A stretch of DNA of 45,703 nucleotides. Origin: a virus. Positions 1-45,703 of this stretch are shown here, piece after piece. A program made the translations under genes and the position numbers. Below the pieces are notes generated by a model that saw only the letters and a program-made list of their open reading frames with translations, was not told where the DNA came from and did not search any database. The DNA lies in the IMG/VR virus record IMGVR_UViG_3300042691_009163, positions 1 through 45,703 of that record, one strand, 5' to 3'. Numbering within the stretch: position 1 is the first letter of the stretch; each line of letters opens with the position of its first letter.

Positions 1-1811
1 AAGTTGGAACTTATACTTCCACAGATTTAAAATATTTTAAAGCTGGTGCTTTAGTAAGATTTACAGCACCCGACGGTTGGTATTTTGACACCAATAACAA
101 TAATGAACTAGTATATGGAAGTTCTGCAACAGCAGGAGCAGCTTTATCAATATGGGCTGAAATTGTAAATGTTGTAGATGATGGAACAGCAGTAGGCACT
201 GGCACATTGTCAACGGGCTTTGGACCTATTACATTGAACATCAATGTTCCTTCTGGAATAGCTAATTCTGGTATTGCACCTTCAATCACCCAAATAATTC
301 CTAAATGGCGTACAGTAATTGATTCAAGTACAATCACTACTATGATTGATTTAATATTTGCTAACAAACCATTTGGACTACGCTATGATGCTGTAAACCA
401 AGTGTGGGTAATTGTATTTGAACTAAATTTAGATAATAAAAATATTTTTAGCCTAGGAAAACAAGGCGACCAAACAAATTTAAGGCAAGATGCTAGCTGG
501 TTATTGTTATTCACAACTGATAATGAATATTATACAGTAACCTCAAGATGCCAACGTTACATTTTTGAAAGTGACACTCAAACACGATTCTATTTTGAAT
601 CAAGTAACAAGATTTATGACAGCAAGTCAAACGCTGTAGTTAAAGATTTAATTAATATTTTAAGTATCAATACAAAACCAGATTTAACATCTGCGTTTAC
701 GTATGATCAGCTTTGGGATATTGTTTCAGAATTTAAAGGAATAGATGGTTATATTGATACTAAAAAATTAATAGTATCTTTTGCTGATTCAGACAACAAT
801 GGTGTTGTTGATAATCCAGAATTATTTTTAAACATTATAAATCCTCCTGCTGTAACAGAAACATCATCTAGTGTGTTACAAAAAAAATATATTGTTCAGG
901 AAAAATATCTCATTAGCCAAGGTCAAGAAGACTACAGATACATTAATAATGATGAGAAAATAGTTTTAATTAAAGCAAGTAAAAATTATGTTACGTTTAA
1001 CGAAAAAGTAACAGGCCAGTATTTTTATTTTATTGATACAGATACGGTTTTTAGATATGACGCATTATTAGCCGATCAATATGTTCCAACTTTAGATTAT
1101 AAAGTTTATATTGGCCGTGATAAACTTAGATTCCAATATGTACATAACGCAGATTACGATTCAAGGATAGATCCAGGCGCAAGTAATATTATTGATGTCT
1201 ACTTATTAACAAAGAGTTATGATGCTCTTTATAGACAATGGTTGTCAGGGTCAACTACTACTAAACCGTTACCGCCTAGTTCAAATGAGTTGTATGATTT
1301 AGTAGCACCAAGTTTGAATCTAATTAAATCTATCAGCGATGAAATCATATATCATCCTGCAAAATACAAAGTATTATTTGGATCATCTGCAACACCAGAT
1401 CTTCAAGCTAGCTTTAAAGTAATAAAAAATCTAAATCAAGTTGTTTCAGATAACGATGTTAAAACTAGAGTTATTTCAGCTATGGAAGAATTTTTTGCTC
1501 TAGAAAATTGGGATTTTGGAGATACGTTCTATTTTTCAGAACTGGCAACGTATGTCATGTCTCAATTAGCTCCAGACATTTCAAGTTTTGTTATTGTTCC
1601 AAGACTTAATGGTCTTGGTTTTGGAAGTTTGTTTGAAATAAAATCCGCCAGCGATGAGTTATTTGTTAACGGTGCAACAGTAGATGATATTGAGATTACA
1701 ACGGGTATAACATCGTCGTCAATTAAATCAGTGGCAGGAACAACAACACAAACATCAATAACTTCACAACAAAATGTAACAAGTTCTTCGTACGGAGTAA
1801 ACAATGGCTGA
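1..1811 (+). CDS. Virion structural protein, C-terminal part (5' end outside window)
   Basis: The reading frame is open from base 3 to the TGA at 1809-1811 (602 residues visible), so the true start lies left of the window; a TTG at 207 is only an internal codon. The protein is rich in Asn, Asp, Ser, Thr and Tyr with long beta-prone stretches, like the large tail or baseplate-associated proteins of marine T4-like phages, but I recognise no named family. Visible residues 262-273 (bases 786-821) form a textbook EF-hand loop, D-x-D-x-N-G-x-x-D-x-x-E, suggesting a calcium site. The tail end is low-complexity Ser/Thr. It overlaps the start of the giant structural gene by 8 bases, so the two are probably translated together. 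The structural role is inferred from location and composition. Confidence 0.7.
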   Translation, partial: VGTYTSTDLKYFKAGALVRFTAPDGWYFDTNNNNELVYGSSATAGAALSIWAEIVNVVDDGTAVGTGTLSTGFGPITLNINVPSGIANSGIAPSITQIIPKWRTVIDSSTITTMIDLIFANKPFGLRYDAVNQVWVIVFELNLDNKNIFSLGKQGDQTNLRQDASWLLLFTTDNEYYTVTSRCQRYIFESDTQTRFYFESSNKIYDSKSNAVVKDLINILSINTKPDLTSAFTYDQLWDIVSEFKGIDGYIDTKKLIVSFADSDNNGVVDNPELFLNIINPPAVTETSSSVLQKKYIVQEKYLISQGQEDYRYINNDEKIVLIKASKNYVTFNEKVTGQYFYFIDTDTVFRYDALLADQYVPTLDYKVYIGRDKLRFQYVHNADYDSRIDPGASNIIDVYLLTKSYDALYRQWLSGSTTTKPLPPSSNELYDLVAPSLNLIKSISDEIIYHPAKYKVLFGSSATPDLQASFKVIKNLNQVVSDNDVKTRVISAMEEFFALENWDFGDTFYFSELATYVMSQLAPDISSFVIVPRLNGLGFGSLFEIKSASDELFVNGATVDDIEITTGITSSSIKSVAGTTTQTSITSQQNVTSSSYGVNNG

Positions 1812-4800
1812 TAACACAAATCCAAATGGCGGAAAAACATCAAGTTCTGAACTTTTACCTAAATATTATAGAACTGATTCAAACAAAAAGTTTTTACAAG
1901 CCACTATTGATCAGTTAATTCAGCCAGGAACTGTTAAAAAAGTTAATGGGTATGTTGGGAGAAAAAATTCTAAATCAACAACAGGATCAGACATATTTGT
2001 TAATGCTCCAACTACATCAAGACAAAACTATCAATTAGAACCAGGATTAGTTATTAAAGACAATCTTGATAATACAACTTTTTTTAAAGATTATCAAGAC
2101 TATATTAATCAGCTTGGTGTTTTTGGTGCAAATGTAAAAAATCATGCTCGATTAAATGAACAAGAATTTTATAGTTGGGACCCGCATATTAACTGGGATA
2201 AATTTGTAAACTTTCAACAGTACTACTGGCTTCCTTATGGCCCAGACATAATTCAGATTACAGGAACTCAACAAGGAATTGCCAGTACATATAAAATTAA
2301 AATTCGTGAAGAAGCTGACAATAATACTTACGTATTTTATCCTAACGGACTTATAGAAAATCCTAGCATTAAACTGTATAGAGGACAAACATATCGTTTT
2401 GAGATAGACAGCCCAGGTAATCCGTTTTCTATTAAAACAATAAGAGTAGCTGGTCCAGCTCACAGATACGACACTGAAAATATAACTGGATATGCAGTTG
2501 AACAAGGTGTTATTGAATTTATTGTTCCAGAAAACTCTCCAGACCTTTTATATTATGTAAGCGAAACAGATGTAAATCTAGGTGGCGTTTTTGAAATTTT
2601 ATCAGCAGATGAAAATTCTTTTTTAGATTTAACTACCGATTTAATAGGCAAAAAAACATTTACATTATCTAACGGCACAGCTTTAAGCAATGGAATGAAA
2701 GTGTCGTTTGTAGGAACAGTTATTCCAGAAAGTTATAAAACTGGACAATATTACGTAGAAGGTGTTGGTACTTCAATTACACTAATCCCAGAATCTAAAC
2801 TTGAAATTGTAAGCCCGTATTCAACATCCGAGTCTGTATTATTTGATAACGAGCCGTTTGATACTGTACCATTTGGAGATTCAACAACATTTTCTGGAAG
2901 CCAAGACTATATTGTAATCAATCGACAAAGCGGAGATTATAATCCTTGGTCTCGCCATAACAGATGGTTCCATAAAACTGTAATTGAAGCAAGTGCTGCA
3001 TATAATGGAAAAATAGCCAGCATTGATCAAACGGCTAGAGCTGTTAGACCCATCATCGAATTTGAGCCAAATTTAAAATTATTTAATTTTGGAACACGTT
3101 CTATTACTGATGTTGATTTAATTGACACATATACAACGGATGTATTTTCAAAAATAGAAGGACAGTTAGGTTATAACATTGATGGAATTAATGTTTCTCA
3201 AGGTCAACGAATTTTGTTTGCCGCTGATACTGACATAAGAGTTAAAAATAAAATTTTTAAAGTTAACTTTTTATTATTAGACGGTATAAGAAGAATACAT
3301 TTAGAAGAACAAGATTTGCCAATAGCTAACGATTGTGTTTTAGTTAGACAAGGATTAAGCAATCAGGGATTATCTTACTGGTATAACGGGACTACATGGA
3401 ATCAATCTCAACAAAAATTAAATTTAAATCAGCCTCCATTATTTGATATATTTGACAGTAATAAAAATAGTCTTGGGGACAAGACTGTTTATGATGGTTC
3501 TACATTTATTGGTACTAAATTATTTTCTTATAAAGTAGGATCAGGAACAACAGATCGTAGTTTAGGATTTGCGTTGTCTTATAAAAATATAGATAATATT
3601 GGTGATATTGTTTTTAATTTTAATATTGCTTCTGACATTTTTCAATATAAAAATGTATCGTATGTTATAGATAAAAAAATAAATGACGGGTACTTATTAA
3701 AAACTTTACCAACAGGTGAGTTAGAGTATATTAACGGTTGGCAGCTTTCAAAAGCATCGAACAATCAACCTGCTATTAGAGTTTATAAAGATTCAAACAA
3801 AGTTAATAATTTTGACATTGACATTTTTGACAATATTAAGAATTTAGACGACCTTAAAGTTAGAATTTATGTTAACGGTCTTAGATTAGATAAAAACGCA
3901 TGGACTGTAGTTGATGGCGGCTATTATAAAAAAATTGTTTTAGCAAAAGATATTTTAACAACAGACATTTTAACAATTAAGGCATTTTCTAAACAACCAA
4001 TTAATGATAATGGTTATTATGAAATTCCTATTGGCTTACAAAACAATCCTTTAAACGAAGACATCGCAGATTTTACATTGGGAGAAATATCATCTCACGT
4101 AGATTCTATAGTTGATAATATCCAGTCTGAATTTTCTGGAGTGTTTCCTGGAATAAGCAATTTAAGAGATTTAGGAAACATTACATGTTACGGTACACGA
4201 TTTGTTCAACATAGCGGACCAGCAAGTTTATCTGCTTATCATTTTACATCTCAAAATAATAATATTATACGAGCAATTGAAACTAGTCAAAATGATTACA
4301 TTAAATTTAAAAGAAATTTTATTATTATATCGGAAAAATTAGGTGTAGATGCAGATCCAGTAAGACAAGTCAATTTAATTTTACAAGAAATAGCAAAGGA
4401 TAAACCAAAAAATTCTCCTTACTATTTTAGTGATATGGCTCCGTTTTCTGGAGGCATTCGTTCTGATTTATTAGTATTTGACTATAGAATCAAAACATAC
4501 CCCTTAACAACTACATTTAATTTAGATTCAATTTCAAGCAAAGCAGTTTTAGTTTATCTAAACGGAACACAGTTATTATACGGAAAAGATTATACATTTG
4601 ATGATCAAGGATTTGTTGTAATTTCTGCGACCTTAGCAAACGATGATGAAATTACAATTTACGAATTTGAAAATACAAACGGCAGTTTTATTCCATCAAC
4701 TCCTACTAAATTAGGTATTTGGCCAAAATACGAACCAAAAATTTATCTTGATACAAGTTTAGTTACTCCAAGGACAATGATTCAAGGACACGATGGTAGT

Positions 4801-7800
4801 CAAATTTTAGCATACGGTGATTATAGAGACGATTTAATTCTTGAACTTGAAAAAAGAATTTACAACAATATAAAAATTTCTTATGATACTAGTATCTTTG
4901 ATATAAATGATTTTTTACCAAGATACGGAACTGAAACAGCATATTCAATTTCTGAATTTAATGAAGTATTATCAGTATATTTTTATAACTGGGCTAATTT
5001 AATTGAACAAGATTTTACAAAACAAATAAGCTATGACGGTGCTGATTCAAGAACTTATAACTATCGAGAGATGTCAACTCCTGATGGTGTAACACCTCTT
5101 CCAGGTTATTGGAAAGGGATTCATAGATGGATGCTAGGAACTGATAGACCTAATATTTGTCCATGGGAAATGTTAGGATATAGTGAAGAACCTTCTTGGT
5201 GGAAGGAAGTTTACGGCCCAGCTCCTTATACAAGTAATAATTTGATTTTGTGGGACGATTTAACAAATGGTATTATTAGAAAACCTGGCACACCGCCAAC
5301 ACAAAATAAAAAATATGTTCGTCCTTTCTTGAAAGGCCATTTGCCTGTTAATGAAAATGGAGAACTAATAAGTCCTTTAGAATCTGGGCTTGCATTGGGG
5401 GCTATTACAAATTCAACAGCAGGAGATTTTGTATTTGGTGATGTTAGTCCAGTTGAAAGTGCTTGGAGACGCAGTAGTCATTATCCGTATAGTATATTGA
5501 TTACATTACTTTTAACACATCCTTCAAAAACATTTGGATTACTATTAGATAGATCTCGTATTGTTCGCAATTTAGCAAATCAACTTGTTTACAAAGATAC
5601 TGGACTTAGAATTAAGCCTTCAGATATTTTATTACCAAGCATATACTCCAGTGAATTTAATGTTAAAACTAGTGGAATTATTAATTTTATTATTGATTAT
5701 ATTCAAAGTGATAACTTAAAATCTTACGATCAATACTTGTATGACTTAAAAAATCTTCAAGTTCGATTAACTTATCGTATTGGCGGTTTTACAAGTAAAG
5801 AAAAATTTAAATTACTACTTGATAGTAAAACACCTCTAACAACCGGTAGTGTATTTGTGCCTGAAGAAGACTATGATATAATCTTAAATTCTTCAAGTCC
5901 AATAAAGAAAATTATTTACAGTGGTGTCATTGTTACTAAGTTATCTGACGGATTTACAGTTAGAGGATATAGTAAAACACAACCGTATTTTAAAAAATAC
6001 AATTTTACAAAAAATGGCATTTTAATTAATGTAGGCGGTATTTCGGAAAGTTATACTAATTGGACAACTAACTCGCAATACTCTGCTGGCAAAGTAGTTG
6101 CTTTTAATAATAGATATTATCGAGTTAAAACTTTACATACCACAACAGATTCGTTTAACCCAACTTACTATACTCCATTGCCTTCTCTTCCAATTATTGG
6201 CGGCCGCGATGCATTTTTTAGACAAGCCTGGGATAAAACAGAAGAGGTTGTAGTTCCTTATGGAACAAAATTTAAAGAAATACAAGATATTGTAGATTTC
6301 TTATTAGGTTATGGAGAATACCTAAAAGACCAAGGATTTATATTTGATAATTTTAATTCGCAACTAGGTGCAATTACAAATTGGGAAACTAGTGCTAAAG
6401 AATTTTTATTCTGGACTACACAAAATTGGAGTAGCGGACAAGACAAGTGGGTTGATTGGATAGCGAATCAACCTGTTAATTTTGGAGATATTGTTCGATA
6501 TAACGGAGATTATTACAGGGCAATTAATACCTTAGAGCCGGCATTACTCTTTAATCCAGACGATTATTTAAGATTAGACGGTTTAAGTTCTATTGGAAGT
6601 AGTGTAATTAGTTTAAGTCCAGCGGCTTCTAATTTAACATTTACTCCTTCATTGTCTGTTGTAGATGACATCCGAAATCCGTTTAACGGTTATGAAATTT
6701 TTAAAGTTGATGGATCCCCAATAGCTCCAAATTTCCTTAATAATTATAGAGATGAAAATTCTGTTAGTTACACGCCTGTGCAAGACGGAATTTATGGCGC
6801 AGTTTTTTATCTAGTGCAAAAAGAACAAGTTGTAATTTTAAAAAATACTACATTATTCAATGACACTATCTATAGTCCTACAAGTGGATTTAGACAAGAA
6901 CGAATTAAAATTGCTGGATATGTAAGTAGCGATTGGAAGGGAGATTTTAACGTTCCTGGATTTATTTTCGACCAAGCTGTAATTCAAGAATGGGACGAGT
7001 GGACAGATTATTCTCTAGGAGACATTGTCAAATACAAACAGTTTTATTATACTGCTAAGAACTTTATTACTGGTAAAAGTGTGTTTGAAGCTACAGACTG
7101 GATCAAATTGGATAAGAAACCAAATTCTCAACTATTACCTAACTGGTCTTATAAAGCAAGTCAATTTTCTGATTTTTATAGTTTAGACAGCGATAATTTT
7201 GATGCAAATCAACAGACTGTTGCACAACATTTAATTGGATATCAAAAGCGTCAATATTTAAGCAACATTATTCAAGATGATGTTAGCGAATTTAAATTCT
7301 ATCAAGGAATGATAGTTGAAAAAGGAACTAAAAATGTTCTTAATAAATTATTTGATGTGCTTAGTGCTGACGGACAAGAAAGTGTAAAATTTTATGAAGA
7401 GTGGGCAGTTCGTGTAGGACAATACGGAGCAAGCGGAAGTTTTGAAAATATTGAGTTTATTATTGATGAACAATATGTTAAAAATAATCCACAAGGGTTT
7501 GAACTTGTAAATCAGTTTGATAATTCTGTTGTTGATTTTATTGTTCGACAGACACCTAATGATTTGTATTTAAAACCTATTGGTTACAATAATAATCCAT
7601 GGCCGCTATCAACTTCAAAAACATCATATTTAAGAACTCCAGGGTATGTTAGATCTGGAGATGTTAAATTTACTTTAAAAACTTTTGACGAAATTCTTAA
7701 TCAGGATATCACAGATTTTGAAGAAGGCAATTGTGTTTGGGTTGGATTTGAAGGAAGAGAATGGAATGTTTACAAATATGTTCGTCTTGATTCTGTAGTT

Positions 7801-10800
7801 GTGAATTTAGAATATAAAACAAATAAACTAATTTTAACTTTAGCTGACGACATACTAGTTGATGTAGGTAATTATTTAGGCATCGATCAAGCACTGTCTT
7901 ATAATGGATTTTTTAAGATACAATCTATTGTAGGAAGGATTATTACTCTTGAAGCAACCTTCCCAGATCAACCAAAAGTATTCACATATCAAGATAGAGT
8001 AACAATAAGTTATTTTACTTCAGTAAGAACAAGTTCTATTGATATAGCTGATCAAAAAACAGTATTTCCATTAGTTGACGGTGACCTATTATGGACTGAC
8101 GACGGTGGTGACGGCAAGTGGGCAGTATGGCAACATATAAACGTTTATTCTAAACATGAAATAGTTAATTCCTCTCCGCAAAATGGTTTATTTTATGGTA
8201 GACAACTTTTATTAAATCCTCCTAGTACAATTAGTATTATAACTACTAATCAAGGAGAAGCAGTTGTTTATGACAAAGCCTCGCCTACTGCTTCTTGGTT
8301 GCAAAGACAAACAATAACAGCACCTTTTATATCTACAAGTACTGGATTTGGATATTCAGATACAGCAGATTCGTTAACTGGAGATGTAATTTCTTTATCT
8401 TCAGACAGTACATGGTTTGCTTCTGGAACACCACTAGCATCTAGTGTTTGCAGTCATTATATAGGTGCATGGAATTCTGCAACGTCATACACAGTTGGTC
8501 AGATAGTTGTTCAAAATTCAATACCATATGTGGCAGTAGCAACATCAACTAATAAAAATCCTTTAACAATATCTAATTCTTATACTGGATTAACTGGAAC
8601 TGCTTTGGTTGGAGCAGGTACTGGAGCAATTTTTAATGTAACAACTAATAAAACAAATTATTCAGTAACCATTAGTGATCCAGGAAATTCATATGCGGCT
8701 GGAGACACTATACGAATTTTTGGTACATCTTTAGGAGGCGCTGCCCCAGCTAACAATCTTACAATTAAAGTAACTTCGATAGTTGGTGGTCTAGCTGTAG
8801 GTCCAATTGCTGCAATATCAGTATCGGGCAATGCAAAAATTTATTGGAAACAAATTCCTTATATTCCTGTTGATTCTGCAGGTTCTAATTCAACACTAGA
8901 TGAACAAGGTGTTGTTTCAATATACAAAAAAGATGCTAATAATATATTTTCTTTAGTATCAACTATATTAAGTCCACTACCAACAAACAATCAAAAATTT
9001 GGATCTAGTTTAGTTTTTGGCGAAAACACATTATTTGTTGGCGCCAGTGGACATAACAATAATAAAGGAATTGTTTATAGACTTGATTATAAGACAGTTG
9101 TTGAAGTTAGTACTTCTTATAACCCAACTGGAAGTGCAGGAACTACTGTAGTTTTAACAAGTACTGCCGGTATTGAAGAAGGTATGTATTTGCAAGGTAC
9201 AGGATTTACTAGTGGACAATATGTTTCGCAAGTTATTCAAGAATCTAATTCAATAATAATAAGTGCAGAGCCTGATTCTACTCCATCAGGAAGAATTGAT
9301 TTTACAACTACTGGATGGAGATATAATTTTGATAATATTTTAGAAAATGTATCTTTACCTAATTATAGTAATTTTGGATCAGTATTGTCTATTAGTTTAG
9401 ATAATACAACACTTGCGGTATCTACTACTGGAGTTGATCAGCCTCTTCAAGATCCTTCAGTACCAGGTAAAGTTTTTGTTTATAAAAAATCTAATGATTC
9501 TTATGACTTATTCCAAACAATTAATAGCACTGAATTTGGATTTGGTACAAGTGTAACAGTATCTAATACAGGAGAATATATTGGTATTTCTTCCGTATTA
9601 GTTGATGGTTCAAAACTTGATCAAGGAGCAGTTTATGTTTATCAGTTAGTTGATGATGAATACACTTTACATCAAGAGTTATACAATTCACGACCAGAGA
9701 TTGCTGGATTCTTTGGAACTAAAATTTCTTTTATGAACGACTATGAAACATTAGTTGTTTTTAACAAAGGTTCAGATAACATCATTAAAACTAAATTTGA
9801 TTTAGGAGCAACAACTTTTGACAATAACCTAACAAAAATTTATGATTTAATTGAAGACAACGGAAGAATTGACATTTATGATAGATATGCATCAAAATGG
9901 ATTTATAGCGAAAGTTTAGAAAACACCAACGATGCCTTGGCAGGATATAGCAATGGTCTAGCTGTAGGATCAAATCAAGTTCTTGTTGGTGCACCAAATG
10001 CGCTAGATCAAGGATACAAATCAGGAAAAGTATACGAATACAGAAAACCTAACGGAAAATTTAGTTGGTTAATTTACAGAAAAGAGAATGATCGTATTGA
10101 CCTTAATAAAATTAAAAGAGTCTTCTTATATAATAAATCTACAAATAGATTAGTTTCTTATCTAGATGTTATTGACTCAACACAAGGAAAAATTCCAGGA
10201 ATAGCTGATCAGGAAATTAAATTTAAAACGTTCTATGATCCTGCAACATACAGTGTTGGAGATAGTTCAGTAAAAGTTGACGACGGGATGGCATGGACAA
10301 AAAATCAAGTTGGAACATTGTGGTGGGATTTACGAACTGCTAAATTCTACGATAGCCACGATACAGATTTAGTTTATAGAAACAGTACATGGAATACAAT
10401 ATTTCCAGGAGCAAGTATTGACATTTATGAATGGGTTGAAACAAAACATTCGCCAGAAAAATGGAATACTTTAGCAGACACAGAAGAAGGTATAACTGCT
10501 GGCATTAGTGGAACAAGTTTGTATGGAAATAATGTATATTCGTTAGTTAGAAAATATGACAGTGTTGCAAAAAGTTTTAAAAACACATATTATTTCTGGG
10601 TTAAAAATAAAAAGACTATTCCAAATGTAACCGGTCGAAGTATGTCAGCAATTGACGTAGCAACACTTATCGAAAATCCACGAGGATATGGTCACAAATA
10701 TATTGCATTAACAAGTTCTAATTCTTTTAGTCTTGTTAATGTACAACCTTTACTAGAAGATAAAGATATAATTCTTAGTGTGGAATATTGGACAAGCCCT

Positions 10801-13800
10801 AAAACAGACGAAAATATTCACAGTGAATGGAAAATTATTAATAATAGTGCAGAAACAACGATCCCAGCAGCTATAGAACAAAAATGGTTTGATAGTTTAT
10901 GCGGTAAAGATAGTCAAGGAAGATTAGTCCCAGATCCGTTGTTACCTCCTAAATTAAAATATGGAATAGAAAATCGTCCACGACAGGGTATGTTTGTAAA
11001 TCGATTTGAAGCATTAAAACAATTTATTGAAGAAGTTAACAACAAGTTAATTAATCAGTTAGTTGTTGACAACGCAGATTTATCTAAACTTGAATCTTAC
11101 GAAACTGAACCAAGTACTATTACTGGTTTATATGATTCAACAGTTGATACAGACGCAGAATTACGATTTGCTAATATAGGAAATTTTGAAAAGCCACAAG
11201 TCAGCCCAGTAATTGAAAATGGCAGAATAGTTAAAATTGATATCATTAATCGAGGAAGAGGTTATTTAATTGCTCCATACTTTACAATTTCTGGTTCAGG
11301 TACAGGTGCAATAATTCGAGCAATTATAGATGTTAAGGGACAGATTACTGGTGCCGATATTATAAACGAAGGTTACGGATATACATCTAACACACTTGTA
11401 ACTTTAAGAAACTATAGTGTTCTAGTTCATAGTGATTCTGTTGCTAACGGTAACTGGAGTATCTATACCTACGAACCAACTACAGAAACATGGTCAAGAG
11501 TTAGAAGTCAATCATACAACGTTAGAAATTATTGGAATTATGTAGACTGGTACGCTGCTGGATATAATCAATTTACATCAATAGATTATTCTGTAGTTTC
11601 ATTATCTAACTTACAAGATTTAGAATCGTCAATTGGACAAACTGTTAAAATAAGAGTTACAACAGATGGCACTTGGCTATTACTTGAAAAATATTCAAAT
11701 TCATCAAGTATTGACTGGACACAAAGTTACAGAGTAGTTGGTAAAGAAAAAGGAACAATACAATTTGTTTCAGAATTATATAGTTTTTCAAACAGTGAAT
11801 TTGGTTTTGATGGATCATTGTATGATTCAGCAATATTTGATAACTCAGCATCTTCAGAATTACGTATTATTTTAGATACACTTAAAAATAATATTTTAAT
11901 AGATGACATGAAAGAAATCTATTTAAACTTATTTTTTAATAGTGTTCGCTATGCTCATAACGAGCAAAATTATATTGATTGGATTTTTAAAACTAGTTTT
12001 GTTAAAGCTCAACATAGTGTTGGAGAACTAAAACAAAAAGTTACTTATAATAGTGATAATTTAGAAAACTTTGAAGATTATATAAATGAAGTTAAACCAT
12101 ACAGAACAAAAGTTAGAGAGTATGTAAGCACCTATTCTAAAGTTGACAAAAATCAAATTGCTCCAACAGATTTTGATTTGCCACCAGTATACGAAAACGG
12201 TACACTTTTACCTATAACAACTTATATTCTAAATGGAATAATTCAAGCTGACAATAATAAAATTTTGTCTTATCCTTGGAAACATTGGTACGATAATGTT
12301 GGGTACTCTATTGTTTCATTAGATATAGTTGACGGTGGATCTGGCTACAGGTCAGCTCCAACAGTTCGAATACTTAGTGAATCCGGTACAGGAGCAAAAG
12401 CAAGAGCATTTTTTACTAACGGAAAAATTAATAGAGTAGTACTTTTGTCAAATGGTTCAGGTTACCTAAGCGCACCTAGGATTGTTGTTGAAGGCGGCCT
12501 AATTGATGGCGGCACTCCAGCAAAAATTGTTGCAAAAATAGGTAATGGAGTAGTGAGAAATAATTTAATTAAAATAAAATTTGATAGAATTTCACAAAAA
12601 TATTTTATTACTAATTTAGAAGAAACTGAAACATTTGTAGGAAACAACATAGTTTCCGGATCCCGACTACAGTTTCTTTTAAAATGGGCGCCAGATGTAA
12701 GAATTGGAAAAGCTACAGTTTTGGTTGGAGAAGTTGGCAAACAAGTGGAAGTTTTAAGATCCAGCTATAAATTATCTGTTGTTAAATCTATAAACAACGG
12801 ACATACTAATTACAGCGGATCGATTACTTTTGATACTGCACCTGCTAGGGGATCTGTTATTACGGTAACTTACATCAAAGATTGGTCTATACTAAATGCT
12901 GCTGACCGAATTCAATATTATTATGACCCTGCGACAGGAGAGTTAGGTAAAGATTTAGCTCAGTTAATGACTGGTATAGATTACGGCGGAGTAAGTGTCC
13001 ACGGATTAAATTTTGATATTTCGTCTGGTTGGGATAGTGTTCCTTATTATACTGACAAGTGGGCAAGTTTTGATAGTACATTTGATGATTATGTAGTAAC
13101 AGTTGCTGCTAATACTCATTCTTTTACTTTGCCTTATGTTCCAGCTGATGGTACTGAAATGAACGTATACTACGTTGGAAAAAATATTGAAACTTATGCT
13201 GGTGACGGGTTTACATTAATTTATAATTTTGATGTTAATGACGTTTATCCACCAACTGCAACAGTTTCTACTACTAAAACATTTGATAATGTAGGATCTA
13301 TAAATGTTGCTGGTAGTGATATAATAAAATTATCAAGCACTACTAACATTAACATTGGTGATATCTTAACAATTAGTCCTGATGTAGCACAAACAATTGG
13401 ATACGAAACAAAAGTTGTTAGTATTATTAATAGTACAACAGTAAAACTTAATCAAATTCTTTTTAAGAATATTGTCAACGGAACAACAGCAAAATTTACA
13501 AGAACACTGATAGATCCAACAGATTGTACAATCAATCCAAACGGAACAGTATTTTTACAAGATCCTATACCAGTAGGATCAACATTGCGTATTGAAGCGT
13601 ATTTTAATCCAATTCGATTAGACGATCCAAACTTTACAGTTACTGGTGCAGCAGTTGCATCTCTTGATTTGCTAGAATCTCAATACCAAGTTTTAGTTGT
13701 TGAGCAAAATTCATTGATTAACAATAAAAATGCAGTCGAGTCTAATTTGGAAATTTACAATGATCAATTAGTAAGTCAACAAGCAGAACTAAATGCGTTG

Positions 13801-16710
13801 TTAGTTGTTCTTGACGGTTTAACCCCTAGCGATCCGTTGTATGCGCCAACAGTAAGCCAAATTAATGTTCTTGTAAACACCGATATTCCTAATACAGAAA
13901 CTCTTATTAGCGGTGCAACAAGCAACCTTAATACAATTAATGCAGATATCAGTACTAATACTTTGGCAAGATCAGCAAAACAAACACAAATTAATAATGC
14001 AACAACATATCTTAATAGTTTAACACCATTAGCAAATACAACGGCTATTATGCAAACTATTATTTCTAATGGTGTTCCAGATAATTTATTAGATCCAACA
14101 TATAAGACATTTAGTATTCCTGGAACTTTTGCAGTGTATGATGGAGATCAATTCATCTGGCGTCGAGCAGAAAGTGATGGGTCAGTACTACCTCAAGAAC
14201 AAGATTATGATACATCATTGAGTGGTGGAGAATTTTTAAACAATTCTTTAACTAGTGCAACTGGTTTATCTGCTGACGATATCATTGTTGATGGTGACGG
14301 ATTTGTAACTCCTACAAGCAGTCCAGCAACAGAAGAAGTTGTTCCTGGACAAGTAGTTGATTCAGTTGCTATTAAAGTATTTGATAGACCAAGCACTGGA
14401 TCTGCTAACATTAGAGTTGACAGTTATGTTGCTGATGGAACACAAACAGATTTTGTTATCTCTCAACAACCAAATAATCAAACAGCTATCATTGTTAAAT
14501 TTACCAACGGATTTAGAGATCCATTAACTGAAGTGTTGTCATCAACATCAACCATTAAAACACGAGTAGATGACTATACTGTTGATTATCAAAATCGCCT
14601 TGTTAAATTTAATTCTGCACCGCCTCAAGGCGAGTTAATTAGTATTTTTAGTTTTGGATTTAACGGTTCTGGAATTTTAGATTTAGATTATTTTATTGGT
14701 GATGGATCACAAACTGAATTTGTAACTAAAGCACCTTGGATTGAAGATGTTAACTACCTAGTATATGTTAACGGCCAGCCAGCAGAACCAGGAACTCCTG
14801 CATTATTTAAAACAGATGCCAGTTACGAAAGTTCTAATAGAATAGGATTAACCTTTAGCGTTCCACCGTCAGTAAATTCTCTAATAAATTATGTTATAGT
14901 TGAAGGAAACGAACAAACTTATTCTACTACAAAAACACAACGGATCCAAGGCAACGGCACAAATGTTTACAATTTAGAATATATTGTTGGCAATAAATTA
15001 CCTGCAGAATCTAATATGCTTGTAAGAGTTAACAATAAATTCTTAAAAGGTCCAAACAACAGCTATTATACAATCACAGGTACTCGTGTTAATTATGCTA
15101 TTGATTCTGTTAAATTCTTGCCATACTCCTTGTCAGCAAACGACATCTATGTGTATGCAGCTGGGGAACTATTAACATCAGGAATTGATTACGTTGTTGA
15201 ACTTAGTGGAATTAATATAAAGATTACTCAGCTAGTTCGTAAAAAATATTTAAATCAAGAATTAGTCATTAGTATTAGACAAGATCAAGAATATACATAT
15301 ATTCCACCAAGCGGAACTAACTCAGCAAAAATTGAATTTTTAAAAGATTATGAAACATCAGATTTGATTGAAGTTGTAAGTTCTTACAAACATGACATTT
15401 TAGATATACAAAGAACAGGTGTTAACGTTACTTCAAACTTTGAGTTAACTCCAGACACACCTGAATTTTATAATTACAAAGGAGTTGCTGGCGGAGTTAT
15501 CCAACTAGATAGAACTGTTATTGATGACAATTATGTTTGGGTAATTAAAAATGGCTACCTTCTAACACCAAGTGCCGATTTTAAATTAAATGAAGATCGT
15601 AAGAGCATTAAATTAGCGTTCTATCCAGATTCAGCTGATGAGTTTACAATTATAACTTACGGTAGTCAAGTTTTAAAATCTGGAGTTTCTTATATGCAGT
15701 TTAAAGATATGTTGAATAGAACACACTTTAAACGCTTAAATGCTAATAAACGAACTGTACTAGTTAAAGATTTAAAATATGTAGACACATATATTGAAGT
15801 TGAAGATGCAAGTAATTTTGATACACCTAGTATCCCAAATAACAAACCAGGTATTATTGAAATACGAGGTGAACGTATTGAATTCTTTACACTAACACCT
15901 AAGGTTGAAGGAACAGTAACAACTTACTTGCTTGGACAATTACGCAGAGGAACATTAGGCACTGGCGTAAGTAAAGTTCATAAAGCAGGTAGTTATGTAC
16001 AAGATATCGGTGCAAGTGAAACAATTCCATATGTTGAAAATGTAACAATAGAACAGGTCAAATCTGACGGAACTAATATTGTTCCATTGACGTTTGCTCC
16101 AACAAAATCAGACGACACTTGGACATATTCAACTGGTTACACAAGCTCAATACCAACCGGGTACGGGCAAGCTAACGACATTGAAGTGTTTGTTGGCGGT
16201 TATAGTTCTATTCCTTGGACTGGTGGTGTTAACTATGCAGTTAATGATATTGTTGAAGTTGGAAGTTACACATTCCGTTGTATAACTGAACACACAAGTT
16301 CAGATAACTTTAAAACAGATAAATCTTATTGGACTTTCTTTGTTGGAAATATTCGTTTAAAGAAAAAACCATACAAAGTTCATAATGTAGATAATGCTCC
16401 AGAAAGTCCTGAAGGTGATGTACAGTTAGATGCAGAATTTGCTGTAAATGGAACCAGTAATCAACTTCGATTAACACATCAATTAGCGTTTGGAACAAGA
16501 GTAACCGTTGTTAAACGAACAGGAACTGCATGGGATTCAACTACAAACATACTAGATGATGATAGTAAAATTGCACGTTTCTTAAAAGCTGTGCCTGGTG
16601 TCTGGTATGCAAATATTGGTAAATATGAAAGCAACGCAGGAATTCCGTCTAGTTTTGACAGCGAAAACGGAACTTTTGACAGCAACTCGATAACGTTCGA
16701 CCAGGAATAA
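1804..16710 (+). CDS. Giant (4,968-residue) virion structural protein, tail-associated
   Basis: A single uninterrupted 14.9-kb gene. The N-terminal third is Trp/Tyr-rich, with motifs such as YYWLPYGP (about residue 140) and PWEMLGY plus WWKEVYGPAPYTS (about residues 1120-1145), which I associate with large structural proteins of marine myophages. Residues about 2180-2760 hold several FG-GAP-like units (FGSSLVFGENTLFVGASG, GSNQVLVGAPNALDQG), suggesting a beta-propeller. GxGYxxAPxxxIxGxGTGA-type units occur near residues 3150-3200 and 3510-3565. A predicted coiled coil lies at about 3950-4080. The last thousand residues carry repeats of the form VxVNGxxLxxGxDY, typical of fibre beta-sandwich modules. 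No signal peptide or enzyme motif was seen. It lies between another virion gene and fibre genes. A long tail, baseplate or fibre-scaffold role is inference. Confidence 0.8.
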   Translation: MADNTNPNGGKTSSSELLPKYYRTDSNKKFLQATIDQLIQPGTVKKVNGYVGRKNSKSTTGSDIFVNAPTTSRQNYQLEPGLVIKDNLDNTTFFKDYQDYINQLGVFGANVKNHARLNEQEFYSWDPHINWDKFVNFQQYYWLPYGPDIIQITGTQQGIASTYKIKIREEADNNTYVFYPNGLIENPSIKLYRGQTYRFEIDSPGNPFSIKTIRVAGPAHRYDTENITGYAVEQGVIEFIVPENSPDLLYYVSETDVNLGGVFEILSADENSFLDLTTDLIGKKTFTLSNGTALSNGMKVSFVGTVIPESYKTGQYYVEGVGTSITLIPESKLEIVSPYSTSESVLFDNEPFDTVPFGDSTTFSGSQDYIVINRQSGDYNPWSRHNRWFHKTVIEASAAYNGKIASIDQTARAVRPIIEFEPNLKLFNFGTRSITDVDLIDTYTTDVFSKIEGQLGYNIDGINVSQGQRILFAADTDIRVKNKIFKVNFLLLDGIRRIHLEEQDLPIANDCVLVRQGLSNQGLSYWYNGTTWNQSQQKLNLNQPPLFDIFDSNKNSLGDKTVYDGSTFIGTKLFSYKVGSGTTDRSLGFALSYKNIDNIGDIVFNFNIASDIFQYKNVSYVIDKKINDGYLLKTLPTGELEYINGWQLSKASNNQPAIRVYKDSNKVNNFDIDIFDNIKNLDDLKVRIYVNGLRLDKNAWTVVDGGYYKKIVLAKDILTTDILTIKAFSKQPINDNGYYEIPIGLQNNPLNEDIADFTLGEISSHVDSIVDNIQSEFSGVFPGISNLRDLGNITCYGTRFVQHSGPASLSAYHFTSQNNNIIRAIETSQNDYIKFKRNFIIISEKLGVDADPVRQVNLILQEIAKDKPKNSPYYFSDMAPFSGGIRSDLLVFDYRIKTYPLTTTFNLDSISSKAVLVYLNGTQLLYGKDYTFDDQGFVVISATLANDDEITIYEFENTNGSFIPSTPTKLGIWPKYEPKIYLDTSLVTPRTMIQGHDGSQILAYGDYRDDLILELEKRIYNNIKISYDTSIFDINDFLPRYGTETAYSISEFNEVLSVYFYNWANLIEQDFTKQISYDGADSRTYNYREMSTPDGVTPLPGYWKGIHRWMLGTDRPNICPWEMLGYSEEPSWWKEVYGPAPYTSNNLILWDDLTNGIIRKPGTPPTQNKKYVRPFLKGHLPVNENGELISPLESGLALGAITNSTAGDFVFGDVSPVESAWRRSSHYPYSILITLLLTHPSKTFGLLLDRSRIVRNLANQLVYKDTGLRIKPSDILLPSIYSSEFNVKTSGIINFIIDYIQSDNLKSYDQYLYDLKNLQVRLTYRIGGFTSKEKFKLLLDSKTPLTTGSVFVPEEDYDIILNSSSPIKKIIYSGVIVTKLSDGFTVRGYSKTQPYFKKYNFTKNGILINVGGISESYTNWTTNSQYSAGKVVAFNNRYYRVKTLHTTTDSFNPTYYTPLPSLPIIGGRDAFFRQAWDKTEEVVVPYGTKFKEIQDIVDFLLGYGEYLKDQGFIFDNFNSQLGAITNWETSAKEFLFWTTQNWSSGQDKWVDWIANQPVNFGDIVRYNGDYYRAINTLEPALLFNPDDYLRLDGLSSIGSSVISLSPAASNLTFTPSLSVVDDIRNPFNGYEIFKVDGSPIAPNFLNNYRDENSVSYTPVQDGIYGAVFYLVQKEQVVILKNTTLFNDTIYSPTSGFRQERIKIAGYVSSDWKGDFNVPGFIFDQAVIQEWDEWTDYSLGDIVKYKQFYYTAKNFITGKSVFEATDWIKLDKKPNSQLLPNWSYKASQFSDFYSLDSDNFDANQQTVAQHLIGYQKRQYLSNIIQDDVSEFKFYQGMIVEKGTKNVLNKLFDVLSADGQESVKFYEEWAVRVGQYGASGSFENIEFIIDEQYVKNNPQGFELVNQFDNSVVDFIVRQTPNDLYLKPIGYNNNPWPLSTSKTSYLRTPGYVRSGDVKFTLKTFDEILNQDITDFEEGNCVWVGFEGREWNVYKYVRLDSVVVNLEYKTNKLILTLADDILVDVGNYLGIDQALSYNGFFKIQSIVGRIITLEATFPDQPKVFTYQDRVTISYFTSVRTSSIDIADQKTVFPLVDGDLLWTDDGGDGKWAVWQHINVYSKHEIVNSSPQNGLFYGRQLLLNPPSTISIITTNQGEAVVYDKASPTASWLQRQTITAPFISTSTGFGYSDTADSLTGDVISLSSDSTWFASGTPLASSVCSHYIGAWNSATSYTVGQIVVQNSIPYVAVATSTNKNPLTISNSYTGLTGTALVGAGTGAIFNVTTNKTNYSVTISDPGNSYAAGDTIRIFGTSLGGAAPANNLTIKVTSIVGGLAVGPIAAISVSGNAKIYWKQIPYIPVDSAGSNSTLDEQGVVSIYKKDANNIFSLVSTILSPLPTNNQKFGSSLVFGENTLFVGASGHNNNKGIVYRLDYKTVVEVSTSYNPTGSAGTTVVLTSTAGIEEGMYLQGTGFTSGQYVSQVIQESNSIIISAEPDSTPSGRIDFTTTGWRYNFDNILENVSLPNYSNFGSVLSISLDNTTLAVSTTGVDQPLQDPSVPGKVFVYKKSNDSYDLFQTINSTEFGFGTSVTVSNTGEYIGISSVLVDGSKLDQGAVYVYQLVDDEYTLHQELYNSRPEIAGFFGTKISFMNDYETLVVFNKGSDNIIKTKFDLGATTFDNNLTKIYDLIEDNGRIDIYDRYASKWIYSESLENTNDALAGYSNGLAVGSNQVLVGAPNALDQGYKSGKVYEYRKPNGKFSWLIYRKENDRIDLNKIKRVFLYNKSTNRLVSYLDVIDSTQGKIPGIADQEIKFKTFYDPATYSVGDSSVKVDDGMAWTKNQVGTLWWDLRTAKFYDSHDTDLVYRNSTWNTIFPGASIDIYEWVETKHSPEKWNTLADTEEGITAGISGTSLYGNNVYSLVRKYDSVAKSFKNTYYFWVKNKKTIPNVTGRSMSAIDVATLIENPRGYGHKYIALTSSNSFSLVNVQPLLEDKDIILSVEYWTSPKTDENIHSEWKIINNSAETTIPAAIEQKWFDSLCGKDSQGRLVPDPLLPPKLKYGIENRPRQGMFVNRFEALKQFIEEVNNKLINQLVVDNADLSKLESYETEPSTITGLYDSTVDTDAELRFANIGNFEKPQVSPVIENGRIVKIDIINRGRGYLIAPYFTISGSGTGAIIRAIIDVKGQITGADIINEGYGYTSNTLVTLRNYSVLVHSDSVANGNWSIYTYEPTTETWSRVRSQSYNVRNYWNYVDWYAAGYNQFTSIDYSVVSLSNLQDLESSIGQTVKIRVTTDGTWLLLEKYSNSSSIDWTQSYRVVGKEKGTIQFVSELYSFSNSEFGFDGSLYDSAIFDNSASSELRIILDTLKNNILIDDMKEIYLNLFFNSVRYAHNEQNYIDWIFKTSFVKAQHSVGELKQKVTYNSDNLENFEDYINEVKPYRTKVREYVSTYSKVDKNQIAPTDFDLPPVYENGTLLPITTYILNGIIQADNNKILSYPWKHWYDNVGYSIVSLDIVDGGSGYRSAPTVRILSESGTGAKARAFFTNGKINRVVLLSNGSGYLSAPRIVVEGGLIDGGTPAKIVAKIGNGVVRNNLIKIKFDRISQKYFITNLEETETFVGNNIVSGSRLQFLLKWAPDVRIGKATVLVGEVGKQVEVLRSSYKLSVVKSINNGHTNYSGSITFDTAPARGSVITVTYIKDWSILNAADRIQYYYDPATGELGKDLAQLMTGIDYGGVSVHGLNFDISSGWDSVPYYTDKWASFDSTFDDYVVTVAANTHSFTLPYVPADGTEMNVYYVGKNIETYAGDGFTLIYNFDVNDVYPPTATVSTTKTFDNVGSINVAGSDIIKLSSTTNINIGDILTISPDVAQTIGYETKVVSIINSTTVKLNQILFKNIVNGTTAKFTRTLIDPTDCTINPNGTVFLQDPIPVGSTLRIEAYFNPIRLDDPNFTVTGAAVASLDLLESQYQVLVVEQNSLINNKNAVESNLEIYNDQLVSQQAELNALLVVLDGLTPSDPLYAPTVSQINVLVNTDIPNTETLISGATSNLNTINADISTNTLARSAKQTQINNATTYLNSLTPLANTTAIMQTIISNGVPDNLLDPTYKTFSIPGTFAVYDGDQFIWRRAESDGSVLPQEQDYDTSLSGGEFLNNSLTSATGLSADDIIVDGDGFVTPTSSPATEEVVPGQVVDSVAIKVFDRPSTGSANIRVDSYVADGTQTDFVISQQPNNQTAIIVKFTNGFRDPLTEVLSSTSTIKTRVDDYTVDYQNRLVKFNSAPPQGELISIFSFGFNGSGILDLDYFIGDGSQTEFVTKAPWIEDVNYLVYVNGQPAEPGTPALFKTDASYESSNRIGLTFSVPPSVNSLINYVIVEGNEQTYSTTKTQRIQGNGTNVYNLEYIVGNKLPAESNMLVRVNNKFLKGPNNSYYTITGTRVNYAIDSVKFLPYSLSANDIYVYAAGELLTSGIDYVVELSGINIKITQLVRKKYLNQELVISIRQDQEYTYIPPSGTNSAKIEFLKDYETSDLIEVVSSYKHDILDIQRTGVNVTSNFELTPDTPEFYNYKGVAGGVIQLDRTVIDDNYVWVIKNGYLLTPSADFKLNEDRKSIKLAFYPDSADEFTIITYGSQVLKSGVSYMQFKDMLNRTHFKRLNANKRTVLVKDLKYVDTYIEVEDASNFDTPSIPNNKPGIIEIRGERIEFFTLTPKVEGTVTTYLLGQLRRGTLGTGVSKVHKAGSYVQDIGASETIPYVENVTIEQVKSDGTNIVPLTFAPTKSDDTWTYSTGYTSSIPTGYGQANDIEVFVGGYSSIPWTGGVNYAVNDIVEVGSYTFRCITEHTSSDNFKTDKSYWTFFVGNIRLKKKPYKVHNVDNAPESPEGDVQLDAEFAVNGTSNQLRLTHQLAFGTRVTVVKRTGTAWDSTTNILDDDSKIARFLKAVPGVWYANIGKYESNAGIPSSFDSENGTFDSNSITFDQE

Positions 16711-16713
16711 AAC

Positions 16714-17751
16714 ATGGCAAAAAAAGTAATTAGTGTAGGAGTAACAGCAAACGACGGAACGGGCGATACTTTAAGATTCGGTGCCCAAAGCATTAACGAT
16801 AATTTTACAGAGCTATACAACGCACTTGGCGGAGAATCTGGTGCGCCTTTAAGTATTGTTTCTAAAATCATAGCTGGTAACGGTATTATCGTAAGCAATC
16901 CTACAGGCGATATATTAGTTACAAACAAACCAGCTACAGAAGAAGAACTTGGTGGAATACGTATCGGAACAGGTATTAGCATTGACGAAGAAGGGGTCGC
17001 TAGTGTCAATGTATATGAATTGCCAAAAGCCAGCAGTACAATTTTAGGCGGCATTAAAGTAGGCGACAGATTAAGCATTGATGCCCAAGGAGTCCTTAGT
17101 GCAGATCCTGGAGCATATACACTACCTAAAGCAACTGGATCAGTGCTGGGTGGAATTAAAATAGGATCCGGTCTATCAATAGATGCAGGCGGCATTGTTA
17201 GTGTAAACTTTGGACAGTATAGTTTGCCTGTAGCAACTGATACCGTGCTTGGCGGCATTAAAGTGGGCGACAGGCTTACAATAACCGACGGAGTACTAAG
17301 TGCAGATGTTCAAGCGGTAGGAATTGCTGATAGACTTACGGCTAGCGATAAAACACTGGTGCTTGACACAACAGGACGTATTAGTTATCCAGGCAATTCA
17401 GTACACCAGCAGTCAACTTTATTTTCTTCAATTCCTCCAAACACTGATACGGTTGTTTATACAACAAATGGAAACTATGTACGAGGAGTTAAAGCAGTTG
17501 TGTTGGTTGAAAAATGGACAAACGGTTATGAATTACAAGCCTGCGAAATTATTGGAGTGATGGATGAATCATTGAATATATTTCACATATCTGTATATGG
17601 TATTGTGTACTCAGGTGCTTCTCCAATAGTTACATTTGATAGCCAATATACTTTATTAACAGGTGATTTTGAAATTACAGCAAGACCAGTAAGCACAGTT
17701 GATACTCTTAAATTAAGAATTCAAGTTACTGAATTAGACGGAACAGATTAA
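16714..17751 (+). CDS. Fibre-like virion protein with four LGGIK repeats
   Basis: The 345-residue product starts 3 bases after the giant gene. The N-terminus carries ANDGTGDTLR followed by NDNFTELYNALGG, a motif I associate with marine-phage tail or fibre proteins and probably an attachment module. Residues about 78-197 contain four tandem copies of a unit built on LGGI(K/R)(V/I)G-x-x-(L/I)(S/T)I, beginning near residues 79, 111, 145 and 179 (period 32-34), like the shaft repeats of trimeric phage fibres. The C-terminal 140 residues are a non-repetitive beta-rich domain with no hit I can name. Role as a tail fibre or tail-fibre connector is inferred from repeats and neighbours. Confidence 0.75.
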   Translation: MAKKVISVGVTANDGTGDTLRFGAQSINDNFTELYNALGGESGAPLSIVSKIIAGNGIIVSNPTGDILVTNKPATEEELGGIRIGTGISIDEEGVASVNVYELPKASSTILGGIKVGDRLSIDAQGVLSADPGAYTLPKATGSVLGGIKIGSGLSIDAGGIVSVNFGQYSLPVATDTVLGGIKVGDRLTITDGVLSADVQAVGIADRLTASDKTLVLDTTGRISYPGNSVHQQSTLFSSIPPNTDTVVYTTNGNYVRGVKAVVLVEKWTNGYELQACEIIGVMDESLNIFHISVYGIVYSGASPIVTFDSQYTLLTGDFEITARPVSTVDTLKLRIQVTELDGTD

Positions 17752-17764
17752 AAGGAAACGAAAC

Positions 17765-20700
17765 ATGGCCAATAAACCATTTGAAATACAAGACGGAATA
17801 AAAATACAAGCCGGAGATGACATTGTTGATAATAATGACGATTCGGTGTTAGTTGGAGGCGGCTCTATAACAGTTGGTGACGGAGTTGGAACAAGTGTTT
17901 CAAATGTTACTGAAATTTTAATCAACGGTACTATTACAGAAATAGAACCAGGATTAGTTGGCATCAGTGTTAGCGGTACCACTACAGATCAAAATATCTG
18001 GATACAGACATTTGAGTCAGATACTCCTGCAACAGATATTCCAGGAAGTGCTAACAGTGTTGAATATGATGCTGACGGTAATATTATTGCTCTGTTTGTA
18101 CACTACAATCCAGCAGGCGGCGACAACTATACTTCTTTGGCTAAGTTTACCAGCACTGGCACAAAGTTATGGCAGGTTAGATACGCTGGTACAGGAAGCA
18201 CAGACGGCTGGGGCGTAGCGGTAGATGCTGGAGTAATTTATGTTACCGCAGAAATAACTGATCCCTCAGGCTATGATAGAACAACAGTAACACAACTAAA
18301 TCTAGCCAACGGTAACATCAACTGGACCAAAATCTACGACTTTGGTTACGCGAGTACTGGTGGTGTTATTGATGCCTACGACGGCAATGCCGTCTTTGTT
18401 GGATATGCTAATACTGCCACAGATAACCAAATAACCGTTGTTAAAATTTCAGGCGTAGACGGCTCAGTAATTTGGGCCAAAGGTCTAGACGGACAGGGAT
18501 ATGATGAAGCCTATGGTATGGCTGTTGGACCTAGCGGTGAAGTAGTGGTCATTGGTTATATGAGTCAACTAGGTGAAGCCGGTGATACAGAAGATCACAT
18601 GTTAGTGGCCAAATACAGTAGTAGTGGAACGCTAACTTGGCAAAAGGCTGTACTATTTGACACAGGTTATAGCTGTCAAGGAGCAGATGCTGATATAGAT
18701 AGTCTTGGTAATATCTATGTAGTTGGACAGTACCAACAGGACGATGGATTAGGCGGCTATGACACCGCAATGAATCTAATCAAGTTTGACTCATCTGGCG
18801 TAGCACAGTGGAGTCGTCGTGTAGTAGGTGACTGTCAAACATTTGCTACCAGCGTAGTAGTAGGCCCAGACGACTACTTATATCTATCAGGAATTACTGG
18901 TAATGAGGCCACCAGTGACTTTATCTGTGTTGTGGCCAAGTATCAACAAAACGGACAAGTAGCCTGGCAACGTCTACTAGACAATGTTACCACTTGGAGT
19001 TTTGCAGGCGGTTTCTACGCTGCCACCAGTGGCGGTAGCAGTATCGCTGTCAAGAATGGTTATGTAGCGATTGGTGGCGGATTTGGCGATCCTGGCACAG
19101 GTGCTTTTGCTATGATGGCACAATTTGATACAGCAGGTACAATGTTTGCTGTTGATAACTGGGACTTTAAACAAGCCTCATTCTCAGGAGTGTTGAATAA
19201 TACAGCCAGCGATATTACTGTAAACGATGCTCTTAAAACAGATGGTGATCTAAGCGGTGACATTAGTGTTAGCGTTTTTAGTCCTGATGTTGACACTACC
19301 AACTTCCTAGTACCTACAATATATAGGATAGGTGATGCGCCAACTGGCGATATTACCTTTTATGGTGTAGAAATACGAGGTTCTACAAATAACAATCCTC
19401 TTGGCAGTATTAGTTTAGTTCCTAATCCAACGTTAAAAGATGATGGACAATATTTAGAAATTTATCCAACTACTGCAAATGATGCTCCACACATTCACCT
19501 TGCCGCAGGCACAGGCCCTACTGGCACTCCAGGAGACCTAATCTTAGGAAACGACAATTATCACGTTGATGTTAATCATACCGGAGAAGTTAAGATCCGT
19601 GCATATGATTCTGATACTTCTACTACCTATAATTGGCAGTTTGAAAATGATGGTACATTAATCCTGCCTAACACTGGGGTTATCCGTGTAGAAGAAGGTA
19701 CTGGTACAAGTCAATTCAAAACAGTATTGGGTGTAACTCATTCTGACACTCGAAACACCAGTAATTGGACTTCGGCCACATATATTGCTGAAGGCGGCGG
19801 CGGTAGAATAGAAATTGTAGATCCTACTCCAAGTTTTAGACAGTATCTAGCATTAAGGCTAGATCAGTCTGTGACAACAACTATTCAAATTAATGGAAGT
19901 ATTTTATTGACCTATGGTTATGTTGATACTAGTCCTTTAGATAGAGTCTACTTGTATGTCAATGAAGCACCTGCTACAGATCCAACTACTGTCACTGACA
20001 TTGTGATATCTACCGTAGCTGAAAACCGCGTGTTGGCTTCAGATCAGAATAATAGGCTGGATTTTATTTCTGGCAGCGGCTGGACTGTAAACATTGAAAG
20101 TAAATGGACAGGGGACGTCAACATTAGAGCAGGAGATGACATTCTTTTAAAAGCGGGCGATAAGCAAAGGAATGATAGTACTGGTGGTGATATAGATATA
20201 CGAGCAGGCAGTGGCGGTAATTCTGATCACGACGATGTTGGTGGCGTTGGCGGAAGCATAGATATCGAAGGTGGCTTTGGCGGCATAGCCAGTACCTACT
20301 ACAACGCTAACAACGGTGGTTCGGTTAATATTCGAAGTGGCACAGGTGGTGACGCTAATACAGCGGGTAGTAAACTAGCAGGTAGTGGTGCCGACTTAAA
20401 TTTATATGCCGGCCAAGGCGGGTATACTTATGGTGATCCTACTCTAGGAAATTCAGGCGGAGATGTTAATATCTATGGTGGAGATAGCACCAACGATACA
20501 GCAGGCGGAGATATTTTAATACAGGCAGGTGTTGGTGGAGCAACCACAGGTGGCGGAGCCATTACACTGAGAACCAAGACAACAGATAATGCTGATCGTA
20601 CATGGGTATTTGACAATCAAGGCAAGACCACACTTCCTGGTGCTGTTATTAAAGGAACAGTGGCTAAAACTGGCGTGGCTTCGGCGAGCATTGGCTCAGG

Positions 20701-21262
20701 ACAAATAGCCACAGTTACGCCAAGTGCTACGAATAATCCTGCTCTAACTCCAGGTATATATGCCGATATAACTCTAACAGTTGGCACTTACTTTACGGTA
20801 ACTGTCACTGTGATAACAGGTGGTGATATCACAGTTGAGGTCACAGCCAGCGGCGCTGGATTCCAAATTGGCGATACTGGAATGGTACCTGGTTCTGTTA
20901 TTGGCGGAACCACAGGCGTAGATGACATAGTTTTAACTGTGGCCACATTGACTAACATTGTACAGGGAACTGCTATAGACCTAACCAAATCTGTTAACAA
21001 ACTCACAGACGGTGTCTACTCATTGGCCAACGGTGTTGAAGGGCAGATCGTGTATCTTGTTCCGCAATCTGGAACAGTTCCTAGTGATGTGAATGTCAAT
21101 GTAGCCAACTACAGAATTGATGGTTCCGCAGGTACTGATGGATTATTATTTCCATTTAGAATATTTAATGGTGCTAATGCTAGTTATTTTGATAGCGGTG
21201 CATTCTGTACATTGATATTTACAGACGGTGCTTGGCAACAGAACGGCGGTAGCTGGGATTAA
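17765..21262 (+). CDS. Large fibre/adhesin-like protein: beta-propeller plus glycine-rich repeats
   Basis: A 1,165-residue protein. After a short N-terminal domain, residues about 75-470 form repeated blades (for example GSANSVEYDADGNIIAL, ADADIDSLGNIYVVGQY) resembling SBBP/YD-type beta-propeller repeats. Two copies of a W-x-F-(E/D)-N-(D/Q)-G-x-x-x-LP unit, near residues 620 and 945, are of a kind common in marine phage fibres. Residues about 780-935 are strongly glycine-rich, with repeated GGDIDIRAGSGG and GGDVNIYGGDS units, reminiscent of the polyglycine regions of phage receptor-binding adhesins. The tail is beta-rich. From about 18,000 on the DNA is visibly richer in G+C than its neighbours (26 of 60 bases at 18901-18960 against 13 of 60 at 3601-3660). 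A host-recognition role is inference. Confidence 0.75.
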   Translation: MANKPFEIQDGIKIQAGDDIVDNNDDSVLVGGGSITVGDGVGTSVSNVTEILINGTITEIEPGLVGISVSGTTTDQNIWIQTFESDTPATDIPGSANSVEYDADGNIIALFVHYNPAGGDNYTSLAKFTSTGTKLWQVRYAGTGSTDGWGVAVDAGVIYVTAEITDPSGYDRTTVTQLNLANGNINWTKIYDFGYASTGGVIDAYDGNAVFVGYANTATDNQITVVKISGVDGSVIWAKGLDGQGYDEAYGMAVGPSGEVVVIGYMSQLGEAGDTEDHMLVAKYSSSGTLTWQKAVLFDTGYSCQGADADIDSLGNIYVVGQYQQDDGLGGYDTAMNLIKFDSSGVAQWSRRVVGDCQTFATSVVVGPDDYLYLSGITGNEATSDFICVVAKYQQNGQVAWQRLLDNVTTWSFAGGFYAATSGGSSIAVKNGYVAIGGGFGDPGTGAFAMMAQFDTAGTMFAVDNWDFKQASFSGVLNNTASDITVNDALKTDGDLSGDISVSVFSPDVDTTNFLVPTIYRIGDAPTGDITFYGVEIRGSTNNNPLGSISLVPNPTLKDDGQYLEIYPTTANDAPHIHLAAGTGPTGTPGDLILGNDNYHVDVNHTGEVKIRAYDSDTSTTYNWQFENDGTLILPNTGVIRVEEGTGTSQFKTVLGVTHSDTRNTSNWTSATYIAEGGGGRIEIVDPTPSFRQYLALRLDQSVTTTIQINGSILLTYGYVDTSPLDRVYLYVNEAPATDPTTVTDIVISTVAENRVLASDQNNRLDFISGSGWTVNIESKWTGDVNIRAGDDILLKAGDKQRNDSTGGDIDIRAGSGGNSDHDDVGGVGGSIDIEGGFGGIASTYYNANNGGSVNIRSGTGGDANTAGSKLAGSGADLNLYAGQGGYTYGDPTLGNSGGDVNIYGGDSTNDTAGGDILIQAGVGGATTGGGAITLRTKTTDNADRTWVFDNQGKTTLPGAVIKGTVAKTGVASASIGSGQIATVTPSATNNPALTPGIYADITLTVGTYFTVTVTVITGGDITVEVTASGAGFQIGDTGMVPGSVIGGTTGVDDIVLTVATLTNIVQGTAIDLTKSVNKLTDGVYSLANGVEGQIVYLVPQSGTVPSDVNVNVANYRIDGSAGTDGLLFPFRIFNGANASYFDSGAFCTLIFTDGAWQQNGGSWD

Positions 21263-21286
21263 TTAAACTAGCACATAATGAATTTA

Positions 21287-21294
21287 GCTAAATA
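21287..21294 (+). promoter_or_regulatory. Possible T4-type late promoter (GCTAAATA)
   Basis: The octamer GCTAAATA sits 20 bases before the ATG at 21315 in a 52-base intergenic gap, one of the few real gaps in the structural cluster. It departs from the T4 late consensus TATAAATA at two positions; CTAAATA-type variants are plausible in T4-like marine phages. Only placement and sequence support it. Confidence 0.4.
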
Positions 21295-21314
21295 TAGAAT
21301 AAAGAGAGATTACT

Positions 21315-21923
21315 ATGCAGAGTAAAGACGTAACGGGCGTTCATATTGAAGGGCACATTAAGATTCATAACCCAGAAACGGGTGAAGTGCTCATCAATAA
21401 ACGTAATGCCATTCATTATGAAAATATCAGTATAGCCCTAGCACAGAGTTTAGCCAATAGCGGCCAGGGTTTTATTTATGAAATGGCTTTTGGCAACGGC
21501 GGAACTGCCGTTGACCCAACTGGTATTGTTACTTACTTAACTCCAAATTCAACAGGATCTAATGCTAGTCTTTATAACGAAACATATTCTAAAGTAGTTG
21601 ATGATCGCAGCAGTAATAATGTAGACCCAACACGTAATTTTATTGAAACACGTCACGTAACCGGCACAAACTATACTGATGTTTTTGTAACTTGTTTGTT
21701 AGACTACGGTGAGCCTAGCGGACAACAGGCGTTTGACAACTCAAATGACAACACAGGTCTGTATATTTTTGATGAATTAGGACTTAAAAGCTATAGTTCG
21801 ACTGGAAATAGTTTATTATTAACTCATGTAATATTCCATCCTGTACAAAAATCATTGAACAGACTTATTCAAATTGATTATACTGTGCGTATTCAGAGCT
21901 TAACTGGTCTAGCGGGAGTTTAA
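21315..21923 (+). CDS. Virion-associated protein of unknown function
   Basis: A 202-residue product, preceded by a purine-rich AAAGAGAG ribosome-binding stretch. It has no signal peptide, membrane segment or enzyme motif. The sequence opens with a polar HIEGHIKIHNPETGEVL stretch and is beta-prone throughout, with a YEMAFGNGGT motif near residue 55 that I associate with small structural proteins of large tailed phages. It is flanked by the glycine-rich adhesin-like gene and three paralogous fibre genes, and ends 3 bases before the first of these. A structural, fibre-adaptor or baseplate role is inferred from context only. Confidence 0.65.
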   Translation: MQSKDVTGVHIEGHIKIHNPETGEVLINKRNAIHYENISIALAQSLANSGQGFIYEMAFGNGGTAVDPTGIVTYLTPNSTGSNASLYNETYSKVVDDRSSNNVDPTRNFIETRHVTGTNYTDVFVTCLLDYGEPSGQQAFDNSNDNTGLYIFDELGLKSYSSTGNSLLLTHVIFHPVQKSLNRLIQIDYTVRIQSLTGLAGV

Positions 21924-21926
21924 TAA

Positions 21927-24113
21927 ATGCCATATCAAGTTAAATTTACCGAAACAACTAATCCTGCTAAACCAAGTCTAACGGTTGCTGACCAAAGTAT
22001 TAATCAAGAAACTAGTTTACAATTTCCAGGAAAAAATTATGCAGGTTATGCGCCAATTATGGCGGAAAACTTTTTGCATTTACTAGAAAATTTTGCTAAA
22101 AATTCAGCACCAAACAATCCAGTGCAAGGTCAGTTGTGGTATGACAACAGTGCTGGTGAAAATATTCTCAAAGTATATGATGGCACTGGATGGACTCCAG
22201 CGGGCACAGTAAAAAAATCTGCATCAGAACCTTTGGTAGCTAACAGTACTAAAGGTGATCTTTGGGTTGATACAGAAAACCAACAAGTTTATGTCTATTC
22301 TGGATCTAACTGGTTATTAATTGGCCCACAATATAGTTCAGGATTAAAAACTGGGCCCGATGTTGAAACAATTACTGATACAGTTAATGTTGACCATAGT
22401 GTAGTTAGTTTTTTTGCTGACGATAATAGGATAGCAGTAGTAAGTAAACAATCATTTACACCAAAAACAACAATACCTGGCTTTGCATCTATAGGACAAG
22501 GTATTAATTTATCTACAGTTGATTCAACTAGTTCGTCCTCTCCTACTAAATTTTGGGGAACAGCTAGTGTTGCAGATGCATTAAATTATAACGGAACAGT
22601 AGTACAAGCTAATAATTTTTTAAGAGGTGATAAAGAAAGTACAACAACTTTCCCTCTTAACGTTAATAACAATCAAGGTATTAGTATTGGAAGTAACAGA
22701 TCGTTTAATATATCAACAGATGCAAATTCAACCATATTGTCTTCTTTAGTCAGTGGCAATTATATCGAATTTAAATTAAACAATGCAGGATCAACAGTTA
22801 CAGCAGTTCATATTGATGCAAATGGTTTTGTAGGAGTTGGATCGGGAAATACTAATCCACAACAAGCACTAGATGTTGCAGGCAATATCATTACTGATGG
22901 CGATTTAATAGTTCAAGGAACTACTGACGCTACCGTGTTAGGTCAAGGATCTATTCAAACAAACGGTGGTCTAAGTGTCAATAAACAAAGTCAATTTGGT
23001 GGTGACGTTAGTATTAACGGTGGTATTCATTTTAATAATTTAGACTTAAATGGAGACCCAACAGCTGGTACAGTTATTCAACCAGCCTCTGACGATGCAA
23101 CAGATTTATATGATTTAGGTACAAGTACAAGAAGATTTAGAAATATCTACGCTCAATCGTTTGTTGGATCTTTCAACGGCGCTTTTACAGGAAGTTTGTC
23201 AGGAAATATCAGCGGATCAGCAGCAAAACTAGCAAGTCCAACTCGATTCCAGATGGTAGGGGACGTTGAAACAACATTGGATGTTATTTTTGATGGACAG
23301 TTACCTCAAGGAACAACAGTCTATGGCACTACTCCTTCAGGTTATCAACGTTTCTTTACATCAGTTACACAAGATATTATTACTGCAAAAGACGAAACCA
23401 CAGATAGTTTCTTAACAGATTCTATGCTTATTTACAGATCAGGCACAGGCGGTGGTTTAAAACAAGTTACTAAATCAAATTTTATTTCAAATATTCCAAC
23501 AGTGCCAGTTGGCGCAATATTTCCTTATGCAGGAGCAACACCTCCAGCAGGGTACTTATTGTGTGACGGCTCAGAATTACCAATTGGTACATACTCTGAC
23601 TTATATTCTGTTATTTTATACACATACAAACCTCCAAGTCAGCTAGTAGGTAAAGCAACATTCGCACTTCCTGATCTTAGAGGAAGATTTGCACTTGGTA
23701 GAGACAATATGCAAAATATTGATCCTGCTACCGGATTACCTTTAAAAGTACCAGCTGCAGATGATCCAACTATTGACATTCCTGCTGGTGGTGGTAGTGC
23801 TAACAGGGTAACAGATGTTGTTGCTGATACCTTAGGAGCTGGAACAAATACAGGTGAATATAAAACTTTATCTGTTTCCAATTTGCCAGACCATAAACAT
23901 AATCTTAATAGTGGTTATGCACAATACTACGCAGCTGGTTTACCAGGTGCAGGAGCAGATCCTGGAGCAGATCCTGGTTTAGGAAGTGCATCAGGTCTAG
24001 GTTCAGGTCTAAGAAATAGTGGTAATGTCATTAGTCCTACAATTGGACAGCCGTTTAATGCTATGAATCCATATTTGACTATTAACTATATAATTTTTAC
24101 TGGTGTAATCTAA
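21927..24113 (+). CDS. Tail fibre protein with C-terminal phage tail collar domain
   Basis: A 728-residue product. Residues about 1-150 match the N-terminal module shared with the next two genes (ENFLHLLENFAKN, NPVQGQLWYD, GDLWVDTENQQVYVYSG). The centre is a beta-rich fibre shaft with Asn/Ser/Thr-rich repeats. From about residue 527 a phage tail collar domain is clear: GAIFPYAGATPPAGYLLCDG, then FALPDLRGRFALGRD, then LPDHKHNLNSG and the terminal MNPYLTINYIIFTG. Collar domains occur in short tail fibre (gp12-like) and related receptor-binding proteins. It shares the TAATG junction with the next gene (1-base overlap). Assignment as a host-contact fibre is well supported; which fibre of the virion is not known. 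Confidence 0.85.
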   Translation: MPYQVKFTETTNPAKPSLTVADQSINQETSLQFPGKNYAGYAPIMAENFLHLLENFAKNSAPNNPVQGQLWYDNSAGENILKVYDGTGWTPAGTVKKSASEPLVANSTKGDLWVDTENQQVYVYSGSNWLLIGPQYSSGLKTGPDVETITDTVNVDHSVVSFFADDNRIAVVSKQSFTPKTTIPGFASIGQGINLSTVDSTSSSSPTKFWGTASVADALNYNGTVVQANNFLRGDKESTTTFPLNVNNNQGISIGSNRSFNISTDANSTILSSLVSGNYIEFKLNNAGSTVTAVHIDANGFVGVGSGNTNPQQALDVAGNIITDGDLIVQGTTDATVLGQGSIQTNGGLSVNKQSQFGGDVSINGGIHFNNLDLNGDPTAGTVIQPASDDATDLYDLGTSTRRFRNIYAQSFVGSFNGAFTGSLSGNISGSAAKLASPTRFQMVGDVETTLDVIFDGQLPQGTTVYGTTPSGYQRFFTSVTQDIITAKDETTDSFLTDSMLIYRSGTGGGLKQVTKSNFISNIPTVPVGAIFPYAGATPPAGYLLCDGSELPIGTYSDLYSVILYTYKPPSQLVGKATFALPDLRGRFALGRDNMQNIDPATGLPLKVPAADDPTIDIPAGGGSANRVTDVVADTLGAGTNTGEYKTLSVSNLPDHKHNLNSGYAQYYAAGLPGAGADPGADPGLGSASGLGSGLRNSGNVISPTIGQPFNAMNPYLTINYIIFTGVI

Positions 24114-25774
24114 TGAGCTATATTATTAATAAAACTGATGGTTCTGTTTTAACTGAAGTTGTTGATGGAACAATTGATCAAACAACAACAGATATAACAC
24201 TTGTAGGTAAAAATTCAACAAGTTACGGCGAATTATTTAATGAAAACTTTGTTAAAATTTTAGAAAATTTTGCTAATACAACACAACCAAACAATCCAGT
24301 TCAAGGACAACTGTGGTATGACACAACAGAAGGTCGTTTAAAAGTATATGATGGATCTGGATTTAAAGTCAGCGGCGGAACTATAGTAAGTGATAGTGCT
24401 CCAAGCGGAATTTCAGCAGGCGATTTATGGATTGACAGTAAAACTCAGCGTTTATACTTTAATGACGGATCAGCAAATTTATTAGCAGGCCCAATCTATA
24501 CAGCTCAACAAGGAATATCAGGTTGGAATGTTGTAGACGTTATTGATACAAATAATATTAATCACACAACATTGTTTTTATATTGCGGACAAACGTTACT
24601 TGGTATTTTTAGTAGTACTCCAACAGCATTTACACCGTTAAATCAAATTCCAGGATTTACAGGTACTATCAAAGTAGGATTTAATGTTGCAGACATTGCA
24701 GGTTTTAGATTTAATGCTCCTGCTAGTCAAGCAGACGCTCTTGAAGCAGAAGACGGATCTTTAAAAAATGCACAAAGTTTCTTACAAGTAGATCCAGCAG
24801 ACGGATATACGGTGGCCAATGGCACTATTAGGGTTTATAATTCTACTCCGCTGGTACTAGGAACTAATCAAAACACAGAATTTAAATATGATTCAAATGC
24901 CTTCCAAATAAATTCTAATGTTCCTAATCAAAATTTTAGTTTACAAAGCCTTACAACAAGTTTAAAACCAAGTATTTTTGTTAACGCACAAAACGAATAT
25001 GTTGGAATATATACTGGAAACCCAACTTCTACATTAGATGTAAATGGTAATACACGAATTCGAGGCAATTTAACTGTTGAAGGTGCAACAACAACTATTA
25101 ATACTACAAACGTTCAAATTGAAGATCTGTTAATTGAAATAGGTAAAGTAGATACTCCAACAGATTCAACTGCAAACGGTGGTGGTATTAGTCTTGCAGG
25201 TCTAACAACAAAAACACTAACTTGGGGACTATCACAAAATGCATGGAATTCAAGTGAAAATATTAATCTAGTTCCTGGAAAAGCATATAAAATTAACAAT
25301 TTTGAAGTTTTAACTCAAACACAATTAGGAAGCACAGTTTCTAGTGCTCCAGGATTAAACAGTATTGGTGCGTTAGTTGAATTACAAGTTGATAATATTA
25401 ACATCAACGGAGATACTATCAAATATAGTAATATTTCTTCGCCTGACGGAGATGTTATACTAGAACCAAAAGGAACAGGAACTGTAAATGTAAGTTCAAA
25501 AAAGATTTCTAATCTCGCAACACCAACTAACTCTACAGATGCAACAAATAAAAATTATGTTGATACTAAAGTTAGATCCGCACCACTTGGTTTTAGCGTT
25601 AATATTGGAGTGCTAACGGAAGCTCAGCTAGCATCTCAAATTTTAATTAAAATATTTAAACTTGATGATCATGAAGATGACACTATTTTAAATGTTTATT
25701 GTTTAGATACTGGAATTTCAAAAGAATACAAAAAGATTGGACCAGCATGGGTTTATCAAGCAGACATCGTGTAA
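24113..25774 (+). CDS. Tail fibre-like protein, paralogue 2
   Basis: A 553-residue product. Residues about 1-140 repeat the module of the preceding gene (NENFVKILENFANTTQ, NPVQGQLWYDTTEGRLKVYDG, GDLWIDSKTQRLYFNDG). The C-terminal half differs from it: LDVNGNTRIRGNLTVEG, then NVQIEDLLIEIGK, then a LATPTNSTDATNKNYVD stretch near residue 470, all motifs I know from marine-phage fibre proteins. There is no collar domain. It starts on a TAATG overlap with the collar fibre and probably shares its transcript. Shared head plus different tail suggests duplication followed by C-terminal replacement. Precise position in the virion is unknown. Confidence 0.75.
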   Translation: MSYIINKTDGSVLTEVVDGTIDQTTTDITLVGKNSTSYGELFNENFVKILENFANTTQPNNPVQGQLWYDTTEGRLKVYDGSGFKVSGGTIVSDSAPSGISAGDLWIDSKTQRLYFNDGSANLLAGPIYTAQQGISGWNVVDVIDTNNINHTTLFLYCGQTLLGIFSSTPTAFTPLNQIPGFTGTIKVGFNVADIAGFRFNAPASQADALEAEDGSLKNAQSFLQVDPADGYTVANGTIRVYNSTPLVLGTNQNTEFKYDSNAFQINSNVPNQNFSLQSLTTSLKPSIFVNAQNEYVGIYTGNPTSTLDVNGNTRIRGNLTVEGATTTINTTNVQIEDLLIEIGKVDTPTDSTANGGGISLAGLTTKTLTWGLSQNAWNSSENINLVPGKAYKINNFEVLTQTQLGSTVSSAPGLNSIGALVELQVDNININGDTIKYSNISSPDGDVILEPKGTGTVNVSSKKISNLATPTNSTDATNKNYVDTKVRSAPLGFSVNIGVLTEAQLASQILIKIFKLDDHEDDTILNVYCLDTGISKEYKKIGPAWVYQADIV

Positions 25775-25787
25775 CTAGCCAAAACAG

Positions 25788-25795
25788 CATAAATA
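25788..25795 (+). promoter_or_regulatory. Likely T4-type late promoter (CATAAATA)
   Basis: CATAAATA lies in the 44-base gap before the gene starting at 25819, one mismatch from the T4 late consensus TATAAATA. A ribosome-binding AAGGG stretch follows at 25811-25815. Confidence 0.5.
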
Positions 25796-25818
25796 TACGT
25801 AATAAGGAATAAGGGAAA

Positions 25819-27339
25819 ATGCCATATACAATTAACAAATATAACGGATCAGTCGTAGCAACAGTAGCTGATGGCACCATTGATAGCACTACCGATCTTA
25901 AACTTATCGGCAAAAATTATGCTGGTTACGGTGAAGTACAAAACGAAAACTTCTTGTTTTTGTTAGAAAACTTTGCTAACGGCACCCAACCACCAAAACC
26001 AATTCCAGGACAACTGTGGTTTGACACAGCAAATTCTAAGTTAAAGTTTTATGACAACGGAAAAAAATGGCGTACTACTGGCGGTGCTGAAATTGGAACT
26101 AGTGCTCCAACAGGATTAACGCAGGGCGATTTTTGGTGGGATACTGCTAACAAACAATTATATACCTGGGATGGTACAACTTATGTGTTAGTAGGACCAC
26201 AAGGTGTTGCTGGTAGTCAAACAACACAAATGCGTTCAAGAAGTGTTCGCGATACACTTAGCGCAACTCATGCCATAATTGAAGCCATTGTAGATGGAGA
26301 TACTATATTTGTTGTAAGTTCAGATGCAGAATTTACACTGGATCCAACTACTAGTTCAATTAATGGTTTTACAAAAATCCATCAAGGTGTTACACTTGCT
26401 TATACAAATAGTAATTCTGCACCAGGACAAACAGTCAACGGTAATCATAGATTTTGGGGAACTGCTACAGACTCGGATCGACTAGGTGGAATTAGTGCTG
26501 ACAGTTTTGTACAAAAAACCGAAGCAATTTTTAACGAACTGGTACAATTTAGTGACGCAGGATTCACAGTAGGTGATACTCCAAGATTACGTGTGTTTAA
26601 TCAAACAAGCGGAATTTCAACAATTCCAATTATTCAAAATCAGTTAAACGACACAATTAAGTTTCAAACAACAGTTGGCGCAGCAACAAAAACCCCATTA
26701 ACATTAGTTGGTGCTGATGTGTTGCCAGGATCTGACAATCAAACCGATTTAGGTTCAGGTTCATTAAGATTTAAAACAGTTAACGCTGTAACATTTGCTG
26801 GAACATCAACACGTTCAGATTCTTTATATCTTGCAGCAGATGATTACAGAACAGCAAGTGCCAGCGCAACATCAGGCACTGTAGCAGTAAGAACTAGCTC
26901 AACAGAAGTTATTAATGGTGTAAGTGTTTCTCCAGGTGCCCTAAAAGCAACATTTTTTGTTGGAACAGCTACATCAGCTAATTATGCTGACTTAGCAGAA
27001 AAGTATCTAGCTGACGCAGAATATGAAGTTGGTACAGTATTAATGGTAGGCGGTGATAAAGAAGTAACAGCTTGCCAAGTAGGATTACGTGCAATTGGAC
27101 CAGTAAGTGATAAACCTGCTTATCTAATGAATAGTGGATTAGAAGGTGGCACAACAATAGCATTAAAAGGACGAGTTCCTGTTAAAGTATCTGGTTCAGT
27201 ATTAAAAGGACAACGATTAGTTGCAGGACCAAACGGAACAGCTCAATCTGCTATGGGTAATAATGCAGATGTCTTTGCTATAGCTTTAGAAAGCAGTGAT
27301 GACGTAGGGGTCAAAATTATTGAATGTGTTATACTTTAA
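25819..27339 (+). CDS. Tail fibre-like protein, paralogue 3
   Basis: A 506-residue product. The N-terminal 130 residues belong to the same module as the two preceding genes (NENFLFLLENFANGTQ, PIPGQLWFDTANSKLKFYD, GDFWWDTANKQLYTWDG). The C-terminal 130 residues form a distinct domain beginning near SANYADLAEKYLADAEYEVG, followed by GTVLMVGGDKEVTACQVG, which I have seen at the C-terminus of many marine-phage fibre or structural proteins. In the middle, the HRFWGTATDSDRLGG segment resembles the equivalent HxFWGTA-type segment of the collar paralogue. It has its own late promoter, unlike paralogue 2. Structural role supported by family resemblance; receptor not known. Confidence 0.75.
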   Translation: MPYTINKYNGSVVATVADGTIDSTTDLKLIGKNYAGYGEVQNENFLFLLENFANGTQPPKPIPGQLWFDTANSKLKFYDNGKKWRTTGGAEIGTSAPTGLTQGDFWWDTANKQLYTWDGTTYVLVGPQGVAGSQTTQMRSRSVRDTLSATHAIIEAIVDGDTIFVVSSDAEFTLDPTTSSINGFTKIHQGVTLAYTNSNSAPGQTVNGNHRFWGTATDSDRLGGISADSFVQKTEAIFNELVQFSDAGFTVGDTPRLRVFNQTSGISTIPIIQNQLNDTIKFQTTVGAATKTPLTLVGADVLPGSDNQTDLGSGSLRFKTVNAVTFAGTSTRSDSLYLAADDYRTASASATSGTVAVRTSSTEVINGVSVSPGALKATFFVGTATSANYADLAEKYLADAEYEVGTVLMVGGDKEVTACQVGLRAIGPVSDKPAYLMNSGLEGGTTIALKGRVPVKVSGSVLKGQRLVAGPNGTAQSAMGNNADVFAIALESSDDVGVKIIECVIL

Positions 27340-27341
27340 TG

Positions 27342-27349
27342 TATAAATA
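27342..27349 (+). promoter_or_regulatory. T4-type late promoter (TATAAATA)
   Basis: An exact TATAAATA octamer lies in the 34-base gap before the gene at 27374, with an AAAGGA ribosome-binding site at 27362-27367. This matches the T4 late (-10, gp55-dependent) consensus fully and is the best single indication that this cluster is transcribed late by a T4-like system. Confidence 0.7.
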
Positions 27350-27373
27350 ATCTGAGAACATAAAGGATATCAA

Positions 27374-28324
27374 ATGGCTGGACAAAATACACTAATTATA
27401 GCAACTGATTATAATTTAATTCAATCTAAAATTGCTTTAGTTATGGGCAATGGTTCAGGAAATAAAGGGTACGGGCAAACTCTTACTAGTTCTCAGGTTG
27501 GACAATATTCTACAATTACCGTAGCTCAATGGGCAGCATTACGTGACGATATTGCTCGTGCAAGACAACATCAAACTGGACAAACTCTTGGTATTCTTGC
27601 ACCAGAAGATGTAGGTTATGTTGCAGCAACAAATCTTCCAATTCCAACAAATGCAAAACAAGTAAAAGAATCATGGCGTTCAGCATATTTACAAATGGCT
27701 ACTGATGCTGACACTAACTACCTAACAGCACCTCCTCCAGTAGGACAGGCAAGTCGTGTTGATTTAGTAACACAACAAGTTAGAAATACTGCATGGAACG
27801 GTACAATTACACAAACAGTAGTAGTTACATGGGCAACTGCTGACGATGCTAGATATTTTTTCAATACAGGTAGTCAAATTGAATTTAGCGCAGACCGCTC
27901 AGGCGGTTCAGCAGGTTTGAAAAATTCAACTTGGACAGCTATGTTAGCAGGTATGGGTACTATTGCTATGAACCATACACAAACAACATACACTGGTTCA
28001 GGCATTGGAAGTAGTTTGGGATTCTATGATTTAACAACAACAAACAACCTTATTTTTGAAAAAGATGCACCTGCCGGCGATTATGCTGATAACAAATACT
28101 ACATTTATGCTCGTGTAAATGATACAGGATCAAATAGAAGGATTCTTTATCTTGAAATTTATTTCGGTGACGATTCTGTTCCTCCAGTGAGTACCCCAGA
28201 TCCAGGATTCCAAATTGACGAAAACGTTGACGGTACATTAACAAGTACTGTACAAGTTTATCGAGCTTCTGGTTCGAACGTCAGTGTACCTACACCTAGT
28301 GCTACTACAACTGCTATCAATTAA
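27374..28324 (+). CDS. Virion structural protein, unassigned
   Basis: A 316-residue product, the last gene of the late structural cluster. The N-terminus has IIATDYNLIQSKIALVMGNG followed by GYGQTLTSSQVG, a pattern I recognise from virion proteins of T4-like marine phages. Residues about 75-180 contain DDIARARQHQTG and a Tyr/Thr-rich beta region. The C-terminal half is a beta-prone domain ending in a Ser/Thr/Pro-rich tail. No enzyme motif or membrane segment. A dedicated late promoter suggests high late expression, fitting a structural part of the particle. The exact part is unknown. Confidence 0.65.
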   Translation: MAGQNTLIIATDYNLIQSKIALVMGNGSGNKGYGQTLTSSQVGQYSTITVAQWAALRDDIARARQHQTGQTLGILAPEDVGYVAATNLPIPTNAKQVKESWRSAYLQMATDADTNYLTAPPPVGQASRVDLVTQQVRNTAWNGTITQTVVVTWATADDARYFFNTGSQIEFSADRSGGSAGLKNSTWTAMLAGMGTIAMNHTQTTYTGSGIGSSLGFYDLTTTNNLIFEKDAPAGDYADNKYYIYARVNDTGSNRRILYLEIYFGDDSVPPVSTPDPGFQIDENVDGTLTSTVQVYRASGSNVSVPTPSATTTAIN

Positions 28325-28340
28325 TTTTTCCAATAGACCA

Positions 28341-28372
28341 TTGACAAGATAATTAAATTAGTGTAATATTAT
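28341..28372 (+). promoter_or_regulatory. Sigma-70-like promoter with overlapping inverted repeat
   Basis: A perfect TTGACA at 28341-28346 is followed after 17 bases by TAATAT (28364-28369); the alternative -10 TATTAT at 28367-28372 would need a 20-base spacer. The inverted repeat AGTGTA-ATATTA-TACACT (28360-28377) covers the -10 region and could be an operator. An AAGGAG ribosome-binding site at 28378-28383 follows. This separates the downstream operon from the late structural genes. Confidence 0.55.
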
Positions 28373-28389
28373 ACACTAAGGAGTTATCT

Positions 28390-28740
28390 ATGGATGAAAG
28401 ATTAGAAAAAGCATTTGGCGTGGCAAATTATATGGCCACACTGTCCAATCAAAGAAGAATAATTTTAGACGAATTTAAACAAAAACTAGTCTACTATGAA
28501 AACGGTGGAACATTTAATATTGATCCTGTCTTAATTAATTTTACCAAAACAGTTTTAGATCTTGAATACACCCATGATGTTCCTTTCGTAGATGCAAATG
28601 GTTTTCCTGTAGTCATTGTTGATGTACAAAAATTCTTTGATGAAATTTTGTTAAAATACATGACAGCACTGAATGAATATTCAGTTAAGTTTGCCGACAT
28701 TAAGTCAAAAAGAAAAATTGCAGATATGGTTGAAATATGA
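28390..28740 (+). CDS. Conserved-looking small protein of unknown function, first gene of glycosyltransferase-like operon
   Basis: A 116-residue soluble protein with a strong AAGGAG site 6 bases before its ATG. It is predicted mostly helical at both ends (DEFKQKLVYYENGG; KFFDEILLKYMTALNEY) with a short beta segment NGFPVVIVDV between. No Cys cluster, membrane segment or catalytic motif. It overlaps the next gene by 4 bases (ATGA), so it is translationally coupled to the first glycosyltransferase-like protein. Function not recognised; it may be a partner or a regulator of the cassette, but nothing in the sequence shows which. Confidence 0.6.
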   Translation: MDERLEKAFGVANYMATLSNQRRIILDEFKQKLVYYENGGTFNIDPVLINFTKTVLDLEYTHDVPFVDANGFPVVIVDVQKFFDEILLKYMTALNEYSVKFADIKSKRKIADMVEI

Positions 28741-29582
28741 AAACTGGTGCATTAATTTTTGCCCTTAATAATTCTGCAATTGATTATACTAAATTAGCAG
28801 TATTTGCGGCATTGAGGATTAAAGAATTTTTAAATATTCCAGTAACTATTGCTACAGATAACACTGAGTGGTTAGTTAAAAATTTTCCTGATCACCCTTT
28901 TGAAAAAATTATTAAAATCCATAACGAGCATTCTTCTCATAAACTATTTTATGATGGCTCGTTGTCTAGTAAAAAATTAGAATGGAAAAATACTACTAGA
29001 TACAGAGCATACGAAATTAGTCCATATGATCGAACATTGATAATTGACAGCGATTTTATTATCAATTCAAATGTATTAAAAGTTGCTTTAGAACGAGATG
29101 CTCCTTTTCAAATTTATAAACGTAGTTTTAGTTTGTCAGACTGGAAAGATACAAAGCCTTACGAAAGAATAAATCAGTATAGTATACCTTTTTATTGGGC
29201 AACAGTTGTTGTATTTGATAAAGATCCAGTTGTTGAAGCATTTTTTAATTTAGTAAATTATATTAAACAAAATTGGTTATATTTTAGAATTTTATACAGT
29301 ATTGATTCAGCAATATTTAGAAATGATTATGCTTTTAGCATAGCTATTCATATTATGAATGGTAAAATGGAAGGCGATTTTGCAATAGAATTGCCTGGAA
29401 CAATGAATTATACGGAAGATAGAGATATTTTAATTGATATGAAAAACAATTCGATGAAGTTTTTAATTCAGAAAAAAGATCACTTGGGAGAATATATTGC
29501 TGCTAAAACTTCAGGTATTGACGTGCATGTTATGAATAAAGACAGTCTTACAAGGGTAATAAATGAGTACAAATATGTCTAA
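28737..29582 (+). CDS. Glycosyltransferase-like protein (nucleotide-diphospho-sugar transferase fold), pair A copy 1
   Basis: A 281-residue product. The pattern is that of a GT-A fold: an N-terminal LIFALNN beta strand, an ALRIKEFLNIPVTIATD segment near residues 25-41, then RYRAYEISPYDRTLIIDSD with the candidate metal/nucleotide-binding DSD at residues 104-106. The following gene has the same order (YYVSPYEETIILDAD), so the two are paralogues. No membrane segment, so it should act in the cytoplasm. Donor and acceptor cannot be told from sequence. It overlaps both neighbours (4 bases before, 20 bases after). Resemblance is to GT8-type enzymes, but I would not assign a family number without a profile search. 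Confidence 0.6.
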   Translation: MKTGALIFALNNSAIDYTKLAVFAALRIKEFLNIPVTIATDNTEWLVKNFPDHPFEKIIKIHNEHSSHKLFYDGSLSSKKLEWKNTTRYRAYEISPYDRTLIIDSDFIINSNVLKVALERDAPFQIYKRSFSLSDWKDTKPYERINQYSIPFYWATVVVFDKDPVVEAFFNLVNYIKQNWLYFRILYSIDSAIFRNDYAFSIAIHIMNGKMEGDFAIELPGTMNYTEDRDILIDMKNNSMKFLIQKKDHLGEYIAAKTSGIDVHVMNKDSLTRVINEYKYV

Positions 29583-30417
29583 AGGCTTTTTAATTTTTGC
29601 TGAAAATACAAAAGATTATAATTATGTTGATCAAGCCTATGCGTTAGCATTGAGTATTAAAGCCAGTCAAAAAAATATTAAAAATGTTTCTTTAATGACA
29701 AATGATGAAGTATCAGAAGAACAAAGAGCAGTATTTGATCAAATATTAGAAATACCTTGGATCAAAGAAACTCCTGTTTCAAAATATAAAGCAGAACATA
29801 GATGGAAATTATATTATGTTTCTCCTTACGAAGAAACAATAATTTTAGATGCAGATATGTTACTACTTGATGACATCACAGATTGGTGGAATTATTGTAA
29901 TAATTATGACATTAAATTTTGTTCTAGGGTTAAAAACTATAAACAAGAAATAATAGAAAAAGACTGGAGTCACCGCCTAGCGTTTATCGATAATGGATTA
30001 ACCAATCCTTATTTTGCATTGCACTATTTTAAAAAATCAGAAGCAGCAACAAAATTTTACAAAGCATTAGAATTTGTATGTAATAACTGGGAGTGGGCAT
30101 ATACACAATTTGCTCCAGTGAGCTATCAAAATTGGTTAAGTATGGATTTGGCAACAGCAATAGCAATTGAAATAACAGGAGATTATTCTAGTGCAATTGA
30201 TGTGTGTAGTCCTTTAGAATTTGTTCATATGAAAATTAAACTACAAGGATGGCCAATGTCGATTAATAGTTGGCAAGATACAGTTCCGTTTGTTTTAAAT
30301 TCTAAAGGACAACTTATTGTAGGTAATATAAGACAACCAAAATTGTTTCATTATGTTGAAAAAAGTTTTATGTCGAAAAAACTTATAAAAAAATTAAAAG
30401 AGTTAGCTAATGACTGA
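29563..30417 (+). CDS. Glycosyltransferase-like protein, pair A copy 2
   Basis: A 284-residue product. The ATG at 29563 is preferred because AAGGG lies about 7 bases upstream; a second ATG at 29575 is possible. It has the GT-A-like layout of the previous gene: FLIFAENTKDYNYVDQAYAL at the N-terminus, WKLYYVSPYEETIILDADML with DAD at residues 96-98, then an aromatic middle region and a late FVHMKIKLQGW segment. FIDNGLTNPYFALHYF near residues 143-158 could line an acceptor site. Soluble and probably cytoplasmic. Tandem arrangement with its paralogue suggests duplication and use in one pathway. Substrate unknown. Confidence 0.6.
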   Translation: MSTNMSKGFLIFAENTKDYNYVDQAYALALSIKASQKNIKNVSLMTNDEVSEEQRAVFDQILEIPWIKETPVSKYKAEHRWKLYYVSPYEETIILDADMLLLDDITDWWNYCNNYDIKFCSRVKNYKQEIIEKDWSHRLAFIDNGLTNPYFALHYFKKSEAATKFYKALEFVCNNWEWAYTQFAPVSYQNWLSMDLATAIAIEITGDYSSAIDVCSPLEFVHMKIKLQGWPMSINSWQDTVPFVLNSKGQLIVGNIRQPKLFHYVEKSFMSKKLIKKLKELAND

Positions 30418-30973
30418 ATACTACGTTTATTTTGATAAAAAAACAGGACAAATACTTTCAGTTGGAAATGAACCTGAGCCAAAATTTGAACACGCTATTA
30501 AAACTAGTTTTGAAGATGTAGAAGGTTTTCTAACTGGTAAACTAAAATTTAAAGACTACCTTGTGGGATATAAACGTAACGAAAATGGTATAGCAAATCT
30601 TGCTATTGTTCCTACTACCGATCAAGGTTATGCTTTTAAAAATAATGTATTCGAGTGGATAACAGAAACAACAGAACGTGTAGAGTGTCTTGTAACATGG
30701 AACGGCCCAAATAAAAGTTGGGATTTTAAATTAGACGAAAGAAATAAAGATTATTATGACGTAGTTGTTGCTCCTAAATTAGTTTTTTTTGTTACATTAG
30801 AAGATGATTTTGATTTTTTAATTAGAACAATTTTTATTAATTTGGCAGATTTAATAACTTCTGATAAATTATCTTTTCCTTTTGAAAGCACTTTTGAAAA
30901 AAAGATAGATAAAATTTCTATAAGTTCCAAGTTAGTTTTCAAGAGTTATGGGTTAAGGATTATACATGATTAA
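30410..30973 (+). CDS. Protein of unknown function within glycosyltransferase-like operon
   Basis: A 187-residue product, overlapping genes on both sides by 8 bases. It starts with a beta-strand pattern YYVYFDKKTGQILSVGNE that looks like a small tail- or fibre-type domain, followed by a charged region and a hydrophobic-aromatic segment (PKLVFFVTLEDDFDFLIRTI) near residues 123-142 that is amphipathic rather than a clear transmembrane helix. No catalytic motif seen. It lies between pair A and pair B of the glycosyltransferase-like genes, so it may provide an acceptor or scaffold, but this is only positional. Confidence 0.55.
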   Translation: MTEYYVYFDKKTGQILSVGNEPEPKFEHAIKTSFEDVEGFLTGKLKFKDYLVGYKRNENGIANLAIVPTTDQGYAFKNNVFEWITETTERVECLVTWNGPNKSWDFKLDERNKDYYDVVVAPKLVFFVTLEDDFDFLIRTIFINLADLITSDKLSFPFESTFEKKIDKISISSKLVFKSYGLRIIHD

Positions 30974-31859
30974 AATAATAGAACAAGATATCATTTTTTT
31001 AAGTTACGATGAACCAAATGCTGAAAAAAATTATGCAGACCTTTTAGCAAAAGCACCTTGGGCTAAACGTGTGCATGGAGTTAAAGGTAGTGATGCTGCG
31101 CACAAGGCGTGTGCTGCACTAAGTGATACAGAATATTTTGTAACAGTAGATGCAGATAATATTATAGATCCAAAGTTTCTTGAAGTTGAAATAGACTTAG
31201 ATGCGTTAGGACTTACCTCAGATCATGTGTTTAGTTGGTGCGGTAAAGTACATGTTAATGGACTTATGTATGGTAACGGTGGTTTAAAATTATGGACACG
31301 TAAGTTTGTTAATAATATGCGTACACACGAAAACAGTGATCCTGCTGATACAAAAGGCTTAGTGGAATTTTGTTTTGATGACAAATACTATCAATTTAAC
31401 GAAAATTACAGCGAAAGTTTTACTAATGCAACACCATTTCAAGCATGGCGAGCAGGTTTTCGAGAAGGTGTAAAAATGTCGTTAGACCAAGGAGCTAAGA
31501 TTGGAAATTTACGAAAAATTTGGTGGCAAAATTATCATAGACTTTTAATTTGGTGTAGTGTTGGTGCAGATGTAGAAAATGGAATTTACAGTATACTAGG
31601 AGCACGGGAAGGTGCAGCTTTAACCAATTGCACTGATTGGGATTACGCAAATGTGAGAGATTTTGAATGGCTAACAAACTATTGGAACGAACACTATGCT
31701 AATGCATCTGATGAAGAAAAAACAGAACAAATTAATTTTTACGGCAAAGAACTACGTGAAAAATGTAAAATTGAAATCTCGAATTTAGATCCAGCTGGTA
31801 GTCGATTTTTTAAAACTGTTTATAATAATACTCCGAGGGTAATACGTGGCCGCGTTTGA
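30966..31859 (+). CDS. Glycosyltransferase-like protein, pair B copy 1
   Basis: A 297-residue product. N-terminal IIFLSYDEPNAEKNYADLL is followed by AKRVHGVKGSDAAHKACAAL and then YFVTVDADNIIDPKF, with DAD at residues 62-64. This order (donor-binding strand, helix, DxD) is that of family-2-like GT-A enzymes. Later blocks NGLMYGNGGLKLWTR (about 99-113), FQAWRAGFREGVKMSL (about 158-173) and DFEWLTNYW (about 249) are shared with the next gene, so they probably mark catalytic or acceptor elements. No membrane helix. It overlaps the next gene by 14 bases. Substrate unknown; the family is common in T4-like marine phages in my memory, but its role is not established there. Confidence 0.6.
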   Translation: MIKIIEQDIIFLSYDEPNAEKNYADLLAKAPWAKRVHGVKGSDAAHKACAALSDTEYFVTVDADNIIDPKFLEVEIDLDALGLTSDHVFSWCGKVHVNGLMYGNGGLKLWTRKFVNNMRTHENSDPADTKGLVEFCFDDKYYQFNENYSESFTNATPFQAWRAGFREGVKMSLDQGAKIGNLRKIWWQNYHRLLIWCSVGADVENGIYSILGAREGAALTNCTDWDYANVRDFEWLTNYWNEHYANASDEEKTEQINFYGKELREKCKIEISNLDPAGSRFFKTVYNNTPRVIRGRV

Positions 31860-32544
31860 CATTATTTTTATCAGCTATAACGAGCTCAATGCAGAAGAAA
31901 ATTTATCTCAATTGAAAGAGAGATTTCCTTTAGTAAAACATGTCAAGGGAGTTACAGGTATACACCAAGCACATATAGAAGCAGCTAAAAGAAGTTTTAC
32001 TCCAATGTTTTGGGTAGTTGATGCTGACGCCGTTATACTTGATAGTTTTAATTTTGATTATACAGTTACTCCTGAAGAACATGATATTGTACACGTATGG
32101 CGTAGCCGTAATCCAATCAATGGATTAGAATATGGGTATGGCGGAGTTAAGTTGCTCCCAAAAAAATTAACATTGTCTATGGATAAAACTAGTACTGATA
32201 TGACAACTAGTATTAGTAGTAGATTTAAAGCAATGGAAGAAGTAAGCAATATTACAGCATTCAATACAGACGCTTTTAGTACTTGGCGAAGTGCATTTCG
32301 TGAATGTTGTAAATTAGCTGTGACAAACAATGTTGAATCATTGGCTAGATTAAAAGTGTGGTCTACGCTAGTTGAAGATGTTCCATACGGTTATTATGCC
32401 TATTTAGGCGCACTCGCCGGTCGAGCGTACGGAGAAAAAAATGCCTCCAATAAGGAGGCATTGAGTAAGATAAATGATTTTACTTGGTTACAAGATCTGT
32501 GGTCATTGGAAAAATCTCAGCTATCACTCGAGCACAAGCAATAG
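31846..32544 (+). CDS. Glycosyltransferase-like protein, pair B copy 2 (GTG start, last gene of operon)
   Basis: A 232-residue product starting at GTG 31846, supported by GAGGG at 31835-31839. It mirrors pair B copy 1: IIFISYNELNAEENLSQL, VKHVKGVTGIHQAHIEAAKR, FWVVDADAVILDSF (DAD 59-61), NGLEYGYGGVKLLP, FSTWRSAFRECCKLA and DFTWLQDLW. It is about 65 residues shorter, lacking most of the C-terminal tail and part of the middle. Its 3' end overlaps convergent thyX by 65 bases, and bases 32434-32463 within it also encode the thyX-side terminator in the other strand. Homology to copy 1 continues beyond that hairpin (DFTWL/DFEWL), so the reading frame there is real. Substrate unknown. Confidence 0.6.
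   Translation: MAAFDIIFISYNELNAEENLSQLKERFPLVKHVKGVTGIHQAHIEAAKRSFTPMFWVVDADAVILDSFNFDYTVTPEEHDIVHVWRSRNPINGLEYGYGGVKLLPKKLTLSMDKTSTDMTTSISSRFKAMEEVSNITAFNTDAFSTWRSAFRECCKLAVTNNVESLARLKVWSTLVEDVPYGYYAYLGALAGRAYGEKNASNKEALSKINDFTWLQDLWSLEKSQLSLEHKQ
32434..32463 (-). terminator. Rho-independent terminator of the leftward operon
   Basis: Read on the minus strand: stem AATGCCTCC, loop TTATT, stem GGAGGCATT, then a run of T (seven A on the plus strand at 32435-32441). The stem is 9 perfect base pairs. It lies 17 bases beyond the thyX stop codon and so should end the minus-strand transcript. On the plus strand no T-run follows, so it should not stop plus-strand transcription. Confidence 0.85.
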
Positions 32545-33169
32545 CAACTTCCTGATGTTCCTTTTGTGTACCGTTAGCACTACGCAATTCAATAAAGTGT
32601 ACCCAACTACGTAGCGTACCATTCATATACAAACGACTTACTGTAAGTCCTTCTGGTAAAACAGCACGAGCTTGTTCTTTAGCAATACCATTCTTTATAG
32701 CCCACTGGTATTCTTGTTTGACAGCAAACAGTACACGTTTTTGAGCACGTTCCCATTCGTAGGACAACAATCGTTGTTGCTCATCTGTCATGTCTAGTTC
32801 TACGCTGTTCTGTCTATTCTTTGTGTCCTGGAATCGTGCCTCACGTAACACAAACGCTTCATCGAGTTCAGCTGTAGGATCAGCATATCGCTGGGAGAAC
32901 TCTTGAAAGCTGAAACTTCTGTGACGTAGAATTTGTCTGGCAATGTCCCTGGTAGTTTTGATTTCGATACATGCGCTGACCATTTCGAGTGGTGACCAGT
33001 GCTGGTGTTTGATAAGGTATCGTATGAGTTTTTCTGATGTGTCTGTGTTGAGCTGATTGGCAGGATTGCTGACACGGGCGCAATACGCAATGAGTTCTTG
33101 TGCATCTCCGATGCCCATGTCTCTAAATTCGCCTGTTGGTTGACTATATGATAGAAGTTTAACATTCAT
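32480..33169 (-). CDS. thyX: Flavin-dependent thymidylate synthase ThyX
   Basis: ThyX makes dTMP from dUMP with methylene-tetrahydrofolate as carbon donor, using FAD and NADPH. At 229 residues the length is normal. The signature RHRX7S is present as RHRSFSFQEFS at residues 82-92, followed by QRYADP. The C-terminal GLTVSRLYMNGTLRSWVHF block and the acidic/basic helix after it also fit. It starts at ATG 33169, immediately after the stop of the upstream gene, and is the last gene of the leftward block, followed by a terminator. Phage ThyX supplies thymidylate for replication; the folate link to FolE in the same block is notable but not proof of a shared pathway. Confidence 0.97.
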   Translation of the reverse strand: MNVKLLSYSQPTGEFRDMGIGDAQELIAYCARVSNPANQLNTDTSEKLIRYLIKHQHWSPLEMVSACIEIKTTRDIARQILRHRSFSFQEFSQRYADPTAELDEAFVLREARFQDTKNRQNSVELDMTDEQQRLLSYEWERAQKRVLFAVKQEYQWAIKNGIAKEQARAVLPEGLTVSRLYMNGTLRSWVHFIELRSANGTQKEHQEVAIACARVIAEIFPMTTDLVTK

Positions 33170-33490
33170 TTATAATTTTCTTTTCTTTAAAAAATTTTTT
33201 GTAATTTTTTCTATATCTTTACGAATTTTTTCGGTGTCTAATCGAAAGTCTACATTATCAATTCGACTTTCGTAATTTCTGTAAAGTTCCGATATTGATC
33301 TTTCAAAGGCACTCCAGCCTTTTGTATGATCATCTTTTGTTATTTTAACTTCCCAAATTTTACCGTCTTTGAATGTGATAACGACAGCATGGAGATACCT
33401 TAAAGGTAGTACATTGAGTTTTACCTCTCCAAATACTTCTGGCCAACATTCGACGACATCTTTGGGAAGTTTTCTTCCCTGGTCAATCAC
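33170..33490 (-). CDS. Protein of unknown function, upstream of thyX
   Basis: A 106-residue product with a GTG start that overlaps the upstream stop codon in a GTGA junction (4 bases). It begins with a WPEVFGEVKLNVLPLRYLHA segment, then a small beta hairpin (VVITFKDGKIWEVKI), and ends in a strongly basic, helical tail (DIEKITKNFLKKRKL), which suggests nucleic-acid or nucleoprotein contact. No catalytic motif. It is translationally linked to its neighbours. Function not recognised; the basic C-terminus is the only guide. Confidence 0.6.
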   Translation of the reverse strand: MIDQGRKLPKDVVECWPEVFGEVKLNVLPLRYLHAVVITFKDGKIWEVKITKDDHTKGWSAFERSISELYRNYESRIDNVDFRLDTEKIRKDIEKITKNFLKKRKL

Positions 33491-34080
33491 TTGGCTTTTT
33501 TGGTCGGAACCAACTCCTCAGCTTTTCTACGGAATTCAGCAGCTTGTTTAGCTAACTTGTCTGCTTGACTTCGATAAAACTTTGCTTCAGCTTCAGGCGT
33601 TGCAAATGTTTGATCAGATTCAGATGCAACAGATGTAGTTGTTTCTGAAATATCTTTAGCGGTTGCAACTTCCTGAACAACATCTTGACTATCTGGTTTG
33701 ATGTGTAAATCATCTACAGCTACACCACGTTGTTCAGCAATAAGTTGATTAAGTTCTGATAGTAGAACTGAAGTGCCAATAACGGGAGTCATTTCTACTT
33801 GAGCAGTACTAACTTTTACTAATCGACCATTTGCGTGTAAAAACGGTAACATACGGCTTCCGTCTGGAAATTGTGTACGGTCTAATGCTTCTGCAAATTC
33901 GTATGATTGTTGTGCAGCAGGACTTTCAACTAGATTAATGATAGCATTATGATATTCGTCTGGTAAATTTTCTGTTGGAACAACCAATGCGCTATAAGCG
34001 TCTCCAGGTAGTGTTCTAAAAGCTACAAGTACTTTTTTACCTGTATCTTTAATTCTACCTACATGTTTTAAACTTTGCAT
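33487..34080 (-). CDS. Protein of unknown function, possible scaffold or accessory protein
   Basis: A 197-residue product. The N-terminal 130 residues look like a compact domain (GRIKDTGKKVLVAFRTLPGD, then ALVVPTENLPDEYHNAI, then SRMLPFLHANGRL), followed by an acidic, Ser/Thr/Asp-rich linker at about 130-165 and a helical coiled-coil tail (AKFYRSQADKLAKQAAEFRR) ending in Lys-rich residues. No transmembrane segment. It follows the 79-residue gene by 2 bases and overlaps the next by 4. I do not recognise the family; the modular domain-linker-coil layout suggests a binding rather than an enzymatic role. Confidence 0.6.
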   Translation of the reverse strand: MQSLKHVGRIKDTGKKVLVAFRTLPGDAYSALVVPTENLPDEYHNAIINLVESPAAQQSYEFAEALDRTQFPDGSRMLPFLHANGRLVKVSTAQVEMTPVIGTSVLLSELNQLIAEQRGVAVDDLHIKPDSQDVVQEVATAKDISETTTSVASESDQTFATPEAEAKFYRSQADKLAKQAAEFRRKAEELVPTKKAK

Positions 34081-34082
34081 AA

Positions 34083-34322
34083 TTATGCTCCTTGTTTAGA
34101 AGTATCTGCTTGTTTTGCAACAGCTTCTAAAAACGTTGTTAATTTTGTATATGTTTGACCTACTACAGTCATTTCTGCGGGTTTGAAAGCACCGCGTGAA
34201 CTAGCAATATCGATAATAACTTTCATTGCGTTAAGATCGTTGATAGTTAATTCGTTTGGATCTGGTTTTGCACCGGCTTGTTCTGGTGCTTGAACAGTTT
34301 CTTGTTGTACGTTCTCAGTCAT
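34083..34322 (-). CDS. Small acidic protein of unknown function
   Basis: A 79-residue product with a strong AAGGAG site before its ATG. The first 25 residues are Gln/Glu/Pro-rich and probably disordered; the rest is predicted helical (NELTINDLNAMKVIIDIASS; TKLTTFLEAVAKQ). No Cys, no membrane segment. It stands 28 bases after the 95-residue gene and 2 bases before the next, within the cluster after the VWA protein. It may be a partner of the MoxR-VWA pair or of the 197-residue protein, but only position suggests it. Confidence 0.6.
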   Translation of the reverse strand: MTENVQQETVQAPEQAGAKPDPNELTINDLNAMKVIIDIASSRGAFKPAEMTVVGQTYTKLTTFLEAVAKQADTSKQGA

Positions 34323-34350
34323 GGTATCTCCTTATAATGTACTAATATAA

Positions 34351-34638
34351 TTATCTCGTTTGAATTAGAGGACAGGCAATCGTGAAGAAACTGAGTTCTT
34401 TTTCAGACTCAAAACCAATACGTGTAGTGTATACAATAGTGTTGGTATTATCTAAATCTAAATCTTGGCCTATATAGTATCGGCTATTTAAATTGTTCTT
34501 AATCCAAACATCTAAATTTTTTAACAAGTTAGGATTGTACTTGTCGATGGTTGTATATTTAAAATGAGGAGCGGCAAACTCAACCCTGCGTAAGTCGAAA
34601 TAATTAAGTGGGTTAGGTTTGCCGTTCTTTAATGCCAT
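34351..34638 (-). CDS. Protein of unknown function, translationally coupled to the VWA gene
   Basis: A 95-residue product beginning at a TAATG junction with the stop of the VWA/metallopeptidase-like gene (1-base overlap), a sign of coupled translation. It contains NYFDLRRVEFAAPHFKYTTI, a KNLDVWIKNNLNSRYYIG helix and a final beta segment FESEKELSFFTIACPL. No metal-binding cluster or membrane helix is seen. Coupling makes it a candidate third component of the MoxR-VWA machinery. Function not recognised. Confidence 0.6.
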   Translation of the reverse strand: MALKNGKPNPLNYFDLRRVEFAAPHFKYTTIDKYNPNLLKNLDVWIKNNLNSRYYIGQDLDLDNTNTIVYTTRIGFESEKELSFFTIACPLIQTR

Positions 34639-35825
34639 TATGCAACTTCTTTAACTTCTTCGTAGTATGCGTACTCACCAAATGGAGGAACAATACTATT
34701 ATTACCGTGAATGATGAATACTGTATCACAATACAATTCGTCACCCCACGAACCATAAGGATATCCGTCTGTGAACATGATAAACTTTTTAGGTTGGATT
34801 TGATGCTCTTTCATATAGTCCCAATTGACCATAAATTCAGTACCGCCACCACCCATTGGTTCATATTCCATAAACGTGTCCATTGTGTAGCCGTCAAAGT
34901 CTGCTTCGTTATAGACATCGGTATCAAAACACCAAACTTTAATTTTAAAGTCTTTGTACTCTTCCATAATGCCTTTAATTTCGCTTAGGAAATCTTTGGC
35001 TTGTTCATCACCAATAGAACCAGACATATCAATCGATACACAAATATCAATTGTTTCTTCGTAGTTAGTGCCTGGCAAAATTGCACTCATATGCCAACCC
35101 TTACGATTAGGACGCATAAAGGTATAGTCGTTCTTAATAGTGCTTTGAATTTGCTGGCGCAAAATTTCACGCCAGTTCATCTTAGGCTCTGTAAGTTCTT
35201 TAATCATGCGTTGAATACTTGCAGGTACATTACCTGCACCTGCCGCTTGTGCAGCCTGCATTACAGCTTCACGCATTTCATCACGAATTTTTTTCAATTC
35301 TTCTTTGGTATATTTTGGCTGACCATCTTTGCCGTTGTTGCCGTCAGAATCTAAATGTTCATCGAGCATCTGACCTAAAGCGGCTAGTTGTTCTTCGTCA
35401 TACTTTTCGTAAATTTCATCATAGACTTGTTCTGCACTCCAGCCGTAATATTTTGAATCATGGAAAATTTTAATATCAGGCAAATTGTGATCACCAATTC
35501 GATCTCGTACAATTTGTCCGTTAACAGCAAAGTCGCAGGCAATATTAAAAATCTTTGGATCACGACCTTCGCGTCGACCCATGTGATCAAAAACAGCATG
35601 AAGGATTTCGTGTGCAATTACAAACTCTACTTGTTTAACAGTAAGAGGTGTAAAAAATTCACGATTAAAATAAATGTTACGACCGTCTGTTGCAGCAGTA
35701 GGAAGCCAATCGTCTGCTTCTTTGATACCCATACGTGTAGCAAGATTACCAAAGAACGGGTGGCGTAGTAGCAAGCCTACTCGTGCTACAATAATCTTAT
35801 CAATAATTGGATCGGCGTGTGCCAT
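34638..35825 (-). CDS. VWA-like protein with N-terminal metallopeptidase-like (DUF2201-type) domain
   Basis: A 395-residue product. The N-terminal domain has HEILHAVFDH (H72, E73, H76, H81), a zinc-metalloprotease-like HExxH, preceded by GRNIYFNREFF; this fits the putative metallopeptidase domain found with VWA domains. A helical, charged linker spans about 130-215. The C-terminal VWA domain has the MIDAS metal site: DMSGS at 266-270, T329 within GGGGTEF and D353 within FTDGYP. VWA proteins of this type work with MoxR AAA+ ATPases, and a MoxR gene is the next gene upstream, though in its own transcript unit. Proteolytic activity is unproven; some relatives retain the fold only. Substrate unknown. 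Confidence 0.85.
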   Translation of the reverse strand: MAHADPIIDKIIVARVGLLLRHPFFGNLATRMGIKEADDWLPTAATDGRNIYFNREFFTPLTVKQVEFVIAHEILHAVFDHMGRREGRDPKIFNIACDFAVNGQIVRDRIGDHNLPDIKIFHDSKYYGWSAEQVYDEIYEKYDEEQLAALGQMLDEHLDSDGNNGKDGQPKYTKEELKKIRDEMREAVMQAAQAAGAGNVPASIQRMIKELTEPKMNWREILRQQIQSTIKNDYTFMRPNRKGWHMSAILPGTNYEETIDICVSIDMSGSIGDEQAKDFLSEIKGIMEEYKDFKIKVWCFDTDVYNEADFDGYTMDTFMEYEPMGGGGTEFMVNWDYMKEHQIQPKKFIMFTDGYPYGSWGDELYCDTVFIIHGNNSIVPPFGEYAYYEEVKEVA

Positions 35826-35854
35826 CGTTGCTCCTAATGTTTTAGTATGTATAT

Positions 35855-35883
35855 ATTATAACAGGGCACCAAGGCCCTGTCAA
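35855..35883 (-). promoter_or_regulatory. Sigma-70 promoter for the VWA gene
   Basis: On the minus strand: TTGACA (35878-35883), a 17-base spacer, TATAAT (35855-35860). Both hexamers match the bacterial consensus exactly at ideal spacing. It lies between the moxR stop and the VWA start, with AGGAG before the ATG. Host RNA polymerase should read it, so early expression is expected. Confidence 0.85.
35861..35880. repeat. Inverted repeat in the VWA promoter (operator or hairpin)
   Basis: ACAGGGC, six-base centre ACCAAG, GCCCTGT: a perfect 7-base inverted repeat that fills the spacer between -35 and -10 and takes in half of the -35. A repressor site is the simplest reading. It could also act as an RNA hairpin behind moxR, but no T-run follows on that strand, so a terminator is unlikely. 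Confidence 0.55.
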
Positions 35884-35884
35884 C

Positions 35885-36976
35885 TTATTGCTTTTCGGTA
35901 GCCTGTGCAATATACTTACCAAATTTTGCATGGAAGTCATCAAAGCAGGCAATTTCATCTGGATCCAACGGCAACTTATATGTTGACAATGCCAATTTAG
36001 TACCCATAATTACCAACTCAGTTTCAAAATTATCCATCATAAATTGGAAGAAGTTATTAACTTTTGAATTCCAATTTTTGTCGTTTTTATCGCACAAATC
36101 TTTCAATTCGTAGCACAATGAAATAACAAGCGAATATTGAGCTGAGATTTCTTTTGAATCCATCTTCTTAACTTTGCCTGACAAAATGTCTGTTGGGTTT
36201 GGCATTTTGCTGGCATGTTTACGATGTGCCATAAACTTAACAGCAAGTCCTTCACCAACAGCGCCTGAAGTCAAATCAGTCAGTGTTTCTGCATCAGTGT
36301 CATCGTCGTGCAACAGCTCGCTAACAAAGGACCAGCTACGTGGAGTAGCAAATGCACGTGAACTAGACTTTGGATCAAAGTCGTACAGGTCTTTCTTAGA
36401 GAAAGTAAGGAAACCAACTACGTCTTTGTGGACACGATTTTCTACAGCCCACTCTTGCCAGTCATCCCAATCAATAGCCATTTCCAAGTGTACAAAGCGG
36501 TTTGCCAACGGAGCGGGCATACGATAAGTAACACCCTTGTCGCTTTCGCGATTACCAGCAGCAACCATTACGACATTGTCTGGAAGCTGATAAGTGCCGA
36601 CACGGCGGTTCAAAACTAGCTGATAAGCCGCCGCTTGTACAGCAGGCGCCGCAGAGTTCATTTCGTCCATAAACAAGACAATCTGTTTATGTTGTTTTGC
36701 CATTTCAGCGTCAGGCAGTTCGAGCGGAGGAGCCCAAACCATTTTATTTACATTTGAATCAAAATATGGGATACCTTTAATATCAGTAGGTTCCCAAAGA
36801 CTAAGACGAACATCGATAACATGAGCATCGAGCTCAGTACCAAGTTGTTTAATAATATCAGACTTACCAATTCCTGGAGGACCCCACAAGAAAATTGGAC
36901 GCTTGTTTTTAAATGCCTTACGCAATGAACGTTTTGCGCCTTTGGGTCCAACGGTGCGGCTAAGAATTTCTGCCAT
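35885..36976 (-). CDS. MoxR-type AAA+ ATPase
   Basis: A 363-residue product. Walker A GPPGIGKS is at residues 32-39; Walker B IVLFMDEMN near 98-106; then the MoxR hallmark NRRVGTYQLPDNVVMVAAGN with the sensor-1 Asn, and the ANRFVHLEM stretch with the likely arginine finger. The C-terminal 200 residues are helical, as in MoxR lid domains. MoxR ATPases drive folding, metal insertion or remodelling, usually with a VWA partner, which here is the next gene downstream. It has an AAAGGA ribosome-binding site and its own promoter. Role in the phage cycle is not known; virion maturation, host-target remodelling and defence suppression are all possible. Confidence 0.92.
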   Translation of the reverse strand: MAEILSRTVGPKGAKRSLRKAFKNKRPIFLWGPPGIGKSDIIKQLGTELDAHVIDVRLSLWEPTDIKGIPYFDSNVNKMVWAPPLELPDAEMAKQHKQIVLFMDEMNSAAPAVQAAAYQLVLNRRVGTYQLPDNVVMVAAGNRESDKGVTYRMPAPLANRFVHLEMAIDWDDWQEWAVENRVHKDVVGFLTFSKKDLYDFDPKSSSRAFATPRSWSFVSELLHDDDTDAETLTDLTSGAVGEGLAVKFMAHRKHASKMPNPTDILSGKVKKMDSKEISAQYSLVISLCYELKDLCDKNDKNWNSKVNNFFQFMMDNFETELVIMGTKLALSTYKLPLDPDEIACFDDFHAKFGKYIAQATEKQ

Positions 36977-37031
36977 TTTAGTTCCTTTAAAAAAGTGTGT
37001 TACAGGGGATAATTTGTTACGCTATGTATGT

Positions 37032-37060
37032 ATTATAGCACCACACCAGTAAAGTGTCAA
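37032..37060 (-). promoter_or_regulatory. Sigma-70 promoter for the MoxR gene
   Basis: On the minus strand: TTGACA (37055-37060), 17-base spacer, TATAAT (37032-37037), both exact consensus. The TGA within TTGACA is also the stop codon of the upstream gene. A leader of about 50 bases precedes the moxR ATG. It resembles the VWA promoter in hexamers and spacing but lacks the inverted repeat. Confidence 0.85.
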
Positions 37061-37464
37061 CTAGATTTTTCGTTGTCCAAATCTTTTTGGCGTTCGTTCA
37101 TGGCTTTTATAAGTCCAAATTTTCGGATATCGTCCGAAAACAAATATAGCTCAAAACTCTTTTTTTCAGAAAAGACAGTAATACTTTGGTTTGTAAGGTA
37201 ATAAGGACAATCGATATACCTTTCCAAAAATATAATGGTTTGAGGACTTAGTTCAATTGGTTCTGTAAACGGAACCTCGTATGCTTTAAGTTCCAATTCA
37301 TCTACTAAAAATTCGTAGCCTTTATCGCTTAGACGAAAGGCGTTGTCTTTACCTACGCGGTTTGATTGCCACCATGTTCTTGAATACATATTAACATTTG
37401 TTTCGTCAATAGTTTTGCCCCATTGTTGCAAAAATATTTTTGTTAATACGTCTCGAGAAATCAT
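37057..37464 (-). CDS. Protein of unknown function
   Basis: A 135-residue product, overlapping the preceding gene by 4 bases (ATGA). The N-terminal half carries WGKTIDETNVNMYSRTWWQS and FRLSDKGYEFLVDELEL, which looks like a small helix-turn-helix-like or modular domain; the second half has IIFLERYIDCPYYLTNQSI and LYLFSDDIRKFGLIKAM. No catalytic motif or membrane helix. The pattern is one I associate with conserved small proteins of T4-like aquatic phages. Its stop codon lies in the -35 of the MoxR promoter. Function not known; DNA binding is a guess from the RLSDKGYEFL helix. Confidence 0.6.
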   Translation of the reverse strand: MISRDVLTKIFLQQWGKTIDETNVNMYSRTWWQSNRVGKDNAFRLSDKGYEFLVDELELKAYEVPFTEPIELSPQTIIFLERYIDCPYYLTNQSITVFSEKKSFELYLFSDDIRKFGLIKAMNERQKDLDNEKSS

Positions 37465-37745
37465 TTTACAATGGTGCCCTGCGTTAATTTAACAACTTGG
37501 AACTCTTCTGTTCCAAATGTGAGATTTAATTTCTTTGCCAAATTATGTGCATGGCCAGGATTTGAAAAAGAAACTTTTTTATATTTTGGTCCGGGGTACG
37601 ATGTGAGACTATTAAAGCTCTTTAAATTAAAAGGCTCATTTTTATAGAAGACTGCCCATATAGCATCAGCTTCTAAAATTTGTTCTGATTTGTAAGTTTT
37701 TTTGTTAGTATGTTCTAACAATATTTTTGGTTTAGGTCTTGACAT
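37461..37745 (-). CDS. Small conserved-type phage protein of unknown function
   Basis: A 94-residue product. The sequence begins SRPKPKILLEHTNKKTYKSE and continues with AIWAVFYKNEPFNLKSFN, then YPGPKYKKVSFSNPGHAHNL, motifs I recognise from small hypothetical proteins of T4-like marine phages. It is basic and probably a small alpha/beta protein. It is preceded at 37773-37780 by a GATAAATA late promoter and so may be expressed late. It overlaps the following gene by 4 bases. No biochemical function is established to my knowledge. Confidence 0.65.
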   Translation of the reverse strand: MSRPKPKILLEHTNKKTYKSEQILEADAIWAVFYKNEPFNLKSFNSLTSYPGPKYKKVSFSNPGHAHNLAKKLNLTFGTEEFQVVKLTQGTIVK

Positions 37746-37764
37746 AATGCGTATCCAAGTAATA

Positions 37765-37785
37765 TACGCATATATTTATCTCTTA
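37765..37785. repeat. 21-base direct repeat, copy 1 (contains late promoter)
   Basis: An exact 21-base sequence, TACGCATATATTTATCTCTTA plus its copy at 38537-38557, is identical at both sites. Each copy carries a minus-strand GATAAATA and lies just in front of a gene start. Repetition of a whole promoter block suggests duplication or strong selection. Confidence 0.8.
37773..37780 (-). promoter_or_regulatory. T4-type late promoter (GATAAATA)
   Basis: GATAAATA on the minus strand, one base from the T4 late consensus, 27 bases before the ATG at 37745. It lies immediately behind the stop codon of the preceding gene (37783-37785). Confidence 0.6.
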
Positions 37786-38031
37786 TTTCTTGTCTTCGAA
37801 CCCACCGCCATCCATAGATATTGTAACAACTTCTGTTACCTGACTGCGTTTAAGCTCGTTAAACAGCGTTTCGTAGTCTTTATTAAGTTTATCCATACAC
37901 TCTGCTAATGCTAGACTTAACATTCGAGCTTGTTGTATAGATAACTTAATTTCTTTAGATTGATTTGATTCAGCACTTCTTACTTGTTGAATAAATTGTG
38001 TAAAAGGTGTTAAATTAATTTGATTTTGCAT
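37783..38031 (-). CDS. Small helical protein of unknown function
   Basis: An 82-residue product, overlapping the preceding gene by 17 bases. It is almost wholly predicted alpha-helical (FTQFIQQVRSAESNQSKEIK; LSIQQARMLSLALAECMDKL; YETLFNELKRSQ) and ends in a glycine/acidic tail. It may form a coiled coil or a small DNA- or protein-binding helical bundle. No catalytic residues. It probably shares the transcript of the 159-residue gene and ends just before a late promoter. Function not recognised. Confidence 0.6.
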   Translation of the reverse strand: MQNQINLTPFTQFIQQVRSAESNQSKEIKLSIQQARMLSLALAECMDKLNKDYETLFNELKRSQVTEVVTISMDGGGFEDKK

Positions 38032-38494
38032 TAGACAATACCTGTTTCATTTCAAATTCTGTTTTAAACGGTCCTTTATACGGATAACGTTCAATAGTGA
38101 TAAGTTTAGGACAATGGCTCTTAACCCATCCTTTATCAAATTTAATTATATAATAACCAGCACAATATAAACTTTGACTAGCATTTGATTTTGTAAACAA
38201 AGGAAGTCGACGTTGAACATCATACATGGGATTATATGGTTTACAACTTGTGGGGTAACCATGGCATTCGTTTGGTTCCGCCGCTGTAACTTTTACTTTG
38301 GTATTTTTTAAAAAAAAGTCCTTGCCAAATTCTTTAGTGAGATCGTCTTTTTTATTAAACATTACCTCACCATTAGTACTGCTTAAAATAAATTTGTTAT
38401 TTTCTTTTTTGTGTAGTGTGGCAATCTTAGTACCGTTTTCTTCAACGATCCAAAATTTTCCATCTACGATAGGTTTTGCATGTATCTCTGTCAT
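38015..38494 (-). CDS. Conserved-type phage protein of unknown function
   Basis: A 159-residue product. The first 70 residues form a beta-rich domain (GKFWIVEENGTKIATLHK, KFILSSTNGEVMF), then a Cys-containing stretch NECHGYPTSCKPYNP near residue 76, and a C-terminal part with SLYCAGYYIIKFDKGWVKSH. Four cysteines and several histidines could bind metal or form disulfides, but no known zinc pattern is obvious. I associate this layout with hypothetical proteins of T4-like marine phages. Two promoters lie upstream: a TTGACA promoter and a GATAAATA late promoter. Function not known. Confidence 0.65.
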   Translation of the reverse strand: MTEIHAKPIVDGKFWIVEENGTKIATLHKKENNKFILSSTNGEVMFNKKDDLTKEFGKDFFLKNTKVKVTAAEPNECHGYPTSCKPYNPMYDVQRRLPLFTKSNASQSLYCAGYYIIKFDKGWVKSHCPKLITIERYPYKGPFKTEFEMKQVLSNAKSN

Positions 38495-38536
38495 TTTAGT
38501 CCCCTAATACTAGGCCCTGACGGCACCTTAGTAATG

Positions 38537-38557
38537 TACGCATATATTTATCTCTTA
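38537..38557. repeat. 21-base direct repeat, copy 2 (contains late promoter)
   Basis: The second exact copy of the 21-base block found at 37765-37785. Here it overlaps the end and stop codon of the 52-residue gene. The shared part extends 5 bases beyond the octamer on one side and 8 on the other, more than a promoter hexamer alone would need. Confidence 0.8.
38545..38552 (-). promoter_or_regulatory. T4-type late promoter (GATAAATA)
   Basis: GATAAATA on the minus strand, about 50 bases before the ATG at 38494. The TAA stop codon of the 52-residue gene is contained in the octamer. Confidence 0.6.
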
Positions 38558-38706
38558 AAAAAGCTCTTGATCCACTGTACTAGGTTATAGTATCTAAAGT
38601 GGTAATCTGTCAACATAGGTGTACGATGAGGACAACGGCCTTGCATCCAATCGCATCCAACACCGTAGTCTTTAATTTCTAAGCCGCAAGCATTACATTT
38701 GTTCAT
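38548..38706 (-). CDS. 52-residue Cys-rich (zinc-ribbon-like) protein
   Basis: A short frame that starts with an ATGA overlap (4 bases) behind the 163-residue gene. It begins NKCNACGLEIKDYGVG and continues CDWMQGRCPHRTP, so there are four cysteines in a CxxC...C...CPH arrangement within the first 30 residues, as in small zinc-binding proteins. The rest is Tyr/Trp-rich and ends in basic residues (KSFFKR). It fills an otherwise empty 190-base gap exactly. Likely function is nucleic-acid or protein binding, by inference. The same stretch also carries promoter sequences for the next gene. Confidence 0.65.
   Translation of the reverse strand: MNKCNACGLEIKDYGVGCDWMQGRCPHRTPMLTDYHFRYYNLVQWIKSFFKR
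38584..38613 (-). promoter_or_regulatory. Possible sigma-70 promoter within the 52-residue gene
   Basis: TTGACA (38608-38613), 18-base spacer, TATAAC (38584-38589) on the minus strand: exact -35 and five of six in the -10. It would give the 159-residue gene an early start in addition to the late promoter downstream. It lies inside coding sequence, so chance is possible. Confidence 0.45.
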
Positions 38707-39194
38707 TCTTCATCCTTAAAGTCGGTGACATTACCATCTTTGTCGGCAATAATAATTTTTACAGTTTCGCCATCGGCATTTTGAATTTCAATAGGACCCC
38801 AGATCCACATTTCTGTATCATTCTGTATCCAACCTTCGTCTTCTAGTGCGTAAAAACCTTCTTCTTCGATAAGTTCTTCTAGACGCTCACGTTCGTCATC
38901 ATCCATGTTCTCAGGCCAATCTGTATCTTCCCAGCAACCGTCCCATGTTTCAATAAGTTCCACATCCTCAATATTTGGACCTGGAAAATTATACATGTCA
39001 ACACTGTCTTTACTACCATCACCACCTGGTACATAGTCAAATTCGAACTCTGGCATATTGTCGTCAGAAGTGGTAACATTCCAGCTTCCTGATCGCCAGC
39101 CAGTTTTGCGAACAATTTCCATACCGTCTTTAGAATAATGTTCATGTTCTTCTATAGACTTTTTATAGTGAGTTCTTACAATCCAGATTGCCAT
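38703..39194 (-). CDS. Strongly acidic protein of unknown function
   Basis: A 163-residue product; ATG 39194 is chosen because AGGAG lies just upstream and the protein then begins AIWIVRTHYKKSIEEHEHY, while an extended start at 39254 would overlap the exonuclease gene by about 60 bases. It is rich in Asp, Glu and Trp (WDGCWEDTDWPENMDDDER, LEELIEEEGFYALEDEGW). Such acidic, aromatic proteins may mimic DNA or act as inhibitors of DNA-binding proteins, but that is only a suggestion from charge. It starts one base after the flap exonuclease stop and couples to the 52-residue gene. Confidence 0.6.
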   Translation of the reverse strand: MAIWIVRTHYKKSIEEHEHYSKDGMEIVRKTGWRSGSWNVTTSDDNMPEFEFDYVPGGDGSKDSVDMYNFPGPNIEDVELIETWDGCWEDTDWPENMDDDERERLEELIEEEGFYALEDEGWIQNDTEMWIWGPIEIQNADGETVKIIIADKDGNVTDFKDEE

Positions 39195-39195
39195 T

Positions 39196-40182
39196 TTATT
39201 CTCCTTGATATTTTGCTTGAAATGGTTCAGCATATTGCTGAATATTATCAGCAATCTTTTTCATATCCCAAGTATTGCAAAATTTAAGCATACGAATACC
39301 AACTTGTGTAACATCTTTTGGAATACAGTCTACTTCAATAGTTTTGTTTATGAGTTCTTTAATGTCGCTGGGTTGAGCTTTTAGATCAACTAACGTAACA
39401 TTACGGTTATAATCTTCTAACACACGATGTTCTTGTCCATTGTGGTCAACCCATCTCTGCAGCATGAGATTGTTCCACGCAAATCCTTTGCTTTTACGAT
39501 CTTCGAACGCTTCAGTAAGACCCACTTTGTTTTTTGTGCCTTTAACACGCACACCTGGATACGCTGAGAAGACATTATCACTGGTATCACCACGCATACA
39601 TTTTTCAAACAAGAGCCATTCTGGATTGGGAACGACTTTATCTTCGCCTGTTTTTTTGTCTTTGACACGTTTACCTTTTGCATCAAAAATTCCTTCATGA
39701 GTAATATGATGCTCTTGAACACCGTTATACTGACTTACATTTGGCGCAATTAACTGATAAAAGTCGCTGTCTGTTGAAATAATAACATGATTTGCTTTTG
39801 GATGATTTTGAATAAATCCAGCAATTAAGTCATCAGCTTCTAACTGTGGATGATGCAATACAGTACAATTAGTCTTTTCTTGAATAAAGTTTTTAAACTC
39901 GTCAAATGCTTCCCAGAACAATTTATCTTCTTCTTGTTCTTTTATAGTCATTGCCGCACGAGTTTCTTGTCTGTTGGCTTTATAAGGTTTATAAAAGTCC
40001 TTACGCCAGCTACGACCTTCGAGACAGAATACTACGTGACTACCATTAAAATCATTCCATGCTTTTTTAATACTGTTAAAAGTAATATGAAAAGCCATGC
40101 CTAACTTAATGTCAGCACTGCCTTGAACTACGTGTCTAGCACGAAAAAATGTATTGGCTGTATCAACCAAAATGTATGTCAT
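39196..40182 (-). CDS. 5'-3' flap exonuclease, T4 RNase H-like (PIN/FEN family)
   Basis: This enzyme removes RNA primers and 5' flaps in lagging-strand replication. The 328-residue product carries the acidic metal-site ladder of the family: D7 in ILVDTAN, the RKDFYKPYKANR basic arch segment near residues 60-71, LEADDLIAGF with E115, D117 and D118, and ISTDSDFYQL with D138 and D140. GDTSDNVFSAYPGV near residue 200 is the helix-hairpin-helix start typical of FEN enzymes. Length is that of T4 RNase H (about 305) plus a little. It overlaps the oxygenase gene by 4 bases. Confidence in family is high; whether it is the sole replication RNase H is not shown. Confidence 0.9.
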   Translation of the reverse strand: MTYILVDTANTFFRARHVVQGSADIKLGMAFHITFNSIKKAWNDFNGSHVVFCLEGRSWRKDFYKPYKANRQETRAAMTIKEQEEDKLFWEAFDEFKNFIQEKTNCTVLHHPQLEADDLIAGFIQNHPKANHVIISTDSDFYQLIAPNVSQYNGVQEHHITHEGIFDAKGKRVKDKKTGEDKVVPNPEWLLFEKCMRGDTSDNVFSAYPGVRVKGTKNKVGLTEAFEDRKSKGFAWNNLMLQRWVDHNGQEHRVLEDYNRNVTLVDLKAQPSDIKELINKTIEVDCIPKDVTQVGIRMLKFCNTWDMKKIADNIQQYAEPFQAKYQGE

Positions 40183-40754
40183 TTGTAATATTCCATATCT
40201 GCAGCAAAAACAAATCGGTACTCATCAGAGTCTGTGATACCGGGCCTATGCCACAGTTTACTAGGATATACGTTCCAAGTCAAGTTGTTTGGTTTTAAGA
40301 AAAAGGTATCGTTAAACTTTGGATAATCCATTGCAAATTCGGTACCTGTAACATCTGGGTTTGAAGTAACCGGAATGTATACATACCAAACACCGCTTAA
40401 GGTGTCGGTAGTGTCGTTGTTATTGTTGATATGATGATTGTGCCACATGTTATTTCGATCTTCACAATCTTTGGCACTTGTCATGAAAACCCAGCTCATT
40501 ATATTTTTAATTCGAACTTCTCGACCCAAAAACATAAAACACGAATATATAAAACTTTGACGCATTTTAAGAAAGACTGGTTCAGGTCTTGCAAACAAAT
40601 TTTGTTTGGTTTGAAATTTAGGACTATTTGTAAAGTATTCGCCAGAATCAATTATTTTTTTAGAGACACGCATGATCTCTTTGTTGTCATCTTGATTTAT
40701 CAAAGATGAAAAATCGTATTGATCTATGTATTCGTTATTTTCTACAATTTTCAT
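40179..40754 (-). CDS. 2-oxoglutarate/Fe(II)-dependent oxygenase
   Basis: A 191-residue product. The pattern HNHH (H105, H107, H108) followed by LSGVWYVYIPVT and then WNVYPSKLWHRPGITDSDEYR matches the phage-type oxygenase family with an HxH motif, an SGVYY strand, distal His (H169) and an Arg (R180) for 2-oxoglutarate. Such enzymes hydroxylate proteins, nucleic acids or small molecules. It lies beside the flap nuclease and an unknown coiled-coil gene, two genes from QueE, so modification of DNA or of a 7-deazaguanine intermediate is conceivable, but no substrate can be read from the sequence. It shares 4-base overlaps with both neighbours. Confidence 0.75.
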   Translation of the reverse strand: MKIVENNEYIDQYDFSSLINQDDNKEIMRVSKKIIDSGEYFTNSPKFQTKQNLFARPEPVFLKMRQSFIYSCFMFLGREVRIKNIMSWVFMTSAKDCEDRNNMWHNHHINNNNDTTDTLSGVWYVYIPVTSNPDVTGTEFAMDYPKFNDTFFLKPNNLTWNVYPSKLWHRPGITDSDEYRFVFAADMEYYK

Positions 40755-41206
40755 TCTATGGATGCTTTTCCGCCAGCAAGTTTAGTTACGTTGATAAACC
40801 CTGCACCTACACGTTCAGGCTCTGATATGCCTTCTTCAGCTAACATATTTCTTGCTAAATCTCTAAACCAACGATCAACAATTTCTTCGTCCGGATCACC
40901 GTCAAATCCGTATCCTGATTTTTTAAGTTCAGTGATAAAGTGTTCGTTCCAATCTAATTCAAAGAAACCATTGCGTACATTATCTTTGTTTACTTTAGTA
41001 TCTAATACAGCTACCCACGGTTCGCCTTTTTTAGTAGCACGATCTTTAGGACTAAGTTTTGCTAGTTCTTCTGCTTGCCTTGCTTTTTCGGCTTCTCGCA
41101 TAGCTTCAGCAGCTCGTTCTACAGCTTCTTTTTCTAGTTGCTCGGCTTTAGCTTTAGCTTCTTCAATTTTATCAATACCAAAGATTTTTTTAATAAATTG
41201 TTTCAT
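40751..41206 (-). CDS. Coiled-coil protein of unknown function
   Basis: A 151-residue product from ATG 41206, which forms a TAATG junction with the queE stop; an earlier GTG at 41218 is possible but less likely. Residues about 8-55 are a long charged coiled coil (KAEQLEKEAVERAAEAMREA). The C-terminal half is a small domain with ELDWNEHFITELKKSGYGF, DPDEEIVDRWFRDLARNML and GAGFINVTKL. No enzyme motif. Similar proteins occur in T4-like marine phages in my memory but without a function. It is coupled in translation to queE and to the oxygenase gene. Confidence 0.65.
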   Translation of the reverse strand: MKQFIKKIFGIDKIEEAKAKAEQLEKEAVERAAEAMREAEKARQAEELAKLSPKDRATKKGEPWVAVLDTKVNKDNVRNGFFELDWNEHFITELKKSGYGFDGDPDEEIVDRWFRDLARNMLAEEGISEPERVGAGFINVTKLAGGKASIE

Positions 41207-42063
41207 TATGTTCCCCACTCATTTTTAAATAATGGTACTTGTAGCCTGTCGCTGTAGCGCAATCCGTTTTTCATCGCAAGCTCTGCTACACGACGATTAT
41301 TTAGGGTGTACACACTTTCAACACCTCCAACAGGCATAAGATAAACAGGGCCTGTAAAACCGTTTTCGCGATAGATATCTGCGGTTTCAATTGCTTCTTC
41401 TGCATCTTCTTCTGTTGCTATAACAAACTTAAGATATGTGTAGCCAACGTCTTGATATGAACAAACAATTTCTGGCCGGATAGCCTCATGCCTTGCTTCA
41501 CCGCTACAGCTTAGTTTAGCACTGACACTAAATGTAATTTCTCTATTTTTATCAAAGTCTGGCATTTGCCATTGTATTAAATAATCTTTAAATTCTTCTG
41601 TTAATTCTTGAGTTCCGTTTGTTTCAAACGTAATTTCTTTTAAATCTGCCATTTTAGGATGACTTAACAAATCAGGATAAGCACGTTGCCAACCTAGTAA
41701 CGGTTCACCGCCTGTAATAACTAAGTGTTCGTCTTCCCACTTTTTGTAGGGCAATATCTCCGCAATTCTATCTGCGATGGCGTCTGTTGTAAGCATAGGA
41801 CTAAGGTCCTTAAAACGTGGGTCCCAACTAGCATAACTATCGCAACCAGTAGATACCAATGGAAGTTCTTCATACTGTTTAAATTCTGAAATTCTGTTTG
41901 CTATTGCTTCAACTTCTGTGCTCAATTGACCTTTAGGCATACCAAAGCCAGCGCACTTAAAGTTGCAACCAAATGTACGTAAGAAAACAGACGGAACACC
42001 CATGTACCGTCCTTCGCCTTGTACGCTATAAAATAATTCTGCTATTTTAATTTTACTCATCAT
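41206..42063 (-). CDS. queE: 7-carboxy-7-deazaguanine synthase QueE (radical SAM)
   Basis: QueE converts carboxy-tetrahydropterin into 7-carboxy-7-deazaguanine. The 285-residue product opens AELFYSVQGEGRYMGVPSVF, the usual QueE start, and has ITGGEPLLGWQ, the radical-SAM glycine-rich motif, and EITFETNGTQEL. The iron-sulfur cluster motif is unusual: C-x3-C in TFGCNFKCAGFG, but the third cysteine (TGCDSYASWD) follows only after 36 residues instead of two, so an insertion splits the motif. The C-terminal half (KFVIATEEDAEEAI, YLMPVGGV) also fits QueE. It starts at ATG 42063 or 42060. In phages it feeds 7-deazaguanine DNA modification; FolE is encoded nearby. Confidence 0.92.
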   Translation of the reverse strand: MMSKIKIAELFYSVQGEGRYMGVPSVFLRTFGCNFKCAGFGMPKGQLSTEVEAIANRISEFKQYEELPLVSTGCDSYASWDPRFKDLSPMLTTDAIADRIAEILPYKKWEDEHLVITGGEPLLGWQRAYPDLLSHPKMADLKEITFETNGTQELTEEFKDYLIQWQMPDFDKNREITFSVSAKLSCSGEARHEAIRPEIVCSYQDVGYTYLKFVIATEEDAEEAIETADIYRENGFTGPVYLMPVGGVESVYTLNNRRVAELAMKNGLRYSDRLQVPLFKNEWGT

Positions 42064-42274
42064 CTTGTTCCAAATATTGTGTTATTTGATCTTCTGCATC
42101 AATATAACTTTCTGCATATACATCAAATGTAGCGACACCATTTTTTATGTGAATATCAAATGGCACACGACCGTTTGGAATCCAATTTTCTGGCACATCT
42201 CTTTTAATTTGAAATTTCTGCATAGATTTCATTTTTCTAAAAAGTTCATCTGCTATGTCTTTAGCTGTATTCAT
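42053..42274 (-). CDS. Small protein of unknown function, upstream of queE
   Basis: A 73-residue product. It starts with a helical DIADELFRKMKSMQKFQIKR segment and continues NWIPNGRVPFDIHIKNGVAT, then an acidic tail. It overlaps queE by 11 bases and the 126-residue gene by 4, so all are translated together. No enzyme motif or metal site. The beta hairpin FDIHIKNGVATFDV could form a small SH3-like or RNA-binding fold, but this is speculative. Confidence 0.55.
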   Translation of the reverse strand: MNTAKDIADELFRKMKSMQKFQIKRDVPENWIPNGRVPFDIHIKNGVATFDVYAESYIDAEDQITQYLEQDDE

Positions 42275-42651
42275 TCACAGTCTCCTTGTTCTGCTAGTTT
42301 AGCAGTAGCAGATTTTTCTTTGCGTTCTTGTTTGAACTTTTTTACATCATCGATAGCATTCAAGAGTGTATGTGCATAATTAAAAGCACTTTGTTCTTTT
42401 AGACAGATTGCCGATTCTGTATCAACATAACCTTTTCGTAACAAAGTCCAGATATGTTGCCATCGTGCCTTTGACCAAAAGTTTGTTCTAGTTGTAGTAT
42501 AAACAGTGACTACTACATTATGATCGTCTGCTTCAATCCAAACGTTATGGTCACAATCTGGATTAGAACATTCGCAAGTTACACGATAAGTTTTAGTATC
42601 GCCCCAATCGTTTGTTTTTAAAATACCTTCTGCTGGAATTTGAATTTTCAT
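42271..42651 (-). CDS. Protein of unknown function with Cys/His cluster
   Basis: A 126-residue product. It contains CECSNPDCDHNVWIEADDH near residues 26-44, a C-x-C-x4-C-x-H cluster that may bind zinc or form a folding core, followed by a beta segment VVVTVYTTTRTNFW and a helical C-terminal half (ALNYAHTLL-like helix and KKFKQERKEKSATAKLAE basic stretch). It overlaps neighbours by 4 bases. The basic helical tail suggests nucleic-acid contact. Function not recognised. Confidence 0.6.
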   Translation of the reverse strand: MKIQIPAEGILKTNDWGDTKTYRVTCECSNPDCDHNVWIEADDHNVVVTVYTTTRTNFWSKARWQHIWTLLRKGYVDTESAICLKEQSAFNYAHTLLNAIDDVKKFKQERKEKSATAKLAEQGDCE

Positions 42652-42869
42652 TGCATTGTAGGCCTTTCAAAAGTTTTGACTTGACTTCTATGTGCAGAAA
42701 TACTGTCTACCATAAGATTGTATTCTTCATCATTCATAGAAGTTTTATATATTGATAATGCTTGTGTCATCATAATTGCCGCAACAGCCATTGGGTTATG
42801 ATCTGAACACATTTGTTGTGTAAATTCTAAATAGTTATCGTATAGTTCTTGTAATTGATTATCGTTCAT
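42648..42869 (-). CDS. Small helical protein of unknown function, behind folE
   Basis: A 73-residue product that starts on an ATGA overlap with folE. It is predicted mostly helical (LQELYDNYLEFTQQMCSDH; MAVAAIMMTQALSIYKTS; YNLMVDSISAHRSQ). The Met/Ala-rich middle is amphipathic, not clearly transmembrane. No functional motif. Coupling to folE suggests shared expression only. Confidence 0.55.
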   Translation of the reverse strand: MNDNQLQELYDNYLEFTQQMCSDHNPMAVAAIMMTQALSIYKTSMNDEEYNLMVDSISAHRSQVKTFERPTMQ

Positions 42870-43708
42870 CGCGGTGCAAACTCCTGTTGCATTTTAATAT
42901 TATCCATAAATTCTTTCTTAGTACCCATATCATCTTTAAAAGCACCTTTAAGTACAGTAGTCTGTGTTAGACTAGAATGTGCCATAATACCACGATTCTC
43001 ACAGCAACCGTGTGTTGCCTGAATATATACACCTAGATCTTTTGCTCCTGTCGCACGTTCAATTTCTCTAGCAATGTCGTTGCAGAGTTCTTCTTGTAGA
43101 GTTCCTCGACGGGCACACCATTGTGCAATACGTGTGTATTTAGATAAGCCAATAAGTTTTTGAGCCGCAATGATACCAATGTAAGCAACACCAGTAACAG
43201 GCTGATGATGATGGCTACACATAGAACGAAGCTCGCTGCGTACAACCAACATGCCTTCGTAGCGGTCCTCCGAATCATTTGGAAACGCTGTTGCGTCTGG
43301 CTTCGGTTCATATCGCCCTGCCATAATTTCGTTGAAGTACATTTTAGCTAGGCGACGTGCTGTGCCTTGACTATTAGGATCGTTTTCACGATCAATTAAC
43401 AGTCTGTCTAATACAGTTTCAAAAGCATCGGTAGCTTCGTCAATTAGCTGTTCTTTCATTCTTTCGTCAAGAATATACTCACTGATATTATCTCCAGCCC
43501 AGAAACGTTTTTTATCACGTTTCATTTTAAAACGAATAGCATCTGCTAGATAAGTTTCTTCGTATCCTTTATCGCTCATCATTTCGCCGGCTTTTACATA
43601 AACTTTTTGCGGCAAAGGTACGTATTTGTCTTCAAATGTTTCTGGAACAAATTCTTTATCAACCGGTGTGTTGATAATAGGATCTGGTTTAAATTCTGCT
43701 TTTGTCAA
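42866..43708 (-). CDS. folE: GTP cyclohydrolase I FolE (TTG start)
   Basis: FolE opens GTP to dihydroneopterin triphosphate, the first step towards folate and 7-deazaguanines. The C-terminal domain has SMCSHHHQPVTGVAYIG (zinc ligand C164 with H166/H167), LIGLSKYTRIAQWCARRG, then ATHGCCENRGI with the second zinc Cys at 235 and SSLTQTTVLKGAF. At 280 residues it is longer than the usual 190-220; the extra lies in an N-terminal helical region of about 90 residues of unknown role. The first codon is TTG, placed 6-7 bases after a GGAG site; no better start is in frame. A sigma-70-like promoter lies upstream at 43750-43778. It heads the run of genes leading to queE. Confidence 0.93.
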   Translation of the reverse strand: MTKAEFKPDPIINTPVDKEFVPETFEDKYVPLPQKVYVKAGEMMSDKGYEETYLADAIRFKMKRDKKRFWAGDNISEYILDERMKEQLIDEATDAFETVLDRLLIDRENDPNSQGTARRLAKMYFNEIMAGRYEPKPDATAFPNDSEDRYEGMLVVRSELRSMCSHHHQPVTGVAYIGIIAAQKLIGLSKYTRIAQWCARRGTLQEELCNDIAREIERATGAKDLGVYIQATHGCCENRGIMAHSSLTQTTVLKGAFKDDMGTKKEFMDNIKMQQEFAPR

Positions 43709-43749
43709 TTTATTCTCCGAGTTAGGGCGGTGGATCGCCTTATTTGTTA

Positions 43750-43778
43750 AGTATACACTTTATTTAGGTTTTTGTAAA
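43750..43778 (-). promoter_or_regulatory. Sigma-70-like promoter for folE
   Basis: On the minus strand: TTTACA (43773-43778), 17-base spacer, TATACT (43750-43755), each five of six. A CTAAATA-like late element (CCTAAATA) lies in the spacer. The -35 overlaps the end of the preceding gene. The leader to folE is about 40 bases. Confidence 0.6.
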
Positions 43779-43984
43779 TCTTTTTGAAAATTTTGTGCTC
43801 GAGCTTGACGACACGCTTGGCGCATTTCGTTTGTAAAATCTGGACTAATTTCACTCCAAGTACAGTCAATTTTAATGCCGTCGCCTTTTTTTGGAGCAAA
43901 GAAAAACATCACTAAGAAAGCAAAAATAGCGGCTACTATTACTACCCCAATTTCTATATTCTCTCTGAGAGTAGAATCTTGCAT
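43760..43984 (-). CDS. Small single-pass membrane protein
   Basis: A 74-residue product with a clear membrane helix at about residues 11-30 (IEIGVVIVAAIFAFLVMFFF), followed by a short basic turn PKKGDG and a soluble tail containing WSEISPDFTNEMRQACRQA. The N-terminus is short and probably outside. Such small phage membrane proteins may act in lysis, superinfection exclusion or membrane anchoring; nothing here decides which. It overlaps the preceding gene by 31 bases. The two Cys in the tail may form a disulfide. Confidence 0.65.
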   Translation of the reverse strand: MQDSTLRENIEIGVVIVAAIFAFLVMFFFAPKKGDGIKIDCTWSEISPDFTNEMRQACRQARAQNFQKDLQKPK

Positions 43985-44172
43985 AAATCTGCGTCCTTTT
44001 TATTTTTAAAAGTAAAACTCATAAAATCGTGATTGGGTTTTGATTCGTATCTGTCACCAGGCAATCCAAATACTTCTAAAACCATGGCACAAGTTTCGTT
44101 CCACCAAAAACCATTTTGGTTATCCCATAATACAGTTATAGTGCAATCAGGATTTTTGTTCACGTTGCTCAT
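43954..44172 (-). CDS. Small protein of unknown function
   Basis: A 72-residue product. It has a Trp-rich TVLWDNQNGFWWNETCAMVL segment and a beta-prone C-terminal half with YESKPNHDFMSFTFKNKKDA. The overall pattern resembles a small sensor-like or RAM-type alpha/beta fold. No catalytic motif. It overlaps the 62-residue gene by 26 bases and the membrane protein by 31, so the three are a compact block. Function not recognised. Confidence 0.55.
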   Translation of the reverse strand: MSNVNKNPDCTITVLWDNQNGFWWNETCAMVLEVFGLPGDRYESKPNHDFMSFTFKNKKDADLCKILLSERI

Positions 44173-44335
44173 TTTTTAGCACTCTTATTTCGTCTTCCAG
44201 ATAGTTTTTATATTCGCTCAAGACTTCAAACTTTCGACTTGCATCTCCTTGCGATTGCAATTCTCGCATGTCTTCTTCAACTTTAATTAGTTTTTCTTTT
44301 AATGCTTGAATAGTCAATTCGCTTTCTGAAGTCAT
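44147..44335 (-). CDS. Short coiled-coil protein
   Basis: A 62-residue, highly charged protein predicted to be one long helical coil (LTIQALKEKLIKVEEDMREL; FEVLSEYKNYLEDEIRVLKN). It has no hydrophobic segment or Cys. It overlaps the membrane gene at its start by 4 bases. Its likely role is oligomerisation or binding to a partner, perhaps its neighbour, but sequence gives no more. Confidence 0.55.
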   Translation of the reverse strand: MTSESELTIQALKEKLIKVEEDMRELQSQGDASRKFEVLSEYKNYLEDEIRVLKNEQREQKS

Positions 44336-44538
44336 TCTTTTCTCCTGCTACCAAATCGTAATCCAGTTGCACTACCAAACAGTAATAAAAACGCTGCCCA
44401 GGTTTCCCATGTATACGGTATAGTTAAAACAGGAAATAGTGTGTTTAAAGACCAAATACCAAGTAATGGTCCAACAATTATAACCGCTACTATTAGTACA
44501 ATTCCGATAATTAATTTAAAAATAGATTTTATAATCAT
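44332..44538 (-). CDS. Small membrane protein
   Basis: A 68-residue product from ATG 44538, which forms an ATGA overlap with the phosphoribosyltransferase stop and has GAGGAA upstream; the longer frame to 44571 would overlap more and lacks a better site. Two hydrophobic segments are visible: LIIGIVLIVAVIIVGPLLGI (about 8-27) and a second near 40-55 (ETWAAFLLLFGSATGL). The C-terminus is basic (RFGSRRKE), probably cytoplasmic. It may be a two-pass protein. Role in lysis, exclusion or membrane targeting cannot be decided. Confidence 0.65.
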   Translation of the reverse strand: MIIKSIFKLIIGIVLIVAVIIVGPLLGIWSLNTLFPVLTIPYTWETWAAFLLLFGSATGLRFGSRRKE

Positions 44539-45026
44539 AACCAAAATTCCTCCCAAGGATAAACTAACCAACAGTCCTCTTCTGCTTTATTAACAGTCCA
44601 GACACTATAATCTATATCCTTAACTTGACTAGACATATTATGTGTTAAAACTGCAAACCTAACGCTATCTCCCCAGATGTAGTTCCATTTAGGATCATTG
44701 GGAAAACAACCACTCGGCCAATCTTTTTTAATCCAATTAATAGTTGATCCTTGATCATTTATATCGTCAACTATTAATATATTTTTACCATTGAACGCAT
44801 CTTCTGCCATGCCAAGATTACTAACACAATCTCCGCCATCTCGTAAACTGATATCAAGACTGTTCATTTTAATTCCTGTATATTGACTTATAAGATTTGC
44901 AGGAACTAATCCGCCTCGCCCAATACCAACTATGTAATCAGGTCGCCAGTAATGGGCGTTCATTTGTCTGGCAATTTCTAAACAAGCACCTTCTACTTGT
45001 TTCCAAGTGTAGTAAACTTTCTTCAT
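44535..45026 (-). CDS. Purine-type phosphoribosyltransferase
   Basis: A 163-residue product. The PRPP-binding loop is ILIVDDINDQGST (about residues 83-95), preceded by YIVGIGRGGLVPANLISQ (the PPi-loop type segment near 31-48), which together define a type I phosphoribosyltransferase. It resembles bacterial xanthine/hypoxanthine-guanine enzymes that transfer purine bases to PRPP. In a phage it may salvage purines or act on a modified base such as a deazaguanine; the latter is conjecture. It overlaps the next gene by 4 bases on each side. Length is normal for the family. Confidence 0.8.
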   Translation of the reverse strand: MKKVYYTWKQVEGACLEIARQMNAHYWRPDYIVGIGRGGLVPANLISQYTGIKMNSLDISLRDGGDCVSNLGMAEDAFNGKNILIVDDINDQGSTINWIKKDWPSGCFPNDPKWNYIWGDSVRFAVLTHNMSSQVKDIDYSVWTVNKAEEDCWLVYPWEEFWL

Positions 45027-45253
45027 GCAGTTAACCCGTAGGCTAATGTTTGAAGTTCTTCTTTAGTCATAAAGAAATTATATGTTTGGCTATCGGCAAC
45101 TTTACCGTCTTTCAAACTTTCTTGAATAACATTGAGATTAAAAAGTCCTTTGGGATTTATGACTTCCCATTTTTCTAAACGCACTCTATACCCTGCGTTT
45201 TCTTTAATAACCATTTCTTTATAAGAATCTTTAACTGATTCATGCAGTTCCAT
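45023..45253 (-). CDS. Small protein of unknown function
   Basis: A 76-residue product from ATG 45253, chosen because AAGGAG lies 6 bases upstream; an ATG at 45259 is too close to that site, and the extension to 45316 would overlap the previous gene by 77 bases. It has YKEMVIKENAGYRVRLEKWE and FNLNVIQESLKDGKVADSQT, a beta-then-helix pattern typical of small accessory proteins. It overlaps the preceding gene by 14 bases. No functional motif. Confidence 0.55.
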   Translation of the reverse strand: MELHESVKDSYKEMVIKENAGYRVRLEKWEVINPKGLFNLNVIQESLKDGKVADSQTYNFFMTKEELQTLAYGLTA

Positions 45254-45689
45254 CTTCATCTCCTTTAATTGCTTCAAATGTCCTATACTTACCCAAAGCC
45301 GCAATGTATTCGTCATGTAATTTTTTTAGCTTTGGATACTTTTTCTCTAGTTTAACATCTCTCTCAGGAATAGTCAATACTTTTTCAATTGTTCGTAATC
45401 TTTCTTCTAAGTCTTGTCCGTTTAATACTAATCGCCCTTTAACTTCTAGTTCAGGTGGGCTTTGTTTGATAACCATTACATGCTCATTTGGAGTAGCCCA
45501 AGTTACACCGTTAGTACCTGTAGTTGTATAAATCTGCCCAGACGTCCCGGTACTAGTAGTAGTATAAACGTGGCTACCGCCATTTAGTGTAATATTGCTA
45601 GTACCAACTGTTCCTCCAAGTCCTGCACCTGTCAGTGTGATTGTGCTGTTATTAGCTGTTGTGTTGTTTGTTGTGTAAGTATAGCTCAT
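45240..45689 (-). CDS. Fibre-like protein with conserved C-terminal helical domain
   Basis: A 149-residue product. The first 65 residues are Thr/Asn/Gly-rich and beta-prone (NNTTANNSTITLTGAGLGG), as in shaft segments of phage fibres. The C-terminal part has VKGRLVLNGQDLEERLRTIE, then KLEKKYPKLKKLHDEYIAAL and KYRTFEAIKG, a combination I associate with small structural or head-associated proteins of marine phages. It is on the minus strand, away from the late cluster. It starts 14 bases from the window edge; whether a promoter lies beyond cannot be seen. Virion role is inference. Confidence 0.6.
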   Translation of the reverse strand: MSYTYTTNNTTANNSTITLTGAGLGGTVGTSNITLNGGSHVYTTTSTGTSGQIYTTTGTNGVTWATPNEHVMVIKQSPPELEVKGRLVLNGQDLEERLRTIEKVLTIPERDVKLEKKYPKLKKLHDEYIAALGKYRTFEAIKGDEDGTA

Positions 45690-45703
45690 TATGAATCCAT
45701 CTA

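Follow-up and report, generated by a model that had tools for sequence, protein, structure and literature searches.

The closest described systems to the one considered here are the RBP adapter and branching systems, represented by gp37 of K1-5, gp66/gp63.1 of G7C, TSP1-4 of CBA120 and those of Klebsiella phages (PMC6872550). Like the arrangement proposed here for the present locus, they have a virion-fixed connector with a docking domain, a following fibre that joins by a short conserved N-terminal peptide, and host-binding parts that are exchanged horizontally. In T4, gp9 is bound to gp7 through its N-terminus, and its C-terminus carries the long tail fibre in a coaxial arrangement (PMC3004832). 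The Alteromonas phages A5 and V22 are distantly related and have homologous host-recognition genes (PMC10579305). A further point of comparison is the enzyme CylK (7ron, 7fh6), whose active site lies at a domain interface and depends on an N-terminal Ca-binding domain there (PMC8916777).

The window examined here is a 45.7 kb virus fragment carrying an open reading frame at 17765-21262 that the first-pass annotation had called an adhesin-like gene, and the frame, on the + strand and encoding 1165 aa (p4), was confirmed. In our reading, which we hold with some confidence, p3 and p4 form a two-gene tail-fibre cassette of a jumbo myophage, in which p4 would be the distal, receptor-facing arm, docked by a plug into a socket on p3 and exchanged by recombination. 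The architecture, the mosaic relatives, the genomic slot, the evidence of exchange at synonymous sites and the pairing of socket and plug genes are direct observations. Adaptor-docked, recombining phage adhesins are a known kind of system.

The slot between p2 and p5

The neighbours of p4 match genes of jumbo phages of the RaK2/Atu_ph07/Phosso/PA5oct type, and, as in RaK2/Atu_ph07-like jumbo myophages, a homologous baseplate giant precedes p5. Some of the IMG/VR relatives sit on contigs of 199-400 kb. The slot and its borders are as follows.

1804..16710, + strand: p2, giant baseplate/virion structural protein of 4968 aa (phrog_10938, PHROG E=0), upstream border of the slot
16588..16707, + strand: p2 C-terminal tail, carrying three repeats of the FD type (SSFDS..TFDS..ITFDQ)
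16714..17751, + strand: p3, connector of 345 aa with a T4 gp9/gp10-like N-terminal domain (PF07880)
17389..17748, + strand: socket domain X, the C-terminus of p3 (aa 226-345), delimited by alignment
17765..21262, + strand: p4, mosaic adhesin of 1165 aa, from the ORF call
21315..21923, + strand: p5 (phrog_11259), a conserved gene that bounds the slot on its downstream side

As in T4, the order is baseplate wedge, large wedge protein, gp9/10-type connector and fibre: p2 follows a baseplate wedge gene (phrog_10646), and p3, placed between the wedge proteins and the fibre genes, matches PF07880 (E 1.1e-7; 32.5 bits against a cut-off of 25) and a PHROG described as baseplate wedge tail fiber connector. 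Unlike the T4 chain, p2 reaches 4968 aa, p4 has no detected similarity to a T4 fibre, and the PF07880 match is N-terminal in p3. The giant gene also contains two CBM_5_12 chitin-type carbohydrate-binding stretches (E 2.4e-12), an odd feature for a baseplate protein.

The p5 protein is 58% identical to its homologue in Sinorhizobium phage Phosso and 53% to that of Atu_ph07. It adjoins the giant virion protein in those phages, following it within 30 bp in Phosso and after two short ORFs in Atu_ph07. Among the IMG/VR loci collected via p5 (designated here by L numbers), most distant relatives have nothing in the slot, 50-130 bp separating the giant protein from p5, and nearer ones have 0.3-8.6 kb there. 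Synteny and even conservation in distant relatives, which the first-pass annotation had named as counting against its view of p4, are thus not what is seen. The well-occupied slots of nearer relatives start with a gp9/10-N connector, which may stand alone (L013) or precede either a gene of the p4 type or a subtilase S8 (PF00082, E to 2e-24). Genes of the p4 type occupy this same slot in L003, L005 and L006; in L006 connector and p4 are fused into one protein of 1262 aa, and the slot of L003 additionally holds a LamG-like and a PP-loop protein. In L015, L019, L022, L038-L040 and L049-L056 a protease-like gene follows a connector with another C-terminal domain, and the two such genes examined are subtilases. 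A reverse-strand PP-loop/QueC-like gene (MYSGGLDSLGM...) lies just 3' of adhesin genes at L003:16437-17036 and in L012, L109, L131 and L142, as if it travelled with the adhesin cassette through several different phage contexts.

The C-terminal tail of p2 is correlated with the content of the slot. The FD repeats were seen only in relatives whose slot has a gp9/10-N connector, and p2 extends 30-41 aa past the shared domain in connector-bearing relatives versus 4-13 aa in empty-slot relatives that aligned cleanly, a few empty-slot loci aligning too poorly to judge. In L024 and L033, where the slot begins differently, the tail is 36 aa long and of another kind. We infer that the p2 tail docks p3; T4 offers a precedent for such a link and for a fibre seated on the C-terminus of the connector. 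The assembly is presumed to be trimeric.

Downstream of the slot, p6, p7 and p8 (21927-27339) are consecutive fibre genes whose N-terminal domains, about 100 aa long, are paralogous (about 70% DNA identity in blocks), and p6 carries a tail collar domain. Beside the tail cluster, at 28737-32544, several genes resemble glycosyltransferases (DxD motifs), and presumed radical-SAM QueE-like and FolE-like genes at 41206-42063 and 42866-43708 suggest a 7-deazaguanine pathway in the phage.

Modules of p4 and its relatives

The adhesin can be divided into the following parts.

17765..17857, + strand: plug, the N-terminal 31 aa (MANKPFEIQDGIKIQAGDDIVD...), 74% identical in L003; plug-type starts occur solely behind socket X
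17984..19204, + strand: CylK-like beta-propeller (aa 74-480), from a CylK profile match and a structure model
19331..19672, + strand: intermediate module (aa 523-636), shared with L004/L005 at 78% identity
20111..20572, + strand: Gly-rich GGxIxI block (aa 783-936), which probably forms the fibre shaft and varies or is missing among relatives
20687..20974, + strand: beta-rich domain preceding the tip (aa 975-1070), pLDDT about 90
20990..21259, + strand: conserved C-terminal tip (aa 1076-1165; VEGQIxYLVPQ...CTLIFTDGAWQQxGGSWD), found in many otherwise different adhesins

The propeller that had been read from the letters of the sequence was borne out at the level of fold, as aa 74-480 match the CylK profile (E 8e-14) and the model of this region (pLDDT 80) superposes on CylK, a seven-bladed propeller, with a TM of 0.69. 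Weaker fold matches include endosialidases, polysaccharide lyases and the phi11 receptor-binding device, and among viral structure models the same fold occurs in large structural proteins of T4-like cyanophages (S-PM2 Q5GQG3, ACG-2014h, S-ShM2) at 13-15% identity. Fold and variability suggest that the propeller may bind a host surface or receptor. That it acts instead as a lyase, glycosidase or depolymerase we consider rather improbable: the closest solved fold is an enzyme, glycan-active enzymes are among the matches, and a subtilase is another common occupant of the slot, but the glycan-enzyme matches are fold-level only (about 8-13% identity), and CylK is an alkylating enzyme whose active site requires the separate Ca-binding domain, a beta-roll (PMC8916777), whereas the p4 region modelled covers the propeller alone. 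The CylK profile match likewise spans the propeller, and p4, a phage fibre protein, has no Pfam family.

The Gly-rich block is likewise real, with 6 GGxIxI units in aa 761-965 compared with 0.3 in composition-matched shuffles (maximum 3). The C-terminal 650 aa gave a poor model (pLDDT 55) in which aa 975-1070 are the only confident part, and the Gly-rich part, modelled with low confidence, had no PDB match below E 0.5. A weak sequence match to an 'adenoviral fiber' chain in the PDB (E 0.013) and weak matches of p4 relatives to DUF2345, a domain of VgrG-type spikes, hint at a fibre-shaft fold and are not relied on here. Since the fused relative L006 lacks the block and retains propeller and tip, the block is more readily seen as a dispensable shaft or spacer than as an essential binding part. 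The tip is the most conserved part of p4, and for that reason more probably serves in folding or capping, or else binds something widespread.

Comparison with relatives shows that p4 is a member of a large mosaic adhesin family of uncultured phages in which starts, centres and tips are interchangeable. Scans with the propeller alignment returned 27 related stretches and scans with the C-terminal alignment 127, of which 80 were kept. In pairwise comparison L003 and p4 have aa 1-31 and 71-635 in common and differ in the C-terminal half. L005 and L004 match p4 at 78% over aa 523-635 and at 36% over the C-terminal part; they retain a p4-type start and tip and carry an unrelated propeller in the changed middle. 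L006 and L097 retain propeller and tip and have changed the start. One propeller family occurs behind plug, gp9/10-N (PF07880), Mtd_N (PF18454) and RKIV starts, and the same tip closes most adhesins of that family; Mtd_N, found in the relatives L097, L142 and L098, is absent from p4 by Pfam search. One part of the first-pass suggestion of a replaced centre therefore stands, as the centre is variable and relatives show block swaps; the other part, that the N-terminal 75 aa and the C-terminus resemble the rest of the cluster, was not upheld. No structural ORF in the window resembles either end, for which reason an origin of the p4 ends from adjoining genes was also rejected, and the N-terminus is instead a specific plug type found behind only one connector kind.

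Relatives outside uncultured phages were scarce. Pfam and PHROG searches with p4 gave no match and INPHARED no relative at E 1e-5; for the family as a whole PHROGs yielded one weak single-member match, and the only cultured-phage match of the propeller by tblastn was to S-RIM32 (E 1e-3). A bacterial origin of the propeller gained no backing from a scan of genome contigs, which found no relative, although degenerate patterns of this kind can miss distant homologues. The contig L002 is 100% identical to the window over 12.3 kb and ends at 18957, inside the propeller, which may reflect population variation at this point or merely the end of an assembly.

Base composition and lateral exchange

Raised G+C had been taken as a sign that p4 was recently acquired. 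The two counts offered for this, 26/60 at 18901-18960 and 13/60 at 3601-3660, are both exact, but the contrast is exaggerated because the stretch 3601-3660 is richer in AT than is usual for the giant p2, which averages 19.4 GC per 60 bases against 25.9 for p4 (43% G+C). Amino-acid composition alone does not account for the difference, as the GC3 of p4 is 0.285, whereas its amino acids would give 0.187 with the codon usage found elsewhere in the window (z 8.6) and 0.166 with that of the + strand structural genes (z 11.1). GC3 is high in the propeller and at aa 700-850 and aa 1000-1100, and at background in aa 1-100 (z 0.7), about aa 450-700, and the last 65 aa (aa 1101-1165, z 0.5). Since several minus-strand genes of the window and the conserved p5 (z 4.4) also have raised GC3, p4 is a compositional outlier among the structural genes and not across the fragment as a whole. 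Moreover, GC3 lies above local expectation in 82% of 82 family members from many phages (mean +0.049); composition therefore cannot date an acquisition or show that one was recent.

Identity at four-fold sites between the window and L003 is 0.46 for the backbone versus 0.65 for p4 modules (Fisher 8e-7), the corresponding values being 0.42 and 0.68 for L005 (Fisher 0.002) and 0.45 and 0.69 for L006 (Fisher 2e-10). The third positions of p4 are less AT-skewed, so chance identity should be lower there, which strengthens the test. In addition, the p4 sibling of L004 is 95% identical to that of L005 among different neighbouring genes, which in L004 include what we take to be a tail sheath protein, and the two siblings, 75% identical in their first part, reach about 100% identity beyond aa 400. 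Because synonymous sites of p4 modules are less diverged than the backbone and a 95% sibling occurs in unrelated phages, modules of the p4 family do move sideways between phages. These values and the module swaps support the earlier view insofar as it sees a mosaic adhesin that is exchanged horizontally and varies at its centre.

One recent horizontal acquisition of a foreign receptor-binding gene or centre by this phage would be in keeping with the GC3 of p4, far above that of the structural genes, and with the observation that p4 genes fit the codon usage of L004-type phages better than that of their own genomes (z 0.2 for p4 of the window), while the copy of L004 fits its own genome (z -0.7); the lower divergence of p4 modules relative to the backbone also agrees with it. 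We nevertheless think such an event unlikely, and an argument from G+C alone was dropped as the main reading, the GC3 excess being family-wide and present also in the vertically conserved p5. The closest propeller outside the same phage, that of L006, is only 86% identical, and L003, L005 and L006 hold p4-type genes in the same slot. Still harder to credit is the proposal that G+C follows from the type of gene, a Gly/Ala-rich adhesin with its own codon or expression selection, p4 being a vertically inherited, fast-evolving fibre. Codon positions 1+2 are indeed GC-rich, the excess at GC3 recurs through the family, and minus-strand genes of the window have similar GC3; however, the excess persists after amino-acid correction, synonymous identity exceeds that of the backbone in three pairs, near-identical siblings lie in unrelated contexts, and most distant relatives have nothing in the slot. 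On its own, then, a raised G+C of a fibre gene does not testify to recent acquisition.

The proposed joint between p3 and p4

The pairing of socket and plug genes is near-absolute. Plug-type adhesins begin with the motif MANKPFxIQ..., of which the p4 plug is a variant, and the plug alignment has a mean column identity of 87%. All plug-type adhesins found via the propeller or the tip have an upstream connector ending in X. A search from the plug alone gave 33 non-redundant loci, 32 of them with upstream sequence, and X was present in 32/32, although these loci are not evolutionarily independent; the stop of the X connector lies 9-17 bp from the start of the plug gene. X was upstream of none of 30 control adhesins with other starts. 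In the reverse direction, a plug gene came next in 29/41 non-redundant X connectors; in the other 12 the next gene was p5, another gp9/10-N gene, or others. X thus also exists without a plug partner, for example as a fibre end. A protein of cyanophage ACG-2014d matches the Mtd_N + X protein of L004 (166 aa, 29%), there as the start of a long fibre.

Connector N-termini vary (gp9/10-N, Mtd_N and several others) while X persists, and the adhesin bodies behind plugs are unrelated with X and plug still together. A second pair consists of a C-terminus ...VFYGSE followed by an RKIV start (9/9), and L263 and L239 chain the two joints in series as X - plug...VFYGSE - RKIV. In L108 and L287 it is a propeller adhesin that has X at its end, with a plug gene next in line, and in L006 the N-terminal part of p3 is fused to the body of p4 and X is absent. 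Physical docking of X and plug is what this pattern suggests. It could also be no more than gene order, socket and plug being co-transferred as one recombination unit without contact and p4 attached elsewhere or to itself; the genes are adjacent and so closely spaced that they would often move together, and X is also found alone. We judge this improbable, given that the pairing persists though connector N-termini and adhesin bodies change, that two orthogonal pairs exist, also in series, and that X is missing when p3 and p4 are fused.

In the docked arrangement that we favour, the C-terminal tail of p2 would hold the gp9/gp10-like N-terminus of p3, and socket X would receive the plug of p4, which would then present in turn the CylK-type propeller, a beta/Gly-rich shaft and the conserved tip. 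Joint and tip would stay conserved while the parts between them were swapped among phages by recombination, so that host-binding arms could be exchanged and the baseplate need not be rebuilt.

The conserved N-terminal peptide typical of fibres in RBP adapter systems is present here as the p4-type plug. Those systems, however, form side branches with T4gp10-like D2/D3 docking domains, whereas the proposed p3-p4 joint lies at the C-terminal end of the connector and X, compared by sequence, matches no Pfam T4gp10 family. In A5 and V22, host-recognition genes are also common to otherwise distant phages, but fibre and chaperone move together there, while here it is socket connector and plug adhesin, with internal swapping of modules. 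A profile search with X found no PDB chain at E<=1, at most one X member weakly matched any one PHROG, the plug had no match in 50,697 records of cultured phages, and neither part had a convincing PDB match. No description of these joints was found in the libraries searched.

It seems to us an even call whether such joints (X/KPF, VFYGSE/RKIV and possibly one on subtilase-bearing connectors) are mutually exclusive, each fitting its own partner alone, and constitute a portable, chainable assembly code by which entire receptor-binding arms travel as cassettes among uncultured phages with different backbones. The joints would offer a rule, readable from sequence, for matching fibres to their connectors in uncultured phages, where little is known of host range. 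Should they be real, adhesin arms from metagenomes could be assigned to virions and chained fibres put in order, and one could trace joint by joint how host-binding modules pass between unrelated phages.
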